Assembly (NCBI GenBank): GCA_003138355.1
Contig: PLFX01000029.1
Coordinates: 1-64,000, forward strand
Length of the DNA stretch: 64,000 bases
Direction: 5' to 3'
From: Solirubrobacterales bacterium
GTDB lineage: Bacteria; Actinomycetota; Thermoleophilia; Solirubrobacterales; Solirubrobacteraceae
Both the position numbers and the translations under genes were made by a program. The notes under the pieces were generated by a model. It was not told the origin of the DNA. It worked only from the letters and a program-made list of their open reading frames with translations, and searched no databases. This document shows positions 1 through 64,000 of this stretch, one piece after another (the stretch's first letter is position 1; the number at the start of each line of letters is the position of its first letter).

Positions 1-40
1 TCGCCCCTCGCCCCTCGCCCCTCAGCGCTCAGCGCTCAGC
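1..40. repeat. Heptanucleotide tandem repeat
   Basis: The window opens with three copies of TCGCCCC followed by TCAGCGC, TCAGCGC and TCAGCCT. This gives six 7-bp units in two related versions. The array abuts and slightly overlaps the stop codon of the HhH-GPD fragment and is cut by the window edge, so its full length is unknown. Confidence 0.8.
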
Positions 41-415
41 CTGACCTGCCTACCCGCCCGGCCATCCACTCCGCCTTGTGCGCGCGCTTGGTCGCCTGAT
101 AGTCGGCGAGCGCCGCCGCCGAGTCGACATCCCCGAGCGTGGGGTGCGCGGGCACGAGGCCTTGAGCGACCGCTATGCCAAGGCGCTTAGCGAGCACGGA
201 CCTGAGCGCCTTCACCTTCATCTCGCCGAACCCGGGCAGCGCCCCGATCCGCGCACGCAGGTCCGCCGCATCCCGCGCCTCACCCCAGATCCGACCCGCG
301 TCGCCCGCGTAGTCGTCGCGCACGCATACCGCGAGCTCCGCCACGCGCGCCGCCATCGCTCCCGGGAAGCGATGGAGCGCGGGTCGTTCGCGAAACGCCG
401 CGTCGAGATCCGGGT
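36..415 (-). pseudogene. HhH-GPD base-excision repair family protein, 5'-truncated
   Basis: The C-terminal two thirds of an uncharacterised actinobacterial HhH-GPD family protein (DNA glycosylase-like) can be read. A conserved-looking stretch RPALHRFPGAMAARV is followed by a helix-hairpin-helix LPGFGEMKVKAL and the tail HPTLGDVDSAAALADYQ. Family members are about 190-200 aa and have roughly 60 more residues at the N-terminus. Upstream of about position 415 the frame becomes low-complexity sequence that overlaps a cupin fragment on the other strand. The first part of the gene and its promoter are therefore missing, and the ORF-track start at 482 is not credible. A deletion or an assembly join are equally possible. 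Confidence 0.65.
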
Positions 416-637
416 GGTGGCCCCCGTCTGCATCGCCACACCTATGACGAGACGTGGGTCGTAATCGAGGGCAACCTGACATTCCGCTCCGGCGGGGAGG
501 ATCTACGCGCGGGCCCGGGCGACATTGTGATCGTGTCGCCGCACACGCCGCACAAGTTCACCAACGACGGCCCGGGTCGCTCCAGGCTCGTCTGTATCCA
601 CGCCAGCCCGACATTCGTCACCGAGTGGTTGGAGTGA
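410..637 (+). pseudogene. Cupin-domain protein, 5'-truncated fragment
   Basis: The fragment reads without a start codon as GPRLHRHTYDETWVVIEG and continues to a stop at 635-637. The HxHx3Ex6G cupin motif 1 is perfect, and a second half (GPGDIVIVSPHTPHKF) carries motif 2. About 70 residues of a roughly 110-aa single-cupin protein remain. It is absent from the ORF track because no start codon is in frame. It is divergent from, and fused at its broken end to, the truncated HhH-GPD gene. It overlaps the end of the TetR gene by 20 bp. Confidence 0.7.
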
Positions 638-1256
638 TCTGTTCTTGGGGGCTGGCGCGATGTTCAGCGCTCGCGTCGCTTCCGGCAGCGGCCGGCCACT
701 CGCGCAGGGCGCGATCGAGCGCCACGAGGATCCGCTTGAAGGTCTGCTCCAGGTCGACGTCGATCGCAAACCCGCCCGCCGCCTCGAGCGTCACGAAGCC
801 GTGCAGGGCGACGCGGATCGTCCGCGACGCGTGGATCGCCTCATCCCCCTCCAGCCCGTACCCGCGCAGCACGCCGAGTGTTACCTGCGTCGCTTGTGCA
901 CCCGCGGCCGCCCCTTCCGGATCGCCGCGCAGCTCGCGCGCGCGCTGGGCCGCGGCATAACGCCCAGGGTGGGCGCGCGCGTATTCGCGGTACGCGCGCG
1001 CGAGCGCGCCGAGCGCCTGTGCCCCGGAGCGCCCGATGCTCGCCTCGGTCATCGCCGCCGCGAGTTCGCGTGCGCCGAGCGCGCCGATTCCGCGCCGCAG
1101 GTCATCGAGCCCGCCGACATGCGCGTACAGCGACGGGGCGCGTACGCCGAGCTCGTCGGCGAGCGCCGCGAGCGTCACGCCCTCGAGGCCGCGCGCGTCC
1201 GCCAGCCGCGCGCCGGCCGCGACGACGGCCGCCCTACCCAGCCCGGCGCGCGCCAT
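618..1256 (-). CDS. TetR/AcrR family transcriptional regulator
   Basis: A 212-aa one-component regulator. The N-terminal helix-turn-helix is clear at residues 20-50 (GVTLAALADELGVRAPSLYAHVG). The C-terminal ligand-binding region resembles the TetR_C_33/WHG type (ARAYREYARAHPGRYAAA). The ATG lies inside the end of the upstream MBL-fold gene (23-bp overlap), so both are translated from one transcript. It probably represses that transcript through the palindrome upstream of the MBL gene. The inducer is unknown. Confidence 0.9.
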   Translation of the reverse strand: MARAGLGRAAVVAAGARLADARGLEGVTLAALADELGVRAPSLYAHVGGLDDLRRGIGALGARELAAAMTEASIGRSGAQALGALARAYREYARAHPGRYAAAQRARELRGDPEGAAAGAQATQVTLGVLRGYGLEGDEAIHASRTIRVALHGFVTLEAAGGFAIDVDLEQTFKRILVALDRALREWPAAAGSDASAEHRASPQEQITPTTR

Positions 1257-1920
1257 GGCTAACCCGCGCTATCGCCTTGTCCATCGCCGCGAGCGGCGTG
1301 CGCACCGGCTGTCCATGCCCGACGACGAGCAGCGCCGGCTCGAGGGCGCGCAGCGCGCGCGCCGCCTCGACGACCTGCTCACGGTCCTCGGTCCCCATCG
1401 CCGCGAGCGGGAACGGCTGGCCGATCCGGTTCGGGATGTCGACCCGGACGGTGCTTGTATAGGTGTCCCCGGCGATCAGCGTCCTGTCCCGGACGTCCAT
1501 GAACGCAACGTGTCCCGGCGTGTGACCCGGGTTCGCGACGACCTCGAGGCTCCCGATCCGCTCGCCGCCGTGAAGCAGCTGATCGGGCCTTGTCGCGACC
1601 GCCGGCCACGAACCGCGTGTCTTCGGGGCCTCGCCCGCGTGGATTCGCGCATCCGCCTCGCCGAGCGACACCGGCACCTCCGCGCCCAGCAAGTCGCGCA
1701 GCGCATCGAGCGAGCCGCTGTGGTCGCCGTGCCCGTGGGTAAGCGCGATCCGAACGATCTCCCCACCGGCCGCGCGCGCCGCCTTCACGATGTCTTCCGC
1801 CGCCCCCGACAGCGTCGTGTCTACCAGCGTGAACCCGTCGTCCTCGCGTACCAGGTACGCGTTCACGAACCGCGCCCGATCGAGCTGGATGAGATTGTCC
1901 GTTACTCGCTTCGCCTTCAT
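1234..1920 (-). CDS. MBL-fold metallo-hydrolase
   Basis: A 228-aa cytoplasmic metallo-beta-lactamase-fold hydrolase. The metal motif THGHGDHSG is at about residues 61-69, the second metal histidine is in GHTPGHVAF, the bridging Asp is in LIAGDTYTS, and the last His is in LVVGHGQP, so the di-metal site looks intact. An AGGAGG Shine-Dalgarno lies about 8 nt before the ATG, which fixes the start. It is the first gene of a two-gene operon with the TetR regulator. The substrate cannot be read from sequence; glyoxalase II-like or lactonase-like activities are both compatible. Confidence 0.92.
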   Translation of the reverse strand: MKAKRVTDNLIQLDRARFVNAYLVREDDGFTLVDTTLSGAAEDIVKAARAAGGEIVRIALTHGHGDHSGSLDALRDLLGAEVPVSLGEADARIHAGEAPKTRGSWPAVATRPDQLLHGGERIGSLEVVANPGHTPGHVAFMDVRDRTLIAGDTYTSTVRVDIPNRIGQPFPLAAMGTEDREQVVEAARALRALEPALLVVGHGQPVRTPLAAMDKAIARVSHGARRAG

Positions 1921-1942
1921 CGTCTATGCCTCCTAGGAAATT

Positions 1943-1959
1943 ACCTAATGAGCATAGGT
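1943..1959. promoter_or_regulatory. Candidate TetR operator upstream of the MBL-tetR operon
   Basis: ACCTA and TAGGT half-sites are separated by 7 bp (ACCTAATGAGCATAGGT). CCTAGG palindromes stand on each side. The site lies 23-39 bp upstream of the MBL start, where a repressor would block transcription. Autoregulation by the TetR protein is inferred. Confidence 0.5.
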
Positions 1960-2401
1960 TAGCACGCGCCTAGGCGCCGCAGCCCTCGCGTCGCGATCAG
2001 TGCGGTGGCGCGCGGCGGCGAACGCGCGACGTTTGCGTTGCGCTAGCGGCGCGACGACCGCAAGCCGGAGGTCACCGCCACCTGAGCCTGCGCGGCGTCG
2101 TCGTCCGTGGCGCTGGCTGCTTGAGCCCGCGGCGCTGTCCGCACCGCGGATAGAGGTGGCGGTGCCTCCCGTCCGGCTAGCGAAGTGCTCGTAAACACGA
2201 GTAACTTCATCACCGTCCGCAGTACCCAAACTGGACGCCGATTATGCGAAGGCGCCGGTAAAGCGCGCAAATAGCGCGATCTTCCAGTCCCCCGGCCTTG
2301 CCGCGATGGCGTAACGCCAGACCGGCCTTCGCGGACTGAACATCTAGCGCCTCTTTAGCGAGGCTCCGTAGCCTCCCGAGGACCATGCGACGCAATGCCC
2401 G
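1960..2401. other. Intergenic region without a supported gene
   Basis: These 440 bp separate the leftward MBL-tetR operon from the rightward sigma gene. ORFs on the track here are short shadows with no domain signature. The stretch presumably holds the sigma-factor promoter, but I cannot point to a convincing -35/-10 pair. Confidence 0.5.
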
Positions 2402-2995
2402 ATGACCGATCCGGACGCCGAGCTTCTGAGCCGTTTTCGCGCGGGCGACGAGCAGGCGTTCGTCGAGCTCGTGGCGCGTCATCACACGACGATGCTCCGC
2501 CTCGCCCAGAGCTTCGTCGCGAGCCGGGCGATCGCCGAGGAGGTAGCTCAGGACGCCTGGCTTGCCGCATTGCGCGGGATCGGCGGCTTCGCAGGGCGCT
2601 CCACGTTCCGTACCTGGCTCTTCGCAATCCTCGCCAACCGCGCGCGCACAACAGGCATGCGTGAGCACCGCACGACACCACTCGAGAGCCCGGAGCCCGC
2701 AGTCGACCCGGCGCGCTTCGGCGCCGGCGGCATGTGGACCAGCCCGCCCGTCGACTGGACCGATGCAGCCGCGGAGCGCCTCGATGCGCAGGCCCTCGCG
2801 ACGGCCCTCCAATCTGCCCTCGACGGGCTGCCACCGCGGCAACGCCAGGTCGTCCTACTGCGCGATGTCGACGGGCTCAGCTCGGAGGAGGTCTGCGAGG
2901 TTCTCGAGCTGAGCGAGGCAAACCAGCGCGTCCTCCTGCACCGCGGGCGCTCTCACCTGCGCACCACCCTCGAAGCCAACTTCGGAGCGCGCTGA
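2402..2995 (+). CDS. ECF-type RNA polymerase sigma factor
   Basis: A 197-aa sigma-70 family protein with region 2 at residues 10-80 (AEEVAQDAWLAALRGI, FRTWLFAILANRA) and region 4 at residues 130-185 (LPPRQRQVVLLRDVDGLSSEEV, then the recognition helix ELSEANQRVLLHRGRSHLR). The linker is longer than in minimal ECFs. An anti-sigma-like zinc-finger protein starts 2 bp after its stop, so the two are co-translated as a regulatory pair. The target regulon is unknown. Confidence 0.93.
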   Translation: MTDPDAELLSRFRAGDEQAFVELVARHHTTMLRLAQSFVASRAIAEEVAQDAWLAALRGIGGFAGRSTFRTWLFAILANRARTTGMREHRTTPLESPEPAVDPARFGAGGMWTSPPVDWTDAAAERLDAQALATALQSALDGLPPRQRQVVLLRDVDGLSSEEVCEVLELSEANQRVLLHRGRSHLRTTLEANFGAR

Positions 2996-2997
2996 GC

Positions 2998-3264
2998 ATG
3001 CCGCTGCGATTGCGCCGCCAACCAGACCTCGTCTGCCAGCAGATCGTCGAGCTCGTCACCGACTACCTCGACGGCGCGCTCCCGCGCGCCGATCGCGGCC
3101 GCTTCGAGCGCCACCTCGCCGGCTGCCCGCAGTGCACTGCGTACCTCGCGCAGATGCGCGAGACGATCCGCCTCACGGGACGCCTGCGAGTCGCTGACCT
3201 CAGCCCCGCGATGCGCGCGGACTTCGGCGAGCTCTACCGCGGCTGGCGCGCGGAAGCGACGTAG
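2998..3264 (+). CDS. Anti-sigma factor, zinc-finger (zf-HC2) type
   Basis: An 88-aa protein with the start chosen at ATG 2998, 2 bp after the sigma stop; the longer track ORF runs into the sigma gene. It contains the zf-HC2 signature in which a histidine precedes CxxC (FERHLAGCPQCTAYL, about residues 35-49). There is no membrane segment, so it is a soluble anti-sigma factor. The arrangement matches the common ECF/ZAS pair whose release is tied to redox or metal state of the zinc site; the signal here is unknown. Confidence 0.85.
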   Translation: MPLRLRRQPDLVCQQIVELVTDYLDGALPRADRGRFERHLAGCPQCTAYLAQMRETIRLTGRLRVADLSPAMRADFGELYRGWRAEAT

Positions 3265-3366
3265 GCGAAGTCCCGCTGCAACCCGCGGCGGCGGGTAGTT
3301 CTCCGTGGCCCCTGCCGTCCTTCCTCCCGATGCGTCGCGCGCCCGCGCGCGTAGCGTCTGGTCCCA

Positions 3367-4917
3367 ATGAGCGCAACCGCCCCCGCCGTGCCGACCGCGC
3401 CGCGCGCGGGCACCGAGCGGCGCCGAACCCCGTGGCTGATCCTGCCGGTCCTCTGCATCGCGGTTCTCGTGGTCAACATCGATGCGACGATCCTCAACGT
3501 CGCGCTTCCAACCCTGGTCCGCAAGCTCCACGCCAACCAGTCGGACCTCCAGTGGATCGTCGACGCCTACTCGCTCGCCTTTGGCGGCCTCTTGATCGTC
3601 GCCGGCAGCCTCGCCGACCACCTTGGCCGCAAGCGGGCCTTCATCTCAGGCTTCGCGGTCTTCGCTGTCGGCTCACTGGGCGCCGCCCTTTCTTCGAGCG
3701 TTGACATGCTCATCGCCTTCCGCGCAGTCATGGGCGCCGGCGCCGCGCTCCAGATCCCGGCCGGTCTCTCGATCCTCAATGACGTCTTCCGCTCGCCGAG
3801 CACGCGTCGCACCGCGATCGGGCTGTGGGGCGGCACGATGGGCGTCGGCGTGGCGATCGGACCGCTCACCGGCGGGGTCCTGCTCGCACACTTTGCCTGG
3901 GGCTCGATCTTCCTCGTCAACGTCCCGCTCGTCCTCCTCGGCGGCCTCGCCGCGGCTCGCCTCGTCCCCGAGTCACGCGACCCGCAGGCCGACGAGCCCG
4001 ATCCAACCGGGGCCGCTCTCTCGATCCTCGGCCTCGGCCTCGTGCTCTGGGCGGTGATCGACGCGCCGCTGCGCGGGTGGAGCTCCACCATCGTCCTGGC
4101 CACCCTCGCGGCGGGCCTCGCGACGCTGGCCCTCTTCACCGCCTTCGAGCGCCGCTCGACCCACCCGATGCTGAAGCTCGAGTTCTTCCGCTCACGCCGC
4201 TACACGGGTGCGATCGCCGCGGTCGGCCTCGGCGTCTTCGCCCTCTTCGGCGCCCTCTTCATCCTCTCGCAGCTGCTCCAGAACGAGCTCGGTTACACGC
4301 CCCTCCAGGCGGGCGTGCGCATCCTCCCGATCGCGGGCGTCCTCGCGCTCACAGCACCGGCCTCGACGCTGCTCGTCCGCCAGGTCGGCTCGAAGCTCGT
4401 CGCCGGATCCGCTCTGCTCGCGATGGCCGCCGGTTTCTGGCTGATTCGCGGCGCCTGCACACCGGCGGTCTCCTATGACTCGCTGCTGCCCGGCATGCTC
4501 TGCCTCGGGCTCGCGTCGGGCCTGCTCATGCCGACCTGCGCTGACGCGATCCTTGGCGCCGTTCCGCGCGCCAAGGCGGGCGTCGGATCAGCCACCTACG
4601 GCGTCTCGATCCAGACGGGCGGCTCGATCGGCGTCGCCGTGATCGGTTCGATCGTCGCGACGCGCTACAGCCATCGTCTCGCGCCGCTCGTCGCCCACCT
4701 CGCTCCAGCTCCCGTGCTCCACGCGATCACGGGCTCGCTCGGCGGTGCTCTGGCTGTCGCTGCCCGGCTCTCGCCGCCGTACGCCGCCATCCTCGCCCAC
4801 GCCGCTCGCACCGCCTTCATCAGCGGCATGCAGCTGAGCGCCACCGTTTCCGCCGCCGTCGCCCTCGCCGGCGCACTGCTCACGCTCGCCCTGCTACCGG
4901 CGCGCGCGGATCGTTAG
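3367..4917 (+). CDS. MFS transporter, DHA2 (EmrB/QacA-like) family
   Basis: A 516-aa, 14-helix drug:proton antiporter-type protein. Motif A-like LADHLGRKRAF lies at about residues 80-90. The DHA2-typical TM1 motif reads VVNIDATILNVALPTLVRKL. Many hydrophobic segments run to the C-terminus. No Shine-Dalgarno is evident before the ATG, so a leaderless transcript is possible. It converges with a second DHA2 transporter 48 bp downstream. The exported compound is unknown. Confidence 0.92.
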   Translation: MSATAPAVPTAPRAGTERRRTPWLILPVLCIAVLVVNIDATILNVALPTLVRKLHANQSDLQWIVDAYSLAFGGLLIVAGSLADHLGRKRAFISGFAVFAVGSLGAALSSSVDMLIAFRAVMGAGAALQIPAGLSILNDVFRSPSTRRTAIGLWGGTMGVGVAIGPLTGGVLLAHFAWGSIFLVNVPLVLLGGLAAARLVPESRDPQADEPDPTGAALSILGLGLVLWAVIDAPLRGWSSTIVLATLAAGLATLALFTAFERRSTHPMLKLEFFRSRRYTGAIAAVGLGVFALFGALFILSQLLQNELGYTPLQAGVRILPIAGVLALTAPASTLLVRQVGSKLVAGSALLAMAAGFWLIRGACTPAVSYDSLLPGMLCLGLASGLLMPTCADAILGAVPRAKAGVGSATYGVSIQTGGSIGVAVIGSIVATRYSHRLAPLVAHLAPAPVLHAITGSLGGALAVAARLSPPYAAILAHAARTAFISGMQLSATVSAAVALAGALLTLALLPARADR

Positions 4918-4965
4918 TCCGCCTCACCGCCCGAGCGAGTCGCTAGCGTCGTTCCGCTTGCGGAC

Positions 4966-6456
4966 CTATCCCTCGGCGACCGCTGCGGTCTCGCCGGGTG
5001 CCGCAGGCGCTGCGCCGCCCGGCACCATCGCCGGTACGTTGGAACTCGCGCGTAGCCCGAACACGGTGACGAAGAATGCGATCAGCGCAAAGCCGGTGCC
5101 GATCCAGAACGCGAGGTGATAGCCGCCGACGAGCGCGGCGAGGTGGCCGTCCCCCGTGTGCAGCAACGAGGTGGTGCGCGACGCGGCGAGGCTTGCGAGC
5201 ACCGCGAGACCGAGCGCGCCACCCATCATGAACGAGGTGTTCACGAGGCCCGAGGCGAGGCCCGAGTCTTCGGGCGGCACGTCGCCCATCGCGGCGAGCA
5301 GCATCGGGTTGAAGACGATCCCGCCGCCGAGGCCGAGCAGGATCATCGACGGGAGCACGTCGGCCGCGAAATTCCCGTGCACCGGCAGCCGCGTGAAGAG
5401 CGCGAGCCCGGCGGCCGCGAGCAGCAGGCCTACCGCGAGCGGGCGCTTGAGCCCGAAGCGCATGACGAGCATCGCCGACACGCCGAGCGAGAGGCCGCCC
5501 ATGATCAGTGTCGCCGGCAGGAACGCGAGGCCAACCTGGAGCGAGCTGTAGTGCAGAACGCCCTGGAGGTAGAGCGCAGAGAGGAAGAACCAGGCGAACA
5601 GCGCGCCCGCCCAGAGGACGCCGAGACTGTTCGCTGTCGAGAGGTTGCGGTGACGGAAGAGCCCGAGCGGCATCAGCGGCGCGCTGTTCCGCGACTCGAT
5701 TGTCAGGAACGCGCCGAGCAGCACGACCGCCCCGCCGAGCAGCCCGAGCGTCTGCGCCGAGGTCCAGCCGGCGCTGTTGCCGTTGACGATCGCGTAGACG
5801 GCAAGCATGAGCGCTGCGGTCACGCTGACCGCGCCCCCGAGGTCGAGCTTCGTGTCGGCCATACCACGGTTACCTTCCGGCAGCACGCGCAACGCGAGGA
5901 CCGCCACGATCATTCCGATCGGCACGTTGACGAGGAAGATCCAGTGCCAGCTGAGCACGTCGGTGAGGATGCCGCCGAGGATCACGCCGATCGTGCCGCC
6001 GCCGGACGCGACGAAGCCGAAGATCCCCATCGCCTTCGCGCGCTCGCCCTGCTCGGTGAAGAGCGCCATCGTGAGCGCGAGCGAAACGGCATTGACTGTC
6101 GCGCCGCCAAGGCCCTGGATCACACGCGCCGCGACGAGCATCGTCTGGCTGCTCGAAAGGCCGCACGCCAGCGAGGCGAGCGTGAACAAGGCGATGCCGC
6201 CGAGGAACAGGCGCCGCGGCCCGAACATGTCCCCGAGGCGCCCGCCGAGCAGCAGGAACCCACCGAACGTCAGGAGGTACCCGTTCACAACCCACGCGAG
6301 CGAGGACTGGTTGAAGCCGAGCGAGCGTTTGATCGTCGGTAGTGCAACGTTCACGATCGTCGTGTCGAGCACGATCATCAGCGTGCCGAGGCAGAGGACG
6401 AGTAGTGCGATCCAGCGTTCCCGATCGGCAGCGCTGCGTCCAGTCCCAGCTTCCAT
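4966..6456 (-). CDS. MFS transporter, DHA2 (EmrB/QacA-like) family
   Basis: About 496 aa, 14 predicted helices. TM1 carries the DHA2 motif IVLDTTIVNVALPTIKRSL and motif A reads GGRLGDMFGPRRLFL. I place the start at ATG 6456, which follows GAGGG by 5 nt; the track start at 6537 is a TTG and another ATG at 6492 lacks a good ribosome site. The C-terminal tail is rich in Ala/Pro. It converges with the preceding MFS gene but is not closely similar to it. Confidence 0.9.
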   Translation of the reverse strand: MEAGTGRSAADRERWIALLVLCLGTLMIVLDTTIVNVALPTIKRSLGFNQSSLAWVVNGYLLTFGGFLLLGGRLGDMFGPRRLFLGGIALFTLASLACGLSSSQTMLVAARVIQGLGGATVNAVSLALTMALFTEQGERAKAMGIFGFVASGGGTIGVILGGILTDVLSWHWIFLVNVPIGMIVAVLALRVLPEGNRGMADTKLDLGGAVSVTAALMLAVYAIVNGNSAGWTSAQTLGLLGGAVVLLGAFLTIESRNSAPLMPLGLFRHRNLSTANSLGVLWAGALFAWFFLSALYLQGVLHYSSLQVGLAFLPATLIMGGLSLGVSAMLVMRFGLKRPLAVGLLLAAAGLALFTRLPVHGNFAADVLPSMILLGLGGGIVFNPMLLAAMGDVPPEDSGLASGLVNTSFMMGGALGLAVLASLAASRTTSLLHTGDGHLAALVGGYHLAFWIGTGFALIAFFVTVFGLRASSNVPAMVPGGAAPAAPGETAAVAEG

Positions 6457-6674
6457 GCATCCCTCGCTTCCCGCCGAAGTCCCCGCTCCCATTGAAGCAG
6501 GTGGCCGTCGGCCGCCCGGCTGCGCAAGCTCGAGCAAGCCGAGAACGTGGCGAGCGAGAAGACCAGAATCCGGCCCGACCTCGAAGACCGTCGTAGCGCA
6601 GAGCCAGCGGGGACGCGCCGCCCTCGAGGCTACACGGGGACGCCCCGGGGTCTGCTCAACGGGTCGTAGACCGG

Positions 6675-6902
6675 CTAGTCGGTCGGATATGTGTCGTCGC
6701 TGAGGGTGCTCCAGGGCACCAGCCCGTCGTAGACGAACTCAGCCGGAGGAGTGGAGACGGTCTCGATCCGGTGCAGGCGATAGGCATCTGCGGTGCCGTC
6801 GCCGCGCGCGGCGTAGAACGTCGTCCTGATCCCCTCCGGTGGAAGCTCTGACTCGTCAACGAAGCTGCCGTCGAGAGGACCACCAACCAACTCGAGTTTC
6901 AT
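6675..6902 (-). CDS. Small hypothetical protein
   Basis: A 75-aa protein starting MKLELVGGPLDGSFVDESE. The LVGGPLDG opening resembles short proteins of unknown function found in actinobacteria and their phages. There is no membrane helix, cysteine or signal peptide. It stands alone between an MFS gene and a class II amidotransferase. I do not recognise a function. Confidence 0.6.
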   Translation of the reverse strand: MKLELVGGPLDGSFVDESELPPEGIRTTFYAARGDGTADAYRLHRIETVSTPPAEFVYDGLVPWSTLSDDTYPTD

Positions 6903-6998
6903 GATCGCGATCGTACGCCCGCGAGCTGACGCTACGCGTCTGTGCGCTCAAGTCGGCAACGCGCGGGCCGGCCGCCGACCACGGCCCCGGGCAGTCTG

Positions 6999-7862
6999 CT
7001 ATTGCGACTGCCCGGCCTGTGCCTGCGAGGCCCGCGCGCGCGGATCGAGGTCGGCCAGCGTTAGCTGGTGCGCCGGCGGGCGGTCGATGATGCGGCGCGA
7101 GTCGACCCGCAGCTGCGGGTCGACGTGGAGCAGATCGCCGCTGTCAAGTAGCCGCCAGGCGGGGTCGTCGTCCATCCGCTCGCTGGCGACCACGACGAGC
7201 GGACATTTGCGAGCGTCGGCGGAATGGACGTGCGTCCCGAGGCGGCTTCGGTGGTGCAACTCCTCGCCGGCGTCGCGCTCGAGCACGTAGAGCTCGTGCG
7301 TCTGTGGGTAGCGGAGCGCCCAGAGCTCGTCCGCGCTGGTTAGCACGAAGTTGAGCGCGTAGAGCGGCAGCTGCTCCGCGATCCATGTGACCGCCGCGGT
7401 GATGCCTGCCTCGACGTCTCCACCCTGCTCGTCGATCCGCTTCGTGATCAGCGCGAAGGCGCGCTCGGAGTCAGTTTGGCCATGCACGTGCGCGAGTGCG
7501 GCGCCAAGCTCGGCGTCGAGCGTGGGGAGGTCTCCGAACGCGCCGTTGTGGGCGAACAGGCGGTGTTCCAGCTCGAACGGGTGCGTGTTCTCGCGCGCCG
7601 CCGGCCCGGTCGAGGCGAAGCGGATGTGGGCGAGGAAGGTATGCGAGCGGATCTCGTGGGCCTCGCGTACGAAGCGCTTGTCGTCGTGCGCGGCGAGCGG
7701 CTGCTTGCTGACGTGGGCCGCGCCGCGCTCGTCGAACCAGCCGATGCCGGTCCCGTCCGGCTCGCGGAAGCTCTGCCGGAGGAGGCTGTCCGGCGCGTCG
7801 AGGAGCCAGAACGTCGCCGTGGTCGGCTGCGTGCCGGAGGTCATGCCGAACAGGCGGCACAT
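6999..7862 (-). CDS. Class II glutamine amidotransferase domain protein
   Basis: A 287-aa protein starting MCRLFGM, the hallmark of Ntn-type class II amidotransferases in which Cys2 becomes the N-terminal nucleophile after Met removal. This is why the start is placed at 7862 rather than the track start 8099. Further family features are FLAHIRFAS (about residue 75), the HNGAFGD loop, and a C-terminal segment with the SERMDDDPAW motif of YafJ/EgtC-like proteins. The family hydrolyses glutamine or gamma-glutamyl amides. No synthase partner is adjacent, so the substrate is open. Confidence 0.9.
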   Translation of the reverse strand: MCRLFGMTSGTQPTTATFWLLDAPDSLLRQSFREPDGTGIGWFDERGAAHVSKQPLAAHDDKRFVREAHEIRSHTFLAHIRFASTGPAARENTHPFELEHRLFAHNGAFGDLPTLDAELGAALAHVHGQTDSERAFALITKRIDEQGGDVEAGITAAVTWIAEQLPLYALNFVLTSADELWALRYPQTHELYVLERDAGEELHHRSRLGTHVHSADARKCPLVVVASERMDDDPAWRLLDSGDLLHVDPQLRVDSRRIIDRPPAHQLTLADLDPRARASQAQAGQSQ

Positions 7863-7991
7863 GCGTGGAACGGTAGCTGGCGAGCGGACCTCGGTTGCGT
7901 CGCGCCGCCTCGCTGCTGGCGAACGGCGAATCGCGATCGCTGCGATCAGTGGGGACAGACCAACCGCCTGACCGCCGCTATCGTGGCCCGG

Positions 7992-8093
7992 ATGACCACG
8001 CGCGCGTGGACGCTCTTCGGCGCCCTCTCGGTCGTCTGGGGCGTTCCCTACCTCTTCATCAAGCTCGCCGATGATGGCGGCGCGACGCCGGGC
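7992..8093 (+). pseudogene. EamA/DMT-family transporter, N-terminal fragment only
   Basis: An ATG opens MTTRAWTLFGALSVVWGVPY, then LFIKLADDGG, the first membrane helix of EamA (DMT) transporters including the conserved WGxPY motif. After about 33 codons the similarity stops abruptly. The next 150 bp up to the sigma-fusion gene contain nothing I recognise. Family proteins are about 290 aa with ten helices, so about 90% is gone. Confidence 0.65.
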
Positions 8094-8243
8094 CTGCACG
8101 ACCGACCGGCTCGCGCTCGATTTCGCCTCGCCCGATTTCGATCGCGTCGACGAGCCCCCTTGCTTGGCGCTTCACCTACTCGTCGAGGGGCGGATCGTCG
8201 TGCCGTGTCCGGTTCGGCGCGGCTCGAGCGTCTTAGTTGATAG

Positions 8244-9359
8244 ATGGAGCGCCAGACACTGATCGAAGACGAGCGCGGGCCGCTCGTCGCGCGCCTCACA
8301 GCCGTCCTGGGTGGCGATCGCCACGCGGCGGAAGATCTCGCCCAGGAGGCGCTGTTCCGCGCCTGGCAGCGCCTTCCGGAGGGGCTCGACGCGTCGCGTC
8401 GGCGGGCCTGGCTCGCGCGCACGGCGCGCAACCTCGCGATCGACGAGCTGCGCCGCCGCTCGCGCCGTCCGCTCGCGAGCGCGGCGGATACCGCAGGGCT
8501 GCCGGCCGCCGAGCCTGACGCCGCGCGCGAGGCGCTCGCCCGGCTGAGTCCCCACGAGCGCTTCGCGCTGCTGCTGCGCTTCGAGGCCGGCTTTACGCAC
8601 GCGGAGATCGCGGCGCTCCTCTCGACGACCGAGGAGGCGGCGCGCAAGCGCGTGTCAAGAGCGCGCGCCGCGTTCCTGCGCTCCTACCGCGCCGAGCGCG
8701 CCGGCAGCGAGCCGCTGATCCTCCTCGCAATCGGCGAGCAGCAGTCGGCGGCGCCGTACGTCCGCTGGCTCGAGCAGGCCGGCGCGCGCGTGCGCCAGAT
8801 GCGCAGTGGTGTCGGCGAGCGTGATCTCGCGACCGCCGACGGGATCGTCTTCACCGGCGCAGGCAACGACATCGATCCGCGCCTCTATGGCGAGCGCCGG
8901 CGCGCGGTCTGCGTGGAGCCTGATATCGCCGCCGACCGACTCGAGCTGGCCGCGCTATCAGGCGCGCTCGCACTCGATCTACCCGTCGTCGGCATCTGTC
9001 GCGGCGGCCAACTACTCAACATCGCCTCGGGCGGCAGCCTCTACCAGGACGTTCACGCCGACGGCCTGACCAAGCTCACCCACAACGGCACGCCACACCT
9101 TGTGCGCACTGAGCGCGCCGGGCTGATTCGCCGCCTCGCGGGCGCTTCGCCGCAGGTCCACAGCGAGCACCATCAGGCGGTCCGCAGCCTCGGCCGGCGG
9201 CTGCGCGTCACCGCTCAGTCTGCAGACGGCGTGATCGAGACCATCGAGCGCGACGACCGGCGTTTCGCGATCGGCCTCCAGTGGCATCCCGAGCACTCCG
9301 ACAGCGCGGCCGGCGCGCTCGTCGCCGAGGCGCTCGTCGAGGCCGCCGCGACGCGCTGA
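8244..9359 (+). CDS. ECF sigma factor fused to a class I glutamine amidotransferase-like (PuuD/peptidase C26) domain
   Basis: A single 371-aa ORF with two domains. Residues 1-150 are a complete sigma-70 ECF module: region 2 (AAEDLAQEALFRAWQRLPEG, ARTARNLAIDELRRRSR) and region 4 (LSPHERFALLLRFEAGFTHAEI, STTEEAARKRVSRARAAFL). Residues 157-371 are a gamma-glutamyl-GABA hydrolase-like domain with nucleophile Cys252 in GICRGGQLLN, His348 and Glu350 in WHPEHS, and the GGSLYQDV motif. No frameshift or stop lies between the halves. No anti-sigma gene is adjacent, so the hydrolase half may gate the sigma half. This architecture is unusual. Confidence 0.88.
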   Translation: MERQTLIEDERGPLVARLTAVLGGDRHAAEDLAQEALFRAWQRLPEGLDASRRRAWLARTARNLAIDELRRRSRRPLASAADTAGLPAAEPDAAREALARLSPHERFALLLRFEAGFTHAEIAALLSTTEEAARKRVSRARAAFLRSYRAERAGSEPLILLAIGEQQSAAPYVRWLEQAGARVRQMRSGVGERDLATADGIVFTGAGNDIDPRLYGERRRAVCVEPDIAADRLELAALSGALALDLPVVGICRGGQLLNIASGGSLYQDVHADGLTKLTHNGTPHLVRTERAGLIRRLAGASPQVHSEHHQAVRSLGRRLRVTAQSADGVIETIERDDRRFAIGLQWHPEHSDSAAGALVAEALVEAAATR

Positions 9360-9416
9360 TGGCGGTCGCCGCATCTGAATGGGGACTGCCTGTGTGGTGG
9401 TTCGCCCAGGCGGCGC

Positions 9417-10082
9417 CTACCGCCCGTCCTCGTAGCGTGGCGTCGGGGGGATCGGTTGCCCGTCATCCAGCGCCGCCACTACCGCCTGCGCGTCGGCGAG
9501 TCGGTACTCCTCCCCGTACACGGCCCCCGGCCGGCGCGGCGCCTCCATGACCGAGCAGTCCGCGGTGCCGCCGACGTCGACCGCGACGAAGCCGGCATCT
9601 TCGATCAAGCCGCTGACGAGCCGCTTCGCCGAGTCGTCGTCGCCGCACAGCCATTGGACGACGCGGCGCTCGCCTTCGCGTCCCGCGGCCTGGGCCTGGA
9701 AGCCGGCGGTGAGCGTGTTGAACGATTTCGTGTAGGTGGCGCCGGACATCCGCGCCGCGTTGAAGTGCGCCGCCGTGTCTCCCTCGGGCGGCAGCGGCGG
9801 ATTGCCGAACTGGTTGGTCGTGTCGATCACGATCTTGCCTGCGAGCGAGCCCGCCTGCTCGAGCGCGTTCGGCAGCTCGCTCCACGGGACGGAGAACACG
9901 ATGACCTCGGCGAACTGCACCGCCTCGGCGGGCGGTCCGCTGCTTCCGCCCAGCTCCCTGGCGAGCTCCTCGAGTTTCTTTGCGTCGCGGCTGAACGACA
10001 GCTTGACCTCGTGCCCTGCCGCGGCGAGCTGGCGCGCGATCCCGCCACCGATGCGGCCCGCGCCGACGATCCCAATTCTCAT
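9417..10082 (-). CDS. NADPH-dependent F420 reductase-like NAD(P)-binding protein
   Basis: A 221-aa Rossmann protein of the F420_oxidored/ProC type. GIVGAGRIGGGIARQLAAAGHEV is the dinucleotide loop, and SFSRDAKKL follows where an NADP phosphate-binding pocket would be. A central NQFGNP and KSFNTL motif is typical of the small F420:NADPH oxidoreductase and YajO/Fno-like families. It may interconvert F420H2 and NADPH or reduce another substrate. The start is ATG at 10082. Confidence 0.85.
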   Translation of the reverse strand: MRIGIVGAGRIGGGIARQLAAAGHEVKLSFSRDAKKLEELARELGGSSGPPAEAVQFAEVIVFSVPWSELPNALEQAGSLAGKIVIDTTNQFGNPPLPPEGDTAAHFNAARMSGATYTKSFNTLTAGFQAQAAGREGERRVVQWLCGDDDSAKRLVSGLIEDAGFVAVDVGGTADCSVMEAPRRPGAVYGEEYRLADAQAVVAALDDGQPIPPTPRYEDGR

Positions 10083-10169
10083 CGTGTCCTTCTATACCCG
10101 GCTGCGATGCGCGCGAACGTGAGCTGGCTGACGTTGCGCACGAGCGGGTCGGTCCTATGCTGGTCAGCC

Positions 10170-10559
10170 ATGAGCAAGGCATACCGTAAGCGCAACCTCG
10201 GTGATGTAGAGGACTCGGCGGCGAAGCACGGTCTCTCCGAGACGCAGGAGGCGCGCTTTCCTCGCGTCGAGCTTGGCGCGGAGCAGACCGCAATGAACTA
10301 CCTGAAGGTCAAGCCGAACAAGCGCGAGGCGTTCGCTCACCGCCATCACGAGGCGGAGGAGATTTACGTCGTGCTTGCCGGCGGCGGTCGCGTTAAGCTC
10401 GATTACGAGATCGTCGAGCTGGTCAAGCTTGACGCGGTGCGCGTCAGTCCCGGCACGGCACGCTCGTTCGAGGCCGGGCCGGACGGCCTCGAGGTGCTGA
10501 TCTTCGGGCGCCGCTTCGAGGGCGACGGCGAGATCGTCGAGGACTTCTGGGGCCCATAG
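10170..10559 (+). CDS. Cupin-domain protein
   Basis: A 129-aa single-cupin protein; the start is placed at ATG 10170 (MSKAYRKRNLGDVEDSA). Motif 1 reads FAHRHHEAEEIYVVLAG with metal-binding HRHHxxxE, and motif 2 covers VRVSPGTARSFEAGPDG. This is a small cytoplasmic protein with an intact likely metal site; the reaction is unknown. Confidence 0.85.
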   Translation: MSKAYRKRNLGDVEDSAAKHGLSETQEARFPRVELGAEQTAMNYLKVKPNKREAFAHRHHEAEEIYVVLAGGGRVKLDYEIVELVKLDAVRVSPGTARSFEAGPDGLEVLIFGRRFEGDGEIVEDFWGP

Positions 10560-10616
10560 CCGCCGGTCGGCGTCCGCTTTACTCTGGTCCTGGCCACCAC
10601 GAGCTAGGAGTACCCC

Positions 10617-10889
10617 GTGACCCCCTGCACGCATCTCGACCAGATCGCCGTCGCGCGCCCTGACCAGGTTCCCGGCTGCGAGGACTGTCTGGCGATCGGC
10701 GGACGCTGGCTGCACTTGCGCGTCTGCCGTAGCTGCGGCCACATCGGCTGCTGCGACTCATCGCCCAACCAGCACGCGAGCAAGCACGCGCGGGCAAGCG
10801 CGCACCCGATCGTGACCTCCGTCGAGCCTGGCGAGCACTGGTCCTACTGCTACGTCGACGACGCGGCGTTCGTGCTCGAGGGCGACTGA
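10617..10889 (+). CDS. UBP-type zinc-finger protein
   Basis: A 90-aa protein starting at GTG 10617. Its CxH/CxxC arrangement (CTHLDQ, CEDCLAIGGRWLHLRVC, CGHIGCCDSSPNQHASKH) is a UBP-type zinc finger like that of ubiquitin-specific proteases. In actinobacteria such stand-alone domains occur beside FAD oxidoreductases. Its stop overlaps the ATG of the next gene by one base (TGATG), so the two are translationally coupled. A partner or adaptor role for the oxidoreductase is inferred. Confidence 0.9.
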   Translation: MTPCTHLDQIAVARPDQVPGCEDCLAIGGRWLHLRVCRSCGHIGCCDSSPNQHASKHARASAHPIVTSVEPGEHWSYCYVDDAAFVLEGD

Positions 10890-12556
10890 TGGCGGAGCGA
10901 GCTAAACCGCTCGGCACGGGCGTCCCGGAGCCGGAGAACGTCGGCGGCGCGTTCCCTCGCCTGACGGATGCGCAGCTGGCGAAGGTACGGGCCGCGGGAA
11001 CCGTGCGCGCGGTAGCGGCCGGCGAGGTTCTCTTCCGCGAGGGCGATCTCGACTACGACTTCTTCGTCGTCGAGGCCGGCAGCGTGACGATCGTCCAGGG
11101 CTACGGCGCCGAGAACCGCGTGATCGCGGTCCACGGCAGCGGCCGCTTCCTCGGCGAGCTCAACCTGCTCACCGGCGCGCCGCCGCTGCTCAGCGCGATC
11201 GTACGCGAGCCCGGCAGCGTGATTCAGGTCCCGGTGGCCGAGCTGACACGCCTCGTCGCCGCCAACGAGGACCTCTCGAACCTGATCTTGCGCGCCTTGC
11301 TCGCGCGGCGCGCGATCATGATCGATCGCGGCGCCGGGATCCGCGTGATCGGCTCACGCTTCTCGCGCGACGCGCAGCGCCTGCGCGAGTTCTTGCGGCG
11401 CAACCGCATGCCCTACCAGTGGCTCGATCTTGAGCAGGACGAGGAGGCCGCGGCGCTGCTGGACGCGCTCTCGATCGCGCCGGATGAGACGCCCGTCGTG
11501 CTCGCCGCAGGCGGCGTGCTGCGCGATCCGACGAATGCGGAGCTCGCGGGGATGCTCGGCCTGAGCGCACGCGGCGCGCCCCCCGCGCTGTGCGACCTGA
11601 TCATCGTTGGCGGCGGACCGGCCGGGCTCGCCGCGGCCGTCTACGGGGCCTCGGAGGGGCTCGACACGCAGCTGATCGAGAAGCTCGCGTTCGGCGGGCA
11701 GGCGAGCACGTCCGCGCGGATCGAGAACTACCTCGGCTTCCCGACCGGGATCTCAGGCAGCGAGCTCGCGGAGCGCGCGACCCTCCAGGCGCGGCGCTTT
11801 GGCGCGCGCCTCGTTGTGCCCGCCCAGGCTAGAACCCTCGCCTACGAGGACGGCCACTTCGCGATCGAGTTCGCCGACGCAACGACGGTGCGAGGCCGGT
11901 CGATCATCGTCGCGACCGGGGCGAGCTACCGCAGGCTCGACATCCCCGGATTCGAGCGCTTCGAGATGGGCGGGGTCTTCTTCGCCGCAACCCAGGCGGA
12001 GGGTCAGCTCTGCGCCGGCGACCCGGTGGTCGTCGTCGGCGGCGGCAATTCTGCCGGCCAGGCGGCGATGTTCCTATCGCAGCGTTCAGCTTCGACGACG
12101 CTTGTCGTGCGGGGACCCGATCTGGGAAAGTCGATGTCGCGCTACCTGATCAACGAAATCGAGGACCGCGAGCAGATCGACGTGCTACCGAACGCCGAGG
12201 TGATCGAGCTCAAGGGCACGGACGAGCGGCTCGAGTCACTCGTCGTCCGCGACACGCTGGACGGCGCGCAGCGCGAGATCGACTGCAAAGCGCTCTTCGT
12301 GTTCATTGGCGCCGAGCCGCACACCGACTGGCTGCGCGGCCATGTTGCGATGGACGAGCACGGCTTCCTGCTCACCGGGCGCGATGTCCAGGCCGAGTCG
12401 CTCAGCGGTGAGCGACCGCTCTTCCTCGAGACGAGTCAGCTCGGCATCTTTGCCGTCGGCGATGTCCACGCAGGCTCGGTGAAGCGCGTCGCCTCCGCCG
12501 TCGGCGAGGGCTCGATGGCGGTCCAGCTCGTGCACCAGCGCCTCGCTGCCCTCTAG
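10889..12556 (+). CDS. Cyclic-nucleotide-binding domain / FAD-dependent thioredoxin reductase-like oxidoreductase
   Basis: A 555-aa three-part protein. Residues 28-140 form a cNMP-binding beta-roll (AGEVLFREGDLDYDFFVVEAG, RFLGELNLLTG). Residues 145-225 resemble a thioredoxin/glutaredoxin fold without CxxC. Residues 235-555 are a TrxR-type flavoprotein with GGGPAGLAAAVYGASEG, the NADPH motif VVGGGNSAGQAA and a C-terminal FAVGDVHAGSVKRVASA. The canonical redox CxxC is absent, so it is not a classical thioredoxin reductase. It is coupled to the UBP zinc-finger gene. Confidence 0.9.
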   Translation: MAERAKPLGTGVPEPENVGGAFPRLTDAQLAKVRAAGTVRAVAAGEVLFREGDLDYDFFVVEAGSVTIVQGYGAENRVIAVHGSGRFLGELNLLTGAPPLLSAIVREPGSVIQVPVAELTRLVAANEDLSNLILRALLARRAIMIDRGAGIRVIGSRFSRDAQRLREFLRRNRMPYQWLDLEQDEEAAALLDALSIAPDETPVVLAAGGVLRDPTNAELAGMLGLSARGAPPALCDLIIVGGGPAGLAAAVYGASEGLDTQLIEKLAFGGQASTSARIENYLGFPTGISGSELAERATLQARRFGARLVVPAQARTLAYEDGHFAIEFADATTVRGRSIIVATGASYRRLDIPGFERFEMGGVFFAATQAEGQLCAGDPVVVVGGGNSAGQAAMFLSQRSASTTLVVRGPDLGKSMSRYLINEIEDREQIDVLPNAEVIELKGTDERLESLVVRDTLDGAQREIDCKALFVFIGAEPHTDWLRGHVAMDEHGFLLTGRDVQAESLSGERPLFLETSQLGIFAVGDVHAGSVKRVASAVGEGSMAVQLVHQRLAAL

Positions 12557-12611
12557 CGCACGATCCCGTCCGCAATCGGATTGCTCTCGCCGACGAGCTG
12601 GCAGCCTTGTC

Positions 12612-15600
12612 TCAGGCCAGGTTCAGCCGGTGCGCGACCGCGGCAGCCTGCGTACGGCTCTGAACGCCGAGCTTGCCGAGGATGCGCGAGACGTGGACGC
12701 TCGCCGTCTTCTCGGCCATGAAGAGCGCCGCGCCGATCTGTCGGTTGGTCGCACCCTCCGCCAGCAGCGCGAGGACCTGACGCTCACGTGCCGTCAAGCC
12801 GAACGGATCCTCGCTCGCCGGCTCCTCGACATCGCCTGCGGCCGCCGCTGTGGCGATCCGCGCCCGCTCCGCCAGGGTCGTGAGCTCGGCGACCAGCCAG
12901 CGCGAGCCGATCCGCCGCGCGAGCTCGAGCGCCGGCTCGAGCGCTGCTGCCGCGGCCGCGCGGTCATCGTGCTCCGCCAGCGCCTCGAACTCGCGCCAGC
13001 GCGCGGTCGCCTCGCGGTAGGGACGCTCGACCTCCTGCCAGGCCATTGTCGCGGCGTGCCAGGCCTTGGGGTCGTTGCGGCCCCTCGCCCGCCCAAGCTC
13101 TGCGGTCCCGGTGGCGATCCAGGCCTGCTCGATCGGGCCGCCGTCTTGTGCCGCCGCCTTCAGACGGTCGACATGAATGCGCGCCCGCGCGATCGCATCA
13201 CGCTCGGCCGCCTTGTCGCGCAGGTCGCGCGAGCGCTGCGCGAAGTCGGCTTCGATCCGCACGCCCGCGGCCGTGACGCGCGCGATGCGGATGACGTCCT
13301 CGGTGCACAGTTCGAGGCGGTCGAGCGCCTGCGCCACGGCGGCGCGCGCCGCCGGCAGGTCACGGCGGCGCCGATGAAGCTCGGCCCGGAGCGCACCGTA
13401 TTTGCCGATCCACTGTGGCTCGGGTGAGCTCGCGACGAGCTCGGCGACGTCCTCGAGCGCCAGCGCGGCGCGGTCCTCCTCGCCCTCCACGAGCGCGATG
13501 TCGGCCTCGCAGAGCCCGCGGAAGATGCGCAGCAGCCCGACGAGCTGTGGCGGCACACTGGCGAGGAGGTCCTTGGCCTCGGCGATGTTGCCGAGGTCGA
13601 ACGTGATCTCGCAGATGCACAGCCGCAGCCAGTCGTGGTTGCTGCGCGCGACGGAGACCGCGAGCCCGTCGCGCGCGAGGGCGAGCCCCTCCACGGTGCG
13701 GGCGTGGGCGTGCAGCACCTCGGCGAGATTCGCGAAGGCATAGCTTGCGCCGTCGGGGTCGTCGCTCGCCTGGGCGACGGCGATCGAGCGACGGAGCAGC
13801 TCGACGCCTTCGTCAACGCGTCCGAGTGCGGCGTGCGCCATGCCGAGCGTGTTCAGGAGCTCTGCCTGGGCTTCGCTGTCGTGCGCGGTGGTCGCGGCCG
13901 CCAGCGCCTGCTCGCCGTCGCGCACGGCGTCGCGGTAGCGCCCGCGCAAGACGAGCGTTCGCGCAAGCCAGGCGAGCAAGAGCGTGCGCTCGCGCGTGCC
14001 GTCCTCCTCGCTCAGCATCGCCAGCGCTAGCTGCGCGCCGGCGAGCGCGTCGTCGCCGCGGCCGAGCGCCCATTGCAAGCGCGCGAGGCGCGCGAGGATC
14101 GCCGCGTAGCGCTGGTGATCGACGCTCGGGTCGAGCTCTTGCAGTGCGCTCTCGAGCAGATGCTCCCCGCGCACGCGGTTGCCGCTGAGCGAGTGCGCCT
14201 GGGCTGCGAGAGCGAGCAGTCCGACGTGATCCAGCTGTGCCACCGCAGACGCGTTCTCGACGCGCGGCCACAGCTCGATCGCGCGGTCGCTGAGCTCGGC
14301 CACCTCGGCGTAAGCGTGGACCCGTGTTGCAGCGATCGCCGCCTCGGTGCTTGCGCGCAGCGCCGCCGGCTGGTCGCCGGCCGCCGCGTAATGGAACGCG
14401 ATCGCCCCTGCGCGATCGATCGCGTCTCCGGCCTCGGCCGCCCACGTGCGCTCGAAGGCGCGCGCGAGCGCGAGGTGGAGCGCGCCGCGCTCGCCCGGGA
14501 GCAGATCGTCAACGACCGCTTCGCGTAGCAGGGCGTGGCGGAATGCGAGCCGCCCGTCATCGGCGCTCACAAGCACCTGTTCGTCGACGGCTTCGCGCAG
14601 CGCCGTGGTGAGCGCCGGGCCGTCGAGTCCGGTTACCTCGGCGATCGTTGCCTGGTCCAGCTGGCGGCCGGCGGCGATCGCGCGCGCTGCTCGCTGAGCA
14701 TCGGGCGAGAGGCGCTCGACGCGCAAGAGGAACGCGTCGCGCAGGCTCGCCGGCGCGGCGCCGCGGCCGTCGAGTCCCGCGGCGAGCAGCTCCTCGGTGA
14801 AGAGCGCGTTGCCCTCGCTGCGTTCGTACAGCCGCGCAACCAGCTCCTCGGCGGGCGCGTCGCCGAGGATGTCGGCGAGCGCCTCGGTCAGCTCGGCGCG
14901 GTCGAAGGGCTCGACATCGATGCGCCGCGCGCGACCAAGTCGGTCGAGCTCGGCGAGCAGCGCGCGAAGCGGGTGCCGGCGGTGCAGCTCGTCGGTACGG
15001 AACGTGAGCACGAGCAGCACGCGTTCGCTGCGCAGGCTGCGCGCGAGGAACGAAACGAACATGCGCGTCGAGCTGTCGGCCCAGTGCATGTCCTCGAGCA
15101 CGAGTGCCACCGACTGACGCTCGCTGAGCGCGTTCAGTAGCTCGAGCAGGGCTTCGAACAGGCGCAGCTGGCCGCTCCCGTCGCGGCTGTCGGGCGGCGG
15201 CGGGGCGGCGTCGAGCCCCGGCAGGAGCGTCGCGAGCTGGGTGCGAGTCCTCTCCGGCAGCGTCGCGAGCGCCGCGTCCTGGCCGCGCACGAGCGGACGC
15301 AGCGCGTTCAACAGCGGCGAGTAGGGCAGCTCGCTGTCGCCTTGCTCGACCGCCTCGCCGCGCAGTACGAGCATCTCGCCGCTCAGGCGGCGTTCGAGCT
15401 CGTCGACGAGGCGCGTCTTGCCTACGCCCGACTCACCGCCCAGCAGGACGAGTGTCGGGCAACGCCCCTGCGCTTCCCGCGCCGCCAGCTCGAGCTCGCC
15501 GAGCTCGCCGACTCGTCCGACGAAGTGGCTGCTCGTGAGCCGCATTCGCACCTGCGAAGTATCGCCTGATTGCGCTCCAGGGACGCGCCCTGCTGACGCG

Positions 15601-15632
15601 ACCGCGCCGTGCCGCACGGTCCCGTAGCTCAT
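12612..15632 (-). CDS. LuxR-family transcriptional regulator with AAA ATPase and TPR region (LAL type)
   Basis: A 1006-aa regulator. Residues 34-75 hold the start of the AAA_16 module with Walker A GGESGVGKTRLVDEL, and Walker B reads VALVLEDMHWAD. The central 500 residues are TPR-like helical repeats (LAALHEDL-type patterns, NTLGMAHAALGRVDEG). The C-terminal 65 residues are a LuxR helix-turn-helix (LTARERQVLALLAEGATNRQ). MalT-like proteins of this size activate transcription on binding ATP and an inducer. An alternative start is ATG 15545 (MRLTSSHFVGR), which fits the domain edge better. No linked target is obvious. Confidence 0.92.
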   Translation of the reverse strand: MSYGTVRHGAVASAGRVPGAQSGDTSQVRMRLTSSHFVGRVGELGELELAAREAQGRCPTLVLLGGESGVGKTRLVDELERRLSGEMLVLRGEAVEQGDSELPYSPLLNALRPLVRGQDAALATLPERTRTQLATLLPGLDAAPPPPDSRDGSGQLRLFEALLELLNALSERQSVALVLEDMHWADSSTRMFVSFLARSLRSERVLLVLTFRTDELHRRHPLRALLAELDRLGRARRIDVEPFDRAELTEALADILGDAPAEELVARLYERSEGNALFTEELLAAGLDGRGAAPASLRDAFLLRVERLSPDAQRAARAIAAGRQLDQATIAEVTGLDGPALTTALREAVDEQVLVSADDGRLAFRHALLREAVVDDLLPGERGALHLALARAFERTWAAEAGDAIDRAGAIAFHYAAAGDQPAALRASTEAAIAATRVHAYAEVAELSDRAIELWPRVENASAVAQLDHVGLLALAAQAHSLSGNRVRGEHLLESALQELDPSVDHQRYAAILARLARLQWALGRGDDALAGAQLALAMLSEEDGTRERTLLLAWLARTLVLRGRYRDAVRDGEQALAAATTAHDSEAQAELLNTLGMAHAALGRVDEGVELLRRSIAVAQASDDPDGASYAFANLAEVLHAHARTVEGLALARDGLAVSVARSNHDWLRLCICEITFDLGNIAEAKDLLASVPPQLVGLLRIFRGLCEADIALVEGEEDRAALALEDVAELVASSPEPQWIGKYGALRAELHRRRRDLPAARAAVAQALDRLELCTEDVIRIARVTAAGVRIEADFAQRSRDLRDKAAERDAIARARIHVDRLKAAAQDGGPIEQAWIATGTAELGRARGRNDPKAWHAATMAWQEVERPYREATARWREFEALAEHDDRAAAAAALEPALELARRIGSRWLVAELTTLAERARIATAAAAGDVEEPASEDPFGLTARERQVLALLAEGATNRQIGAALFMAEKTASVHVSRILGKLGVQSRTQAAAVAHRLNLA

Positions 15633-15962
15633 AGGAGTGCGCTTCGGCGAGTTGGCTCGTGAGGGCTGGATGCACTGCGACTCCCTTCGGTTGTGTCCAC
15701 GCTCGAAGGCTCCACTAAGGAGCCGCCGCTCACATCGGCAATCCGCAGCCAGTTCGCGCAGTCGACCCCTTAGCTGGCGGCGTCGGAGCCTTAGCCGTCG
15801 GCGGCGCGCCGGCCGGTTCGGTAGCGCCGGCGCGACGGACGATGCATACGCCCCGCTCCTGGCGGGTAGGCCTGGTTCGTGAGCCCACTGGCCGAACAGA
15901 TTGCGCGGATGCGGCGCGAGGTGCGCCGCCGGAGCGTACCGGCGAGCAGCCGGATGCCCGGC
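15633..15962. other. Intergenic region without a supported gene
   Basis: This is 330 bp upstream of the LuxR/AAA gene. ORFs on either strand are short and Arg/Pro-rich, as expected for shadow frames in GC-rich DNA. I saw no tRNA or clear repeat. Confidence 0.5.
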
Positions 15963-16646
15963 TTAGGCAGGCACGGAGGCGTCTTCGAGGGCGCGCAAGA
16001 TCGCGGCGGCATCGGGACGCGTGAGCGGGCCCGGCTGGTTCAGCTGGCGCGCGAGGCGGCGCGGGGCGTAGAGTCGGAAGTCCGCGATCCGCAGGGTCCA
16101 GAGCGTCGGTAGCGCGGACCGGGCGAGGCGGCCCGACGGGTTGACGAAGCAGAAGCACCCGTAGACGGGCACTTCGTCCGCGAGCACGCCGCGTACCGCT
16201 CGTACCTGTTTGGCGAGCGCGTCGACGAGCCGGGTGTGGTTGCGCCCACCGATGATCAGGCGCGGCTTGCCGAGCAGTGGATTGATCACCTCGACATTGC
16301 CTCGACAGCGCTTCGTGTCGATCACGTAGACGCCCGACGGTGCGATCGCAATGTGGTCGATGTTTGTGCCCGAGCCGGCGAGTCGACGGTCATGCAGGAC
16401 CGGCACGGATGGGCAGCGCGCGGCTATTACCTGGGCTACCTCCTCCTCGCCACCGGCGCCGGTTTCCCAATTGCGCTCGTCCGGGCGCGACATGCGCTCG
16501 CGCTCGGAGAAGGCGTCGATCACGCGCGAGGCTCGCGTGCGTCCGGCGGCGCGCTCTGCCGATTCGCCCGCGCTCGTTTCACGACGGCTCTTGGGATCGC
16601 GCGCCATCATCGCTCCAGCGTTGCAGCTCGGGCGGCGGGCCGGCAC
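15963..16646 (-). CDS. NERD (nuclease-related) domain protein
   Basis: A 227-aa track ORF; an internal ATG at 16607 (MARDPKSRRE) is also plausible because the first 13 residues are low-complexity. The NERD domain spans about residues 60-165 with GAGGEEEVAQVI, then NIDHIAIAPSGVYVIDTKRC. That stretch carries the D...(D/E)xK-type catalytic pattern of restriction-like nucleases. The C-terminus is basic with no extra domain seen. Isolated between two unrelated genes; role unknown. Confidence 0.88.
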   Translation of the reverse strand: MPARRPSCNAGAMMARDPKSRRETSAGESAERAAGRTRASRVIDAFSERERMSRPDERNWETGAGGEEEVAQVIAARCPSVPVLHDRRLAGSGTNIDHIAIAPSGVYVIDTKRCRGNVEVINPLLGKPRLIIGGRNHTRLVDALAKQVRAVRGVLADEVPVYGCFCFVNPSGRLARSALPTLWTLRIADFRLYAPRRLARQLNQPGPLTRPDAAAILRALEDASVPA

Positions 16647-16692
16647 ACCGTCGATCGATTCCCGTCACGGCCGGTTTGCGAAATCGCTGTTC

Positions 16693-17610
16693 TTATGGGG
16701 ACGCTTCGCGTCCCGGCGGTCTTGTCTCGATGTGCAGCAGCTCCTGGCGAGCGTGATCGACCTGGAGTGTCGTGTGCTCGATCGCGAAGCGATCTCGCAG
16801 CGCGGCCGCGAGCTCGCGGCGCGCCTCGTGGCAGTCCGCCTGCGCGTCGACGAGGACATGGGCGGACAGCGCTGGGAAGCCACTTGTGACCTCCCACACG
16901 TGCAGGTCATGGACCTCCTGGACGCCCGCGACGCCCACCATCGCGCGCCCGATCGCCGCGACATCGAGCCCCTTCGGCGCTGCCTCGAGGAAGATGCGCC
17001 CGGAGTCGCGCAGCAGCCGGTATGACGCAGCGAGCATGGTCGTCGCGATCACGAGCGACGCGATCGCGTCCGCGCGGCGAAAGCCCGTCGCGATGATCAC
17101 CCCGCCCGCCGCAGCCGTCGCGAGGAACGCGAAGAGATCCGTCGCCATGTGCCGGAGGGCGCCCTCGATGTTGAGACTGCGCGGCCCGCCTCGCGCGAGG
17201 ATCAGGGTCGCCGTGAGGCTCACGACGGCGCCCGCGAGCGCGACGATCAGCACCGCGCGCCCACCGACCCGGGCGGGGTGGACGAGGTGCGCGATGGCCT
17301 CGTAGACGATTACGCCGCCGAGCACGAGTAGCGTCGCGCCGTTGAACTGCGCTGAGAGGATCTCGGCCCGCCGCAGCCCGTAGGTCATCGCGCCGCGCGC
17401 CGGACGCCGCGCGAGCCGGACGGCCGCGACAGCCACACCGAGTGCAGCCGCGTCGGTCAGCATGTGGGCCGCGTCTGAGAGCAGCGCGAGCGAGTGCGCG
17501 AGCACCCCGACGGCGACCTCCACACCCATGAACGCCAGGATCAGCGCCAGCGCCACCGCCAGGTGGCGTTCGCCTGCGCTCCCATGGCTGTGTCCGTGGT
17601 GGTCGCTCAC
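16693..17610 (-). CDS. Cation diffusion facilitator (CDF) metal exporter
   Basis: A 305-aa CzcD/ZitB-like transporter. It has a His-rich N-terminus (SDHHGHSHG) and six membrane helices. The metal site is formed by LLSDAAHMLTDA in TM2 and RHMATDLFAF in TM5, each with HxxxD. A cytoplasmic C-terminal domain of about 85 residues carries HDLHVWEVTSG. It starts at GTG 17610. It exports zinc or a similar divalent ion in exchange for protons. No regulator is next to it, unlike the second CDF at 19907. Confidence 0.93.
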   Translation of the reverse strand: MSDHHGHSHGSAGERHLAVALALILAFMGVEVAVGVLAHSLALLSDAAHMLTDAAALGVAVAAVRLARRPARGAMTYGLRRAEILSAQFNGATLLVLGGVIVYEAIAHLVHPARVGGRAVLIVALAGAVVSLTATLILARGGPRSLNIEGALRHMATDLFAFLATAAAGGVIIATGFRRADAIASLVIATTMLAASYRLLRDSGRIFLEAAPKGLDVAAIGRAMVGVAGVQEVHDLHVWEVTSGFPALSAHVLVDAQADCHEARRELAAALRDRFAIEHTTLQVDHARQELLHIETRPPGREASP

Positions 17611-17673
17611 CGCCTCGGATTCTCCTCGTCTGCCCCGCGGCGGTGGGCCGCGGTGTGCGGCGATGTGCTGACG

Positions 17674-18111
17674 CTAGCTTTCGGCGATCTGGCGCAGCAG
17701 CGGCAGTGCCCGCGTCAGCGTTTCGAGCTCGGGCGGGCTGAGGGCGTTGAGTTCACCGGCCAGCCAGCCCTCGCGCTGACGGCGACATTCGGTCAACGTT
17801 GCGATCCCGCCGCCGGTCAGCGTGACGAGTGCACGCCGGCCGTCGCGCGGGTCGCGCGCGCGTGCGATCAGGCCCTGCTCCTCGAGCTCCGCGAGCATCT
17901 GCGCCATCGACTGCGGGCGCATCCGCTCCGCCGCCGCGAGTTCGCTCGCGCTGTGTGGGCCGCCGCGCTCGAGGCGTGAAAGGACCGACGTCTGAGTAAG
18001 CGGGAGGGGTTGGCGCTCGGCGCGCATGCGCCGCACGAGTTGGCCGAGGACGACGCGCAGGTCGCTGGCGAGGAGTGTCTGGTCGGTGTCCGTTGGGCTC
18101 GGCACGGGCAC
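17674..18111 (-). CDS. MarR-family transcriptional regulator
   Basis: A 145-aa winged-helix regulator; I place the start at GTG 18111 (MPVPSPTDTDQTLLASDL) because the track ORF start at 18519 runs through the divergent MFS gene. The winged helix covers LTQTSVLSRLERGGPHSASELAAAERMRPQSMAQM and DPRDGRRALVTLT. It is divergent from an MFS exporter with 48 bp between starts, the classic layout in which MarR represses the exporter until a toxic ligand binds. Confidence 0.9.
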   Translation of the reverse strand: MPVPSPTDTDQTLLASDLRVVLGQLVRRMRAERQPLPLTQTSVLSRLERGGPHSASELAAAERMRPQSMAQMLAELEEQGLIARARDPRDGRRALVTLTGGGIATLTECRRQREGWLAGELNALSPPELETLTRALPLLRQIAES

Positions 18112-18121
18112 GGAAAAATCG

Positions 18122-18147
18122 ACAGGTAAACTGATCAGGCGGCCTGT
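18122..18147. promoter_or_regulatory. Candidate MarR operator in the marR-MFS divergent promoter
   Basis: ACAGG (18122-18126) and CCTGT (18143-18147) form an inverted repeat around a central TGATCA palindrome. TATAGT just after it is a possible -10 for the MFS gene. The 48-bp divergent spacer contains nothing else of note. Confidence 0.45.
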
Positions 18148-18159
18148 ATAGTAGCTGAT

Positions 18160-19929
18160 GTGCGAGACGGGTCGACACGGATGCGCTCCGCCCGCTCGGC
18201 GGGCCGGCGGACGCCGGACGCGCGCTACAAGTGGATCGCGCTTTCCAACGTCACGCTCGCGGTACTGCTCGCGACGATCGACCTCTCGATCACGATCATC
18301 GCGATGCCCGACATCTTCCGCGGCATCCGCCTCGATCCGCTGGCGCCCGCGAACAGCTTCTACCTGCTGTGGATGATCCTCGGCTACATGGTCGTCTCGA
18401 GCGTCCTGATCGTCGGGCTCGGCCGGCTCGGGGACATCTTCGGGCGCGTGCGGATCTACAACCTCGGCTTTGTCATCTACACGGTCGCGTCGTTGATCCT
18501 GACGGTCGATTGGATGCACGGTCGGGCCGGTGCGACCTATCTCGTCGTCTTCCGCGTCGTCCAGGGGGCCGGGGGCGCCTGCCTGCTCGCCAACTCGGCG
18601 GCGATCATCACCGACGCCTTTCCGCGCAACCAGCGTGGCATGGCGCTCGGCATCAACAACATCGTCGGCGTCACGGGCATGTTCATCGGGCTCGTCCTCG
18701 GCGGCCTGCTCGCGCCGATCGACTGGCGCCTCGTCTTCCTGATCTCGGTCCCGGTTGGGCTATTCGGCACGGTCTGGGCCTACCTGCGCCTCGAGGAGCG
18801 CAGTGAGCCGCAGCGCCGCCCGATCGACTGGCTCGGCAACCTCACCTTCGCGCTCGGCCTCATCCTGCTGATGGTCAGCGTGACCTACGGCATCCGCCCG
18901 TATGGCAGCTCGCAGACCGGCTGGGGCAGCCCGCGCGTCATCGCGCTGCTCGCGAGCGGCGTTGCCTGCCTCGTCGCATTCGTCGCGATCGAGGCGCGCG
19001 TCGCGGACCCGATGTTCCGCCTGCCGCTCTTCAGGATCCGCGCGTTCAGCTTTGGCTCGATCGCGACCTTCCTCTCGGCCGTCGCGCGTGGCGGTCTGAT
19101 GTTCATGCTGATCATCTGGCTGCAGGGCATCTGGCTGCCCGAGCACGGCTACAGCTTCTCTGACACGCCGCTCTATGCAGGCCTCTACATGCTGCCGCTG
19201 AGCTTCGGCATGCTCGTTGCGGGCCCGGTCTCGGGCTACCTCTCAGACCGCTTCGGCGCGCGCCCGTTTGCGACCGCTGGGATGCTCGGCTCGGCGGCGG
19301 CCTTCGGCGTGCTCTGGATCCTGCCGACGAACTTCGGCTACCCCGAGTTCGCGCTCGCGCTCCTGATGATGGGCCTCTCGATGGGTCTCTTCGCCTCGCC
19401 GAACCGCGCTGCAGTGATGAACAGCCTGCCGGCTGCGCATCGCGGTGCCGGCGGCGGCATGAATCAGACCTTCCAGAACTCGGCCCAGGTGATCTCGATC
19501 GGGATCTTCTTCACGCTGATGATCTTCGGCCTCAGCTCGACCCTCGCGCACACGCTGCGCAGCGGCCTCGAGGCGCACGGCGTCGGCGCCGCCGCCGCCG
19601 CCTCGGTTGTGCACCTTCCCACCGTCTCGGTCCTCTTCGCGGCTTTCCTCGGCTTCAACCCGGTCCAGCATCTCATCGGGGCGCACGCGCTCGCCGGTCT
19701 GAGCGCGCACAACCGGGCGCTGCTGCTAGGTCACCGCTTCTTCCCGAGCCTCATCTCCGCTCCCTTCCGTGCGGGCCTGCACGAGGCGTTCACCTTCGCG
19801 ATCGTCGCCTGCATCGCCGGCGCCGGAGCGTCGCTGATGCGCGGCACTTCTCGCAAGTCGAGACAACCGGCCGGCGAGATCCGCGCGGGGCGAGCTGAGG
19901 CGGACGTCACGGCAACACCCGTCGCCTAG
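18160..19929 (+). CDS. MFS transporter, DHA2-like
   Basis: A 589-aa 14-helix exporter. TM1 carries ATIDLSITIIAMPDIFRGIR and motif A reads GLGRLGDIFGRVRIYNLG. It is longer than usual because of an extracytoplasmic loop near residues 470-530. The start is GTG 18160 or ATG 18181. Its last 23 bp overlap the end of the convergent CDF gene. It is probably controlled by the divergent MarR protein. Confidence 0.9.
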   Translation: MRDGSTRMRSARSAGRRTPDARYKWIALSNVTLAVLLATIDLSITIIAMPDIFRGIRLDPLAPANSFYLLWMILGYMVVSSVLIVGLGRLGDIFGRVRIYNLGFVIYTVASLILTVDWMHGRAGATYLVVFRVVQGAGGACLLANSAAIITDAFPRNQRGMALGINNIVGVTGMFIGLVLGGLLAPIDWRLVFLISVPVGLFGTVWAYLRLEERSEPQRRPIDWLGNLTFALGLILLMVSVTYGIRPYGSSQTGWGSPRVIALLASGVACLVAFVAIEARVADPMFRLPLFRIRAFSFGSIATFLSAVARGGLMFMLIIWLQGIWLPEHGYSFSDTPLYAGLYMLPLSFGMLVAGPVSGYLSDRFGARPFATAGMLGSAAAFGVLWILPTNFGYPEFALALLMMGLSMGLFASPNRAAVMNSLPAAHRGAGGGMNQTFQNSAQVISIGIFFTLMIFGLSSTLAHTLRSGLEAHGVGAAAAASVVHLPTVSVLFAAFLGFNPVQHLIGAHALAGLSAHNRALLLGHRFFPSLISAPFRAGLHEAFTFAIVACIAGAGASLMRGTSRKSRQPAGEIRAGRAEADVTATPVA

Positions 19930-20614
19930 CTCGGGGGCTCGGCAAGTTGGTCGCAGGCTCAGCCGTCGGCGCGGCGGCGCGCACGGTGTTCCAGCTCTCC
20001 CAGGTGATCCGGAGGATCAGCAGCGTTATCGCGAGGCCGATGATCGGATCGGCGATCGGCACCCCGAGTGCGACGACGCCGGCGCTCACGATCACGCCCG
20101 CGGATACCAGCGCGTCCGAGCGAGCGTGCTGGCCGTCGGCGATGAGCGCCGGGCTTCGCAGGCGCCGGCCGCCCCGAAGTCGCACGATCGAGGCCACGGC
20201 GTTGCCGGCCATCCCGACCGCACCGGCGAGCGCGAGCGCGAGGAGGTGCTCGGGAGCGAGCGGGTGCACGATGCGAAGGACCGCGAAAACCCCTGCGGTC
20301 AGCGCGCTCGCGAGAATCGTCAAGACGACCGCGATCCCCGCACGCCGCTCGGCGCGCTCGGAGCGCAGCAGGAACGCCGCGCCGAGCGGGACGGCGGTCA
20401 GCGCGTCGCCAAGGTTGTGGATCAGGTCGGCGAGCAGTGCGATCGACCCCGTCGTGATGTAGATGACCGCCTGCAGCCCGCCCGTCACGCCGAGCAGCGC
20501 AAGCGAGTAGAGAACTACGCGCAGCCCGTCCCTCGATCGCCTAATCGACGGGTCGATCAGGCCGTGCGAGTGCTCATGCGGTGCGACGCCGTGATCGGCA
20601 TGGGCGTGAGCCAC
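19907..20614 (-). CDS. CDF metal exporter (CzrB-like), short form
   Basis: A 235-aa CDF transporter with a His-rich N-terminus (HAHADHGVAPHEHSHG). Metal-site helices are LLADLIHNLGDAL and ADGQHARSDALVS, each with an HxxxD. It lacks most of the cytoplasmic C-terminal domain present in the CDF at 16693. It is divergent from an ArsR repressor with an intact zinc site and shares a 34-bp palindrome with it, so it most likely exports Zn2+ (or Co2+). Confidence 0.92.
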   Translation of the reverse strand: MAHAHADHGVAPHEHSHGLIDPSIRRSRDGLRVVLYSLALLGVTGGLQAVIYITTGSIALLADLIHNLGDALTAVPLGAAFLLRSERAERRAGIAVVLTILASALTAGVFAVLRIVHPLAPEHLLALALAGAVGMAGNAVASIVRLRGGRRLRSPALIADGQHARSDALVSAGVIVSAGVVALGVPIADPIIGLAITLLILRITWESWNTVRAAAPTAEPATNLPSPRARRRVLP

Positions 20615-20623
20615 GCCAGGGAC

Positions 20624-20657
20624 TATAGCCGCATAGCTGTTCAGCTATGCGGCTATA
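20624..20657. promoter_or_regulatory. 34-bp perfect palindromic operator between CDF and ArsR genes
   Basis: TATAGCCGCATAGCTG, then TT, then the exact reverse complement of the first 16 bases. The site starts 10 bp before the CDF start and ends 27 bp before the ArsR start, so a single bound dimer or tetramer would shut off both promoters. ArsR/SmtB operators usually have imperfect arms of about 12 bp around a short spacer, so this is unusually perfect. Confidence 0.85.
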
Positions 20658-20684
20658 CAGGCTTTCCGCGCTATCCTCCGGCGG

Positions 20685-21062
20685 ATGACCCGAGGGCACC
20701 TTCGGACGGCCGATCAGCTGGACGCGCCGTTCGCGCTCAGCGTGGCCGCGACGATGCAGGCGCTGGCGACGGCCAGTCGCGTGCGAATCCTCGGGCGTTT
20801 GCGCGGCGGCCCGCTCAGCGTGGGCGAGCTCGCGGAGGCGGTCGACATGGACCCGTCAGCCGTCTCGCAGCAGCTGCGCGTGCTGCGCCACCTAGGCTTC
20901 GTCGTCGGGCGGCGCGAGGGGCGCCGCGTGCTCTACGACCTGCACGACGACCACGTCGCAGACCTCCTGGACGAAGCGATCTCGCACGTCGAGCACGTCC
21001 AGCTCGGTCTCTCGGGGCGCACCGAGGCCCGGGCGCAAAGCCGCTCGGCCGCTGTCGGCTGA
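20685..21062 (+). CDS. ArsR/SmtB-family metal sensor, zinc (alpha-5) type
   Basis: A 125-aa winged-helix repressor. The DNA-recognition helix reads MDPSAVSQQLRVLRHLGFV. Helix alpha-5 carries DDHVADLLDEAISHVEH, which matches DxHx10Hx2H exactly, the zinc/cobalt site of CzrA, SmtB and NmtR. Metal binding is expected to release DNA and switch on the divergent CDF exporter. There are no cysteines of the arsenic-sensing type. Confidence 0.93.
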   Translation: MTRGHLRTADQLDAPFALSVAATMQALATASRVRILGRLRGGPLSVGELAEAVDMDPSAVSQQLRVLRHLGFVVGRREGRRVLYDLHDDHVADLLDEAISHVEHVQLGLSGRTEARAQSRSAAVG

Positions 21063-21072
21063 TCGGCCTCGC

Positions 21073-22023
21073 TTAGCCGGCCGACTCGAGCCGCGCCTGC
21101 GCCTCGTCGATGTCTCCGGGCTGCCTTTCGAACACCAGCCGAAAATGGTCGAGCAGCTCGCGCTCGAAGCAGACCTTGTTTGCGCTCACGCCCGAGGTGA
21201 AGCCGTAGCGGAAGGTGGGGCTCCGCAGCCAAAGCGGCAGCAGCGACAGCTTCAGCAGGCGCTTGCGCAGGCTCGGTGCGCCGATCCGCCGGCTCCACTG
21301 CGTGATCGTCTCGATGTAGTCGAGCCGGCCGCTGGAGCTCGCGATCAGGCGGAAGTGCGGCTCGGCGCAGCGTGCGACCTGCTCGCGCCCGAACGGCAGA
21401 AACGACGCCGGGAACTGGCAGCCGAGCAGGAACAGGATGAACGCGTCGGAGTCGCGCGGCGCATGCTCTGAGACCTCCTCGATCGGGATCATCTTCGGCC
21501 CGAACACCATCGTCTGGAGGTAGAAGCGCCCGCCAACCGGCAGCAGGCTCGCCGTGTTCGCAAAGAACTGGCGGTAGACCGCCTCCTGGCGCCCGGCGCG
21601 GTAATCCTTGGGCGAGCAGAAGTGCTCGAACGCTCCGAGGCTTGCGAGCGCATCGAACTGACCGAAGCGCTCGCGGGTGACCGTGCGCGCATCGCACAGG
21701 TGCACGTCGAGGCCGTGGCGACGGCATGAGGCAACCTGAGCCTGCGAGAGCGCGACGCCGACCCCGTTGCTGCCACGCTCGCGCGCATAGTTCAGCAACC
21801 CACCCCAGCCGCAGCCCAGATCGAGCAGGCGCCGGCCCTCGCCGATCCCGATCTGCTCGGCGATGTAGTCGTGCTTACGGCGCTGAGCCTGCTCCAGCGT
21901 CAACGAGAAGTCACCGTCGTACTTCGCGCCGCTGAAGTCCGCCAGTTCGCCCAGGCTCAGCCGAAAGATGCGGTCGATCGACGTGTACGTGAACTCGATC
22001 TCGGCCCGATCGGCCACCCGCAC
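21073..22023 (-). CDS. Cyclopropane-fatty-acyl-phospholipid synthase-like SAM methyltransferase
   Basis: A 316-aa class I methyltransferase. SAM motif I is LLDLGCGWGGLLNYA (about residue 66), preceded by the CMAS-family region SLTLEQAQRRKHDYIAEQ. The post-I segment LGAFEHFCSPKDY matches the family acidic/His loop. Mycolic-acid or cyclopropane synthases of this type modify unsaturated acyl chains; a related tailoring reaction is equally possible. It converges with the arsR gene 10 bp away. Confidence 0.87.
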   Translation of the reverse strand: MRVADRAEIEFTYTSIDRIFRLSLGELADFSGAKYDGDFSLTLEQAQRRKHDYIAEQIGIGEGRRLLDLGCGWGGLLNYARERGSNGVGVALSQAQVASCRRHGLDVHLCDARTVTRERFGQFDALASLGAFEHFCSPKDYRAGRQEAVYRQFFANTASLLPVGGRFYLQTMVFGPKMIPIEEVSEHAPRDSDAFILFLLGCQFPASFLPFGREQVARCAEPHFRLIASSSGRLDYIETITQWSRRIGAPSLRKRLLKLSLLPLWLRSPTFRYGFTSGVSANKVCFERELLDHFRLVFERQPGDIDEAQARLESAG

Positions 22024-22074
22024 AGAATACGAGGCCGTGAGGCGAGCACCGGGCTCACCACGCGCCGTTGCGCG

Positions 22075-22710
22075 TCAGCTGATCGAAGCCACGATCACGG
22101 GACTCACCGTTGGCGCGGACGTGCCTCCTGCGGGCTCCTCGGTGACGAGTAGGCGGCGCACGCCGTGCACGGAGCCCGCGACCGCCACGTCGCTGCCGCC
22201 GCGCGAGTCCACGTTGAACAGGGTGCTCCGCTGCGGCGCCGCGCTGCCGCGCTGCAGCCAAATCTCATACGTACGCCCCGCTGACGCGCGCGGGAGGTGG
22301 GCGACGATCAGCTCGGCGCGCTGCCCGCTGATTCGCACGCTCGCCGAACCGATGCTGGCCCGCACGAGGCGGCTCCCGTTGCTGGAGCCGGCGACGATCA
22401 CGGCGGCAAGCGCGATCGCCGCCGCGGCGCCCGCGAGAGCCAGGCGGGGCGTCCATCCGAGCCGTCGGCTGTGCGCGGTCCCCGCTTCGCGGCGAACCGC
22501 GCGCAGCACCCGGCCACGCAGACGGCGGGGCGGCGTCAGCGCGGGTGCCGAGGCGGCGAATGCGTCGAGCGTCCCGCGCAGCGTCTCAACCTCGCCGGCG
22601 CACTCGCTGCAGGTCGCAATGTGCCGCTCGAGCGCGTCGGCCTCTTCGGGCTCGAGCGCGCCGAGGACGTATGCCGCGGCGTCCTCTACGTAGTGTCGGT
22701 TCTCGCTCAT
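22075..22710 (-). CDS. Anti-sigma factor, RskA-like membrane protein
   Basis: A 211-aa protein. The N-terminal cytoplasmic zinc-binding anti-sigma domain contains ERHIATCSECAGEVETL (HxxxCxxC). One membrane helix follows (LALAGAAAAIALAAVIVAG, about residues 90-108). The extracytoplasmic domain resembles RskA (YEIWLQRGSAAPQRSTLFNV). It lies 15 bp downstream of the sigma gene and should hold that sigma factor inactive until a signal leads to its cleavage. Confidence 0.9.
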   Translation of the reverse strand: MSENRHYVEDAAAYVLGALEPEEADALERHIATCSECAGEVETLRGTLDAFAASAPALTPPRRLRGRVLRAVRREAGTAHSRRLGWTPRLALAGAAAAIALAAVIVAGSSNGSRLVRASIGSASVRISGQRAELIVAHLPRASAGRTYEIWLQRGSAAPQRSTLFNVDSRGGSDVAVAGSVHGVRRLLVTEEPAGGTSAPTVSPVIVASIS

Positions 22711-22725
22711 CGTCGGCTCACCAGC

Positions 22726-23343
22726 TCATACCATCGCGTTTTCCGGCTCGCCGAGGGCTGCGCGCAGCCTCATCAGTCCCAGGCGCATGCGCCCCTTCAC
22801 CGTCCCCGGTGGCAGCCCGAGGATGACGGCGATCTCGCTGTGCGTGAAGCCGCCGAAGAAGGCGAGCTCGATCACGCGCTGCTGATCGGCGGGCAGCCCC
22901 CGGAGGGCGCCGCGCACGAACTCCGCGTCGCTGCGCCGTTCGACCTCGACGTCGGTGCGCTCGAGCGCCGGCAGCGTCGCCGCTACCTCCTCGTCGTGCA
23001 GATCGCGGCTGGTCGTCACGCTCGCGTGGCGGACCGCGTCGATCGCGCGGTTGCGCACGAGCGTGAGGATCCACGGCCGCAGGCCGCCACGCGTGCTCTG
23101 GTAGCTCGCCCGGCCGCGCCACGCCGCGAGGAAGGCCTCTTGTACGACGTCCTCCGCGGAGGAGCGCCGTCCGCAGATCCGGTAGGCGAGCGCGTAGGCG
23201 ACCGCCGCGTGACGGTCGTAGAGGACTGCGAACGCTCGCGTGTCGCCGGCGGCGACGAGTCCCATGAGGTCCTCATCGGCGAGCACCCGGTGGTCGAGCG
23301 AGCGGGATCGGCCGAGGCTGCGCAGCGCCTGCGCTAACGCCAT
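22726..23343 (-). CDS. ECF sigma factor, SigK/RpoE-like
   Basis: A 205-aa sigma factor. Region 2 has VVQEAFLAAWRGRASYQSTR and GLRPWILTLVRNRAIDAVRH; region 4 has LPADQQRVIELAFFGGFTHSEI and LPPGTVKGRMRLGLMRLR. It is transcribed together with the RskA-like anti-sigma. SigK/RskA pairs usually control membrane or redox stress genes; the targets here are not visible. Confidence 0.92.
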   Translation of the reverse strand: MALAQALRSLGRSRSLDHRVLADEDLMGLVAAGDTRAFAVLYDRHAAVAYALAYRICGRRSSAEDVVQEAFLAAWRGRASYQSTRGGLRPWILTLVRNRAIDAVRHASVTTSRDLHDEEVAATLPALERTDVEVERRSDAEFVRGALRGLPADQQRVIELAFFGGFTHSEIAVILGLPPGTVKGRMRLGLMRLRAALGEPENAMV

Positions 23344-23543
23344 TGCCGGTCCGCCACGCGTCCGCTTGCTCGCACCGGCTCAGACCACGGTCTCGTAGTC
23401 AAAGACCGCCGGTGCCGCAGGCTGCGGACAGCGTTGTCGAGTCTCATGAGCGCCACCTAACTTCATCACTTGGCGGAGTGTGCGACGGACCCGGTGCAAC
23501 AGGCGCCGGCTGGGCGAGCACCGCACCGGGCTCCGCGCCTCAG

Positions 23544-24197
23544 TCACGCGTTCGGGAACCCGGCCGCCTCGAGCCGCGCGGTCAGATTCGGGATGTAGGG
23601 AGTGAGGGTGCTCGCTGCCTGAGCGACCGTCACGGTCGATGGCAGTGGCGGCAGCACGCCATGGCCGCCGGCTGCGGCGTCGAAGAAGCTGAAGTGCGTC
23701 GCTTCGTTGGCCCCGACTTTCGCCGCCACGAGCTTCAGATCGGCCGAGGACAGCGTCTCGACCGCCCCGAGGTAGGTCTCGACGAAGGCCGTTTCGAGCG
23801 CCACGCCGAAGTTGAGCACGGCCTGTCCCGACTTGACCGCCGACGGCGGGATCTGCAGCGTTAACCCGCTCGGGGCCTTCGATCCGAGCGCGTTGCCGAG
23901 GAAGGCGAGATGCGCCTGCTCGTCGATGAGCGCCTTCTGGAAGTAGTCGATGTTCATCAGCTTCGGGTGCGAGAACTTGTTGAAGTTCGCGAGCACCGTC
24001 TTGTAGACGTGCACCGCCAACGTCTCCGCCGCGTACGCCGCCTGCAAGGTCGAGTTGTCGCTCACGCCGCTGGCGAGCGCGACCCCCTGGACGCTTGCGA
24101 GGACGCCGCCTCCGACTGCGAGGGCGATCCCGCCCTTCGCCGAGTTCCGCAGGAACTGCGCACGGTTCACTCGCTGCTCGATGATCGTCTCGCTCAT
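23544..24197 (-). CDS. Ferritin-like domain protein with N-terminal signal region
   Basis: A 217-aa protein. Residues 10-42 resemble an export signal (RAQFLRNSAKGGIALAVGGG), but only single arginines are present, so a true Tat signal is uncertain. The four-helix region has the iron-ligand-like EtlaVHvyK, EQAHLAFLGN and ANEATHFSFF segments. The start follows GGGAGACAGAG. Its function may be iron or oxidant handling at the envelope. It stands alone. Confidence 0.85.
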   Translation of the reverse strand: MSETIIEQRVNRAQFLRNSAKGGIALAVGGGVLASVQGVALASGVSDNSTLQAAYAAETLAVHVYKTVLANFNKFSHPKLMNIDYFQKALIDEQAHLAFLGNALGSKAPSGLTLQIPPSAVKSGQAVLNFGVALETAFVETYLGAVETLSSADLKLVAAKVGANEATHFSFFDAAAGGHGVLPPLPSTVTVAQAASTLTPYIPNLTARLEAAGFPNA

Positions 24198-24303
24198 CTC
24201 TGTCTCCCGCTGTGTGTAATTGCCGGAAGCGAGCTGCGCTTCCCTGTCAGCACGGAGATACGGCGAGCGCGACGACCCGGATCACTCGGTGGCGTTCGAG
24301 GCG

Positions 24304-25332
24304 TTACTGGCGCAGCCCGGCGGGCCGCAGCGACGGGTTCTCCCAACCGCCGTCGGCAGCATTCACGTTCGTCCCCGGCGCGACGATCTCGTCGATCCGG
24401 TCGAGCACGTCGCCCGGCAGCTTGAGGTCCGCCATCGGCAGCAGCGATTCGAGCTGCTCGATCGTGCGCGGCCCGATGATCGCGGCCGTCACGGCCGGGT
24501 GGTTGAGCACGAACGCCATCGCCATCTCGATCAGCGGAATCCCGCTCTGCTCCGCGAGCTGCGCGAGCGACTCGGTCGCCTCGAGCTTGCGCTGCACGCC
24601 CGGCAGCGAAAGGTCGTAGCGCTCGACGAGGCGCTGGCGAGCGTGCGAGGTCGGCGTCGTGCTCTCGGCGCCCTTACGCCAGCGCCCCGTGAGCCAGCCG
24701 CCCGCGAGTGGGCTCCACGGGATCACGCCCATCCCGTAGCGCTGACAGGTCGGGAGCACATCGGCCTCGATCCCGCGCACGAGCATCGAGTACGGCGGCT
24801 GCTCGCAGCGGTAGCGCTCGAGGCCGCGCTCGGCGGCCTTCCACTGCGCCTCGACGATCGCCGAAGCCGGGAAGGTCGAGGATCCGATGTAGCGCACCTT
24901 GCCCTGATGAACGAGGTCGCTCAGCGCTCCGAGCGTCTCCTCGAGGTCGACCTCGGGGTTGTAGCGGTGGATCTGGTAGAGGTCGATGTGGTCGGTGCCG
25001 AGACGGCGCAGCGACTCCTCGACCTCCTGGACGATCCAGCGCCGCGATACGCCGCGGCGGTTTGGATCCTCACCCATCGGTCCGTGCACCTTGGTCGCGA
25101 GGACGACGTCATCGCGCCGGCCACCGGCGAGCGCCTTGCCGACGATGACCTCCGATTCGCCCTGCGAGTAGACGTCGGCCGTGTCGATGAAGTTGATCCC
25201 GGCGTCGAGGGCGCGGTGGATGATGCGAATCGAATCCGCGTGGTCCTTGTTGCCCCACTCGCCGAACATCATCGCGCCGAGGCAGAGATTGCTCACAACG
25301 ACGCCCGTACGCCCCAATGCTCGATGTTCCAT
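24304..25332 (-). CDS. Aldo/keto reductase
   Basis: A 342-aa NADPH-dependent (beta/alpha)8 oxidoreductase. The catalytic tetrad is visible: FIDTADVYS (Asp and Tyr), LATKV (Lys) and YQIHRYN (His). The C-terminal NADP-binding region is GPRTIEQLESLL. AGGAAGG precedes the ATG. A cupin gene starts its own frame 9 bp upstream of this start, so the two form an operon. The substrate is unknown. Confidence 0.93.
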   Translation of the reverse strand: MEHRALGRTGVVVSNLCLGAMMFGEWGNKDHADSIRIIHRALDAGINFIDTADVYSQGESEVIVGKALAGGRRDDVVLATKVHGPMGEDPNRRGVSRRWIVQEVEESLRRLGTDHIDLYQIHRYNPEVDLEETLGALSDLVHQGKVRYIGSSTFPASAIVEAQWKAAERGLERYRCEQPPYSMLVRGIEADVLPTCQRYGMGVIPWSPLAGGWLTGRWRKGAESTTPTSHARQRLVERYDLSLPGVQRKLEATESLAQLAEQSGIPLIEMAMAFVLNHPAVTAAIIGPRTIEQLESLLPMADLKLPGDVLDRIDEIVAPGTNVNAADGGWENPSLRPAGLRQ

Positions 25333-25341
25333 CGGACCTTC

Positions 25342-25749
25342 CTATTCCCCGACCGGCGACGAGTATTCCTCGTCGCTCACGTGCGTGCCCCAGTCAGCCG
25401 CGTTGCCGGCCTCGTCAACCTCGACCATCGCGATGTGGGTCATGAACCGGTCGGGCGCCGCCCCGTGCCAGTGCTCCTCTCTGGGCTCGAAGAAGACGCG
25501 GTCGCCGGGACGGATCACCTCCACTGGTCCGCCGCGGCGCTGGCAGCGACCGACGCCCTCCGTGACATAGATCGTCTGGCCGTTCGGGTGCGTGTGCCAG
25601 GCGGTTCGCGCCCCGGGGGTGAAGCGGACCGCGCTCGCGGAGATGCGCGAGCCCTCACCCGGCGCCGCCACAGCGTCGATCAAGACGCTGCCCGTGAACC
25701 AGTCGGCCGGTCCGGGCGCGGTCTCGGTCGCGTTGCGCGTGATCTGCAT
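25342..25749 (-). CDS. Cupin-domain protein (YhhW/carboxymuconolactone-linked type)
   Basis: A 135-aa cupin with start ATG 25749, preceded by GAGGACAG; the track start at 25830 adds unconserved residues. Metal motif 1 is TAWHTHPNGQTIYVTEG and motif 2 is PGDRVFFEPREEHWHGAAP. This HTHxxGQ-type cupin commonly accompanies aldo/keto reductases and carboxymuconolactone decarboxylase-like proteins in bacteria. The stop is 9 bp before the aldo/keto reductase start. Confidence 0.88.
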   Translation of the reverse strand: MQITRNATETAPGPADWFTGSVLIDAVAAPGEGSRISASAVRFTPGARTAWHTHPNGQTIYVTEGVGRCQRRGGPVEVIRPGDRVFFEPREEHWHGAAPDRFMTHIAMVEVDEAGNAADWGTHVSDEEYSSPVGE

Positions 25750-25842
25750 CTGTCCTCCCCTGTGTCTCGTGCCGGTCTGCTCCCGGGCTGATCGTGGCGG
25801 CGTCCGTCCCGCGCGTCGCTCCACGCTCATTGTGACTGACCT

Positions 25843-26886
25843 CTAGTCTCGGCCCGCTGCGACGGCTGACGCCGGCCGCTCGCCGCGCTGCCAGCCGATC
25901 GCCGGCGCGATCTCATTCGCGATCGTCTCGAGCATCGCCACGTTGTAGTCCACGCCGAGCTGGCTCGGCACAGTCAGCAGCAGCGTGTCCGCCGCCGCAA
26001 CCGCTTGATCGCGCGCGAGCTCCGTGGCGATGCGCTCCGGCTCGCCGGTGTACGTTCGCCCGAAGCGGCTGATCGCTCCGTCGAGCCAGCCGACCTGGTC
26101 TTCGTTCGCGTCGGCGCCGAACAGTCGGCGATCGAAGTCCGACTTGATCGGGATCACGCTGCGACCAACCGACACGCGCGGCTCACGCTCGTGCCCGGCC
26201 TTCGCCCAGGCCTCACGAAACATTCGGATCTGCTCGGCCTGGAGCTGGTCGAAGGGAACCTGCGTGTCCTCGAGAAGGAGTGTCGAGCTCATCAGGTGCA
26301 TGCCCTGCTCGCCGGCCCACACCGCGGTCTGGCGCGAGCCCGCACCCCACCAGATCCGCTCCGCAAGGCCGGGCGCCTGCGGCTGCACCGCGAGCATCGC
26401 GCTCCCGGGACCGCCACCGACATCGGCGGCGACTACGCCGGCACCGGCGATCGCGGCGCGGAATAGCTCGGTCTTCGCGCGAGCCTCATCGGGGTCGAGC
26501 GAATAGCCGAATGCCTCAGCCCCGCGCCACGCCGGCTCCGGCGAGCCGCGGCTCACGCCCAGCTGCAGGCGCCCGCCCGCCAACAGGTCCGCGGCGGCGG
26601 CATCCTCGGCCATGTAGAGCGGGTTCTCGTAGCGCATGTCGATCACGCCGGTGCCGATCTCGATCCGGCTCGTCCGCACTCCGATCGCAGCGAGCAGCGG
26701 AAACGGCGAGGAGAGCTGTCGAGCGAAGTGGTGGACTCGCACGAACGCGCCGTCGATCCCGATCTCCTCGGCGGCGACGGCCAGTTCGACGGTCTGGCGC
26801 AGCGCGTCGGCTGCGCTGTGCGTCATCCCGCCGCCCGGGTGCCACGCTCCGAAGGACAGGAAGCCGATGCGCTTGGGATGGGCCAC
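25843..26886 (-). CDS. LLM-class flavin-dependent oxidoreductase
   Basis: A 347-aa bacterial luciferase-like monooxygenase. The start is GTG 26886 (AHPKRIGFLSFGAW). It has the TIM-barrel sequence AVAAEEIGIDGAFVRVHHFA, IEIGTGVIDMRYENPLYMAEDAA and the GRLQLGVSRGSPEP loop. It uses reduced FMN or F420. It is head-to-head with a second luciferase-like gene across 49 bp, so both may respond to one promoter region. Confidence 0.92.
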   Translation of the reverse strand: MAHPKRIGFLSFGAWHPGGGMTHSAADALRQTVELAVAAEEIGIDGAFVRVHHFARQLSSPFPLLAAIGVRTSRIEIGTGVIDMRYENPLYMAEDAAAADLLAGGRLQLGVSRGSPEPAWRGAEAFGYSLDPDEARAKTELFRAAIAGAGVVAADVGGGPGSAMLAVQPQAPGLAERIWWGAGSRQTAVWAGEQGMHLMSSTLLLEDTQVPFDQLQAEQIRMFREAWAKAGHEREPRVSVGRSVIPIKSDFDRRLFGADANEDQVGWLDGAISRFGRTYTGEPERIATELARDQAVAAADTLLLTVPSQLGVDYNVAMLETIANEIAPAIGWQRGERPASAVAAGRD

Positions 26887-26935
26887 GCGCTCAGTCTCGC
26901 AGGCGCGATCGGCGGTGCGGCTAGAGTGGTGCAGC

Positions 26936-27931
26936 GTGATCAAGCTGCACGCAACGGGCATCCTCCCGTCGAGTGGGTTCGCCGACCAGATCCGCGCGAT
27001 CGACGCCGCGGGCCTGGACGGCGTGTTCGTCAGCGACCACCTGTTCGTCAGCCACGGCAAGTCGCGTCGCGAGGCGGCCCCGGGCGGCGATCCCTTTGTC
27101 AAGCTCGGTGCCGCGGCGGCGCTGTCGGACCGCCTGATCCTCGCGACCCTGGTCGTCAACATCGGTCTCATCCACCCTGCACTGGCGGCGCGCGGCTTCC
27201 TCGAGCTGGCCAACCTCGTCGGCGGGGAGCGTGTCTTCGCCGGCATCGGCGGCGGCTGGAATCGCGAGGAGTTCGAGGCGCTGGGCCAGGCCTTCCCGCC
27301 CTTTGCCGAGCGGATGGACCGGCTCGAGGAGGCCGCAGCGCTGACCCGGGTGCTCTTCGACGAGGGTTTCGCGGATCTTCACGGCGAGCACGTCGCGGCC
27401 CTGGGCGTGCGGCTCGAGCCGCCGCCCGGCTCACCTCCGCGTCTGCTTCTCGGCGGCGGATCCGACCGTATGCTCGAGATCGCTGGGCGCCACGCGGACG
27501 TCGTGGACCTCAACGGCTCCTCGCGCCGTCTCAAGCTCGGGGGAGCGCACCCTGCACTCAAGGACCCGGTGCGCCGCTTGACAACGACGGTGGACGACCT
27601 CGCCGATTCCGTTCAGCGGGTGCGCAGCAGCGCGCAAGCGTCAGGCCGCGACCCCGATCGCATCGAGTTCTCTGTGCTCGTGTCCGCGGTCCGCTTCTGC
27701 TCTGACGCGGAGGTCACCGCCGTCGAGGGCGAGCTGTGCGCCGCGGCCGGCCTCGACCCCCAGCCGCTGCGGGACTGCCCCTACGTGTTCGTCGGCCCGC
27801 CCGAGCGCATGGTTGAGCAACTGACCGAGCGCATCGAGCGCCTGCGCCTCAGCCACCTGATCCTCAGGCCGGCCGAGCCCACCGTCGTACGCCGCTTCCG
27901 GGAGGACATCGTCCGGGCCGCGGCTCGCTGA
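26936..27931 (+). CDS. LLM-class (F420-type) oxidoreductase
   Basis: A 331-aa luciferase-like TIM-barrel protein with start GTG 26936 (IKLHATGILPSSGFADQIR). Typical features are AAGLDGVFVSDHLFVSH, ATLVVNIGLIHPALAARGF and ERVFAGIGGGWNREEFEALG, which match the F420-dependent subgroup. It is the last complete gene before the tRNA-Val fragment that marks the left end of the island. Confidence 0.9.
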   Translation: MIKLHATGILPSSGFADQIRAIDAAGLDGVFVSDHLFVSHGKSRREAAPGGDPFVKLGAAAALSDRLILATLVVNIGLIHPALAARGFLELANLVGGERVFAGIGGGWNREEFEALGQAFPPFAERMDRLEEAAALTRVLFDEGFADLHGEHVAALGVRLEPPPGSPPRLLLGGGSDRMLEIAGRHADVVDLNGSSRRLKLGGAHPALKDPVRRLTTTVDDLADSVQRVRSSAQASGRDPDRIEFSVLVSAVRFCSDAEVTAVEGELCAAAGLDPQPLRDCPYVFVGPPERMVEQLTERIERLRLSHLILRPAEPTVVRRFREDIVRAAAR

Positions 27932-27944
27932 GCTTGAGTCCCTG

Positions 27945-28030
27945 ATGGGCACGGCTGGTTTCGAACCGGCGACCTCTCGCGTGTGAAGCGATACGTCACC
28001 CCGCGCAGAATCGCCGGTTTTGCCTGCAAA
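27945..28030. repeat. 86-bp direct repeat, left copy (tRNA remnant plus element end)
   Basis: By hand alignment about 78 of 86 positions match 50256-50341 with no gaps. The first 52 bp (tRNA part) differ at one base. The remaining 34 bp are non-tRNA sequence and still share GCCTGCAAA at the same offset. Looser similarity (AGTTTGCGT, GGAGTT.GGGC) continues for about 80 bp more. Confidence 0.85.
27946..27991 (-). pseudogene. tRNA-Val(CAC) 3'-half remnant, left copy (att-like)
   Basis: Read on the minus strand, the segment gives TCGC, loop TTCACAC (anticodon CAC), GCGA, variable bases, the T-arm GGTTCGAAACC and the 3' acceptor strand CGTGCCC plus A. The matching 5' half (it would start GGGCACG) is absent, and homology breaks at the base of the anticodon stem. 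Such displaced 3' halves are what site-specific integration into a tRNA gene leaves behind. A near-identical copy sits at 50257. Confidence 0.85.
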
Positions 28031-28164
28031 TGCGGCCAATGTGAATCGACTTCTCGAAACCGAGTCTTACGGAGTTTGCGTGTGTTTCACGGGAGTTTGG
28101 GCCACTGGAGGGCGCCAGTGGCCATTCAGCGGCGGCCATCGCCGGGACCAACCGCGCGGGCTTG

Positions 28165-28344
28165 TGCCGCGTCGGAGAGCAGGGCGAGCGAGTGCACAAG
28201 CGTGCCAACGACGACGTCGACCACCATGAATCCGACGATCAACGCGAGCGCGGCGGTTAGCTTGCCCGCGTCGGCGTCCGCCGACACACCGTGGGAGTGG
28301 ACCACGTGCTCATGGTCGTGTGAATGTGGTTCGCTGACGTCCAA
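28165..28344 (-). pseudogene. CDF metal exporter, N-terminal fragment
   Basis: This reads EPHSHDHEHVVHSHG, a His-rich CDF N-terminus, followed by the first helix and LVHSLALLSDAA of TM2. The frame then leaves the family exactly where HMLTDA should follow. About 60 of roughly 300 residues survive. It lies just inside the left end of the island, next to another scrap from a different gene. Confidence 0.7.
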
Positions 28345-28396
28345 TCCCGCATTCTCGATCTGCGCTCCGGCTGCGTTGCGTTCACGTGCAGCCGGC

Positions 28397-28612
28397 GGGC
28401 TCGCGGCACTCGCCGGCGAATACAACCACCTGTTGTTGCTTGGCCCGGCGATGCGCGGCTTTTTCTCCACTCCGGCCCAGATGCCTGGCGCCGTGATCGA
28501 ACCGCTTTACGTCACCGACCCGTTCGAAGGATCGATCGCAGACAGCGTGATGGACCAACAGGTCATCGCCAGCGGTATCGCGAGCGCCATCGAGCGGTTC
28601 GTTGCTCGGTGA
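28397..28612 (+). pseudogene. N-acetylmuramoyl-L-alanine amidase (Amidase_3), C-terminal fragment
   Basis: About 71 residues remain, including the family C-terminal signature MPGAVIEPLYVTDPFEGS with the catalytic-site glutamate in IEPL, then the closing helix QQVIASGIASAIERFV and a stop. No start codon belongs to it, and the sequence upstream is the CDF scrap on the other strand. It is a remnant of a wall hydrolase gene. Confidence 0.65.
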
Positions 28613-28681
28613 GGTAGTCAAACCGACACCCGGCTCGAGGCTCGAGCCGACACGTCGGATCGATGACCGCTGGCGGGCGAG

Positions 28682-28801
28682 CTAGAGCAGCGCGCCGGCG
28701 GCGGCGACGAGCGGCGAGGGGATGCCGAGCGCGGCCACCACGGTGGCAAGCCAGCGTGTAGCGAGCGCAGCGGCGAGCAGTGCGGCGAGCAGTTCAACCA
28801 T
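28682..28801 (-). CDS. Possible 39-aa hydrophobic small protein
   Basis: This ORF is too short for the track. It encodes MVELLAALLAAALATRWLAT followed by VVAALGIPSPLVAAAGALL, essentially one or two membrane helices. It lies downstream of the P-type ATPase gene on the same strand (about 90 bp after its stop), a position where small regulators of ion pumps can occur. No ribosome site is visible, so coding status is uncertain. Confidence 0.35.
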   Translation of the reverse strand: MVELLAALLAAALATRWLATVVAALGIPSPLVAAAGALL

Positions 28802-28889
28802 GAGCGGCACGATAGAAGTCGTTGTGGCGTGAGAGGTGACCGTATCGTTACGAGCGCGTTAAAAACCGGTTAATTGCAGCTATTTTGTT

Positions 28890-31800
28890 TCACGCCGACG
28901 CGCCGGTCAGCAGCGCGCGCGGACGCGGACGCGGGAGGCCGCGAAGAGGGTGTTCTACCTCACCGACGCCGCCGGCCAGGAGCACTGAGGCGATCGCTGC
29001 GCCGGCGATGAGCAGGATCCCCGGGATCGTCGGGGCGGTCAGGCCGAGGAATCCGGCGAGCGGTGGAACGTACATCGCTGCGAGCGTGAACCCTCCGGAG
29101 CCTCCGACCGCCGCGAGCACCGGCGGGGTCAGCGCTCCCTCGGCGCGTCCGAGGCTCAGGGTCTGTCCCAGCTGTGTCGCTGTGATTGCGCCGAATGCCA
29201 CGGTGCGGGCATGGGCGAGGCTGCCCAGGCGCGTGGCCAGGACATACGCGGCCAGTGCAGGGCCGGCAGTTGCTAATCCGCGGCGCAGGATGTCGGAGCG
29301 TAGTGCCGCGTCGCTGTCGCCGCCGCCTTCGCGTGCGAGGACGGTGAGGTCGCGGTTCTCGGGCTGTTGGGCGGCGACGGCGACCGCTGGCAGCGTGTCC
29401 GTGATCAGGTTCACGGTCAGGATCTGCCGCGTGGTCAGCGGCGCAGTGTGGCCGAGCATGCTGGCGCCGACGATCATCCCGAGCTCGCCGAGATTCCCGC
29501 CGAGCAGCAGACCGAGCGAGCGTCGCAGGTTCAACCAGAAGCTGCGGCCCTCGACCAGCATCTCCACGAGCGTCGCGAAGTCGTCGTCGGCGAGCACGAC
29601 ATCGGAGGCCTGGCGCGCGACCTCGGTGCCTCGGAGCCCCATCGCGACGCCGACGTCGGCCAGCCGCAGGGCCGGAGCGTCGTTGACGCCGTCACCGGTC
29701 ATCGCGACCGTGTTGCCGCTGGCCTGCAAGCGCTCGACGATGCGGAGCTTGTCCAGCGGCGTTATCCGCGCGATGACTGTCGCTCGCTCGAGCCGCTGGT
29801 CAAGCTGGTGGTCGTCGAGGTCGGCCAGCTCGGCGCCGGTGAGCAAGGCATCGGGTGTGACCCGCAGTCCTGCCTGTTCGGCGACAGCTCTCGCCGTGGC
29901 AGGGTGATCGCCGGTCAGCATGATCACGCGCACCGCGGCCTGGTGGCAGCGCACGATTGCGGCCGGGACGCCGTCACGGAGGGGATCGCTGATGCCGATA
30001 AGTCCGATGGCAACAAGTCCTTCCGGGTCCTCGGGCGCCGTGCTGTTGGTTCCCTCCGCCACCATCAGCACCCGCAGGCCCTTGCTCGCGAGACGCTCGG
30101 CTGCGTCGAGCAGCGCGGCGGTTCCTTCGCCATCCAAGGGCAGGTCGCGGTCGCGACGGCGAACCGTCTTACAGCGCGGCGCCAGCGACTCGGCGGCGCC
30201 CTTGACCAGCACACGGTCACCGAGGACGCTTGAGTGAAAGCCGCGCGCCGGGTCGAACGGCACCTCATCGTCGCGCTCAGCGCGCATTTCCGTGTCAAGC
30301 CCGTGCTCCCGTGCCGCTTCGAGAACTGCGACGTCCGTCGGGTGAGCGCCCACCCCCGGAGAGTCGGGGTGCGGACTCGCCAGGGCCGCTGACAGAAGAA
30401 CGTCGCGCAGCTCGTCTGGAGTCGCTCGTTCAGCCGCGAACGTCTCGATGGCCGTGAGCTTCAGACGGCCTGCCGTGAGCGTTCCAGTCTTGTCTGTGCA
30501 GGCGACATCGACGCGTCCGAGGGCTTCGACTGCGGCCAGTCGGCGCACGAAGGCGTTGCGGCCCGCGAGGCGGCGCGCGACCGCCGCCTCAGCGACACCG
30601 GCCAGCAACGGAAGCCCCTCGGGCACCGCCGCCGTCGCAACGCTCGCGGCAACCGCAAGCTGGCCGGCGAGCGGACGCCGCCAGGCCAAAGCGCTCAGCG
30701 CGATGACTCCGCCGCCTCCCAGCACCACCGGAAGGCTCTGGCGGACGAGCCTGTTCAGGCGTGAGTCGAGTGCGCCACGCGCCGGCTCGACCGCGGCCAG
30801 CGCCGCCGCCGTCGCTCCCATGCGGGTCCCGCGACCAGTGGCGAAGACGACGGCAACGACGCTACCGACCGTGATATCTGTGCCATCGAGGAGTACTCGA
30901 CCGGCCTCAGAGGGATCTTCTGCGTCCTTGGTCACCGGCAGCGACTCCCCGGTCAGCGCGGCCTCGTCGACCTCGAGCGAGTCCGACTGAATGATCCGCG
31001 CGTCGGCGGGCACCCGGTCGCCAGAGCTGAGCGAGATCACGTCGCCCGGCACGAGCTCGTGGGACCTCACCATCGTGCTCGCGCCATCGCGCAGCACACT
31101 TACCGTCGCCGCTTCCTCTTGCGCGAGCAGCGAGATCACGCGGCCGGCCTGATGCTCCTGCCAGACGCCGACGGCGGTATTGGCCAAGATGACAGAGGCG
31201 ATCAGCGCGACATCAGCGACCGCACCGAACATCAGTGAGATCCCCGCGCCAGCCATTAGCGCGCCGTTCAGTGGAGAGCGCAGCTGCTCACCCAGCGCGG
31301 CCGTCAGCGGGTTCTCGGAGCGCAACACGGGCAACTGAACCGCTCGCTCGGCCGCGCTCTGCTTGCTCAGACCCTCGCGTGAACTGTCGAGCTGGCGAAA
31401 CAGCTCCGCGAGGGCTGGTCGTCCCCAACGCTCGGGCTCAGGATCGATCAGACTCGCGGTCGCGGAGCGTGATGGCTTGCCGCCGCTCAGCCGCGCGACG
31501 GCCAGCCCGCTCGCAGCGAGCGCCGTGACGTACGTGGCGTGTGAGCCGCGCTCGATGCCCGGCCGGCCGGCCAGTCCCCACACGGCGCCGGCGACGTTGG
31601 AGACTGCTGAAAGCGCGATCGCGTCGTCCGAGGCCGCCTGTTTGAGCGCGGCGGCCTTGATGATGCTCCCGACTGAGCCGAGGTCGGGAGCGAGCACGTC
31701 CGCGCGCGCGGCGAAGTGCCCGCTGCGCCCGGATGTCAGAGCGATCGCTAAATCCGCGGCGGCAAAGGCGGCCGCCGCGTGCTGGCTATCGGAGAGGAAC

Positions 31801-33761
31801 GCCACGATCTGCCCATCGCGCTGGTGGCGGCGGACCACCTCGACGCCATCGCCCTCGCTGACGGGTAGCCCGACGCGGGCAGCCAGCGCCTCGGCTCGAG
31901 CCGTGTCCGACCCGGCGAGCAGCTCGACGCGTACGCCACGCTGCTCACACCCCGCGAGCATCGCCGCGGCCCCCGGCTCCAAGCGTGGCCGCAACGCGAC
32001 CAGGCCGAGCGCGACGCCGTCGACTTCACGGCTGACGACGAGCACGTAGTTGCCGCGCTCGTGCTGACGCGCAGCCTCCGGCCAGGCATCCAGGTCCCCG
32101 CACGGCTCGAGTCGCAGTCGCAAGCGCCCAACCTGTGCGAGAGCAGCGCCGGCCTCGAACACCCCATCGTGCGCGTTCGCGCGGTCGGCGACGGGAAACG
32201 CCGGGCCCCACGGCGAGCCGCTCGCGGCGGCGATGCCGGCAGCTATCGCGAGGACCTGCGGCGAGTCGAGATCGGCGCGCAGGCTAGATACGTGAGCGAC
32301 CTCGAGTCTCCGGTCGCTGAGGACTCGCGGGCCATCGACCAGCAGTACCCCCGGCATCCGCACGCTTCGCCCGAAGCGAGTGCTCACCACGGTGATCCCC
32401 GCCCGCATGACGCGCGTCGAGGCCGACGCCTCGGCGGCATCGTCGCCGATCAGCGCGGGACGCGCGTTGACCAATAGCAGCGCCGTCATCGTTCGCGTTG
32501 CCGACCGCGTGAGAACGGCCGTCAGCGCCGCGTAAGCGATGGATACGGGACCCACTATCTGCAGGTAGTGATTCAGGTGCGTCGCCGACTGCGGAACCGG
32601 CCGTGACAAGGGTACGAACGCGTCGTCGGCCGTCAGCTCGACAACGAACGGACCGCCGCTCACGCGGGCCCCGCCCGTAACCGTGTCGCCCGGACCTAGC
32701 GGCTTGGGCAGGCCGTTGCGGCCGATCATCGTGCCCGCCCCCTCGATTACCCTGCCCGCCAACGGCGCACGCTCGCCGGCGCGCAGACGGATCGTCTGCC
32801 CCGGACTGGCGTCCTGCGCATCAGCAAGGCGCGCCTCGTACGCTCGCCAAGAGTCGCGCCGGGCTTGGATCTCGGTGAAGCGGCGCAGAGCCACCGCAGC
32901 GCTGACAGCCAAACCGAGCGGGCTACCCGCGAGGCTGAGGGCGAGCACGTTGACGGCACCGACCAACAGCTCCGCCCGATCGCGACCCAACCCTGCGAAC
33001 ATCGCCCGGCGAAGCGGAGGCAGACCCTCGAGCACCCCCACCACTGCGGCCACGGCCAGCGGACCACCTGCCGCGACCGGAGGCCCCTCCGCGCCCGCAA
33101 CGCGACGTGCGGCGATCACGCCAAGCCCGGTAAGCGCCCCCGCCGCGCGCGTCCCGCTCTGGATCAGCGCTGCGCGATCGAGCGGGTGCGTCGGGCAGTC
33201 GTCTTCGGGCAGGTCCGGAAGCTCCATGCCAGTGAGCTGGGCGACGAGATCCTCGACGGCCAACTGATGCTCGTCGAACTCGATCAGCAGCCGTCCCGTC
33301 AAGCGGCTGACGCTGACGCGTCGAACCCCCGCTAACTGCCCGAAGCTGCCGACCAGCCGTTGCCCCAGCTCGGGGTCACGCTCCAGTCCACGCACCCCGA
33401 TGCGCACACGGGCGAGCAGCCCGCCGCGCTCAAGCAGGAGGGGCGGACCCTCGCGGCGTCGCTCGACAGGGTCATGTGAATGAGCGCCTGGCTCCTCGGC
33501 GCGCCGACGATGCGAGACGCTCGCGGCTCCTGTTTCGTGCTGGACGCGCGCGAGAAGCTCCGACGGCTCGCCAGCCGCCTCATCAAACTCGATCAGGATA
33601 TTCCGCGTAGCGGGGCTCGCTCGCACCCGCCGCACGCCCGGCAGCCCGCGGAGACCGGCTTCGACCTGCAACGCCCCGTGGCCCGTCCAACCGGGCGCAT
33701 GGACACGCACGCGCCCACTGCACTGGCGCACGACGCGCGCCGCATCTGTCGTGGGGCTCAT
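28890..33761 (-). CDS. Tandem P-type cation-transporting ATPase, CtpH/CtpI-like
   Basis: A 1623-aa membrane pump. The N-terminus has two HMA-like folds without CxxC (residues about 10-80 and 115-185). Residues 190-770 are a degenerate ATPase half in which the phosphorylation loop is gone (LLVDGPRVLSDR in its place). Residues 800-1623 are an active half with ALTGESLPV, PEGLPLLAG in TM4, phosphorylated Asp1090 in CTDKTGTLT, MLTGDHPATA and TGDGVNDAPAL. The PEGLP motif suits a P2-type divalent-cation pump. Size and layout match mycobacterial CtpH/CtpI. It is the third gene of an apparent operon with two small proteins upstream. The ion is unknown. Confidence 0.92.
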   Translation of the reverse strand: MSPTTDAARVVRQCSGRVRVHAPGWTGHGALQVEAGLRGLPGVRRVRASPATRNILIEFDEAAGEPSELLARVQHETGAASVSHRRRAEEPGAHSHDPVERRREGPPLLLERGGLLARVRIGVRGLERDPELGQRLVGSFGQLAGVRRVSVSRLTGRLLIEFDEHQLAVEDLVAQLTGMELPDLPEDDCPTHPLDRAALIQSGTRAAGALTGLGVIAARRVAGAEGPPVAAGGPLAVAAVVGVLEGLPPLRRAMFAGLGRDRAELLVGAVNVLALSLAGSPLGLAVSAAVALRRFTEIQARRDSWRAYEARLADAQDASPGQTIRLRAGERAPLAGRVIEGAGTMIGRNGLPKPLGPGDTVTGGARVSGGPFVVELTADDAFVPLSRPVPQSATHLNHYLQIVGPVSIAYAALTAVLTRSATRTMTALLLVNARPALIGDDAAEASASTRVMRAGITVVSTRFGRSVRMPGVLLVDGPRVLSDRRLEVAHVSSLRADLDSPQVLAIAAGIAAASGSPWGPAFPVADRANAHDGVFEAGAALAQVGRLRLRLEPCGDLDAWPEAARQHERGNYVLVVSREVDGVALGLVALRPRLEPGAAAMLAGCEQRGVRVELLAGSDTARAEALAARVGLPVSEGDGVEVVRRHQRDGQIVAFLSDSQHAAAAFAAADLAIALTSGRSGHFAARADVLAPDLGSVGSIIKAAALKQAASDDAIALSAVSNVAGAVWGLAGRPGIERGSHATYVTALAASGLAVARLSGGKPSRSATASLIDPEPERWGRPALAELFRQLDSSREGLSKQSAAERAVQLPVLRSENPLTAALGEQLRSPLNGALMAGAGISLMFGAVADVALIASVILANTAVGVWQEHQAGRVISLLAQEEAATVSVLRDGASTMVRSHELVPGDVISLSSGDRVPADARIIQSDSLEVDEAALTGESLPVTKDAEDPSEAGRVLLDGTDITVGSVVAVVFATGRGTRMGATAAALAAVEPARGALDSRLNRLVRQSLPVVLGGGGVIALSALAWRRPLAGQLAVAASVATAAVPEGLPLLAGVAEAAVARRLAGRNAFVRRLAAVEALGRVDVACTDKTGTLTAGRLKLTAIETFAAERATPDELRDVLLSAALASPHPDSPGVGAHPTDVAVLEAAREHGLDTEMRAERDDEVPFDPARGFHSSVLGDRVLVKGAAESLAPRCKTVRRRDRDLPLDGEGTAALLDAAERLASKGLRVLMVAEGTNSTAPEDPEGLVAIGLIGISDPLRDGVPAAIVRCHQAAVRVIMLTGDHPATARAVAEQAGLRVTPDALLTGAELADLDDHQLDQRLERATVIARITPLDKLRIVERLQASGNTVAMTGDGVNDAPALRLADVGVAMGLRGTEVARQASDVVLADDDFATLVEMLVEGRSFWLNLRRSLGLLLGGNLGELGMIVGASMLGHTAPLTTRQILTVNLITDTLPAVAVAAQQPENRDLTVLAREGGGDSDAALRSDILRRGLATAGPALAAYVLATRLGSLAHARTVAFGAITATQLGQTLSLGRAEGALTPPVLAAVGGSGGFTLAAMYVPPLAGFLGLTAPTIPGILLIAGAAIASVLLAGGVGEVEHPLRGLPRPRPRALLTGASA

Positions 33762-33777
33762 CTTCGCCCGCGGCAGG

Positions 33778-33954
33778 CTACGGGCGACTAGGTGGCTTCA
33801 GTGACTTCGCCTCCGCCCAGATGTCCTCGAGCTCCTCGCGCGCCCGCGCGAACGTGCGAGCGAGAAACAGTGCGCCGCGGTCCTTGTACTGCTCAACCAG
33901 CTGCTCGGCCCGCTCGATCCGGGCCTCGGCATCCGCTTTGGCATTCTCGCCCAT
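33778..33954 (-). CDS. 58-aa helical protein upstream of the P-type ATPase
   Basis: Missed by the ORF track because it is under 60 aa. It encodes MGENAKADAEARIERAEQLV and ends AREELEDIWAEAKSLKPPSRP; it is almost entirely charged, amphipathic helix. The tail resembles the REExxEDxxAEA pattern I associate with DUF5132-like proteins found near metal ATPases, but this is a weak recollection. It stops 16 bp before the ATPase start and begins 5 bp after the preceding gene ends, so it is part of the operon. Confidence 0.65.
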   Translation of the reverse strand: MGENAKADAEARIERAEQLVEQYKDRGALFLARTFARAREELEDIWAEAKSLKPPSRP

Positions 33955-33959
33955 CGACG

Positions 33960-34373
33960 CTAAGACCCGGAGGCCGGCACAGCGGCGATACCCGGCGCGG
34001 CAGCGACAGGCTCCGGAGTCGCGGCCGCACGAGCGGCGGCAGGACGCCGAGCAGCGGCAGGACGCCGAGTGGTCCGCGCGCGCGTCCCGCGCGCCGAGCT
34101 GGCGCCGCTCGACACGCGAGCAGCAGCAGGACGCTTCGGCGAGGCGGACGCGGCGTCCGCGTCGCCTGATTGTCCGATGCCGATAGGCACTACGGCGGCG
34201 ACAGTTCGGCCTGCCGTCCGAGTCGCGCCAGTTACGGTGCGAGCGGCGACAGTCGCCCCGGCCACGCCATAGACCAGGCCCTGGCGAAGCACGTCACGCA
34301 CGCGCGGCGAAAAGACGGCCGCCGTCAGCGCCACAGCTATCGCCACCTCAGACTCAAAAAAATCCTCCGGCAT
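33960..34373 (-). CDS. Small protein with SPxVRDVLRxG motif, first gene of the P-type ATPase operon
   Basis: A 137-aa protein with start ATG 34373 after GGAG; the track start adds an unsupported N-terminus. It has a hydrophobic N-terminal helix (EVAIAVALTAAVF), then SPRVRDVLRQGLVYGVAGAT, then a long Ala/Arg/Pro-rich tail. The motif recurs in the divergent gene at 34577. The layout (helix, basic amphipathic segment, disordered tail) resembles PacL/DUF1490 chaperones of mycobacterial metal ATPases, without clear sequence identity. Confidence 0.7.
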   Translation of the reverse strand: MPEDFFESEVAIAVALTAAVFSPRVRDVLRQGLVYGVAGATVAARTVTGATRTAGRTVAAVVPIGIGQSGDADAASASPKRPAAARVSSGASSARGTRARTTRRPAAARRPAAARAAATPEPVAAAPGIAAVPASGS

Positions 34374-34576
34374 CTGACACTCCAATCTCCGTTTCGGCTG
34401 CGCCGGACACATCGCGCCCGTACACATTCCGACTCATCGTACTCGCTACCGAACACCGGCAAACCGCCTCATCGGGAGCGCATCGCGCGCCAGCCGTAGA
34501 TCCCCAGCAACGGGACTCCATCGTTTGCCAGGCCGGCCTGTTCCCGGAACCTTCGGACACGCGTATCCTGTGTTTG

Positions 34577-34867
34577 ATGTCCGAGCCGACGCAGAAAGAG
34601 CCCACCGAGAGCGCTCCCGCCGCGCACAACCACACTGAGCTCAAGGTCGCAGCCGCCGCCCTCGCCGCCGCAGCCTCGCCGCCGCTCGGAATCGCCGTCG
34701 CCGCCGGTGCGGCCCTCAGCTCGCCCAAGGTGCGCGACGTCCTGCGCCGCGGAACCGTAAACGCCGTCGCGCGCGCCATCCAAGCAAGCGACCAGATCAC
34801 AACAGCCGTCACGCGCCGCGCCACGCCGACCGACAAGCCTCCAGAGCACTCCGAACCCGCCGCCTGA
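34577..34867 (+). CDS. Small protein with SPxVRDVLRxG motif, divergent from the P-type ATPase operon
   Basis: A 96-aa protein; ATG 34577 is preferred over TTG 34574. A hydrophobic Ala-rich stretch (LKVAAAALAAAASPPLGIAV) leads into SSPKVRDVLRRGTVNAVARA, matching SPRVRDVLRQGLVYGVAGAT of the gene at 33960. A polar tail follows. It appears to be a shortened paralogue and presumably serves the same pump. About 200 bp separate the two starts and should hold both promoters. Confidence 0.7.
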   Translation: MSEPTQKEPTESAPAAHNHTELKVAAAALAAAASPPLGIAVAAGAALSSPKVRDVLRRGTVNAVARAIQASDQITTAVTRRATPTDKPPEHSEPAA

Positions 34868-35210
34868 GCAAGCCACAGATCGCAGCGCGCGGGCTTCTGC
34901 CGCGGACATTTGCCGACTAAACCGAAGCGCCTCGTGCGCCCGGAACGCCTCGTGCCAGACGCTCCCTCGTCGCGCGGAGCGAGCGCTAGGAGTGGGCGCT
35001 CGCGCACGATCGCTTTGCCTCGAGAGCAGTCACGCTCACCGGCGCCTCCTTCGATGCCCGAGGGCGTTGCATGAGGATCGGGTGAGGCTCGGGAGGATGA
35101 GACGTTGGGCTGGGAAGCCTCCAGCCGTTGGTAGGCTTCGCTGAGTAGGCGATGAGGCTCGCCTTCGCCCGCGCTACCGGCGCTGATGGCCTCTACCGAC
35201 CGTAGAGACC
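34868..35210. other. Intergenic region without a supported gene
   Basis: These 343 bp lie upstream of the MutS-like pair. TGAGGCTCG occurs three times (near 35080, 35087 and 35152 by eye), and a loose repeat of GAAGCCTCCAGCCGTTGGTAGGCTTC suggests a hairpin. The minus-strand ORF 34354-35007 is a shadow. Confidence 0.45.
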
Positions 35211-36749
35211 ATGAGCGAATCGCCTTTTCAGAGCGTTCTCACCCCTGAGGATGCGCGGCTGGTTGTGGAGGGGGGCGAGCCGCCGTACTTCCGTGACCTC
35301 AACCTGGACCAGGTCGTCGCGAGGATCGTCAGGGGCTACGAGGAGTACGAGCTCGGCGCGATCTTCCGAACGCGGCTGTCGAGGACGGACGATGTCCTCT
35401 ACCGCCAGGAGGTCTTCAGCGACCTCGAGGTCGATGAGACGCGAGCCCACGTCGTCGCGTTCGCCGGTGCGATGCGCACGATGCGCCGCCAGCTCGCGCA
35501 GGTCGAGCAGCGCTACTACGCCCGGGAGCGCCAGGGCTGGTTCCTGTTGGTCGCCGCCACCTATGCGGAGGCGGTGACGCGGCTTGACTCGGCGCTCGCT
35601 CCGATCGAGCTTGGCTCGCGTGGCATGCGAGGACTGCGGGATCACCTCCACGCGCACGTCGAAAGCGCCGAATTCAAGAGGCTGGCCGCCGACATTGCGA
35701 GCGTCACCGGCGCGCTTGCCGCGATCCGCTTCGCCGTCAACATCAAGGGCCCGCGCGTCACGATCACGCGCTTCGCGGAGGACGAGGACTACGGCGCCGC
35801 GATTGTGCGCACCTTCGAGCGCTTCCGGCAAGGCAAAGTTGCCGAGCAGAGCTCGGGGGTTCAGAGCTGGCCCGAGAACAGTCACGTCAGCGCACAGATC
35901 CTCGATCGCGTCGCGCGCTTTCACTCTGACGCGTTTGTGGCGCTTGACGAGTTCTGCACCCGCCACCGGCAGTTCAGCGACGCGCTGATCGGGACGTTTG
36001 ACTGCGAGGTCCAGTTCTACATCGCATATCTCGCCCACTGCTCGCAGCTACAGGAAGCCGGTCTGCGCTTCTGCCATCCACGCGTGAGCAGCCGCGCGAA
36101 GACGACGCTCGTTCGGGACGCGTTCGACATGGCGCTCGCACAGAAGCTCGTCGCTGAGGGCGCGCCGGTCGTGACCAACGACATCAAGCTGGATGGTCCC
36201 GAGCGCGCGATCGTCGTCAGCGGCCCAAACCAGGGCGGCAAAACGACGTTCGCCCGGATGTTCGGGCAGCTTCACCACCTGGCGGCGATCGGCTGTCCGG
36301 TCCCCGGGACGCGCGCGCAGCTGATGCTCTGCGACCGGCTCTTCACACACTTCGAGCGCCAAGAGAACATCGCGACTCTCGCCGGCAAGCTCGAGGAGGA
36401 GCTGCAGCGCGTCCACGCGATCCTCGAGCAGGCCGGCGGGCGTAGCGTCGTCGTGATGAATGAGAGCTTCAGCTCGACCTCGCTGCACGACGCCTTCGTG
36501 ATCGGCAGGGCCGTGATCGGCCAGCTGGTCGAGAGCGACCTGCTCTGCGTCTACGTGACGTTCATCGATGAGCTCTCGCGACTCAGTCCGGCCACCGTCA
36601 GCATGGTCAGCAGCATCGACGTGGCCGACCCGGCGACGCGAACGTTCAAGATCCTGCGCCGGCCGGCTGACGGCCTTGCCTACGCTGCCGCGCTCGCCGC
36701 CAAGTACCGGCTCGGCAGCGACCAGGTGGGGGAGCGACTGCGCGGATGA
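35211..36749 (+). CDS. MutS-like ATPase, first of an overlapping pair
   Basis: A 512-aa protein with only the MutS lever/core and ATPase parts; the N-terminal mismatch-recognition and connector domains are missing. Walker A is GPNQGGKTT (about residues 338-346). Walker B is VVVMNESFSSTS, with Asn where MutS has Asp before Glu. The downstream ELSRLSPATVSMVSS region is the usual dimer/ATPase tail. Its stop overlaps the next start (ATGA), indicating coupled synthesis and probably a heterodimer. A role in DNA repair or recombination control is inferred from the fold only. Confidence 0.88.
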   Translation: MSESPFQSVLTPEDARLVVEGGEPPYFRDLNLDQVVARIVRGYEEYELGAIFRTRLSRTDDVLYRQEVFSDLEVDETRAHVVAFAGAMRTMRRQLAQVEQRYYARERQGWFLLVAATYAEAVTRLDSALAPIELGSRGMRGLRDHLHAHVESAEFKRLAADIASVTGALAAIRFAVNIKGPRVTITRFAEDEDYGAAIVRTFERFRQGKVAEQSSGVQSWPENSHVSAQILDRVARFHSDAFVALDEFCTRHRQFSDALIGTFDCEVQFYIAYLAHCSQLQEAGLRFCHPRVSSRAKTTLVRDAFDMALAQKLVAEGAPVVTNDIKLDGPERAIVVSGPNQGGKTTFARMFGQLHHLAAIGCPVPGTRAQLMLCDRLFTHFERQENIATLAGKLEEELQRVHAILEQAGGRSVVVMNESFSSTSLHDAFVIGRAVIGQLVESDLLCVYVTFIDELSRLSPATVSMVSSIDVADPATRTFKILRRPADGLAYAAALAAKYRLGSDQVGERLRG

Positions 36750-38236
36750 AGGTCCGCCTGCTGCACCCCAACAGAGACTACGAGCTCAACGAGAAGCTCG
36801 CGCCACAGCATGAGGACACGGTCTCAGACCTCGCGCTCGAGACACTGTTCGCGACGATGGCCGCCGGCGACACGCGGGTCCATCAAATCGCGCGTGACGT
36901 CATGCTCGCCAGCCTCGACGAGGTGGCGACGATCGAATACCGCCAACGCGCGCTCCAGGACTGCCTCGCACAGCCGCTCGTCGTCACCGAGCTCTACGAG
37001 CTGGCGGTCGGCGTGCGCGAGGCGGAACGACACATTTTCGGCTCGATGTGGCGCTCCCCGACCTCGATTGTCCACCGCTCGGTCCAGGTGCTCGAGCTGT
37101 TCATAGACGCGCTCAAACGCGTCAGCGCGCTGCGCCAGCAGGCCGCGGCGCGCTTCGAATCCGAAGCCTTCGTCAACCTTTTCGCGACACTCGCCAACGA
37201 GCTTGACGACGAGTTCTTCGCGGAGGTTGACCTCCACCTCAAGCGCCTTCACTTCCGCAGCGGCGTACTGGTGAGCGCGGTGCTCGGGCCCGGCAACCGC
37301 GGCGAGCGCGTCGTCCTGCGCGCGCCGCGCGAGCGCAGATGGCGCGAGCGTCTCGCGCTCGCTGAGCGCTCCAGCTACAGCTTCGTCATCCCGCCGCGCG
37401 ACGAGGCCGGCGCCCGCGCGCTCGATGACATCCGCAACCTCGGCATCGGCGACGCCGCCGACGCGCTCGAACAGTCGTGCGAGCACATGCGCAGCTTCTT
37501 CCGCCAACTGCGCGACGAGCTCGGCTTCTATGTCGGCGCGATCAACCTCCACCAAGCGCTCACCACGCGTGGCGCCCCAATCTGCTTCCCGCAAGCCCGA
37601 CCCGCGGACGAGACAACGCTCGCGTTCAGCGACCTGCATGACGTCGCGCTCTGCCTCACGACTGATGCGCCGGTCGTCGGCAACGACCTCGAAGCGACCG
37701 GCAAGCGGCTCGTCGTCATCACTGGTGCCAACCAGGGCGGAAAGTCGACCTTCCTGCGCAGCGTCGGCATCGCCCAGCTGATGGGCCAATGCGGCATGTT
37801 CGTCAGCGCGCGCTCGCTCACGACCGACGTGCGCGACGCGGTCCGCACACACTTCCGCCGCGAAGAGGACGCAACGATGCAAAGCGGCAAGCTCGACGAG
37901 GAGCTGGCACGCATGAGCAAGACGATCGACGCGATGACCGCGCGATCAATTCTGCTCTGCAACGAGTCGTTCGCATCGACCAACGAACTGGAAGGCTCCG
38001 AGATCGCACGCCAGATCGTGTACGCGCTGCTGCAGGCAGGTGTCAAGGTGCTCTACGTGACGCACATGTACGACCTCGCGCAGCGCCTCCACGAGGACGC
38101 AAGCCTCGACGCGGTGTTCCTGCGCGCGCCGCGCGCAACCAACGGCGAGGCTCGCTTCCAACTGCGCGACGGCGCACCGCAGCCGACGAGCCACGGCGAG
38201 GACATCTACGAGCAGATCTTCGGCGAGACACCGTAG
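36746..38236 (+). CDS. MutS-like ATPase, second of an overlapping pair
   Basis: A 496-aa paralogue of the preceding protein. Walker A is GANQGGKST (about residue 327); Walker B is ILLCNESFASTN, again NE instead of DE; YVTHMYDLAQ is the H-loop equivalent. It lacks MutS domains I and II, so it cannot read mismatches the way MutS does. The two genes overlap by 4 bp. The low mutual identity with matching architecture suggests an obligate heterodimer. Confidence 0.88.
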   Translation: MKVRLLHPNRDYELNEKLAPQHEDTVSDLALETLFATMAAGDTRVHQIARDVMLASLDEVATIEYRQRALQDCLAQPLVVTELYELAVGVREAERHIFGSMWRSPTSIVHRSVQVLELFIDALKRVSALRQQAAARFESEAFVNLFATLANELDDEFFAEVDLHLKRLHFRSGVLVSAVLGPGNRGERVVLRAPRERRWRERLALAERSSYSFVIPPRDEAGARALDDIRNLGIGDAADALEQSCEHMRSFFRQLRDELGFYVGAINLHQALTTRGAPICFPQARPADETTLAFSDLHDVALCLTTDAPVVGNDLEATGKRLVVITGANQGGKSTFLRSVGIAQLMGQCGMFVSARSLTTDVRDAVRTHFRREEDATMQSGKLDEELARMSKTIDAMTARSILLCNESFASTNELEGSEIARQIVYALLQAGVKVLYVTHMYDLAQRLHEDASLDAVFLRAPRATNGEARFQLRDGAPQPTSHGEDIYEQIFGETP

Positions 38237-38359
38237 AAGAGCTGCTGCGGCGGGTCTATCGTGTGTCCGTGCTCCTGGGCCTTTCCGTCATGCCGATCGT
38301 CCGCTGAGATGTGCCAGCGCTTTCCCGACTGATTGAGCTGCCCACGACTCGTTCGCCTG

Positions 38360-39180
38360 ATGCCCAGCTCGACTCGGAAGCTGCAAAGCTGGACTGATCA
38401 GCGCATCGAGCGTGAGCTGCGCGAGTTTTTGGTTGGCCGCGACGAGTGGCCTTCGTATCGTGACTTCCAGCGCGCCGGGCGCAAGGTTCTGCGCGACGCG
38501 GTTACCCAATTGGGGGGCGCCTGTCATTGGGCGCGTCGCCTCGGTGTCACCTACGTGGAACGCAAGCCCGGCTACCCAATTCGCTGGACGGATGACCGCA
38601 TCCGCCGGGAGCTCGGCGAGTTCCTGCGTGGCCGCACTGTTTGGCCGCTCCGAATCGAATTCGAGCGATCCGAACGCAAGCCGCTGCGGGACGCCGTCGG
38701 CCGTAGCGGTGGCCCCGAACGGTGGGCGGCAGAGTTCCGCCTGTCCCTCGCGAGTCTTCGCTCCGGTTCCAAGCGCGTCTGGGGCGAGGATCGGATCGAA
38801 CGTGAGCTCCGCCGGTTTCTGAGCGGTCGGTCGCAATGGCCGTCACGGCGCGCCTTCGAGCAAGCTGGGCTGTCCTCGATGCTGTCTGCGGTCTACTGTC
38901 GCGGCGGCCCTGGATACTCTGGGCAGGCCGCATGGGAGTGCAGCACACCGCCCGGCCGGGCGGTGGTGGACCGCGGATCTGGACGGACGAGCGGTTGCGG
39001 GCGGAGCTCGAGGAGTTCTGTCGCGGGCGCACGACCTGGCCGCCAGAACGCGTTTTCCGCGAAGCCAGCAAGGAGCGCCTGTACAACGCCGCTAGTGGCC
39101 ACGGTGGCGTCGGCTACTGGGCCGACCGCCTCGGCCTTGAGCGGTATAGCCGGGTAGGCGTGAAGAGCGGCAGCCCGTGA
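38360..39180 (+). pseudogene. Four-repeat protein (homing-endonuclease-associated-repeat-like), frameshifted
   Basis: Starting at ATG 38360, three repeats of about 50 residues follow the pattern WTDDRIRRELGEFLRGR, WP...F..., L..AV...GG..WA..LG. The fourth repeat (IWTDERLRAELEEFCRGR) is in another frame. The break is at 38917-38920, where CTCT stands for an expected CT: removing two bases restores GGPGY then WAGRMGV. The repeat resembles Pfam HNH_repeat, a DNA-binding unit attached to homing endonucleases and Tox proteins. No nuclease domain is present. The gene may be dead, phase-variable or misread by the sequencer. Confidence 0.7.
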
Positions 39181-39518
39181 CAGCACCCGCGGCAGCTGTT
39201 GCGAGGCCCCGGTACGGTCGGTTGCGCGAAGCGAAGAGGGAATGGTGATGACACTCCAACATGCTTCGCGATCCGCCCACAGGGGCGGCTTTGAATGACG
39301 CAGCCGCACGTGGCTGCCGATACCGAACCTTGGGCGTCGCGCTCGACGGAGCGGCGCCTTGGTATTGGCGAGGATCGATGTTCGCGCCTTGACACCCGGT
39401 GTGCCGCTGCGCTAGAAACCGGGACGCAGTACGCGATGAGGTCCGCGTGAAGCTCGCCGTCTCGGCTAATGACTTCTACCCGACGCGACAAGGGTGGAGT
39501 CGTTAAGCGGAGGCGCCG
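39181..39518. other. Intergenic region upstream of the Ehr-type operon
   Basis: This is 338 bp with no supported gene. It contains the promoter-like pair at 39389-39418 and the GGAGG ribosome site of the first Ehr gene. Confidence 0.6.
39389..39418 (+). promoter_or_regulatory. Sigma-70-like promoter for the Ehr-type operon
   Basis: TTGACA at 39389-39394, an 18-bp spacer, then TAGAAA at 39413-39418. It lies about 100 bp before the GTG start of the first gene, in the correct orientation. No other good candidate was found in the gap. Confidence 0.5.
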
Positions 39519-40466
39519 GTGGATTACGTCGTCCAGTTACTGCAGAGCCTGGTGGTGCTTTTCCTCGCGCCGCTGTACAGCGGCGCGATCGCGCGAGCCG
39601 AGGCTGTTGTGCAGTCCAAGCGCGGCCCGAGCGTGCTGCAGCCCTACCGTGATCTCGCGAAGCTGCTGCGCAAAGGCAGCGCGATCTCGCAGGAGGCGTC
39701 GTGGATCTTCCGCGGCGCGCCGTTCGTCGCGTTCGCGTGCTACCTGACGGTGTCGGTGATCGTGCCGGTGATCACCGACGAGCCGCTGCCGCTCGCGTTC
39801 CTCGCCGACCTGATCGGCGGCGCGTTCGTCCTCGGACTGGCAAGCTTCGCGATCTCGCTCGCGGCGCTCGACACCGCCAGTCCACTCGGCGGTCTGGGCG
39901 CGAGCCGCACGACCTGGATCGGCAGCTTCGCCGAACCGGCGCTGATCCTCGTCTTCTTCACCGTCGGGGTGCTCTCAGCGTCAGACAACCCGTATCTGAT
40001 GAACCACGCGATCGCGCACTCGCCCTATGCGCTCGTGCTGCCGACGCACATCCTCGGCGCGGTCGCCTTCTTCATGATCGTGCTCGCCGAGAACGGGCGG
40101 ATCCCGATCGACAACCCGGCCGGCACGATCGAGATCTCGATGATCGAGGAGAGCCGCGTGCTCGAGTACTCCGGCCGCGAGTACGCGCTCGTCAAGTGGG
40201 GCAGCTGGATGAAGGTCTTCCTGATGTCGGCGATCCTCATGAACGTGTTCGTGATCCCCTGGGGGCTCGGGGGGGCGAGCGACCTGCCGAGCGCGCTGCT
40301 GGGGATCCTCGCGCTCGCGGGCAAGCTCGTCGTCTGCGGCACAGCGATCGTGATCGTCGACAGCTCGTTCGCGAAGCTGCGCTTCTTCCGCATCGCCGAG
40401 TTCCTCGGTGCCGCGTTCCTGCTCCCACTGGTCGGCGTGGCGACCTCGTTCGTGATCGGCCAGTAG
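39519..40466 (+). CDS. Ehr/hydrogenase-4-like membrane subunit, NuoH family (HyfC-like)
   Basis: A 315-aa protein with about eight membrane helices. Start GTG 39519 follows GGAGG. Family motifs are ARAEAVVQSKRGPSVLQPYRD near the N-terminus, LGASRTTWIGSFAEP, and the cytoplasmic loop AENGRIPIDNPAGTIEISMI with its acidic run, corresponding to the quinone-loop region of NuoH. In complex I and hydrogenase-4 this subunit links the peripheral redox arm to the proton channels. It is the first gene of a seven-gene cluster. Confidence 0.92.
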   Translation: MDYVVQLLQSLVVLFLAPLYSGAIARAEAVVQSKRGPSVLQPYRDLAKLLRKGSAISQEASWIFRGAPFVAFACYLTVSVIVPVITDEPLPLAFLADLIGGAFVLGLASFAISLAALDTASPLGGLGASRTTWIGSFAEPALILVFFTVGVLSASDNPYLMNHAIAHSPYALVLPTHILGAVAFFMIVLAENGRIPIDNPAGTIEISMIEESRVLEYSGREYALVKWGSWMKVFLMSAILMNVFVIPWGLGGASDLPSALLGILALAGKLVVCGTAIVIVDSSFAKLRFFRIAEFLGAAFLLPLVGVATSFVIGQ

Positions 40467-40469
40467 GCG

Positions 40470-41144
40470 ATGGAGAGCCTCTCCGCGCTATCGACTGAGG
40501 GCGTCCTGCTCAACCTCGCGGCGGTCGTGATCCTGCTGTGCGCGTTCGCCTGTCTGGGATCGAAGCTGTTCGACCGCTACATCGCCTACTACGGGCTGCA
40601 GTCCCTGACGCTCGCGTTCGCGGTCGGCGTCGTCGCCGACCAGCGAAGCGAACCGGGGCTGTGGGCGTTGGCGGCGATTACGCTCGTCATCAAGGGCATC
40701 GCGATCCCGCTGGCTACGCGACTGTTCCTGCTCGACCGCTTCGACCTCAGCCGTGATGTGGCGCTCTCCACGGGACTTTCGCGCTCGCTGGTGCTCGGTG
40801 CGGCGCTGACGGTGTTCGCCTACCTGACGATCGGGAGCGGCGAGATCGGCGTCGCGCTGGACACGCGCGCGGTTGTCCCGATCGCCGTCGCGGTGATCCT
40901 GCTCGGCGGTCTGTGCATGGTCGTGCGCCGGCACACGATCGCGCAGCTCGTCGGCTGGCTGATCATCGAGAACGGCGCGTTCCTGATGGCGATCGCGACC
41001 GTCGCCACGTTTCCGTTCATCGTCGAGGCAGGCGTCTTCCTCGACCTCGTCGCGGCCGTGCTGATCATGCTCACCTTTGTGTCCGGCCTGGCGGCGCGTC
41101 TGGCCGAGGCGAGCGCATCCGAGCTGCGGCAGCTGAGCGAATGA
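40470..41144 (+). CDS. Ehr/hydrogenase-4-like membrane subunit, HyfE-like (NuoK-related)
   Basis: A 224-aa protein with six or seven membrane helices, starting 3 bp after the preceding stop. The conserved GWLIIENGAFLMAI segment carries the HyfE/NuoK membrane glutamate involved in proton translocation. It overlaps the next gene by 4 bp (ATGA). It forms part of the membrane ion channel together with the two antiporter-like subunits. Confidence 0.88.
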   Translation: MESLSALSTEGVLLNLAAVVILLCAFACLGSKLFDRYIAYYGLQSLTLAFAVGVVADQRSEPGLWALAAITLVIKGIAIPLATRLFLLDRFDLSRDVALSTGLSRSLVLGAALTVFAYLTIGSGEIGVALDTRAVVPIAVAVILLGGLCMVVRRHTIAQLVGWLIIENGAFLMAIATVATFPFIVEAGVFLDLVAAVLIMLTFVSGLAARLAEASASELRQLSE

Positions 41145-42634
41145 CGATCGCACTCGCCCTGGCCGTCGTCGGCCTGCCGTTGCTGCCAGCGCTGGCAGCG
41201 ATTTTCACGGCGCGAGCCCGGCCGCTCGGCTTCATCGCCGTCGCAGCCGGGCTCCTCACGCTGGCAGGGGCGGTCGCGCTCGCCATACATCTCGCTGGCG
41301 GGTCGCGCACGCACGCGTTGAGCGGCTTCGTCTCGCTCGATGCGCTGAGCGGCTTCTTCGTCTTCACGGTCGCGCTCGTCGTGGCGCTGGCGAGTTTCGG
41401 CTCGGCTGCCTACCTGCGCACGGAGGAGCAGCGCGGCGAGCTCAGCCCACTCCAGGTTCGCCTCTACTTCGTTTTCTTCGCGCTGTTTGCGTCGCTGATG
41501 CTGGCGGCGTTCGAGACTGGGAACCTCGGCCTGCTGTGGGTGCTGATCGAGGCGAGCACGCTCGCCAGCTGCGTCCTCGTGGGACTGGAGGCCAAGGCCG
41601 TCTCGCTCGAGGCGGCGTGGAAGTACATCATCATCAGCTCGTTCGGCGTGACGATCGCGCTGGTCGGCACGCTCTTCCTCTATTACGCTGCGAGCGGCCT
41701 GACCGGGTCGCCGACCGAGCACCTGACCTGGTCGTTCCTGTTCGCGCACGGCGGCGGACTGCAACACAACAGCCTGCGGCTGGCGTTCCTGCTGATCGTC
41801 GTCGGCTACGGGACGAAGGTCGGGCTGGCGCCGATGCACACCTGGCTGCCCGACGCGCACTCCGAGGCGCCCAGCCCTGCGAGCGCGATGCTGTCGGCGG
41901 CGCTGCTCAACACCGGCATGTACGCGATCATCCGCTTCCAGGCGATCGCGGATGTCGGGCTCGGCAGCGGATTCGCGAGCGACGTGCTGCTCGTGTTCGG
42001 CTTCTTGTCGATCACGATCGGGGCGCTGTTCATCGTCCTGCGCGGCAACTTCAAGCGGCTGTTCGCTTATTCCTCGGTCGAGCAGATGGGCATCATCGCG
42101 GTCGCGCTCGGCTTCGGCGGCCCACTCGGGTTCTACGGCGCTTTGCTGCAGACGCTCTGCCACGCGATCGCCAAGGCCGTGCTGTTCCTGACCTCCGGGG
42201 ATCTCGTCCTGCGCTTCCGCACGCGCCTCGTCGACGAGGTCCGGGGCGTGATCGGGCTGATGCCGCTGACCGGCGCGGCGCTGCTGCTTGGCGCGCTTGC
42301 CGTTGCCGGCTCGCCGCCGTTCGGGCTGTTCCTCAGCGAGCTGACGATCGTGCGCGCCGGCTTCGCCAGCTCGAACGCTGTGCTCGTCGGCCTTTTGCTG
42401 GTGCTGCTCGTCGTTGCGTTCATCGCGCTGATGCGCTCCTGTGCCGCGATGGCGCTGGGCGTAAGCACCGACGCGGATGGGAGCGAGGTAACGGTCGCAT
42501 ACGCCGAACGCTCCGGCCGGCTGCTGGCCGGAGCGCCGCTGGTCGTCGGGCTCGCCGCGCTGCTGGTCCTCGGCGTCTGGATCCCCGGCGTTCTCGACCG
42601 GCTGATCACGCACGCGGTCGGAGTCATCACATGA
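41141..42634 (+). CDS. Ehr/hydrogenase-4-like proton-antiporter subunit, HyfF-like (NuoL/M/N family)
   Basis: A 497-aa protein with about 14 helices; start ATG 41141, overlapping the stop of the preceding gene. Antiporter-family landmarks are LLWVLIEASTLASCVLVG (key Glu), GYGTKVGLAPMHTWLPDAHSEAPSP (key Lys and His) and KRLFAYSSVEQMGII (second Lys). These residues support a complete proton path. It overlaps the large-subunit gene by 4 bp. Confidence 0.92.
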   Translation: MTIALALAVVGLPLLPALAAIFTARARPLGFIAVAAGLLTLAGAVALAIHLAGGSRTHALSGFVSLDALSGFFVFTVALVVALASFGSAAYLRTEEQRGELSPLQVRLYFVFFALFASLMLAAFETGNLGLLWVLIEASTLASCVLVGLEAKAVSLEAAWKYIIISSFGVTIALVGTLFLYYAASGLTGSPTEHLTWSFLFAHGGGLQHNSLRLAFLLIVVGYGTKVGLAPMHTWLPDAHSEAPSPASAMLSAALLNTGMYAIIRFQAIADVGLGSGFASDVLLVFGFLSITIGALFIVLRGNFKRLFAYSSVEQMGIIAVALGFGGPLGFYGALLQTLCHAIAKAVLFLTSGDLVLRFRTRLVDEVRGVIGLMPLTGAALLLGALAVAGSPPFGLFLSELTIVRAGFASSNAVLVGLLLVLLVVAFIALMRSCAAMALGVSTDADGSEVTVAYAERSGRLLAGAPLVVGLAALLVLGVWIPGVLDRLITHAVGVIT

Positions 42635-44145
42635 CGGCGCGTACACAGACACAGAAGCTGCCGGCCGCCTTCGCGCAGGTCGCCCCCGGAGTCAGCGCCG
42701 CACAGATCGACAGCGCCCAGCTCGGAGCGATCACCCACGAGCTGGCCGACGTCCACCGCGCACGCCTCGCTGACCTCTTCGCGAGCGAATCGGAACAGGG
42801 CGCCGTGGTCCTGCGCGCCGTCTACGCACACGACACCGAGAGCCGTTACCTCGTCCTCGAGTGTCCCGTCAGCGGACCGCTGTTCCCGGCGCTCTCGGAC
42901 CTCGACCCGGCAGCGTTCGTCGAGGAGTGCGAGATCTACGAGCAGTTCGCGATCCGACCCGACAGCGTCAAGCCGCTGAACCGCATGCTAATGCCGCCGC
43001 ACGCCGAGGAGAGTTTCCCGCGGCTCGGCCGCCGCCCGCGGCCGCCACTCAAGGACGTGCACGCGCGGCACGTGGTCGCCGGCGAGGCGTTCGAGTTCCC
43101 GTTCGGCCCGGTTCGCGCTGCGGGCTGGGAGAGCCTTTACATGGGGCTCGTGACGACGGGCGAGGAGGTGCTCGACCTTTACCTCGCGCACTGGCACAAG
43201 CACCGCGGCATCGAGCGGCGCCTGGCCGGCCTCGAGTCCGAGCGGGCGCTGTTCTTCACCGAGCGCATGGACGGCTTGAACGCGGTCGGCAACGGGCTGG
43301 CGCTGTGTCGCGCGATCGAGAGCGCCGCAGGCGCCACGGTGCCCACGGCGGCCGCGCACACCCGCTCGATCGCGCTCGAGCTGGAACGGATCTACAACCA
43401 CGCGGCGGCAATCGCCGCGACATGCCAAACGACCGGGCTGTCGGTCGGTCAGGCCCGTGCCGAGATCGTGCTCGAGCGGCTGCTGCGGCTCAACGCAGCC
43501 GCGTTCGGTCACCGCTACCTGTTCGACGTCCTGGCGCCGGGCGGCGTACGCCGCGCGCCCGACACGGCAGCGATACGCGAGCAGCTGCCGGGAGCGTGCG
43601 CCGAGTTCCGGCGCGTCGTGCAAGCCCTGCTGCGGACCAACTCGCACGTCGACCGCCTCGAGACGACGGGTGTGCTGACGCGCGAGCAGGCGGAGCGCCT
43701 GAGTCTCGTCGGACCGCTCGCGCGAGCATCGGGCTGCACGATCGACTCGCGTGCCGACCATCCGTTCGCGCCCTACGATCAGCTCGAGCTCGCGCCGGCC
43801 GTCGGCGAAGGTGGCGATGTGCTCGCCCGGATGAAGGTGATGGTGGCCGAGGTCGCGGCCTCGGAGCGGCTCGTGCTCGACCAGCTCGGCGACGCCGGGC
43901 CTGGGCGGATCGATGTCTCGCCGCGCTCCGCGGCGGCGCTCGGCTGGGCGGAATCGCCGCGCGGGGAGGCACTGGTGTGGGTCGCGTTCGACTCGCGAGG
44001 TTCGATCGAGCGAGCGCGGCTGCGCCCGGCGGCGGTGCGCAACTGGCGCGCGTTCGATGACGCAGCACGCGCCCAGAACGTGTTCACCGACATCCCGATC
44101 ATCGAGGCCAGCTTCTGGCTGACCGTCGCGGGGTTCGCGCGCTGA
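42631..44145 (+). CDS. Ehr-type large subunit, HyfG/NuoCD-like, without NiFe-binding cysteines
   Basis: A 504-aa protein in which a NuoC-like N-terminal domain (residues 30-120) is fused to the NuoD/hydrogenase large-subunit fold. Where group 4 hydrogenases have RVCGIC this protein has ERMDGLNAVG (residues 211-220). Where they end in DPCxSC it ends IIEASFWLTVAGFAR. All four nickel-iron cysteines are therefore absent, so it cannot be a hydrogenase. This loss defines the energy-converting hydrogenase-related (Ehr) complexes, whose substrate is unknown. It is translationally coupled on both sides. Confidence 0.92.
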   Translation: MTARTQTQKLPAAFAQVAPGVSAAQIDSAQLGAITHELADVHRARLADLFASESEQGAVVLRAVYAHDTESRYLVLECPVSGPLFPALSDLDPAAFVEECEIYEQFAIRPDSVKPLNRMLMPPHAEESFPRLGRRPRPPLKDVHARHVVAGEAFEFPFGPVRAAGWESLYMGLVTTGEEVLDLYLAHWHKHRGIERRLAGLESERALFFTERMDGLNAVGNGLALCRAIESAAGATVPTAAAHTRSIALELERIYNHAAAIAATCQTTGLSVGQARAEIVLERLLRLNAAAFGHRYLFDVLAPGGVRRAPDTAAIREQLPGACAEFRRVVQALLRTNSHVDRLETTGVLTREQAERLSLVGPLARASGCTIDSRADHPFAPYDQLELAPAVGEGGDVLARMKVMVAEVAASERLVLDQLGDAGPGRIDVSPRSAAALGWAESPRGEALVWVAFDSRGSIERARLRPAAVRNWRAFDDAARAQNVFTDIPIIEASFWLTVAGFAR

Positions 44146-44483
44146 TGGCGTACTGGTTCCTGCGCGGCCTCGGCCACGGGATCGTGACGACGCGCTACCC
44201 AAAGGCGATCGACGTCTGGACGCAGACGCTCCCGACCCCGCCGGCGTTCCACTCCGATCGGCTGACGCTTGCGCTTGCCGACAGGCTGGTCGCCGTCTGC
44301 CCCTCGCGAGCGCTCGCGCGCGAAGCCGACGAGCTGGTCGTCGACCTTGGCGCCTGCACGGCCTGCGGGCGCTGCATCGACGAGGGTCGCGGTGCCGTCG
44401 AGGCGAGCGGCGTCTTCGAGCTCGCCAGCACGAGCCGCGAGCGGCTCGTCAAGCGCGTGCGGATCGGCGGAGGAGCCGGGTGA
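44145..44483 (+). CDS. Ehr-type iron-sulfur subunit, HyfH/NuoI-like, single cluster
   Basis: A 112-aa protein starting one base inside the preceding stop. The N-terminus (YWFLRGLGHGIVTTRYP) matches NuoI/HycF family proteins. Only CTACGRC plus one CPSRAL cysteine remain, enough for a single [4Fe-4S] cluster instead of the usual two. This shortens the electron wire to the large and NuoB-like subunits. Confidence 0.87.
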   Translation: MAYWFLRGLGHGIVTTRYPKAIDVWTQTLPTPPAFHSDRLTLALADRLVAVCPSRALAREADELVVDLGACTACGRCIDEGRGAVEASGVFELASTSRERLVKRVRIGGGAG

Positions 44484-44968
44484 GCGAGCCGACAGCAGAT
44501 CAGCTGCGTCGCCGAGCGCTCGCGCTGTTTGGGCGCAGCCTGCATATCCGCACCGTCGATACGGGCTCGTGCGCAGTCTGCGAGTCGGAGATCCGGCTGC
44601 TGTCGGCGCCGCCCTACGACCTGCACCGGCTCGGCTTCTTCCTCACGCCGGCGCCCCGTCACGCGGACCTGCTGCTCGTCACCGGCCCCGCCGTCCGTGC
44701 GATGGATAACGCGCTGCTGAAGGCCTACGAAGCGACGCCCGACCCGAAGGCGGTGGTCGCGGTCGGCGCCTGCGCCCTCGGCGGCATCTACGAGGAGGAC
44801 GGGCTCGTCCACGGTGCGCTCGACCGTGTCTTGCCCATCGACGTTTACATCCCCGGCTGCCCGCCGAGCCCGCTCGCGCTGCTGCAGGGACTGCTCGTTG
44901 CGGTCGGCCGTCTGGAGGAGCGTGTCGCTGCGCTCAGCTTCGATCTCGTGGCGGAGGCCGAGCGATGA
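44480..44968 (+). CDS. Ehr-type small subunit, HyfI/NuoB-like
   Basis: A 162-aa protein; start GTG 44480 overlaps the preceding stop by 4 bp (GTGA). The cluster ligands of the NuoB family are present: GSCAVCESEI, VAVGACALGG and IPGCPPSPLALLQ, so the N2-type [4Fe-4S] cluster should be bound. With the NuoC/D-like protein it would form the catalytic interface. Confidence 0.92.
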   Translation: MSEPTADQLRRRALALFGRSLHIRTVDTGSCAVCESEIRLLSAPPYDLHRLGFFLTPAPRHADLLLVTGPAVRAMDNALLKAYEATPDPKAVVAVGACALGGIYEEDGLVHGALDRVLPIDVYIPGCPPSPLALLQGLLVAVGRLEERVAALSFDLVAEAER

Positions 44969-46983
44969 GCCACGCGATCACGGTGCTGGTGCTCGCTACG
45001 GGTGGGCTGTGGCTGCTCGCAGCGATGACGGGCCTGGCCGCCGCTCGCCGCGAGCTATGGCTGCGCGCTGCAGCGCTGGCGTCTGGGCTCGGCGGCGCCT
45101 GCGCGGTCACGGGCGGTGTGCTACTCGCGATCCACGGGCACGCGACCAACGTCAGCGTCGGCTCGAACGTCGTCGGCACGGCAAATCTGCGAGTCACGCC
45201 GCTCGCCGCGGCGTTCATCGTCCTGCTCGGGATCATCGCCGTGGCGATCGCGCTCTACGCGCCGCGCTACCACTCGCCGGGGCGAGGCACAGCGCTGTAC
45301 ACCTGCGTCTACAACCTCGCCCTGATCGCCTCGCTGGTCGTGCTCGCCGCCGGCAGCGTCGTCACGTTCCTCGTCGCGTGGGAGTCGATGGCGCTGCTCA
45401 GCTATCTCCTGATCCTGCGCCACCAGGAGCGCGAGGGCGTCGCGCGCGGCGCGTTCCTGTTCCTCGCGTTGAGCGAGATCGGCTTCGCCCTGATCGTTGC
45501 CGCGTTCGCGATCCTCGCCACCCAGACCCACACGCTCGATCTGGCGACGATGGCCGCGCGCGCGAGCCACGTCGGTGCCGGCTGGCGCACAGCGGCCTTC
45601 CTGCTCGCGCTGCTCGGCTTCGGCTTCAAGGCCGGCGTCGTCCCGCTCCACGTCTGGCTCCCCGCGGCGCACCCGGTCGCACCCGCCGACGGCTCGGCAT
45701 TCCTCTCAGGCATGGTGATCAAGCTCGGCATCTACGGCATCGCGCTATTCACCGTCACGCTGCTGCGCGACGGCCCCGCCTGGTGGGGACTGCTCATCAT
45801 GGGGCTTGGCGCAGCCTCAGCCGTGCTCGGCATCCTCTACGCCCTGATGGAGCGCGACCTCAAGCGCTTCCTCGCGTTCTCGAGCATCGAGAACGTTGGC
45901 ATCATCCTTGTAGCGCTCGGGGCGTCACTGACGTTCGCCGCCTACCACCAGCGCGCGATCGCGACGTTCCTGCTGATCACCGCGCTCTACCACGCCGTCA
46001 ACCACGGCGTCTACAAGACGCTGCTGTTCCTCGAAGCCGGCGTCATCGAGCACACGACCGGTACCCGCGACCTCGACCGCCTCGGCGGCCTGATCCGGCG
46101 GCTGCCGCGCACCTCGGTGATCTCGCTGATCGGCACGATGGGGATCGCGGCGCTGCCGCCGCTCAACGGCTTCGTCACCGAATGGATGCTGTTCCAGGGT
46201 CTCTTCCAGGGCTTTCGCATCGCCAACCACACCGTCGGCATCCTGATCGTCGTCGCGGGCGCCGTCGTCGCGCTCACCGCCGGCTTGGCACTGAACGCGT
46301 TCGCGCGCGCCTACGGCATTCCGTTCCTCGGCATGCCCCGCTCGCGCGGCGCGGCGCGCGCGCAGGAGCGTGGACAGCCAATCGCCGGCCCGGCTCTGCT
46401 GGCCGTTATCTGCGTCTTCCTCGGCGTCGGAGCGCCGCTGGTGCTCACCGTGCTGTCGCGCACGGCGCACTTCATCACTGGTGTTGACATCCACGCTGAG
46501 CTGCTGCTCCCGCAGCTCACGGTGATCCCGGCGCACACGAACTTCTCGGGCTTCTCGCCGACCTACCTCGCCGCGTTCATCCTCGCCGTCACTGCCGTTC
46601 CGATCCTGATCTACCTGGCCGGGCGTCCCCGCGCTGCGAGCCGCACCGTACCCGTCTGGGACGGCGGGATCCGCGCGTTCGAAGCGCGGATGCAGTACAC
46701 AGCGACGACCCACGCGAACCCCGTGCGCGTCACCTTCGACCCGCTCTACAGGCCGGCGGTCGAGCTCCAGCGGGCGTCCGACGACCCCGCCGGACGCTCC
46801 GGTCCCGTGCACTACGGCTTCCGCGTGACGCCGATCTTCGAGCGCTACCTCTACCAACCAGTGGTCCGCGCCGTCGAGTGGCTAGCCGACCGCGCGCGGC
46901 CGATCCAATCCGGCGACGTGAGCCTCTACCTCCTCTACGTGTTCGTCGCGGTGATCGTCGCGTTCGCCATCTACGCAAAATGA
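44965..46983 (+). CDS. Ehr/hydrogenase-4-like proton-antiporter subunit, HyfB-like (NuoL family)
   Basis: A 672-aa protein with about 16 helices, overlapping the preceding gene by 4 bp. Key sites are FLVAWESMALLSYLLIL (Glu), FKAGVVPLHVWLPAAHPVAPA (Lys/His) and ERDLKRFLAFSSIENVGII (Lys). Its long C-terminal part (VWDGGIRAFEARMQYTATTH) is typical of HyfB/HycC. It is the last gene of the Ehr cluster. Confidence 0.92.
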   Translation: MSHAITVLVLATGGLWLLAAMTGLAAARRELWLRAAALASGLGGACAVTGGVLLAIHGHATNVSVGSNVVGTANLRVTPLAAAFIVLLGIIAVAIALYAPRYHSPGRGTALYTCVYNLALIASLVVLAAGSVVTFLVAWESMALLSYLLILRHQEREGVARGAFLFLALSEIGFALIVAAFAILATQTHTLDLATMAARASHVGAGWRTAAFLLALLGFGFKAGVVPLHVWLPAAHPVAPADGSAFLSGMVIKLGIYGIALFTVTLLRDGPAWWGLLIMGLGAASAVLGILYALMERDLKRFLAFSSIENVGIILVALGASLTFAAYHQRAIATFLLITALYHAVNHGVYKTLLFLEAGVIEHTTGTRDLDRLGGLIRRLPRTSVISLIGTMGIAALPPLNGFVTEWMLFQGLFQGFRIANHTVGILIVVAGAVVALTAGLALNAFARAYGIPFLGMPRSRGAARAQERGQPIAGPALLAVICVFLGVGAPLVLTVLSRTAHFITGVDIHAELLLPQLTVIPAHTNFSGFSPTYLAAFILAVTAVPILIYLAGRPRAASRTVPVWDGGIRAFEARMQYTATTHANPVRVTFDPLYRPAVELQRASDDPAGRSGPVHYGFRVTPIFERYLYQPVVRAVEWLADRARPIQSGDVSLYLLYVFVAVIVAFAIYAK

Positions 46984-47022
46984 CCACAGCCATCTTGAGG
47001 ACACCGCCGCGGCCATACTTGA

Positions 47023-48333
<1,311 letters not shown>

Positions 48334-48418
48334 GAAATAGCCAGCCGGCGGTGGACGTCACCTTCGCGTTTCGGCGCACCGCCGGCGAGGTTGCACGACG
48401 ACCAGAGGCCGGCGCTCG

Positions 48419-48622
48419 ATGAGTCTCTTGCTGCTCCTGTTGCCGTTCGACGTGATCGGGGCAGCGATGGCGTTTCTAATCTCCTACGACGAGCTCCAGC
48501 GCCACCGCCTGGGTTCACGCCACGCGAGGTTAGAGGCGGCGCGGCGGGCCGCGGTCACGTTCGCGTTTCTGGCCGTGCTGTCGGTGGTCGTTGTGCTTGT
48601 TCTCAAACAAGCAAACGTCTGA
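48419..48622 (+). CDS. Small two-helix membrane protein
   Basis: A 67-aa protein with two membrane helices (SLLLLLLPFDVIGAAMAFLI and VTFAFLAVLSVVVVLVL) separated by a basic, Arg-rich loop. It lies between the enolase gene and the end of the convergent antiporter gene. No family recognised. Its placement suggests it could be a small accessory to a membrane complex of the island. Confidence 0.6.
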   Translation: MSLLLLLLPFDVIGAAMAFLISYDELQRHRLGSRHARLEAARRAAVTFAFLAVLSVVVVLVLKQANV

Positions 48623-48700
48623 TACAGCGAGACCAACCTCCAACCTCCAACCCGGGGGGCGTTTCATTCCCCGGCGGGCATAGGGGCACCCCGGCGAACG

Positions 48701-49876
48701 TCAGCCGGGTTCGCCGATCAGGATCTCGGCCGGTTCGGGCGGCAGCATGTGCGGATGGTGCTCGGTCGGCCGGCGTGGCGAGAACCATCGCTGGGCGATG
48801 GCTGTGGGGACGATCGCGGAGAGAACGACGACCGTGACCAGGAGTGAGAATTGTGTGCGGTCGATGATGTGCGCGGTGAGGCCGTATAGCGCGCTGATCG
48901 TGCCGAACGTCAGCCCGGTGCTCATCAGCAGCGTCGTGAAGGTCGCGTTCGGCTTGGCGTAGCGGCGGGCGAGCGGATAGATCAGCCCGAGCTTGGGAAC
49001 CATCTTCGCCGCGACCAGCACGCCGAGAATGCCGAGGTTCGCGAACACCGCGGCGAGCGAAACGTTCATCCCGCCGCGCAAGAAGAAGAACGGCGTCAGG
49101 AACGCAAACGCCACCACGCGCAGCCGCCGCTGTTCCTCTTGGTGTCGCTGGTAGTGGCGCGACATAACCAATCCGAGGACGAACGCCGGCAGCACGGCCT
49201 GGCTGTTGGCCTGGTCGGCCAAGACCATCAGTCCCAGAAGGATGGCGAAGACGATCTTGATTTCCGGCTCGATCACACGGTCGCCGTAGCGCTTGAAGAA
49301 CCATGGCGAGAGCTTTGGCAGCGCGACGATCACCGCCACGGATACGGCGAGGAAGACCGGGAACCAGGCTGTCGGCTTGATGAAGATCACCGACAGCGCG
49401 ATCACCGTGCACATGTCGGTTACGAAGCAAGCGCTCATGATCAGCTTGCCGACGCGAACCGTGTTGAGCCCCGTCTCGACCAGCACGGCGTAGACGACGG
49501 CAAGGCTCGTGGTCGAGAGCGCGGTGCCCGCGATCAGCGACGCCTTGGTCGTCCATCCGAGCGGGCCGAGCGCGACGAGTGTGGCGACCGCGAATGGGCC
49601 GGCAAACGACACGACACCGACTGTGATCGCGGCGCCGAACCGCTCGCGGAAGTAATCGGGATCAACCTCCGCCCCAGCGAGGAACGTGAGCACGACTGAC
49701 GCGAAGCTTGCGATGAACACGAGCCAACTCGCGTCCGGGTTCAGATGGAACGTGTTGCCCAGCGTGATGCCGAGCGCGAGCTCGATGAGCGCGACCGAGA
49801 CTCCGACCTCGACCGACACCACGCTGGCCAGCAAGAACGCGCCAGCAAGAATTGCTGCGAGCGAAACAGGCGTCAC
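48701..49876 (-). CDS. Cation:proton antiporter, CPA2 (Kef/GerN-like)
   Basis: A 391-aa protein with about 12 membrane helices; start GTG 49876. The family core includes ELALGITLGNTF, LTFLAGAEVDPDYFRERFG, GTALSTTSLAVVYAVL and FFFLRGGMNVSL. There is no TrkA-N regulatory domain. It exchanges Na+ or K+ for H+. Next to an Ehr complex with proton-channel subunits it could recycle the ion gradient, but it is on the opposite strand. Confidence 0.92.
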   Translation of the reverse strand: MTPVSLAAILAGAFLLASVVSVEVGVSVALIELALGITLGNTFHLNPDASWLVFIASFASVVLTFLAGAEVDPDYFRERFGAAITVGVVSFAGPFAVATLVALGPLGWTTKASLIAGTALSTTSLAVVYAVLVETGLNTVRVGKLIMSACFVTDMCTVIALSVIFIKPTAWFPVFLAVSVAVIVALPKLSPWFFKRYGDRVIEPEIKIVFAILLGLMVLADQANSQAVLPAFVLGLVMSRHYQRHQEEQRRLRVVAFAFLTPFFFLRGGMNVSLAAVFANLGILGVLVAAKMVPKLGLIYPLARRYAKPNATFTTLLMSTGLTFGTISALYGLTAHIIDRTQFSLLVTVVVLSAIVPTAIAQRWFSPRRPTEHHPHMLPPEPAEILIGEPG

Positions 49877-49941
49877 TAGTAGACCTCCGCGATGCGTCGT
49901 TTGACGTTGTCGTAGAGGCCATCAGCGGCCAACAGCCGCAG
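49876..49941 (-). pseudogene. Possible C-terminal remnant of a gene upstream of the antiporter
   Basis: An open frame LRLLAADGLYDNVKRRIAEVY ends in TAG that overlaps the antiporter GTG by one base, the spacing of coupled genes. An in-frame TAA just before it shows that the upstream part is lost. I cannot assign a family; a chance 21-codon frame is possible. Confidence 0.3.
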
Positions 49942-50256
49942 TTACCGGGGCGAGCCTCATCGCCTCACCACAGAATGCTACCCAGTCCGATGGTGTCACG
50001 CCGTCGCAGCAAAAGCACGCGCCAAGCCCATCAGCACGCCGCATCAAAGACAGTTGCTTTGACTGTGGCGAAAGGAACAGCGCGACCCGCCCGGCCCACG
50101 TTGCTGCTTCCGCGTGATTTGGAGCGTCTGCGTTGCGTCGTTCACGTGACCGCCGCGCATCGGCTCGATCGCGGGACAACGTCCCGGCGAGAGCGCTCGC
50201 GTGCAACGGAACGACATTATCGGCCTAAAAAACGGCCTATTTGCAGGTCCTTTCTA
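49942..50256. other. Intergenic region at the right end of the island
   Basis: These 315 bp contain no supported gene. The last part, ACGGCCTATTTGCAGG, carries an inverted copy of the CCTGCAAA motif found on the other side of the tRNA remnant. Confidence 0.5.
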
Positions 50257-50341
50257 TGGGCACGGCTGGTTTCGAACCAGCGACCTCTCGCGTGTGAAGC
50301 GATACGTCCGTCCGCGCGGAAACGCCCGTTCTGCCTGCAAA
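50256..50341. repeat. 86-bp direct repeat, right copy
   Basis: This aligns gap-free with 27945-28030 (about 78/86 identical by eye). The conserved non-tRNA part lies on the right of the tRNA fragment in both copies, so both are the same type of element end. Confidence 0.85.
50257..50302 (-). pseudogene. tRNA-Val(CAC) 3'-half remnant, right copy (att-like)
   Basis: Same structure as the copy at 27946: anticodon loop with CAC, T-arm GGTTCGAAACC and acceptor CGTGCCC-A, with no 5' half. It differs from the left copy at one position in the tRNA part, and here the T-stem is the fully paired version (CTGG/CCAG). Track ORFs such as WFRTSDLSRVKR are merely translations of this fragment. Confidence 0.85.
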
Positions 50342-50828
50342 TCAGGAGAATCTCCGAGCACGTCGCAAACAGCAATTTCCCGTAGTTTGCGTTCATTTAC
50401 CCGGAGTTCGGGCAGTTGGGGCTCCAGAACTGCCCATACGAAGAGGCGCCGCTGAGCTGCGCAGCCGACCGTATGCACGCCTGCTTCAGTCAGAAGCAGG
50501 CGTAGGTCATGCCTGTCCCCGAGTGCTGCTTCTCGTCCATTGCTGTAGTGACGGCGGCTGCGTGAAGACGCTTCCCTGTGGGCGCGAGCGGGAGCGAGCG
50601 GCTTGGGTCGCGCGCTCTCACTCTTCGTTCGTTGGGGGAGCGACCGCTGCCCAGAGTGTCCCTGTCACGTCGGGAGGGGCGTGTGGTTCGAGTGTGTCGC
50701 GCGGTTGCTTTCGTAGGCCAAGCTGGCGCGCCAGGCCGTTGGTGCGGGAGCGTCCGGCGTCGGCGCGCAATATCCGCGTAACAGCGCGAGCGTACGACCC
50801 GTGGCGAGCCGCAACGAGTGTCCAGGAG
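50342..50828. other. Spacer right of the tRNA remnant, no supported gene
   Basis: The first 100 bp continue the weak similarity to the left copy (AGTTTGCGTTCATTTAC, GGAGTTCGGGCAG). The region near 50425-50450 can form a hairpin (GGGCAGTT...AACTGCCC). The rest holds only short shadow ORFs. No integrase or excisionase gene is present. Confidence 0.5.
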
Positions 50829-51278
50829 ATGAGCGACCGTCCGTTGAGGATCTCGATGGTCGCGCTTGCTGCGATCGGCGTCGCGGTCATGATCTACCTC
50901 ACAGTCCTCCACTACGACACCGCCGTGGTGCCGTGCCTCGCACGCAACAATCCTTGCGAGGCGGTGCAGCCCTCGATCTACTCCAAGCTCGCCGGCGTGC
51001 CCGTCGCGGTGCTTAGGCTGATCGGCTACGTCGCGATGCTCGCCGCGCTGCTGGCGCCCGACCGCGACTATCTGAGGCTCGCAGCGCTCGCCGTCGCGCT
51101 GTTCGGCGTCATTTTCAGCGGCTACCTCACCTACCGCGAGATCTTCACGCTGAAGATGATCTGCGAGTGGCGCGTGACTAGCGCCGGCATCATGGTGGTG
51201 CTGCTGATCGGGGCGATCGCGCGCTCCTGGCGCGGCTTGGACTCCTCGGCCGGCGGCGAGGCCCCGGCGTCCTCATAG
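50829..51278 (+). CDS. Vitamin K epoxide reductase (VKOR)-family membrane protein, incomplete CxxC
   Basis: A 149-aa protein with four membrane helices; ATG 50829, or ATG 50856 which has a better-spaced GAGG. VKOR features are the cysteine loop VPCLARNNPCEAVQPSIYS, the conserved SxYSxxxGVP, and the last helix after KMICEWRVTSA. Bacterial VKORs have CxxC at that last site; here it is CEWR, so the disulfide-exchange pair that reacts with quinone is broken. No DsbA-like partner is adjacent. It may be non-functional or use a different chemistry. Confidence 0.85.
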   Translation: MSDRPLRISMVALAAIGVAVMIYLTVLHYDTAVVPCLARNNPCEAVQPSIYSKLAGVPVAVLRLIGYVAMLAALLAPDRDYLRLAALAVALFGVIFSGYLTYREIFTLKMICEWRVTSAGIMVVLLIGAIARSWRGLDSSAGGEAPASS

Positions 51279-51915
51279 CCCGCACGTGCGGCAGCTCCCA
51301 GTTCGTGGAGAACGATGGTGCGAAGCCGGCCGTGAGGGTCGGCGAGCACGGCTGGCTTGCGATCTGCGGTCATGACGAGGCATCGCGTGGCGGGATGGCG
51401 CGGCGCGCGCTCGAGCCCTATCGCAAGACGCAAGGTTGGGCGGAAGAGCGGTGGGGCGCCCCGCTGAATCGAGACAAGCCACCGGAACTTCATCGGAGCG
51501 CGGGTCGAAGCTCGGGCTCGCCGACGGTTGCCCTAGATGACACGCTGCCGCAAACCACGGGAGCAGCCACCAGCCTTTCGTCGAGTCCCACGTTCGCGCC
51601 GGCGAGCCTTTGCGACTGCGTTCGATCAAGTTGCGGAGGGGGCGGTGTCTTGTGTGGCGCGTTGGGTGAGCCAAGCTCTTGCCGGAGATGCAGCTGCACG
51701 CCGACTGGGCCGTAACGATGGGCTGCGACGACGCCTGCCCCCTACGTGCCGACGACGAACCCCGGCCGAGGCACCCCGTCAAGCTAAGACCCATCCCACC
51801 GTAAGCTCGCCTGGCGTCCGCCGCTAGCAGACTGCAGGCGCGGCTGGCGGTTCGTGGCCTCGCGGCATCGATACGCGAACGTCGTAGCCCGGACCATCCA
51901 AACGAGTGGCTGTGG
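51279..51915. other. Gene-free stretch with a dispersed repeat
   Basis: This is 637 bp between VKOR and DUF2180. ORFs here lack domain signatures. A 54-bp segment (51620-51673) is a diverged copy of the 3' end of the LysR gene at 55538, which suggests decayed duplicated DNA. Confidence 0.5.
51620..51673. repeat. 54-bp repeat matching the LysR gene 3' end, copy 1
   Basis: GTTCGATCAAGTTGCGGAGG through TTGGGTGAGCCA matches 55532-55585 at about 46 of 54 positions by eye. In copy 2 it encodes the last residues of a LysR protein; here no LysR frame continues. Confidence 0.6.
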
Positions 51916-52137
51916 CTATGCGGCCTTGCGCATGGCCTGTGCGCGCTCGGCGGCGGCGCAGCGGCTGCAGCGCAGGTGACGGACTGACGGACTGACCTGG
52001 ACCTCACGGTTGATGACAGCCGTGAACGTGAGGTGGTCCTCGGACTCGACTAGGTGCTCGGCGCAGAGGCCGGCGCCGCAGCGGCCGCAGACGGCGACGG
52101 CGGGGGTTGTGTGTGGGTGGCAGTCCAGGCAGTTCAC
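51916..52137 (-). CDS. DUF2180-family small zinc-binding protein
   Basis: A 73-aa protein starting at GTG 52137. Cysteine/histidine clusters are MNCLDCHPHT, VCGRCGAGLCAEH and LRCSRCAAAE, a B-box-like zinc site known as DUF2180. Such proteins are found near metal and arsenic resistance genes in actinobacteria. It lies 38 bp downstream of the ACR3 gene on the same strand, so it is likely the third gene of the arsR-acr3 operon. Biochemical role unknown. Confidence 0.8.
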   Translation of the reverse strand: MNCLDCHPHTTPAVAVCGRCGAGLCAEHLVESEDHLTFTAVINREVQVSPSVRHLRCSRCAAAERAQAMRKAA

Positions 52138-52175
52138 TGTGTCTCGGTTCTTGAGCGTCGTAGGCAGACCGACTT

Positions 52176-53327
52176 CTATGCCGTCACGGTAGGAGCTGGA
52201 ATGTGTGCGACCGGGACTGTTTTGACGGGTGCGGCATCAGCGAGTTGGGGCTCGGGCGGCCACCAGCGGCGGCGTAGCCACAGCGCGACATAGACGAGCG
52301 TGACGAGCACGGGTACCTCGATGAGCGGGCCGACGACGCCGGCGAGCGCCTGCCCGGACGTGGCGCCCCACACGCCGACGGCGACGGCGATGGCGAGTTC
52401 GAAGTCGTTGCCGGCGACCGTGAACGCGAGCGTGGCCGTCTTCTCGTAGCCGAGCTTCATCGCCTTGCCGACGAGGAAGCCGAGCGTCCACATGCTCGCG
52501 AAGTAGCAGAGCAGCGGCAGGGCGATGCGCGCGACTGTCAGCGGCGCGGCGGTGATGTGGTGGCCCTGAATGGCGAACAGGACGACAATCGTGAACAGCA
52601 GTCCGTAGAGCGTCAGCGGCGCGATGCGCGGTATGACCTTCGCTTCGAACCACACGCGGCCGTGCGTGCGCAGCCCCCAGCGTCGGGTGGCATAGCCGGC
52701 TGTCAGCGGGATGCCGAGGAAGATGAGCGTCGTCCGCGCGACCTCCCAGATGCTGATCGTGAAGCCCTGGGTGTTCAGGCCGAGCAGGTGCGGCAGCTCG
52801 TTCAAGTAGAACCAGCCGAGCAGCGCGTAGGCGGCGACCTGGAAGATGGCGTTGAAGATGACGAGGACGGCGGCGCGGTCGCGGTCGCCGCCGGCGAGGT
52901 CGTTCCAAACCAGCACCATCGCGATACAGCGCGCGAGCCCGACGACGATGACGCCGGTGCGGTACGCGGGCTCGTTGGCGAGAAACACCCAGGCCAGCGT
53001 GAACATGACGGGTGGCGCGACGACCCAGGAGAGGAACAGCGAGACACCGAACATGCGGCCATCGCCGCGCATCTTGCCCATGTCCTCGTAGCGGACCTTC
53101 GTGAGGACCGGGTACATCATCAGCAACAGGCCCAGGGCTATGGGAACGCTGACGGAGCCGACCTGCAGCGCGTTCAGCGCTGTGTTCAGTCCCGGCACCA
53201 GCGAGCCCAGGCCGAGGCCGGAGGCCATTGCCGTGGCAATCCACAGCGGCAGGAAGCGGTCGAGCGTCGACAGGCGCCGGATGACCGCTACCTCGTCCGT
53301 CACCGTGGGGGCGGTCAACTCAGCCAT
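52176..53327 (-). CDS. acr3: ACR3-family arsenite efflux transporter
   Basis: A 383-aa permease with ten helices that exports As(III) across the plasma membrane. Conserved elements are MMYPVLTKVRYEDMG, the essential TM4 cysteine in VGLARCIAMVLVWNDLAGGD, and GNDFELAIAVAVG in the last third. Its start overlaps the end of arsR by 13 bp, so it is expressed under ArsR control. Confidence 0.95.
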   Translation of the reverse strand: MAELTAPTVTDEVAVIRRLSTLDRFLPLWIATAMASGLGLGSLVPGLNTALNALQVGSVSVPIALGLLLMMYPVLTKVRYEDMGKMRGDGRMFGVSLFLSWVVAPPVMFTLAWVFLANEPAYRTGVIVVGLARCIAMVLVWNDLAGGDRDRAAVLVIFNAIFQVAAYALLGWFYLNELPHLLGLNTQGFTISIWEVARTTLIFLGIPLTAGYATRRWGLRTHGRVWFEAKVIPRIAPLTLYGLLFTIVVLFAIQGHHITAAPLTVARIALPLLCYFASMWTLGFLVGKAMKLGYEKTATLAFTVAGNDFELAIAVAVGVWGATSGQALAGVVGPLIEVPVLVTLVYVALWLRRRWWPPEPQLADAAPVKTVPVAHIPAPTVTA

Positions 53328-53659
53328 CCGGTCAGGTCATCGAACGCGCCAGGAGCGATGGAGTAGTAGGCCCACCGGTGGCGGCGCTCGACTGTGACCA
53401 GGCCTGCATCCACGAGCTTGTTGATGTGGTGGGAGAGCGTGGACTGCGGAACGTCGAACAGCGGAATCAGCTGGCACTGGCACAGTGGCCCGTTGTGCCG
53501 ACGCAAGAGGTCCAGAACGTCGACGCGGAGCGGTTCGGCGAGCGCCTTGCCGACGGCGGCGATGCGCTCCGTATCAAGCGAAGCATCGAGCGGCGTCGAT
53601 GGCGCAGCGCACGAGGCGGCGGGCGGTCCGGCGGGAGATATCGTGCTGGGCATGCTCAT
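53315..53659 (-). CDS. arsR: ArsR-family arsenite-responsive repressor
   Basis: A 114-aa winged-helix protein. PLCQCQLIPLF contains a CxC pair in the position typical of actinobacterial ArsR sensors, and VPQSTLSHHINKLVDAGLV is the DNA-recognition helix. A 25-residue Ala/Pro/Ser-rich leader precedes the domain. It overlaps acr3 and is expected to repress the operon until As(III) or Sb(III) binds. Confidence 0.93.
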   Translation of the reverse strand: MSMPSTISPAGPPAASCAAPSTPLDASLDTERIAAVGKALAEPLRVDVLDLLRRHNGPLCQCQLIPLFDVPQSTLSHHINKLVDAGLVTVERRHRWAYYSIAPGAFDDLTGWLS

Positions 53660-53660
53660 A

Positions 53661-53719
53661 TCGAAAGATGTCGGTACGAACAGCGTAGCACTCCCACGCC
53701 GTCATATCAGTATCTTTCG
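53661..53719. promoter_or_regulatory. arsR promoter/operator region
   Basis: TCGAAAGAT (53661-53669) and ATCTTTCG (53712-53719) are inverted copies flanking the region just upstream of the arsR start, and CATATC precedes each. The spacing of 42 bp is large for one dimer, so these may be two half-operators or separate sites. Confidence 0.45.
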
Positions 53720-54026
53720 TTTCGAAGCCAGACACGTGCGAGCGTCACCTTGCACGGCTATGTAGGCAGGACACGCTCTAGGAGGCTGGGCTGCGCGCAG
53801 TGCTCGCCTCCACGCACTACCGCGCCGTTCGCTCCGACGGGAGTGTCCTCGCGTAGGCAGGCACGAGGACTCGCATCGCTTGATCGTCGGTGATCCAGGG
53901 GCATGCGGCGATCCGCGGAAAGCGCGGTTCCCGCGCAGTGGACGCCCGCATCGGCCGAGCCTGTCTGGGTCAATGCAGACTGGACGCTGGCGGTGGGCGC
54001 TCGCGGCAATGCGCAAAGCTCTGACC
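53720..54026. other. Intergenic region without a supported gene
   Basis: These 307 bp lie between the ars operon and the broken methyltransferase. GTCCTCGCGTAGGC at 53844-53857 recurs at 58825-58838. Otherwise nothing recognisable. Confidence 0.45.
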
Positions 54027-54658
54027 ATGGCTGCTGGCCGCGCCCACTGGGAGCGCACCTATACAGACAGGACGGTCGACCAGGTGAGCTGGTACGAGCC
54101 GCAACCACGACGCTCCCTCGCGCTTATCGAAGCGACGAAGCTCGGCCATGACGCAGGGATTCTCGACGTTGGCGGGGGTGCTTCGAGCCTTGCGGCGCGG
54201 CTCGTGGGACTGGGCTACAGCGACCTCACAGTCGCGGATATTGCGCCCGCCGCGCTTGCCCACGCCAGACCGCGCTCGGCAGCGACGCGGCACGCATCAC
54301 CTGGGTCGAGGCCGACATCCGCAGCCACGATTTCGGCCGTTGGTATGACCTGTGGCACGATCGTGCCGTGTTCCACTTCATGGTCGAGCCGGCGGATCGG
54401 GAGGGCTACCTCCACGTGCTGCGCAAGACGCTGCGACCAGGCGGCCACGTCATCCTCGCGACCTTCGGGCCGCAAGGACCCACCCAATGCAGCGGCCTCC
54501 CGGTCGAGCGCTACGGCGCAGAGGACGTGCAACGGGTCCTCGGCGACGGCTTCGAACTCTTATCGTCCACGCTCGGCGATCACCGTACGCCCTCCGGGCG
54601 CAGCCAACAGTTCCACTACGCGCACCTGCGGCAGCGGGCAAACGCCGACGCTACCTGA
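54027..54658 (+). pseudogene. Class I SAM-dependent methyltransferase, frameshifted
   Basis: From ATG 54027 the first frame gives AHWERTYTDRTVDQVSWYEP and SAM motif ILDVGGGASSLAARLV, then AALAHAR. The continuation LGSDAARITWVEADIRSHDF through YDLWHDRAVFHFM and a normal C-terminus is in the next frame. A single missing base near 54270 (AGACC followed directly by GCGCTC) explains the break. The family (about 205 aa, often next to ArsR genes) is otherwise intact, so this is a recent mutation or a base-calling error. Confidence 0.75.
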
Positions 54659-55007
54659 CTGGAGCGCCGTCACTGCAGGCGTTCGACAGGAGCGTTCCCA
54701 GCGGTCTTCTCGGACCTCCCGTTCGTGAGTCACTGCGGGAGCAACAGAATCCCGGAGGTCGCAGAAATGCACGGTTGGCAGATGCCGCAGGCCGTCGTTG
54801 CCAACGACACTTCAAACCAGCGCGACAGGAGCGGGATCATGCGAGCCAGCCTCGCCCCAAGCAGCCACGAAGGATGATAGACCCACCCGGCGCGACGGAA
54901 GCGACGAGTTGGTCCGTCATTTGCGGCTGAACGGTGCGGCACCCGCCGACAAGCGCCTCGCAGAGCGAGGGTACACTGCGCGACGACTCTGAAAGCGAGG
55001 CTTTGTT
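54659..55007. other. Intergenic region without a supported gene
   Basis: A 349-bp spacer. One 36-codon ORF (MHGWQMPQAVVAND...) exists but has no recognisable features or ribosome site. No tRNA seen. Confidence 0.45.
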
Positions 55008-55295
55008 GTGTACTACAACGGAGACCATATGGGCGCCGGCGGCTGGGTTCTCATGGCGATCATCATGGTCGTACTGCTGGGCCTGCTTGTGGCGTTCATC
55101 GTGTGGCTCGTCGGGGACCAGCGGCGCCGCCCACACCGCGACCACTACCCGGTCGGCGGGTCCGCGAGCGAGATCCTCGATCGCCGCCTCGCCACGGGCG
55201 AGATCAGCGTCCAGGAATACGAGCGCGTCAAGGCCAGCCTCGCAGCACCGGCAGGCCCTCCACCCTCGACCACCGAGCCGCCAACCGCGCCATAG
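55008..55295 (+). CDS. SHOCT-domain membrane protein
   Basis: A 95-aa protein. GTG 55008 gives MYYNGDHMGAGGW, which matches the usual N-terminus of this family; ATG 55029 with GGAG is an alternative. One membrane helix (MAIIMVVLLGLLVAFIVWLV) is followed by the SHOCT motif SEILDRRLATGEISVQEYER. SHOCT proteins of this shape are common beside metal-resistance genes; the mechanism is unknown. Confidence 0.88.
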   Translation: MYYNGDHMGAGGWVLMAIIMVVLLGLLVAFIVWLVGDQRRRPHRDHYPVGGSASEILDRRLATGEISVQEYERVKASLAAPAGPPPSTTEPPTAP

Positions 55296-55315
55296 ATCCA
55301 GGCACGACGGCTGGC

Positions 55316-55455
55316 TTGAAAGGCGCGATCCGCAACGAGGCGAGGATCACCTGCCCACTATGCGGCACGTAGGCGAGGGAGACGATGCCCGAGAACGCGT
55401 GCCAACACCCCTACCGCTGCACAGGCAGTGGCGGCCCGCTGACGCCCAAGGGGGC
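55316..55455 (+). pseudogene. GDCCVxC-type small cysteine-rich (seleno)protein gene, decayed
   Basis: In one frame the sequence reads EARITCPLCGT, then TAG, then ARETMPENACQHPYRCTGSGG and PLTPKG. This follows the N-terminal half of GDCCVxC-domain proteins (CPxCG...ETMPxNACQ..Y.C.GCG..L.PK). The in-frame TAG cannot be selenocysteine (UGA), the second Cys of a CxxC has become Ser, and the defining GDCCVxC end is missing. It is a degenerate remnant. Confidence 0.6.
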
Positions 55456-55531
55456 GTTTTTCCGACAGTCTCCGCGACCGGTGGCCTGCCTGGTCTCGGG
55501 CTGCCGGTGGCTTGTCCGGTGTTGCGGCGGG

Positions 55532-55585
55532 GTTCGATCAGGTTGCGGCGGGGGCGGTGTTTTGTGTGGTGTGTTGGGTGAGCCA
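55532..55585. repeat. 54-bp repeat, copy 2 (LysR gene 3' end)
   Basis: This is the partner of 51620-51673 and spans the stop codon and the final codons (WLTQHTTQNTAPAAT) of the LysR gene plus a few downstream bases. Confidence 0.6.
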
Positions 55586-56473
55586 GCGCCAGAAGCTGCG
55601 GGCGGCAGCGGTGGCCGCGGGTCGTCGTCGGCGGACTGCGCGGAGTTCTCGCCCTAGATCGAGGTCGCGGATGGGTATGCCGGCGAGTGTGCCGGCGCGT
55701 TGTTCGGCGCTGATTGCGAGTCGCGACATCAGCGTGAATCCGCCTGCGACGAGGGCGCGTTTGAGGCTTTCGGCGCTCGCGGCTTCTAGGGTTGGGGTTA
55801 GTTCGACTCCAGCGGCGCTGAGAGCGGCTGTCGCGACGGCGCGCGTGCCTGACGCTGTCTCTCTGCTCAGGTAGGTCTGGCTGGGTAGTTCGCGGGCCGC
55901 GATCGATTTCCGTCTGGCCCAGCGGTGCCCCGTTGCGACGACGACGACGAGCTCGTCGCGAGCCACGGTGAGCGACTCGAGGCCGTCGAGCTCGTCGAGG
56001 CCTTCGACGAAGCCGATTTCGCTGCGGCCATCGCGGATTGCATCGAGAACTCCTCGCGAGTTGACGATCTCCAGTTGGGGATGCACGTCGGGTCGCTCAG
56101 CGCGGAACTGGGATAGCCAGTCGGGTAGAAGGAACTCGCCGATTGTGTGGCTCGCGCTCAGCCGCAGGGTGAGGCTGGCATCGGCGTGTGCTGCTGCGGC
56201 GGCTTGGTTGACGCTTTCGAGCTGCGCGAGTGCCTGTTTCGCGGGGAGGTAGATCAGGCGGCCGAGGTCGGTCGGGCGCGCGCCGAAGCGTCCGCGTTCC
56301 AGCAGTCTCCCGCCGAGGCGTCGCTCCAAAGATTGGATGCGTTTCGTCGCTGCGGACTGGGTTAGCTGTAGCGAGTCGGCGGCGCCCTGGACGCTGCCGG
56401 TGTCGACCGCTGCCACGAATGCTGCCAGCTCGCCTCCGGAGGGCGGATTGGCGGGTGATGTCGTGGTGGGCAT
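55538..56473 (-). CDS. LysR-family transcriptional regulator
   Basis: A 311-aa regulator. The N-terminal winged helix is typical (FVAAVDTGSVQGAADSLQLTQSAATKRIQSLERRLG). The substrate-binding domain begins at about residue 90 (LTLRLSASHTIGEFLLPDWL). It is divergent from the yeiH-like gene with 85 bp between starts, the standard LysR-target layout, so it probably activates that exporter in response to a sulfur compound. Confidence 0.93.
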   Translation of the reverse strand: MPTTTSPANPPSGGELAAFVAAVDTGSVQGAADSLQLTQSAATKRIQSLERRLGGRLLERGRFGARPTDLGRLIYLPAKQALAQLESVNQAAAAAHADASLTLRLSASHTIGEFLLPDWLSQFRAERPDVHPQLEIVNSRGVLDAIRDGRSEIGFVEGLDELDGLESLTVARDELVVVVATGHRWARRKSIAARELPSQTYLSRETASGTRAVATAALSAAGVELTPTLEAASAESLKRALVAGGFTLMSRLAISAEQRAGTLAGIPIRDLDLGRELRAVRRRRPAATAAARSFWRWLTQHTTQNTAPAAT

Positions 56474-56487
56474 CTTCCGAATCTAGC

Positions 56488-56502
56488 ATTCCAGACAGGA
56501 AT
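56488..56502. promoter_or_regulatory. LysR box between lysR and yeiH
   Basis: ATTCCAGACAGGAAT has perfect 5-bp arms around 5 bp and satisfies the T-N11-A rule. It lies 14 bp upstream of the lysR start, where an autoregulatory site is usually found. Confidence 0.6.
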
Positions 56503-56558
56503 ACCTGCGTGTTCAGATCGACTGGTTCGCGTGGCCGGCGGCGACGACGATTGGGAGA

Positions 56559-57620
56559 ATGCAATCCGGACCGCTGGCACCCGCGCGACTTGGTGCTGTC
56601 GTGCGTGGCTCGGGCCGGGACGCTCCCGGCACCGGGCGGCGTCCCGGGTTGGCGCTAGCGGTCGCTGTCGCCGCCGTTGCGACCGTCGCCGCGCACTGGA
56701 TACCGATCGTGGGCGGCCCCGTGCTTGGGATCGTGCTCGGCGTGTCGCTGGCAACGGCACATCGGCCGAGCCGAGCGCTCGAGCCCGGGATTGCTTTTGC
56801 CGGTAGATCTGTGTTGCAGGTCGCGGTGGTCGTGCTCGGGGCGCAGCTGTCGCTTGGCGAGGTCGTGAGCATCGGGTTGCGTTCGCTGCCCGTCCTTCTG
56901 GGAACGCTCGCGGTCTGCTTGCTCCTAGCCGCGGCTCTGGGCCGTCTGCTGCGCGTCCCGTCGGATTTGCGCACGCTGATCGGTGTCGGGACCGGGATCT
57001 GCGGAGCGTCGGCGATCGCCGCCGTTACTCCGGTTATCGATGCCGCGGCGATCGATGTCGCCTACGCGATCTCAACGATCTTCCTGTTCAACATCGCAGC
57101 CGTGATCCTGTTTCCGATCCTCGGCCACGCGCTGGGATTGGGCCAGCAGGCGTTCGGTGTGTTTGCGGGGACGGCCGTCAATGACATGTCCTCGGTCGTT
57201 GCGGCTGCGACGACCTACGGCAGCGGCGCCGCGCACACGGCCGTGGTGGTCAAGCTCACGCGGACGCTGATGATCATCCCGATCTGCGTCGTTCTCGCGA
57301 TCGGCGAGCGCCGCCACGACAGAGCATCGCGAGCCCATCGCTTCTCCGCTCGATCAGTCCTCAAGCTGGTGCCGGCATTCCTGTTCGGGTTCCTTGCGCT
57401 CGCGGCGGCCAACAGCGCGGGCCTGATCCCCGCCTCAACTCACCATGCACTCACCGAGGTGGCGACGCTGCTGATCACGGTCGCGCTCTCAGCGATCGGC
57501 CTGTCGACCGACCTCGCCGGCTTCAAGCGAACTGGCGCGCGACCGATCCTGCTCGGCGCGGCGCTTTGGGTAGCGGTCTCGGCAACGAGTCTCGGGCTCC
57601 AAAGCCTGACCGGCCTATGA
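56559..57620 (+). CDS. yeiH: YeiH-family putative sulfate exporter
   Basis: A 353-aa membrane protein with about ten helices (UPF0324/PSE family). Characteristic segments are GRSVLQVAVVVLGAQLSLGE, GVGTGICGASAIAAVTPVI and AGTAVNDMSSVVAAATTYG. Members are regulated by LysR proteins and linked to export of sulfate or sulfite-derived anions. The rest of this neighbourhood (rhodaneses, OsmC, TusA) supports a sulfur role. Confidence 0.92.
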   Translation: MQSGPLAPARLGAVVRGSGRDAPGTGRRPGLALAVAVAAVATVAAHWIPIVGGPVLGIVLGVSLATAHRPSRALEPGIAFAGRSVLQVAVVVLGAQLSLGEVVSIGLRSLPVLLGTLAVCLLLAAALGRLLRVPSDLRTLIGVGTGICGASAIAAVTPVIDAAAIDVAYAISTIFLFNIAAVILFPILGHALGLGQQAFGVFAGTAVNDMSSVVAAATTYGSGAAHTAVVVKLTRTLMIIPICVVLAIGERRHDRASRAHRFSARSVLKLVPAFLFGFLALAAANSAGLIPASTHHALTEVATLLITVALSAIGLSTDLAGFKRTGARPILLGAALWVAVSATSLGLQSLTGL

Positions 57621-57673
57621 GCACTCGGATTCGCCCCCGGCCGGCGCACCGGTCACCCTAATCCCACAGGCAA

Positions 57674-57687
57674 ACAGTTGTGTAGAT
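57674..57687. promoter_or_regulatory. ArsR-type operator upstream of the rhodanese-methyltransferase genes
   Basis: ACAGTTGTGTAGAT differs by one base from ACAATTGTGTAGAT at 59387-59400, which precedes the DUF2892-OsmC-rhodanese operon. Related sequences flank the ArsR gene between these two operons, so the sites probably form its regulon. Confidence 0.55.
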
Positions 57688-57701
57688 GCTACTGTTGGGC
57701 T

Positions 57702-58193
57702 GTGAACGGTGCTCTGGATCGCATGCAGCGTAGGGCGGTGCCGATGCGGGTTCCGCGAGCTGTCGCTGGTGAGGTCGGGCTGTTCGAGGTTGACGCGACT
57801 TGGGGGGTGATCCAGCCCTTGAAGCTTGACGCGCGTGTCGAGACTGTGGGGGAACTCGAGCTGCGCGAGCACGCGCGCGCAGGAGCGCTGCTCGTCGATG
57901 TCCGCCTGCGCCGCTACCTCGGCGGCGGCACGATTCCGGGCGCCGTCAACATCCCAAGAGCCGAGATCGTCGAGCGGCGTGACGAGCTTGGTGACGGGGT
58001 GGTCGTCGTCTTTTGCAATGGGCCGCAGTGTCCGGCGAGCGGCCAGGCAATCGCGGCGCTGCTGTCCGTCGGTTGGCCGGCTGGCTCGCTGCGCTATTAC
58101 CGCGGCGGGATTCACGACTGGGTCACACTCGGGCTGCCTTTGGCGCCGACCGTACCCGCACCGCCCCGAGCGCCGGCGAGCGTGGCGAGGTGA
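57702..58193 (+). CDS. Rhodanese-domain sulfurtransferase
   Basis: About 163 aa from GTG 57702 (ATG 57723 is also possible). A 45-residue leader precedes a single rhodanese domain with LLVDVRLRRYLGGGTIPGAV, the active-site loop VVVFCNGPQCPASG (catalytic Cys) and YYRGGIHDWVTLGLPL. It moves sulfane sulfur between thiols. It is 13 bp from a methyltransferase gene, in one operon. Confidence 0.88.
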   Translation: MNGALDRMQRRAVPMRVPRAVAGEVGLFEVDATWGVIQPLKLDARVETVGELELREHARAGALLVDVRLRRYLGGGTIPGAVNIPRAEIVERRDELGDGVVVVFCNGPQCPASGQAIAALLSVGWPAGSLRYYRGGIHDWVTLGLPLAPTVPAPPRAPASVAR

Positions 58194-58206
58194 GGCGCGC
58201 ACAGTG

Positions 58207-58803
58207 ATGGCGGAACGCGACCCGAAGAAGTTCGACCCCGCCCGCGCGGCGAGCCTCGACGCAGCGGAACGCGAGGACTACCTGCCCAGCGAGAAGCTCG
58301 TCGCACTGCTCGAGCTCGACGGCAGCGAGACCGTCCTCGACTACGGCGCAGGCACCGGCCGACTGGCACTGCTCGCCGCGGAGAGAGCGCCGGGAGGGCG
58401 CGTGGTCGCGGTCGATGAGAGCCCGGAAATGATCGAGCACCTGAAGCGCCGTCTCGCCGCGGCGCCGAACACCGAGGCAGTGCTGATAGTCGCCAACCAG
58501 GTGCCGCTCGCCGACCACGTCGTCGATCGGATCCTCGCTGTCAACCTGCTGCACGAGATTCGCGGCGAGGGGGCGCTCAGCGAGATGCGCCGCGTCCTGG
58601 CACCGATGGGCGTGCTGCTCGTGGTCGACTGGGAACGCGGCGGGAGGAGACAGGGCGGGCCACCCGACGAGATCCTTTACACGGCCGGCGAAGCGGCCAG
58701 CGAACTGCGTTCCAACGGATTTGACACGGCGGAGATCGACGCCGGACTGCCGTTTCACTTCGCAATCCGAGCGACCCCACCGGCCGACACCAACAGCTAC
58801 TGA
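58207..58803 (+). CDS. Class I SAM-dependent methyltransferase
   Basis: A 198-aa protein; start ATG 58207 (MAERDPKKFDPARAASLD). SAM motif I is VLDYGAGTGRLALLAAERAPG, the acidic loop is VVAVDESPEMI and motif II covers VVDRILAVNLLHEIRGEG. Small stand-alone methyltransferases of this type often sit beside ArsR and rhodanese genes. The acceptor is unknown; a thiol or metalloid is a guess from context. Confidence 0.88.
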   Translation: MAERDPKKFDPARAASLDAAEREDYLPSEKLVALLELDGSETVLDYGAGTGRLALLAAERAPGGRVVAVDESPEMIEHLKRRLAAAPNTEAVLIVANQVPLADHVVDRILAVNLLHEIRGEGALSEMRRVLAPMGVLLVVDWERGGRRQGGPPDEILYTAGEAASELRSNGFDTAEIDAGLPFHFAIRATPPADTNSY

Positions 58804-58874
58804 GGCGCGAATAGCAGGACGCGCGTCCTCGCGTAGGCGGGCTCGCGTACTTGGTGGCCCGTGTGGTGCGCCGC

Positions 58875-59231
58875 TCAGGCGGCCGTTACGGACTGGAGGG
58901 CTGCGTCGAGCTCGTTGAGTTGGCGTCGCACGCCGCCACAGACCTGTTCGCAGAGCTCGAACACGCCGTCGTCGGCGATCGCGTAGTTCACGTGGTTGCC
59001 ATTCTTGGTGCGCGTGACCATGCCGGCGGCGTGGAGGATGGCGAGGTGCTTGGAGACGTTTTGCTGGGTCGCTCCGACGGCCTCCTGGAGCTCGCTGACG
59101 GTTGCGCTGCGCTCACGCAGCTGGTCCAAGAGCTTGATTCGCATCGGCTCGGAAAGCACGCGAAAGCGCTGCGCGATCAGCTCGATCAGCGGGTCCGAAA
59201 GCGGGTGCGTGACGGTCAGAACCCGGGCCAC
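58875..59231 (-). CDS. ArsR-family regulator with CxxxC near the C-terminus
   Basis: A 118-aa winged-helix protein starting at GTG 59231. The recognition helix reads ATQQNVSKHLAILHAAGMV. FELCEQVCGGV carries two cysteines, the type of arrangement seen in thiol- or persulfide-responsive ArsR proteins, and no His/Asp zinc site is present. Converging on one operon and divergent from another, both with matching ACA(A/G)TTGTGTAGAT sites, it is the likely local regulator of sulfur genes. Confidence 0.9.
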   Translation of the reverse strand: MARVLTVTHPLSDPLIELIAQRFRVLSEPMRIKLLDQLRERSATVSELQEAVGATQQNVSKHLAILHAAGMVTRTKNGNHVNYAIADDGVFELCEQVCGGVRRQLNELDAALQSVTAA

Positions 59232-59253
59232 AAAGCCAAGCGTAGCACGCCGT

Positions 59254-59263
59254 CACAGTTGTG
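59254..59263. promoter_or_regulatory. ArsR-type operator near the arsR start
   Basis: CACAGTTGTG lies 23 bp upstream of the ArsR start and shares CA(A/G)TTGTG with the operon operators. A further reversed copy (GCAGTTGTGCAATTG on the minus strand) lies near 59318-59332. Autoregulation is inferred. Confidence 0.45.
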
Positions 59264-59343
59264 CAGTTGACGCAGTGAGGCCTGCCGGGCGCCCTCGAGG
59301 CACCGTCGACAGCCACCAATTGCACAACTGCACCGGCGTGCGG

Positions 59344-59396
59344 TTGACAAATGGCCGGCCTGGAGCTAGGCTGACGGCACAAGTACACAATTGTGT
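59344..59396 (+). promoter_or_regulatory. Promoter and palindromic operator of the DUF2892-OsmC-rhodanese operon
   Basis: TTGACA (59344-59349), a 17-bp spacer, and TAGGCT (59367-59372) form a good promoter. Just downstream, ACACAATTGTGT (59385-59396) is a perfect 12-bp palindrome. A repressor bound there would block transcription. Confidence 0.65.
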
Positions 59397-59424
59397 AGAT
59401 CGCCACGCTGGTCTAGGAGCCAAG

Positions 59425-59703
59425 ATGCCCCCGAAGGATCAACCGCCGTCACGTTGGCCGCTGGAGCGAGCGCTGTTTGCGCTCACCGCCACGATCACGC
59501 TCCTGTCGGTCGGGCTTGGCGCGTTCGTATCGCGCTGGTTCCTGTTGGCCGCCGCGCTGGTCGGTGTCGGCCAATGGTTGTATGTCACCGTCGGTGACTG
59601 CCCCGGCGCGATGCTGCTACGCCGTGGCTGCCGGCTGCGCTCAGCGATCTACCCCAACGAAACCGTCCCCGCCGAGAAACCGGTCGTCCCGGCCGCGACC
59701 TGA
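59425..59703 (+). CDS. DUF2892 (YgaP transmembrane-like) protein
   Basis: A 92-aa protein starting at ATG 59425 after AGGAG. Two membrane helices (ALFALTATITLLSVGLGAFV and RWFLLAAALVGVGQWLYVTV) are followed by GDCPGAMLLRRGC. In YgaP this membrane part is fused to a rhodanese; here the rhodanese is a separate gene two positions downstream. It is the first gene of a three-gene sulfur operon. Confidence 0.87.
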   Translation: MPPKDQPPSRWPLERALFALTATITLLSVGLGAFVSRWFLLAAALVGVGQWLYVTVGDCPGAMLLRRGCRLRSAIYPNETVPAEKPVVPAAT

Positions 59704-59720
59704 ACGAAGGAAACCCAGTC

Positions 59721-60140
59721 ATGAGCTTCACAGCAAGTGCACGCTCAATCGACGGAACACTGCGGCACGAGATCGACGTCAACGGGCGCCACACGATCAT
59801 CACCGACGAGCCCGAAAGCGTGGGCGGCACAGACACCGCGCCGGCACCTCACGAGCTGCTGGCGGCGACGCTCGCCTCCTGTGTGTCAACGATGATCGTG
59901 CTGTACGCGCGCCGCCACGACTGGCATCTGGGGGACGTCCACGTCGACGTCGTCTACGACGCCGATACCAGCCCGCGGCACGTGGACATCGAGGTCCACC
60001 TCCCCGAAGGCCTCACCGGCGAGCAGGCCGACCGCCTCAAGCGCGTCGCCGATACCTGCCCCGTGCGCCGCGCACTCGAAGCCGGCTTTGCCTTCGAGGA
60101 ACGACTCGAGTTTGACCCGCCCCAGGCACTCCACGCCTGA
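59721..60140 (+). CDS. OsmC-family peroxidase-like protein
   Basis: A 139-aa OsmC/Ohr-fold protein. The two redox cysteines are in LLAATLASCVSTMIVLYA and ADTCPVRRALEAG, the positions used for thiol peroxidase chemistry in the family. It lies 17 bp after DUF2892 and 57 bp before a rhodanese; in sulfur operons such OsmC proteins may handle sulfane sulfur or organic peroxides. Confidence 0.92.
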   Translation: MSFTASARSIDGTLRHEIDVNGRHTIITDEPESVGGTDTAPAPHELLAATLASCVSTMIVLYARRHDWHLGDVHVDVVYDADTSPRHVDIEVHLPEGLTGEQADRLKRVADTCPVRRALEAGFAFEERLEFDPPQALHA

Positions 60141-60197
60141 GCAAGACACCCCGGCGCCAACACGACGCCGGACAAACACGACGAAACGGAGGACGCG

Positions 60198-60557
60198 ATG
60201 GGCTGGCTAAAGACAGCACTGGGCGGAGGTCAGGGCGTCGATGCGCGCGCCGCAGACGGACTCGTGCGCGCTGGAGCAACACTCCTTGACGTACGCAGCA
60301 CCGCTGAATGGCGCGCCGGCCACGCACCCGGAGCACGACACGTTCCCCTCGGCGAGCTCGAGAGCCGGCTCGACAAACTCCCACGCGATCAACCCGTCAT
60401 AGCCGTCTGCCGCGCAGGAGGACGCTCCGCCAGAGCCACCGCGCTACTTACCCGCAACGGCTTCGACGCAAAGAACCTCAGCGGCGGCATGCGCGCCTGG
60501 GCCTCAGCCGGCCTCGCCGTCAAGACCGACAACGGGCGCAACGGCACAGTCGCCTGA
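60198..60557 (+). CDS. Rhodanese-domain sulfurtransferase
   Basis: A 119-aa single-domain rhodanese with LLDVRSTAEWRAGHAPGARH, active-site loop VCRAGGRSARATALL (catalytic Cys) and LSGGMRAWASAGL. It is the last gene of the DUF2892-OsmC-rhodanese unit and is followed by a strong hairpin. Together with DUF2892 it recreates a split YgaP. Confidence 0.93.
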   Translation: MGWLKTALGGGQGVDARAADGLVRAGATLLDVRSTAEWRAGHAPGARHVPLGELESRLDKLPRDQPVIAVCRAGGRSARATALLTRNGFDAKNLSGGMRAWASAGLAVKTDNGRNGTVA

Positions 60558-60565
60558 CCCCGCAT

Positions 60566-60587
60566 CGACCCGCGCCCTCGCGGGTCG
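60566..60587 (+). terminator. Hairpin after the rhodanese gene
   Basis: CGACCCGCG, loop CCCT, CGCGGGTCG: a perfect 9-bp GC stem beginning 9 bp after the stop. There is no T-run, as is common for actinobacterial terminators. Confidence 0.7.
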
Positions 60588-60833
60588 CTCCTCCCAAGCA
60601 CGCGAGTAGGCGTCCCAGGCAACTCATCGCACGCTCCCGCTTCGGAAGAAGAGCGAGCGCAGAGCCCGGTGGCGATGTCGTTGGCGGCCCCAGCTGGGCA
60701 TCACGGTGCGAGGCTGCGGCCAGAATCGCTCGACGTAGGGTGGGGATCCGTGGACGCCGCTTGTGATTGCGAAAGACTCTGCAATCTCTTACACAGCTCG
60801 CGCCGGCTCACGGGGTGAGTCGCGGACTACTGC

Positions 60834-61073
60834 ATGAAGGTCAGGCCCAACGAGCCGACACCCTCCGGCAGAGTCGCGCGCCGCCAGCCCAGGGACCCAC
60901 CGGGCAGCTCGGACAACACCACCCCCGGCCAGGTGCTGAAGATCATCGCCACCGACCGCGGCTCCGCCGCCGACATACCCGCCTGGGCTCGGGACACCGA
61001 CAACGAGCTGCTCGGCTCCCATGAGGACGACGGCGTCTTCACCTATTACGTACGCAAGGGCGCCGAGGACTGA
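60834..61073 (+). pseudogene. TusA-family sulfurtransferase without its catalytic N-terminus
   Basis: The last 50 residues (PGQVLKIIATDRGSAADIPAW, ARDTDNELLGSHEDDGVFTYYVRKG) match the C-terminal two thirds of TusA/SirA proteins. The expected N-terminus with the CPxP cysteine motif is missing; the ORF instead begins with 30 unconserved, Pro/Arg-rich residues. Without the cysteine it cannot relay sulfur. It follows the rhodanese operon, where an intact TusA would make sense. Confidence 0.7.
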
Positions 61074-61225
61074 TTTGAAACCGGGGGTGGGAGCATCCGA
61101 TCAGCTCCGTTCCACGCGCCTGCTTCCGAAGACGAGCGAGAGCGCGCGAGCCAGGCCGCCCGGTAGTGAGGCGCTGACCATGCAACCGAACCAAGAAATG
61201 GCGTGTTTACAGCACCTGTTCTCAG

Positions 61226-61299
61226 TGGGCGGTGCTGGGTTCGAACCAGCGACCTCCTGCTTGTAAGGCAGGCGCTCTGACCAGCTGAGCTAACCGCCC
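61226..61299 (-). tRNA. tRNA-Val (anticodon TAC)
   Basis: A complete 74-nt cloverleaf: acceptor GGGCGGT/ACCGCCC, D-arm GCTC...GAGC, anticodon stem CCTGC/GCAGG with loop CTTACAA, T-arm GCTGGTTCGAACCCAGC, discriminator A. CCA is not encoded. Confidence 0.97.
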
Positions 61300-61339
61300 G
61301 GGTGCGATCGCGCACCCAATCTAGCGAGCCCGCGGGCGA

Positions 61340-61846
61340 TCAGGCGGGCGTCATCGAATAGGTGACGGTGAATTCAGCTTCGACGTTGCAAGAGCCCACC
61401 GGGTCGATGATCGCGGGGACCATCGCACCGTGCTTGACCTTGTGCCGGCTGGAAGGAGTGCTCCGCGGCTTGGCTCCCTGCGCGTAGAGGACCGTACCGG
61501 TGCAGAGATTGCTCGAGTCCGAGGTTTCGGTCACGTTCGTGATCGGGCCGAGGGTCGCGCCGATCTGGTTCGCGATGAAGGTCGCTTTCTGGCTTGCATT
61601 GGTCAGGGCGTTCCCGAGCGCGGTCTGGTAGGTCGACTGCGCCGTGGTCTGATCGGTCCCGGTCGGGAGCGTCATGACGTCGCTGCCGTTGACGATGATC
61701 GTGTCGCTCGATGTCGTGGCCGTCGCTCCAGTCGTCCCGGTCGGGCCGGTTGAAGAGTTATCTGCCTGGGCGCTGCCAAGCTGGCTGGCGCCGACGCCGG
61801 CGATCAGCGCGGCGAGTGCGATGAGGGTGGTGCGCTGTCTTGTCAC
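61340..61846 (-). CDS. SIMPL-domain (DUF541) secreted protein
   Basis: A 168-aa protein with a signal peptide (MTRQRTTLIALAALIAGVGA, likely cleavage after SAQA). A Ser/Thr/Gly-rich linker leads to a SIMPL-like region with ALTNASQKATFIANQIGATL and VTYSMTPA at the end. SIMPL proteins are periplasmic or secreted and of uncertain function. The usual repeats are shortened, so only part of the domain is clear. Confidence 0.75.
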   Translation of the reverse strand: MTRQRTTLIALAALIAGVGASQLGSAQADNSSTGPTGTTGATATTSSDTIIVNGSDVMTLPTGTDQTTAQSTYQTALGNALTNASQKATFIANQIGATLGPITNVTETSDSSNLCTGTVLYAQGAKPRSTPSSRHKVKHGAMVPAIIDPVGSCNVEAEFTVTYSMTPA

Positions 61847-61959
61847 GCGGGCCTCCGTACGTAGTGGATCTACAGCACCTACGTACGAGCAACGGATCCG
61901 TCACGCTCGGCGGACAGGGAGAATGAGCCTGTGGCAGCTGCTAGCTGGACGAAACGCTG

Positions 61960-62709
61960 ATGGATCTGGGCCTGGACGGCAAGGTTGCGCTCGTGCTCGG
62001 CGCCTCGCGCGGGATTGGCGAGGCGGTCGCGATCGAGCTGGCAGGCGAGGGCGCCCGTGTAGCGATCGCTGCCAGGTCGCTCGATCGGCTCGCGCCCGTT
62101 GCCGCGGCGAGCGGTGCCGTCCCCTTCGAGCACGACAACGCGAAGCCGGACGCGGCAGCAGATCTGGTCACCGCTGTGGGAGAGCGCCTGGGTGCGCTCG
62201 ACATACTCCTGACCAATACCGGCGGCCCGCCGGCAAGCCCGCACGCTCTCGAGGCCACCGCGGGTCAGTGGTACGAGGCTTACGAAACACTCGTGCGCTC
62301 GCCGCTCGAACTGATCCGCGCGGCACTGCCCGGGATGCGCGAGCGTCACTTCGGCCGCGTCGTGAACATCGCGTCTTCGGCGGTGCGCGAGCCGATCGAG
62401 GGGCTGATGCTCTCCAACAGCCACCGCGCGGCGACACTTGCGGCGTTCAAGACGCTGTCGCGGGAGGTCGCCGCGGACGGAGTCACCGTGAACAGCGTGC
62501 TGCCCGGGCGGATTGCGACCGAACGAATCTATGGCCTCGCAGGCGGACGCGAGGAGGCGCAGGCGCAAGCGCGGGCGGAGGTGCCTGCAGGCCGGCTCGG
62601 CGAGCCACGCGAGCTCGCGGCAGCTGTCGCGTTTCTATGCTCGGCGCGCGCCAGCTACATCACGGGCGTAGCTCTGCTCGTCGACGGTGGGCTGACGCGG
62701 CTCGTATGA
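61960..62709 (+). CDS. SDR-family oxidoreductase with altered catalytic motif
   Basis: A 249-aa Rossmann protein with the cofactor loop VLGASRGIGEAVAIELAGEG and NTGG (for NAG) plus the C-terminal ASYITGVALLVDGG. The YxxxK catalytic segment reads LMLSNSHRAATLAAFKTL, so the expected Tyr and Lys are Leu and His. This occurs in a known subgroup of SDR proteins, and the active chemistry is unclear. The FabG label would be unsafe. Confidence 0.88.
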   Translation: MDLGLDGKVALVLGASRGIGEAVAIELAGEGARVAIAARSLDRLAPVAAASGAVPFEHDNAKPDAAADLVTAVGERLGALDILLTNTGGPPASPHALEATAGQWYEAYETLVRSPLELIRAALPGMRERHFGRVVNIASSAVREPIEGLMLSNSHRAATLAAFKTLSREVAADGVTVNSVLPGRIATERIYGLAGGREEAQAQARAEVPAGRLGEPRELAAAVAFLCSARASYITGVALLVDGGLTRLV

Positions 62710-62772
62710 GGCGGAGCTGCGGACGATCTGGGCTTCGCCGCAGGCCGCCGGATCGGCGACCGCGCGCAGGGG

Positions 62773-62844
62773 AGTACCCCCAGGGGGAATCGAACCCCCG
62801 CTACGGCCGTGAAAGGGCCGCGTGCTGACCGCTACACCATGGGG
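62773..62844 (-). tRNA. tRNA-Glu (anticodon TTC)
   Basis: A 72-nt cloverleaf: acceptor GCCCCCA/TGGGGGT, anticodon stem GGCCC...CTTTCAC... with TTC anticodon, T-arm GGGGGTTCGATTCCCCC. CCA is not encoded. Confidence 0.95.
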
Positions 62845-62910
62845 GCACGCCGCCAGAGTGTACGCACCAGGTCGCGCAGCCACCTTGAACGACCAGGGGA
62901 GGAGAGGCGC

Positions 62911-63447
62911 GTGAGCAGCGCGCTCGCCGGCGTGTTCCTCGCGCGCCATGGAGAAACCGACTACAACGCGGGCGGGCGCTTTCAGGGCCTCCTGCCGATC
63001 CCGTTGAACGAGACCGGACAGCGCCAGGCGCGCGAGCTCGCGGAGCTGGCCGCGGGCTACCCGTTTGCCAAGCTGTGGTCGAGCCCGCTGCTGCGCGCAC
63101 GCCAGACTGCTGCGATCGTCGCCGAGCGAATTGGGCTGGAACCGGTCGAGGACGCTCGTCTCGTGGAGACCGATACCGGCGAATGGACCGACCGCTGGTT
63201 TCGTGAGATGGACGCGGAACATCCGCAGGAGATGGCCGCGTTTCGCAGAGGCGACCTGGATTTCGCCTTCCCGGGTGGCGAGTCTTATCGCGAGCAGACC
63301 GTTCGCGTGATGGCGGCGCTCCGCGACATCGCCGCCGACGTCCGACCGGCACTCGTCGTCTGCCACGCAATGGTCGTCCGGCTGGCGCTCGCGCACGAGG
63401 GACGACCGCTCGATCGGGTCCCGAACGCCGGGCTCATCGAGCTCTGA
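62911..63447 (+). CDS. Histidine phosphatase (phosphoglycerate mutase-like)
   Basis: A 178-aa protein starting at GTG 62911 after GGGGAGGAGAGG. The catalytic LARHGETDYNAGGRFQG (His phosphorylated), WSSPLLRARQTAAIV, ETDTGEWTDR and the second histidine in LVVCHAMVVRLAL are all present. It is a broad-specificity phosphatase or mutase; the substrate is unknown. It lies between two tRNA genes. Confidence 0.92.
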   Translation: MSSALAGVFLARHGETDYNAGGRFQGLLPIPLNETGQRQARELAELAAGYPFAKLWSSPLLRARQTAAIVAERIGLEPVEDARLVETDTGEWTDRWFREMDAEHPQEMAAFRRGDLDFAFPGGESYREQTVRVMAALRDIAADVRPALVVCHAMVVRLALAHEGRPLDRVPNAGLIEL

Positions 63448-63466
63448 TAGCTGGGAAACTGCGCGG

Positions 63467-63538
63467 GCGCGGCTAGCTCATCGGGCAGAGCACCGGACTT
63501 TTAATCCGGCGGGCTGGGTTCGAGTCCCAGGCCGCGCA
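63467..63538 (+). tRNA. tRNA-Lys (anticodon TTT)
   Basis: A 72-nt cloverleaf: acceptor GCGCGGC/GCCGCGC, D-arm GCTC...GAGC, anticodon stem CCGGA/TCCGG with loop CTTTTAA, T-arm CTGGGTTCGAGTCCCAG, discriminator A. Confidence 0.97.
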
Positions 63539-63551
63539 TGAAAAGAAAAAC

Positions 63552-63632
63552 CTGCAAAACGGCAGTATAGCGGACGGGCCGGAGGGTCGAAAAGGCAAAC
63601 CGTGTCCCCAATATGTCCCGAGACGTTTGCAG
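63552..63632. repeat. Inverted CTGCAAA(A)CG motifs after tRNA-Lys
   Basis: CTGCAAAACG (63552-63561) and CGTTTGCAG (63624-63632) are inverted copies separated by 62 bp, directly downstream of the tRNA-Lys 3' end. CCTGCAAA also lies beside both tRNA-Val remnants, so this may be a second integration target or recombinase-binding sequence. Confidence 0.5.
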
Positions 63633-63818
63633 TTTTGGGCGATTCCACGAGCGGGAAGATCGGATCGCCCACCAGTTCGGACGGGCGCGCGGGAGCTATT
63701 GGACAAGGGCCTTCCGCATGGCGCGAGCGAGCGATGGAGACGCACGCTCCTGCTTGGCGGCATAGGCTTGAGCGGTCGGCTGATCGAGCGACTGCCTGGG
63801 CCGGTGACCGATGCTTGA
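63627..63818 (+). other. Possible short gene or gene fragment overlapping the exonuclease start
   Basis: The frame ends ASERWRRTLLLGGIGLSGRL then IERLPGPVTDA, and its stop overlaps the next ATG by 8 bp, a spacing typical of coupled genes. The first 20 codons (from ATG 63627) look non-coding, so the real start is unclear. Family not recognised. Confidence 0.3.
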
Positions 63819-64000
63819 TTACACCGCTCTCGACTTCGAGACGGCCAACGCGTATCGCGGTTCGCCGTGCGCTGTTGGCTTGGTGCGGGTCCGTGATGGG
63901 CGTCCAGTTGACGAGCAACGGTGGCTGATCCGTCCGCCGGCGAAGGTCGACTACTTCGACGGCTTCAACATCGGCTTGCACGGCATTACGCCAGCGATGG
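63811..64000 (+). CDS. DnaQ-like 3'-5' exonuclease, partial at window edge
   Basis: The first 63 residues of a DEDDh exonuclease: ALDFETANAYRGSPCAVGLV contains the Exo I acidic pair (DFE), and FNIGLHGITPAM is the conserved region after it. Such stand-alone proteins resemble DNA polymerase III epsilon. The frame is open to the end of the window, so length and Exo II/III motifs are not visible. Confidence 0.85.
   Translation, partial: MLDYTALDFETANAYRGSPCAVGLVRVRDGRPVDEQRWLIRPPAKVDYFDGFNIGLHGITPAM

Follow-up and report, generated by a model that had tools for sequence, protein, structure and literature searches.

Within a 64,000-nucleotide stretch of DNA from a Solirubrobacterales bacterium (contig PLFX01000029.1, hereafter the window), seven hydrogenase-4-like genes lie in a neighbourhood of predicted fluoride riboswitches and of genes that recur with them:

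35139..35202, + strand: fluoride riboswitch aptamer, separated by 8 nt from the MutS-like pair (28.4 bits; E 2.1e-4 for a 16.5-kb search and 8.3e-6 genome-wide)
35211..36749, + strand: MutS-domain-V ATPase, first of the pair, a conserved neighbour, 512 aa (PF00488, 2.6e-18)
36746..38236, + strand: MutS-domain-V ATPase, second of the pair, 496 aa (PF00488, 3.3e-19)
39423..39485, + strand: hyfC leader, aptamer of the RF01734 fluoride riboswitch (33.4 bits; gathering score 34)
39486..39518, + strand: predicted expression platform and hyfC ribosome-binding region (MFE folding)
39519..40466, + strand: hyfC-like, NuoH-type membrane subunit, 315 aa (PF00146, 2.5e-33; alignment with E. coli HyfC/HycD)
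40470..41144, + strand: hyfE-like membrane subunit, 224 aa (NF008556, 1.9e-15)
41141..42634, + strand: hyfF-like antiporter-type membrane subunit, 497 aa (NF005044, 5.5e-120), ion-path E, K and E retained
42631..44145, + strand: hyfG-like large subunit, 504 aa, without NiFe cysteines; its C-terminal arginine matches the end of the HycE chain in 7z0s
44145..44483, + strand: hyfH-like ferredoxin subunit, 112 aa, single 4Fe-4S site (CP plus CxxCxxC)
44480..44968, + strand: hyfI-like, NuoB-type small subunit, 162 aa, four cluster cysteines retained (PF01058, 4.7e-24)
44965..46983, + strand: hyfB-like antiporter-type membrane subunit, 672 aa (NF005086, 1.3e-174)
47059..48333, + strand: enolase, 75 nt downstream of hyfB (PF00113, 1e-121)
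48701..49876, - strand: Na+/H+ exchanger, 391 aa (PF00999, 5.8e-39)
49906..49973, - strand: fluoride riboswitch aptamer in front of the Na+/H+ exchanger gene (38.2 bits, exceeding the gathering score)

The seven genes from hyfC to hyfB share one strand; 3 nt separate one pair of neighbours, and at the other five junctions the genes overlap by 1-4 nt. Both these coordinates and the Pfam and NCBIfam calls (NADHdh, hydrogenase-4 membrane subunit, HyfF, Complex1_49kDa, Oxidored_q6 and HyfB, with a weak ferredoxin match for HyfH) agree with the tightly spaced hydrogenase-4-like set at 39519-46983 described in the original prediction. Related clusters are found in Actinobacteria and Xanthobacteraceae with HyfG identities of 56-81%, and the seven genes have dN/dS values of about 0.09-0.26 when compared with the sister species, which together indicate that the cluster is no product of chance or decay. 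Metal ligands have indeed been lost progressively along the clade, as would be expected of a functionless, decaying hydrogenase remnant. However, this idea is contradicted by the selection pattern, by the intact reading frames, and by the conservation of gene order and riboswitch over several phyla, and is exceedingly improbable.

In an alignment, the residues of HyfG at the positions of the four NiFe cysteines are D, N, T and G (within ERMDGLN and SFWLTVAGFAR), bearing out the earlier claim that these cysteines are missing, and a cysteine occurs at none of these positions in any of 33 clade members (0/33). Judged from its sequence, HyfG is unable to bind NiFe. Two findings had been named at the outset as ones that would overturn this picture. 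The first, intact NiFe cysteines upon resequencing, is countered by the clade-wide cysteine-less state, which rules out sequencing error. The second, a separate catalytic subunit that takes the place of HyfG, was rejected as well: the sole intact NiFe large subunit of the genome lies on another contig in an operon of its own, together with Hyp genes and an NAD-binding flavin/Fe-S subunit, and thus provides no replacement. With a hydrogenase-4/Ech-like gene set in one operon and a large subunit that lacks the NiFe cysteines, the cluster is an Ehr-type complex, an already known kind, as had been proposed. It falls in one clade of cysteine-less Ehr; in the tree (a quick tree with no bootstrap) it joins further Ehr proteins that lack the cysteines, a Geobacteraceae sequence among them, and not the NiFe enzymes. 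This larger cysteine-less clade has 66 rows and an SH-aLRT of 99.

HyfG retains the HycE/NuoD fold, with Z scores of 47.1 and 44.3 in a fold comparison that informs on fold and is silent on the pocket ligand. H38 and Y87, the quinone-headgroup residues of the complex I subunit NuoD, are absent from all clade members in the alignment, and the window's subclade has W/L/Q/V and G at these positions. Quinone reduction by the complex I mechanism was rejected, as the known residues give it no support.

What the original prediction missed is the regulation: its Ehr-type genes stand, but it overlooked the riboswitch at 39423-39485, the MutS pair, the enolase and the Na+/H+ exchanger. The aptamer in the hyfC leader ends 33 nt upstream of hyfC. 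Its covariance-model score is 0.6 bits below the Rfam cut-off, with E values of 4.7e-6 in 16.5 kb and 1.9e-7 in the whole genome, where it ranks second among the only three fluoride riboswitches present (2.76 Mb), all of them in this neighbourhood. A chance match was considered and rejected, since the next background match in the genome scores 13.6 bits and the pseudoknot covaries. In this pseudoknot the P1 loop pairs with the 3' strand, by five of five pairs in the hyfC leader (GAGGU/ACUUC); across 28 aptamers, 100% of cells are paired, and compensatory changes on both sides occur in four of the five pairs. The MFE fold of the leader contains 25 pairs between the aptamer and the sequence that follows it (z -2.36), and region 39486..39518 is predicted to pair with the aptamer 3' strand when the aptamer is unformed. 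Such folding is compatible with translational switching by the predicted fluoride aptamer.

The association extends well beyond the window. Among the 25 clade clusters whose upstream sequence could be read, 22 have a riboswitch before hyfC, against none of the 61 Ehr and hydrogenase clusters outside the clade, although a Fisher test on these counts overstates independence because related sequences inherit the riboswitch jointly. Since the model used (R1) had hits within this clade as its training set, the control was repeated with Rfam's own model on non-clade loci and on whole genomes. With that model, no fluoride riboswitch was found at seven non-clade loci, and among 246 separately sampled genomes of the phylum a fluoride riboswitch was present in all 8 genomes with a window-type HyfG versus 38 of 238 others. 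In this sample, a riboswitch lies on the same strand 3.2-3.7 kb upstream of hyfG for 6/8 window-type and 0/18 other HyfG genes. Two points weigh on the other side: the window's hyfC aptamer falls slightly short of the cut-off, and in the sister species the leader of the A1 ortholog reaches only a weak 15 bits. Regulation of the cluster by a fluoride riboswitch is strongly supported by comparative sequence evidence.

This linkage also bears on an older name. "Formate hydrogen lyase" is listed among common fluoride-riboswitch genes (Weinberg 2010, PMC2864571; review PMC11139923), and this usage, together with the similarity to HycE and HyfB, could suggest a true hydrogenase or formate hydrogenlyase. 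Given the absence of cysteines at the ligand positions throughout the clade, and with both NiFe-binding CxxC motifs missing, such an activity is barely credible. Every riboswitch-linked cluster examined is cysteine-less, so none of them can be a formate hydrogen lyase. No formate dehydrogenase FdhF was recognised among the window genes examined.

The neighbouring genes in the clade include MutS pairs, enolase, CrcB and DUF190; enolase is found near 9 of the 30 clade loci and near none of the 61 others. The riboswitch and this fluoride gene neighbourhood together point to a physiological role for the complex. In the window's own genome, a draft that is 93.7% complete, no CrcB/Fluc gene was found, and the CLC-F signature as quoted in PMC11139923 is absent from both CLC proteins. 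That a genome with three fluoride riboswitches should lack these exporters raises the idea that the complex itself exports fluoride, by F-/H+ or F-/cation exchange through its antiporter-like subunits. This is very unlikely, since the draft is incomplete and CrcB lies beside the cluster in many relatives. Moreover, the ions that antiporter-like subunits are known to carry are H+ or Na+, not halides.

The residues of the ion path and of the Fe-S clusters have had different fates across the clade. In the window, alignment indicates that HyfB and HyfF retain the E/K/E residues of antiporter-like subunits and HyfI its four NuoB-like cluster cysteines, while HyfH contains one CxxCxxC and one CP, ligands sufficient for one cluster; all three features had been read correctly from the sequence alone (antiporter Lys/Glu kept, NuoB-like ligands kept, ferredoxin-like subunit reduced to a single cluster). 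In an actinobacterial branch (A2), all four proximal Fe-S ligands of HyfI are lost, yet the operon is retained and several members have the same riboswitch; where the ligands are gone, in six actinobacterial members, HyfB and HyfF still have E/K/E. The loss of the HyfI ligands while the core ion-channel residues persist favours ion transport over redox chemistry as the conserved function. The retention of cluster ligands in the window's own HyfI and HyfH leaves room for a redox role here.

Such a role would be that of a redox-driven pump, in which ferredoxin-type electrons pass through HyfH and the HyfI cluster to a small acceptor (quinone, a sulfur species or another) at the remodelled NiFe site while H+ is pumped under fluoride stress. 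The cluster ligands of the window proteins, the two HyfH clusters retained in proteobacterial clade members, and the HycE/NuoD fold of HyfG are consistent with this pump. It is nevertheless somewhat unlikely, given the A2 branch, the clade-wide absence of H38 and Y87, and an eroding HyfH cluster, of which only three cysteines remain in one relative (L055).

Cells probably make this complex to move ions and so withstand fluoride, ion transport being suggested by the conserved residues. More specifically, we favour, with a probability of about 0.6, a fluoride-induced, complex-I-like ion-translocating Ehr complex that serves pH or proton-motive-force homeostasis. Fluoride lowers both pH and proton-motive force (PMC11139923). 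Fluoride binding would stabilise the aptamer, free the ribosome-binding region, and so turn translation on. The complex would then move H+ (or Na+/H+) across the membrane and so restore the pH of the cytoplasm and the proton-motive force, which HF entry and fluoride export would drain. The former catalytic module probably has a structural or gating role; in the window's version, HyfH and HyfI would add at most a residual redox input. A point against this best reading is that net H+ export requires an energy source; with no redox drive, a secondary antiporter is limited to ion exchange. The original prediction, an unknown redox or conformational reaction coupled to ion transport, was reasonable, but it left the reaction open and missed the fluoride link. 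A variant in which a complex-I-type machine without electron transfer has become an ion transporter for fluoride stress, perhaps one that carries fluoride or HF, with the old pocket as a gate or fluoride-sensing site, is quite unlikely.

In a literature search of partial coverage, no paper linking fluoride riboswitches to cysteine-less Ehr was found, nor any assigned function for Ehr complexes. The riboswitch supplies a concrete inducer for one Ehr clade, so that its function can be tested in strains that grow in culture; isolates with the cluster include Paraburkholderia domus LMG 31832, Rhodopila globiformis DSM 161 and Candidimonas humi DSM 25336. The finding also corrects the fluoride literature, which took formate hydrogen lyase as a shift to fermentation, as the riboswitch-linked clusters examined have no hydrogenase metal site. 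Finally, the stepwise loss of NiFe and then of the proximal Fe-S cluster in one fluoride-linked clade forms a natural series for probing the non-redox part of complex-I-like machines.

Among known systems, no solved large, small or antiporter-type subunits come closer than those of E. coli formate hydrogenlyase and hydrogenase-4 (7z0s, hyf operon); unlike these systems, the window operon lacks the NiFe ligands, hyfD, a HyfA/HycB-type subunit and hyfJ, and its HyfG has no cleavable C-terminal extension. Respiratory complex I shares the NuoB, NuoD, NuoH and antiporter-like subunit families, but the window operon has neither the NADH module nor the NuoD quinone residues, and a separate nuo-type NuoD is encoded on another contig of the same genome. 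Mrp-type Na+/H+ antiporters have antiporter-like subunits with the same E/K/E ion path; to such a stand-alone set the window operon adds NuoB-, NuoC/D- and ferredoxin-like subunits. The fluoride-riboswitch regulon (crcB motif; PMC2864571, PMC11139923) likewise places MutS, enolase, CrcB, Na+/H+ exchanger and formate-hydrogen-lyase-like genes behind RF01734, Na+/H+ antiporters being the next most common class after exporters (PMC11139923), although the genes of the window clade lack the metal site implied by the name used there. Closest in kind are the Ehr (Ech-hydrogenase-related) complexes, as in Geobacter (Coppi 2005, as cited in PMC13194489), which also combine hydrogenase-4-like subunits with a HycE/NuoD-like large subunit devoid of NiFe cysteines. 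The window clade is separate from these: its gene order is C-E-F-G-H-I-B rather than B-C-E-F-G-I, its lost-ligand positions hold D/E, N/S/G, T and G rather than mostly S, S/T/N, S and G, and it has the fluoride riboswitch and the fluoride gene neighbourhood.

Gene calling bears out the original prediction of a seven-gene Ehr (Ech-hydrogenase-related) cluster, hyfC-E-F-G-H-I-B (39519-46983, plus strand), with gene content, order, and close spacing as described. The subunit families and best solved relatives are of the hydrogenase-4 and formate hydrogenlyase type: HycE for the large subunit HyfG (E 5.3e-39), HycG for the small subunit HyfI, and HycC for HyfB. Alignment with HycE upholds the predicted loss of the NiFe cysteines from HyfG, whose four ligand positions are occupied by D, N, T, and G; RVCGIC becomes RMDGLN and DPCYSC becomes WLTVAG. 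HyfG ends with an arginine aligned to residue 537, the final one of the HycE chain in 7z0s, and thus lacks the C-terminal extension. An AlphaFold2 model of HyfG has a confident HycE/NuoD fold (pLDDT 88.9; Z 47.1 to 7z0s_E, 44.3 to complex-I NuoD), so that, as modelled, the scaffold is preserved despite the loss of the metal site. The real NiFe hydrogenase operon of this genome, which contains Hyp genes together with an NAD-binding flavin/Fe-S subunit, is found on another contig (C14; 6367-14821 of locus L039).

Relatives were sought across 84,980 species genomes, and 80 loci were obtained. A quick tree of 95 large subunits, built by maximum likelihood, groups the cysteine-less Ehr proteins in a single clade (66 rows, SH-aLRT 99), inside which 33 proteins, including the window HyfG, constitute clade A (support 100). 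The window HyfG belongs to subclade A1 (6 rows, support 100), together with proteins from Actinobacteria and one Xanthobacteraceae genome, and is 81% identical to that of the sister species and 56-61% identical to the remaining A1 members. Relative to the sister species, dN/dS is 0.09-0.26 across the seven genes, which are therefore under purifying selection. In the sister species, a second clade-A cluster directly follows the A1 cluster, while at locus L053 (507-14215) the A1 cluster and another clade-A cluster are divergent. Tandem or divergent pairs of clade-A clusters are seen at L037 (8608-19001) and L038, at L053, and at L079 (3-14198), several of them with two riboswitches.

Throughout clade A, alignments lack the NiFe ligands as well as His38 and Tyr87, the quinone residues of complex I. 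The loss extends in the actinobacterial A2 branch (L038, L040, L043, L107, L115, and L120) to every one of the four proximal Fe-S cluster ligands of HyfI, where SDGSEE, TDA, and PGSPP replace SCNGCE, TCA, and PGCPP. HyfH, the ferredoxin subunit, has two clusters in proteobacterial members and one in most actinobacterial members; three cysteines are left in L055. The antiporter Lys/Glu residues originally predicted to be kept are indeed present: the E/K/E ion-path residues of HyfB and HyfF are retained, even in members without the HyfI cluster. A1 retains the TM8 lysine of HyfB; the rest of the clade-A members in the comparison have lost it. Judged from these residues, the simplest function common to clade A would be translocation of ions in the absence of the former redox chemistry. 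A redox drive is possible in the window's own version, which keeps the HyfI cluster and one HyfH cluster. Elsewhere, a Chloroflexi cluster (L070, 4971-12305) has kept the NiFe cysteines and lost the HyfI cluster cysteines; a c-di-AMP riboswitch (4554-4693) directly precedes its hyfB.

The neighbours that recur around clade A in gene calls are a pair of ~500-aa MutS-domain-V proteins, enolase, CrcB (the Fluc fluoride channel family), and DUF190, with a universal stress protein or dynamin-like GTPase nearby in some loci. MutS pairs lie near 10 of 30 clade-A loci and enolase near 9 of 30, versus 0 of 61 others in each case. Published work links the fluoride riboswitch to CrcB, enolase, mutS, and formate-hydrogen-lyase genes (PMC2864571, PMC11139923). 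A riboswitch was therefore predicted, and an Rfam search then confirmed it with three matches to RF01734 within the window:

35139-35202, plus strand: aptamer, 28.4 bits, 8 nt before the MutS pair
39423-39485, plus strand: aptamer, 33.4 bits, 33 nt before hyfC
49906-49973, minus strand: aptamer, 38.2 bits, before a Na+/H+ exchanger

The original prediction was right about the cluster itself and overlooked the fluoride riboswitch and fluoride gene neighbourhood. Two of the three matches score under the curated cut-off of 34 bits; the next best match in the whole 2.76-Mb genome reaches only 13.6 bits. The aptamer pseudoknot, left unscored by a covariance model built on nested pairs, is paired in 28 of 28 aptamers, with both-side changes at 4 of 5 pairs.

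The MutS-domain-V ATPase genes (35211-38236) overlap and have their own fluoride riboswitch; MutS_V is their sole substantial Pfam match, and the pair is conserved next to clade-A Ehr in Actinobacteria and Proteobacteria. Between this pair and the Ehr leader, an ORF of internal repeats (W..DRI.REL..FL.GR..WP; 38333-39157) gave no match in a Pfam search. The leader of the exchanger gene (gene and leader 48701-49973, minus strand) holds the genome's top-scoring fluoride riboswitch, and a VKOR-family gene (50856-51278) lies behind the exchanger.

When a covariance model was run over 93 sources, a riboswitch preceded hyfC in 22 of the 25 clade-A clusters having upstream sequence versus 0 of 61 other clusters. 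Rfam's own model found no fluoride riboswitch at seven non-A loci. The same Rfam model was applied to 246 separately sampled genomes from the phylum of the window: a fluoride riboswitch is present in all 8 genomes with a clade-A-type HyfG (assigned by motif; the window genome included, and 3 from one genus) versus 38 of 238 others. For 6 of these 8 genomes, versus 0 of 18 with other HyfG, the riboswitch precedes hyfG by 3.2-3.7 kb on the same strand. The Fisher values for these comparisons ignore common descent. One exception is a Verrucomicrobia locus (L126), where a classical Ehr adjoins CrcB and DUF190 (1128-2018 and 3719-11900), yet a riboswitch was undetected.

Minimum-energy folding of six leaders pairs a purine-rich strand ahead of the start codon with the aptamer's 3' strand, pseudoknot strand included. 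The fluoride-bound aptamer and this start-region hairpin would be mutually exclusive, an arrangement that fits a translational ON switch. The hyfC leader may be such a switch; the computed change in start-region accessibility is clear in only 2 of the 6 leaders. Fluoride riboswitches have been described as upregulating resistance genes (PMC11139923).

Entry of fluoride in the form of HF lowers cytoplasmic pH and depletes the proton-motive force; among riboswitch-linked genes, Na+/H+ antiporters rank next in frequency behind the exporters (PMC11139923). Together with the riboswitch-bearing exchanger in the window, these findings favour a putative role for the complex in pH and proton-motive-force homeostasis under fluoride. 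Direct fluoride export by the complex is less likely; in its favour, the draft window genome has no CrcB and no recognisable CLC-F.

Ehr complexes are already known, and formate-hydrogen-lyase genes have been listed under the fluoride riboswitch (PMC2864571, PMC11139923). In the literature searched, we found no account of the riboswitch-linked complex as a distinct cysteine-less Ehr clade or of one of its branches also lacking the proximal cluster. Relatives of the window genome also have a second cluster type (L041, L044-L050), ordered B-C-E-F-G-I and without HyfH, which retains CxxC and CYAC motifs and in several cases has an ArsR-type regulator close by. Its order resembles that of M. tuberculosis Rv0081-Rv0087. 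Classical Ehr and cysteine-bearing enzymes are likewise mostly ordered B-C-E-F-G-I, whereas the order in clade A is C-E-F-G-H-I-B.
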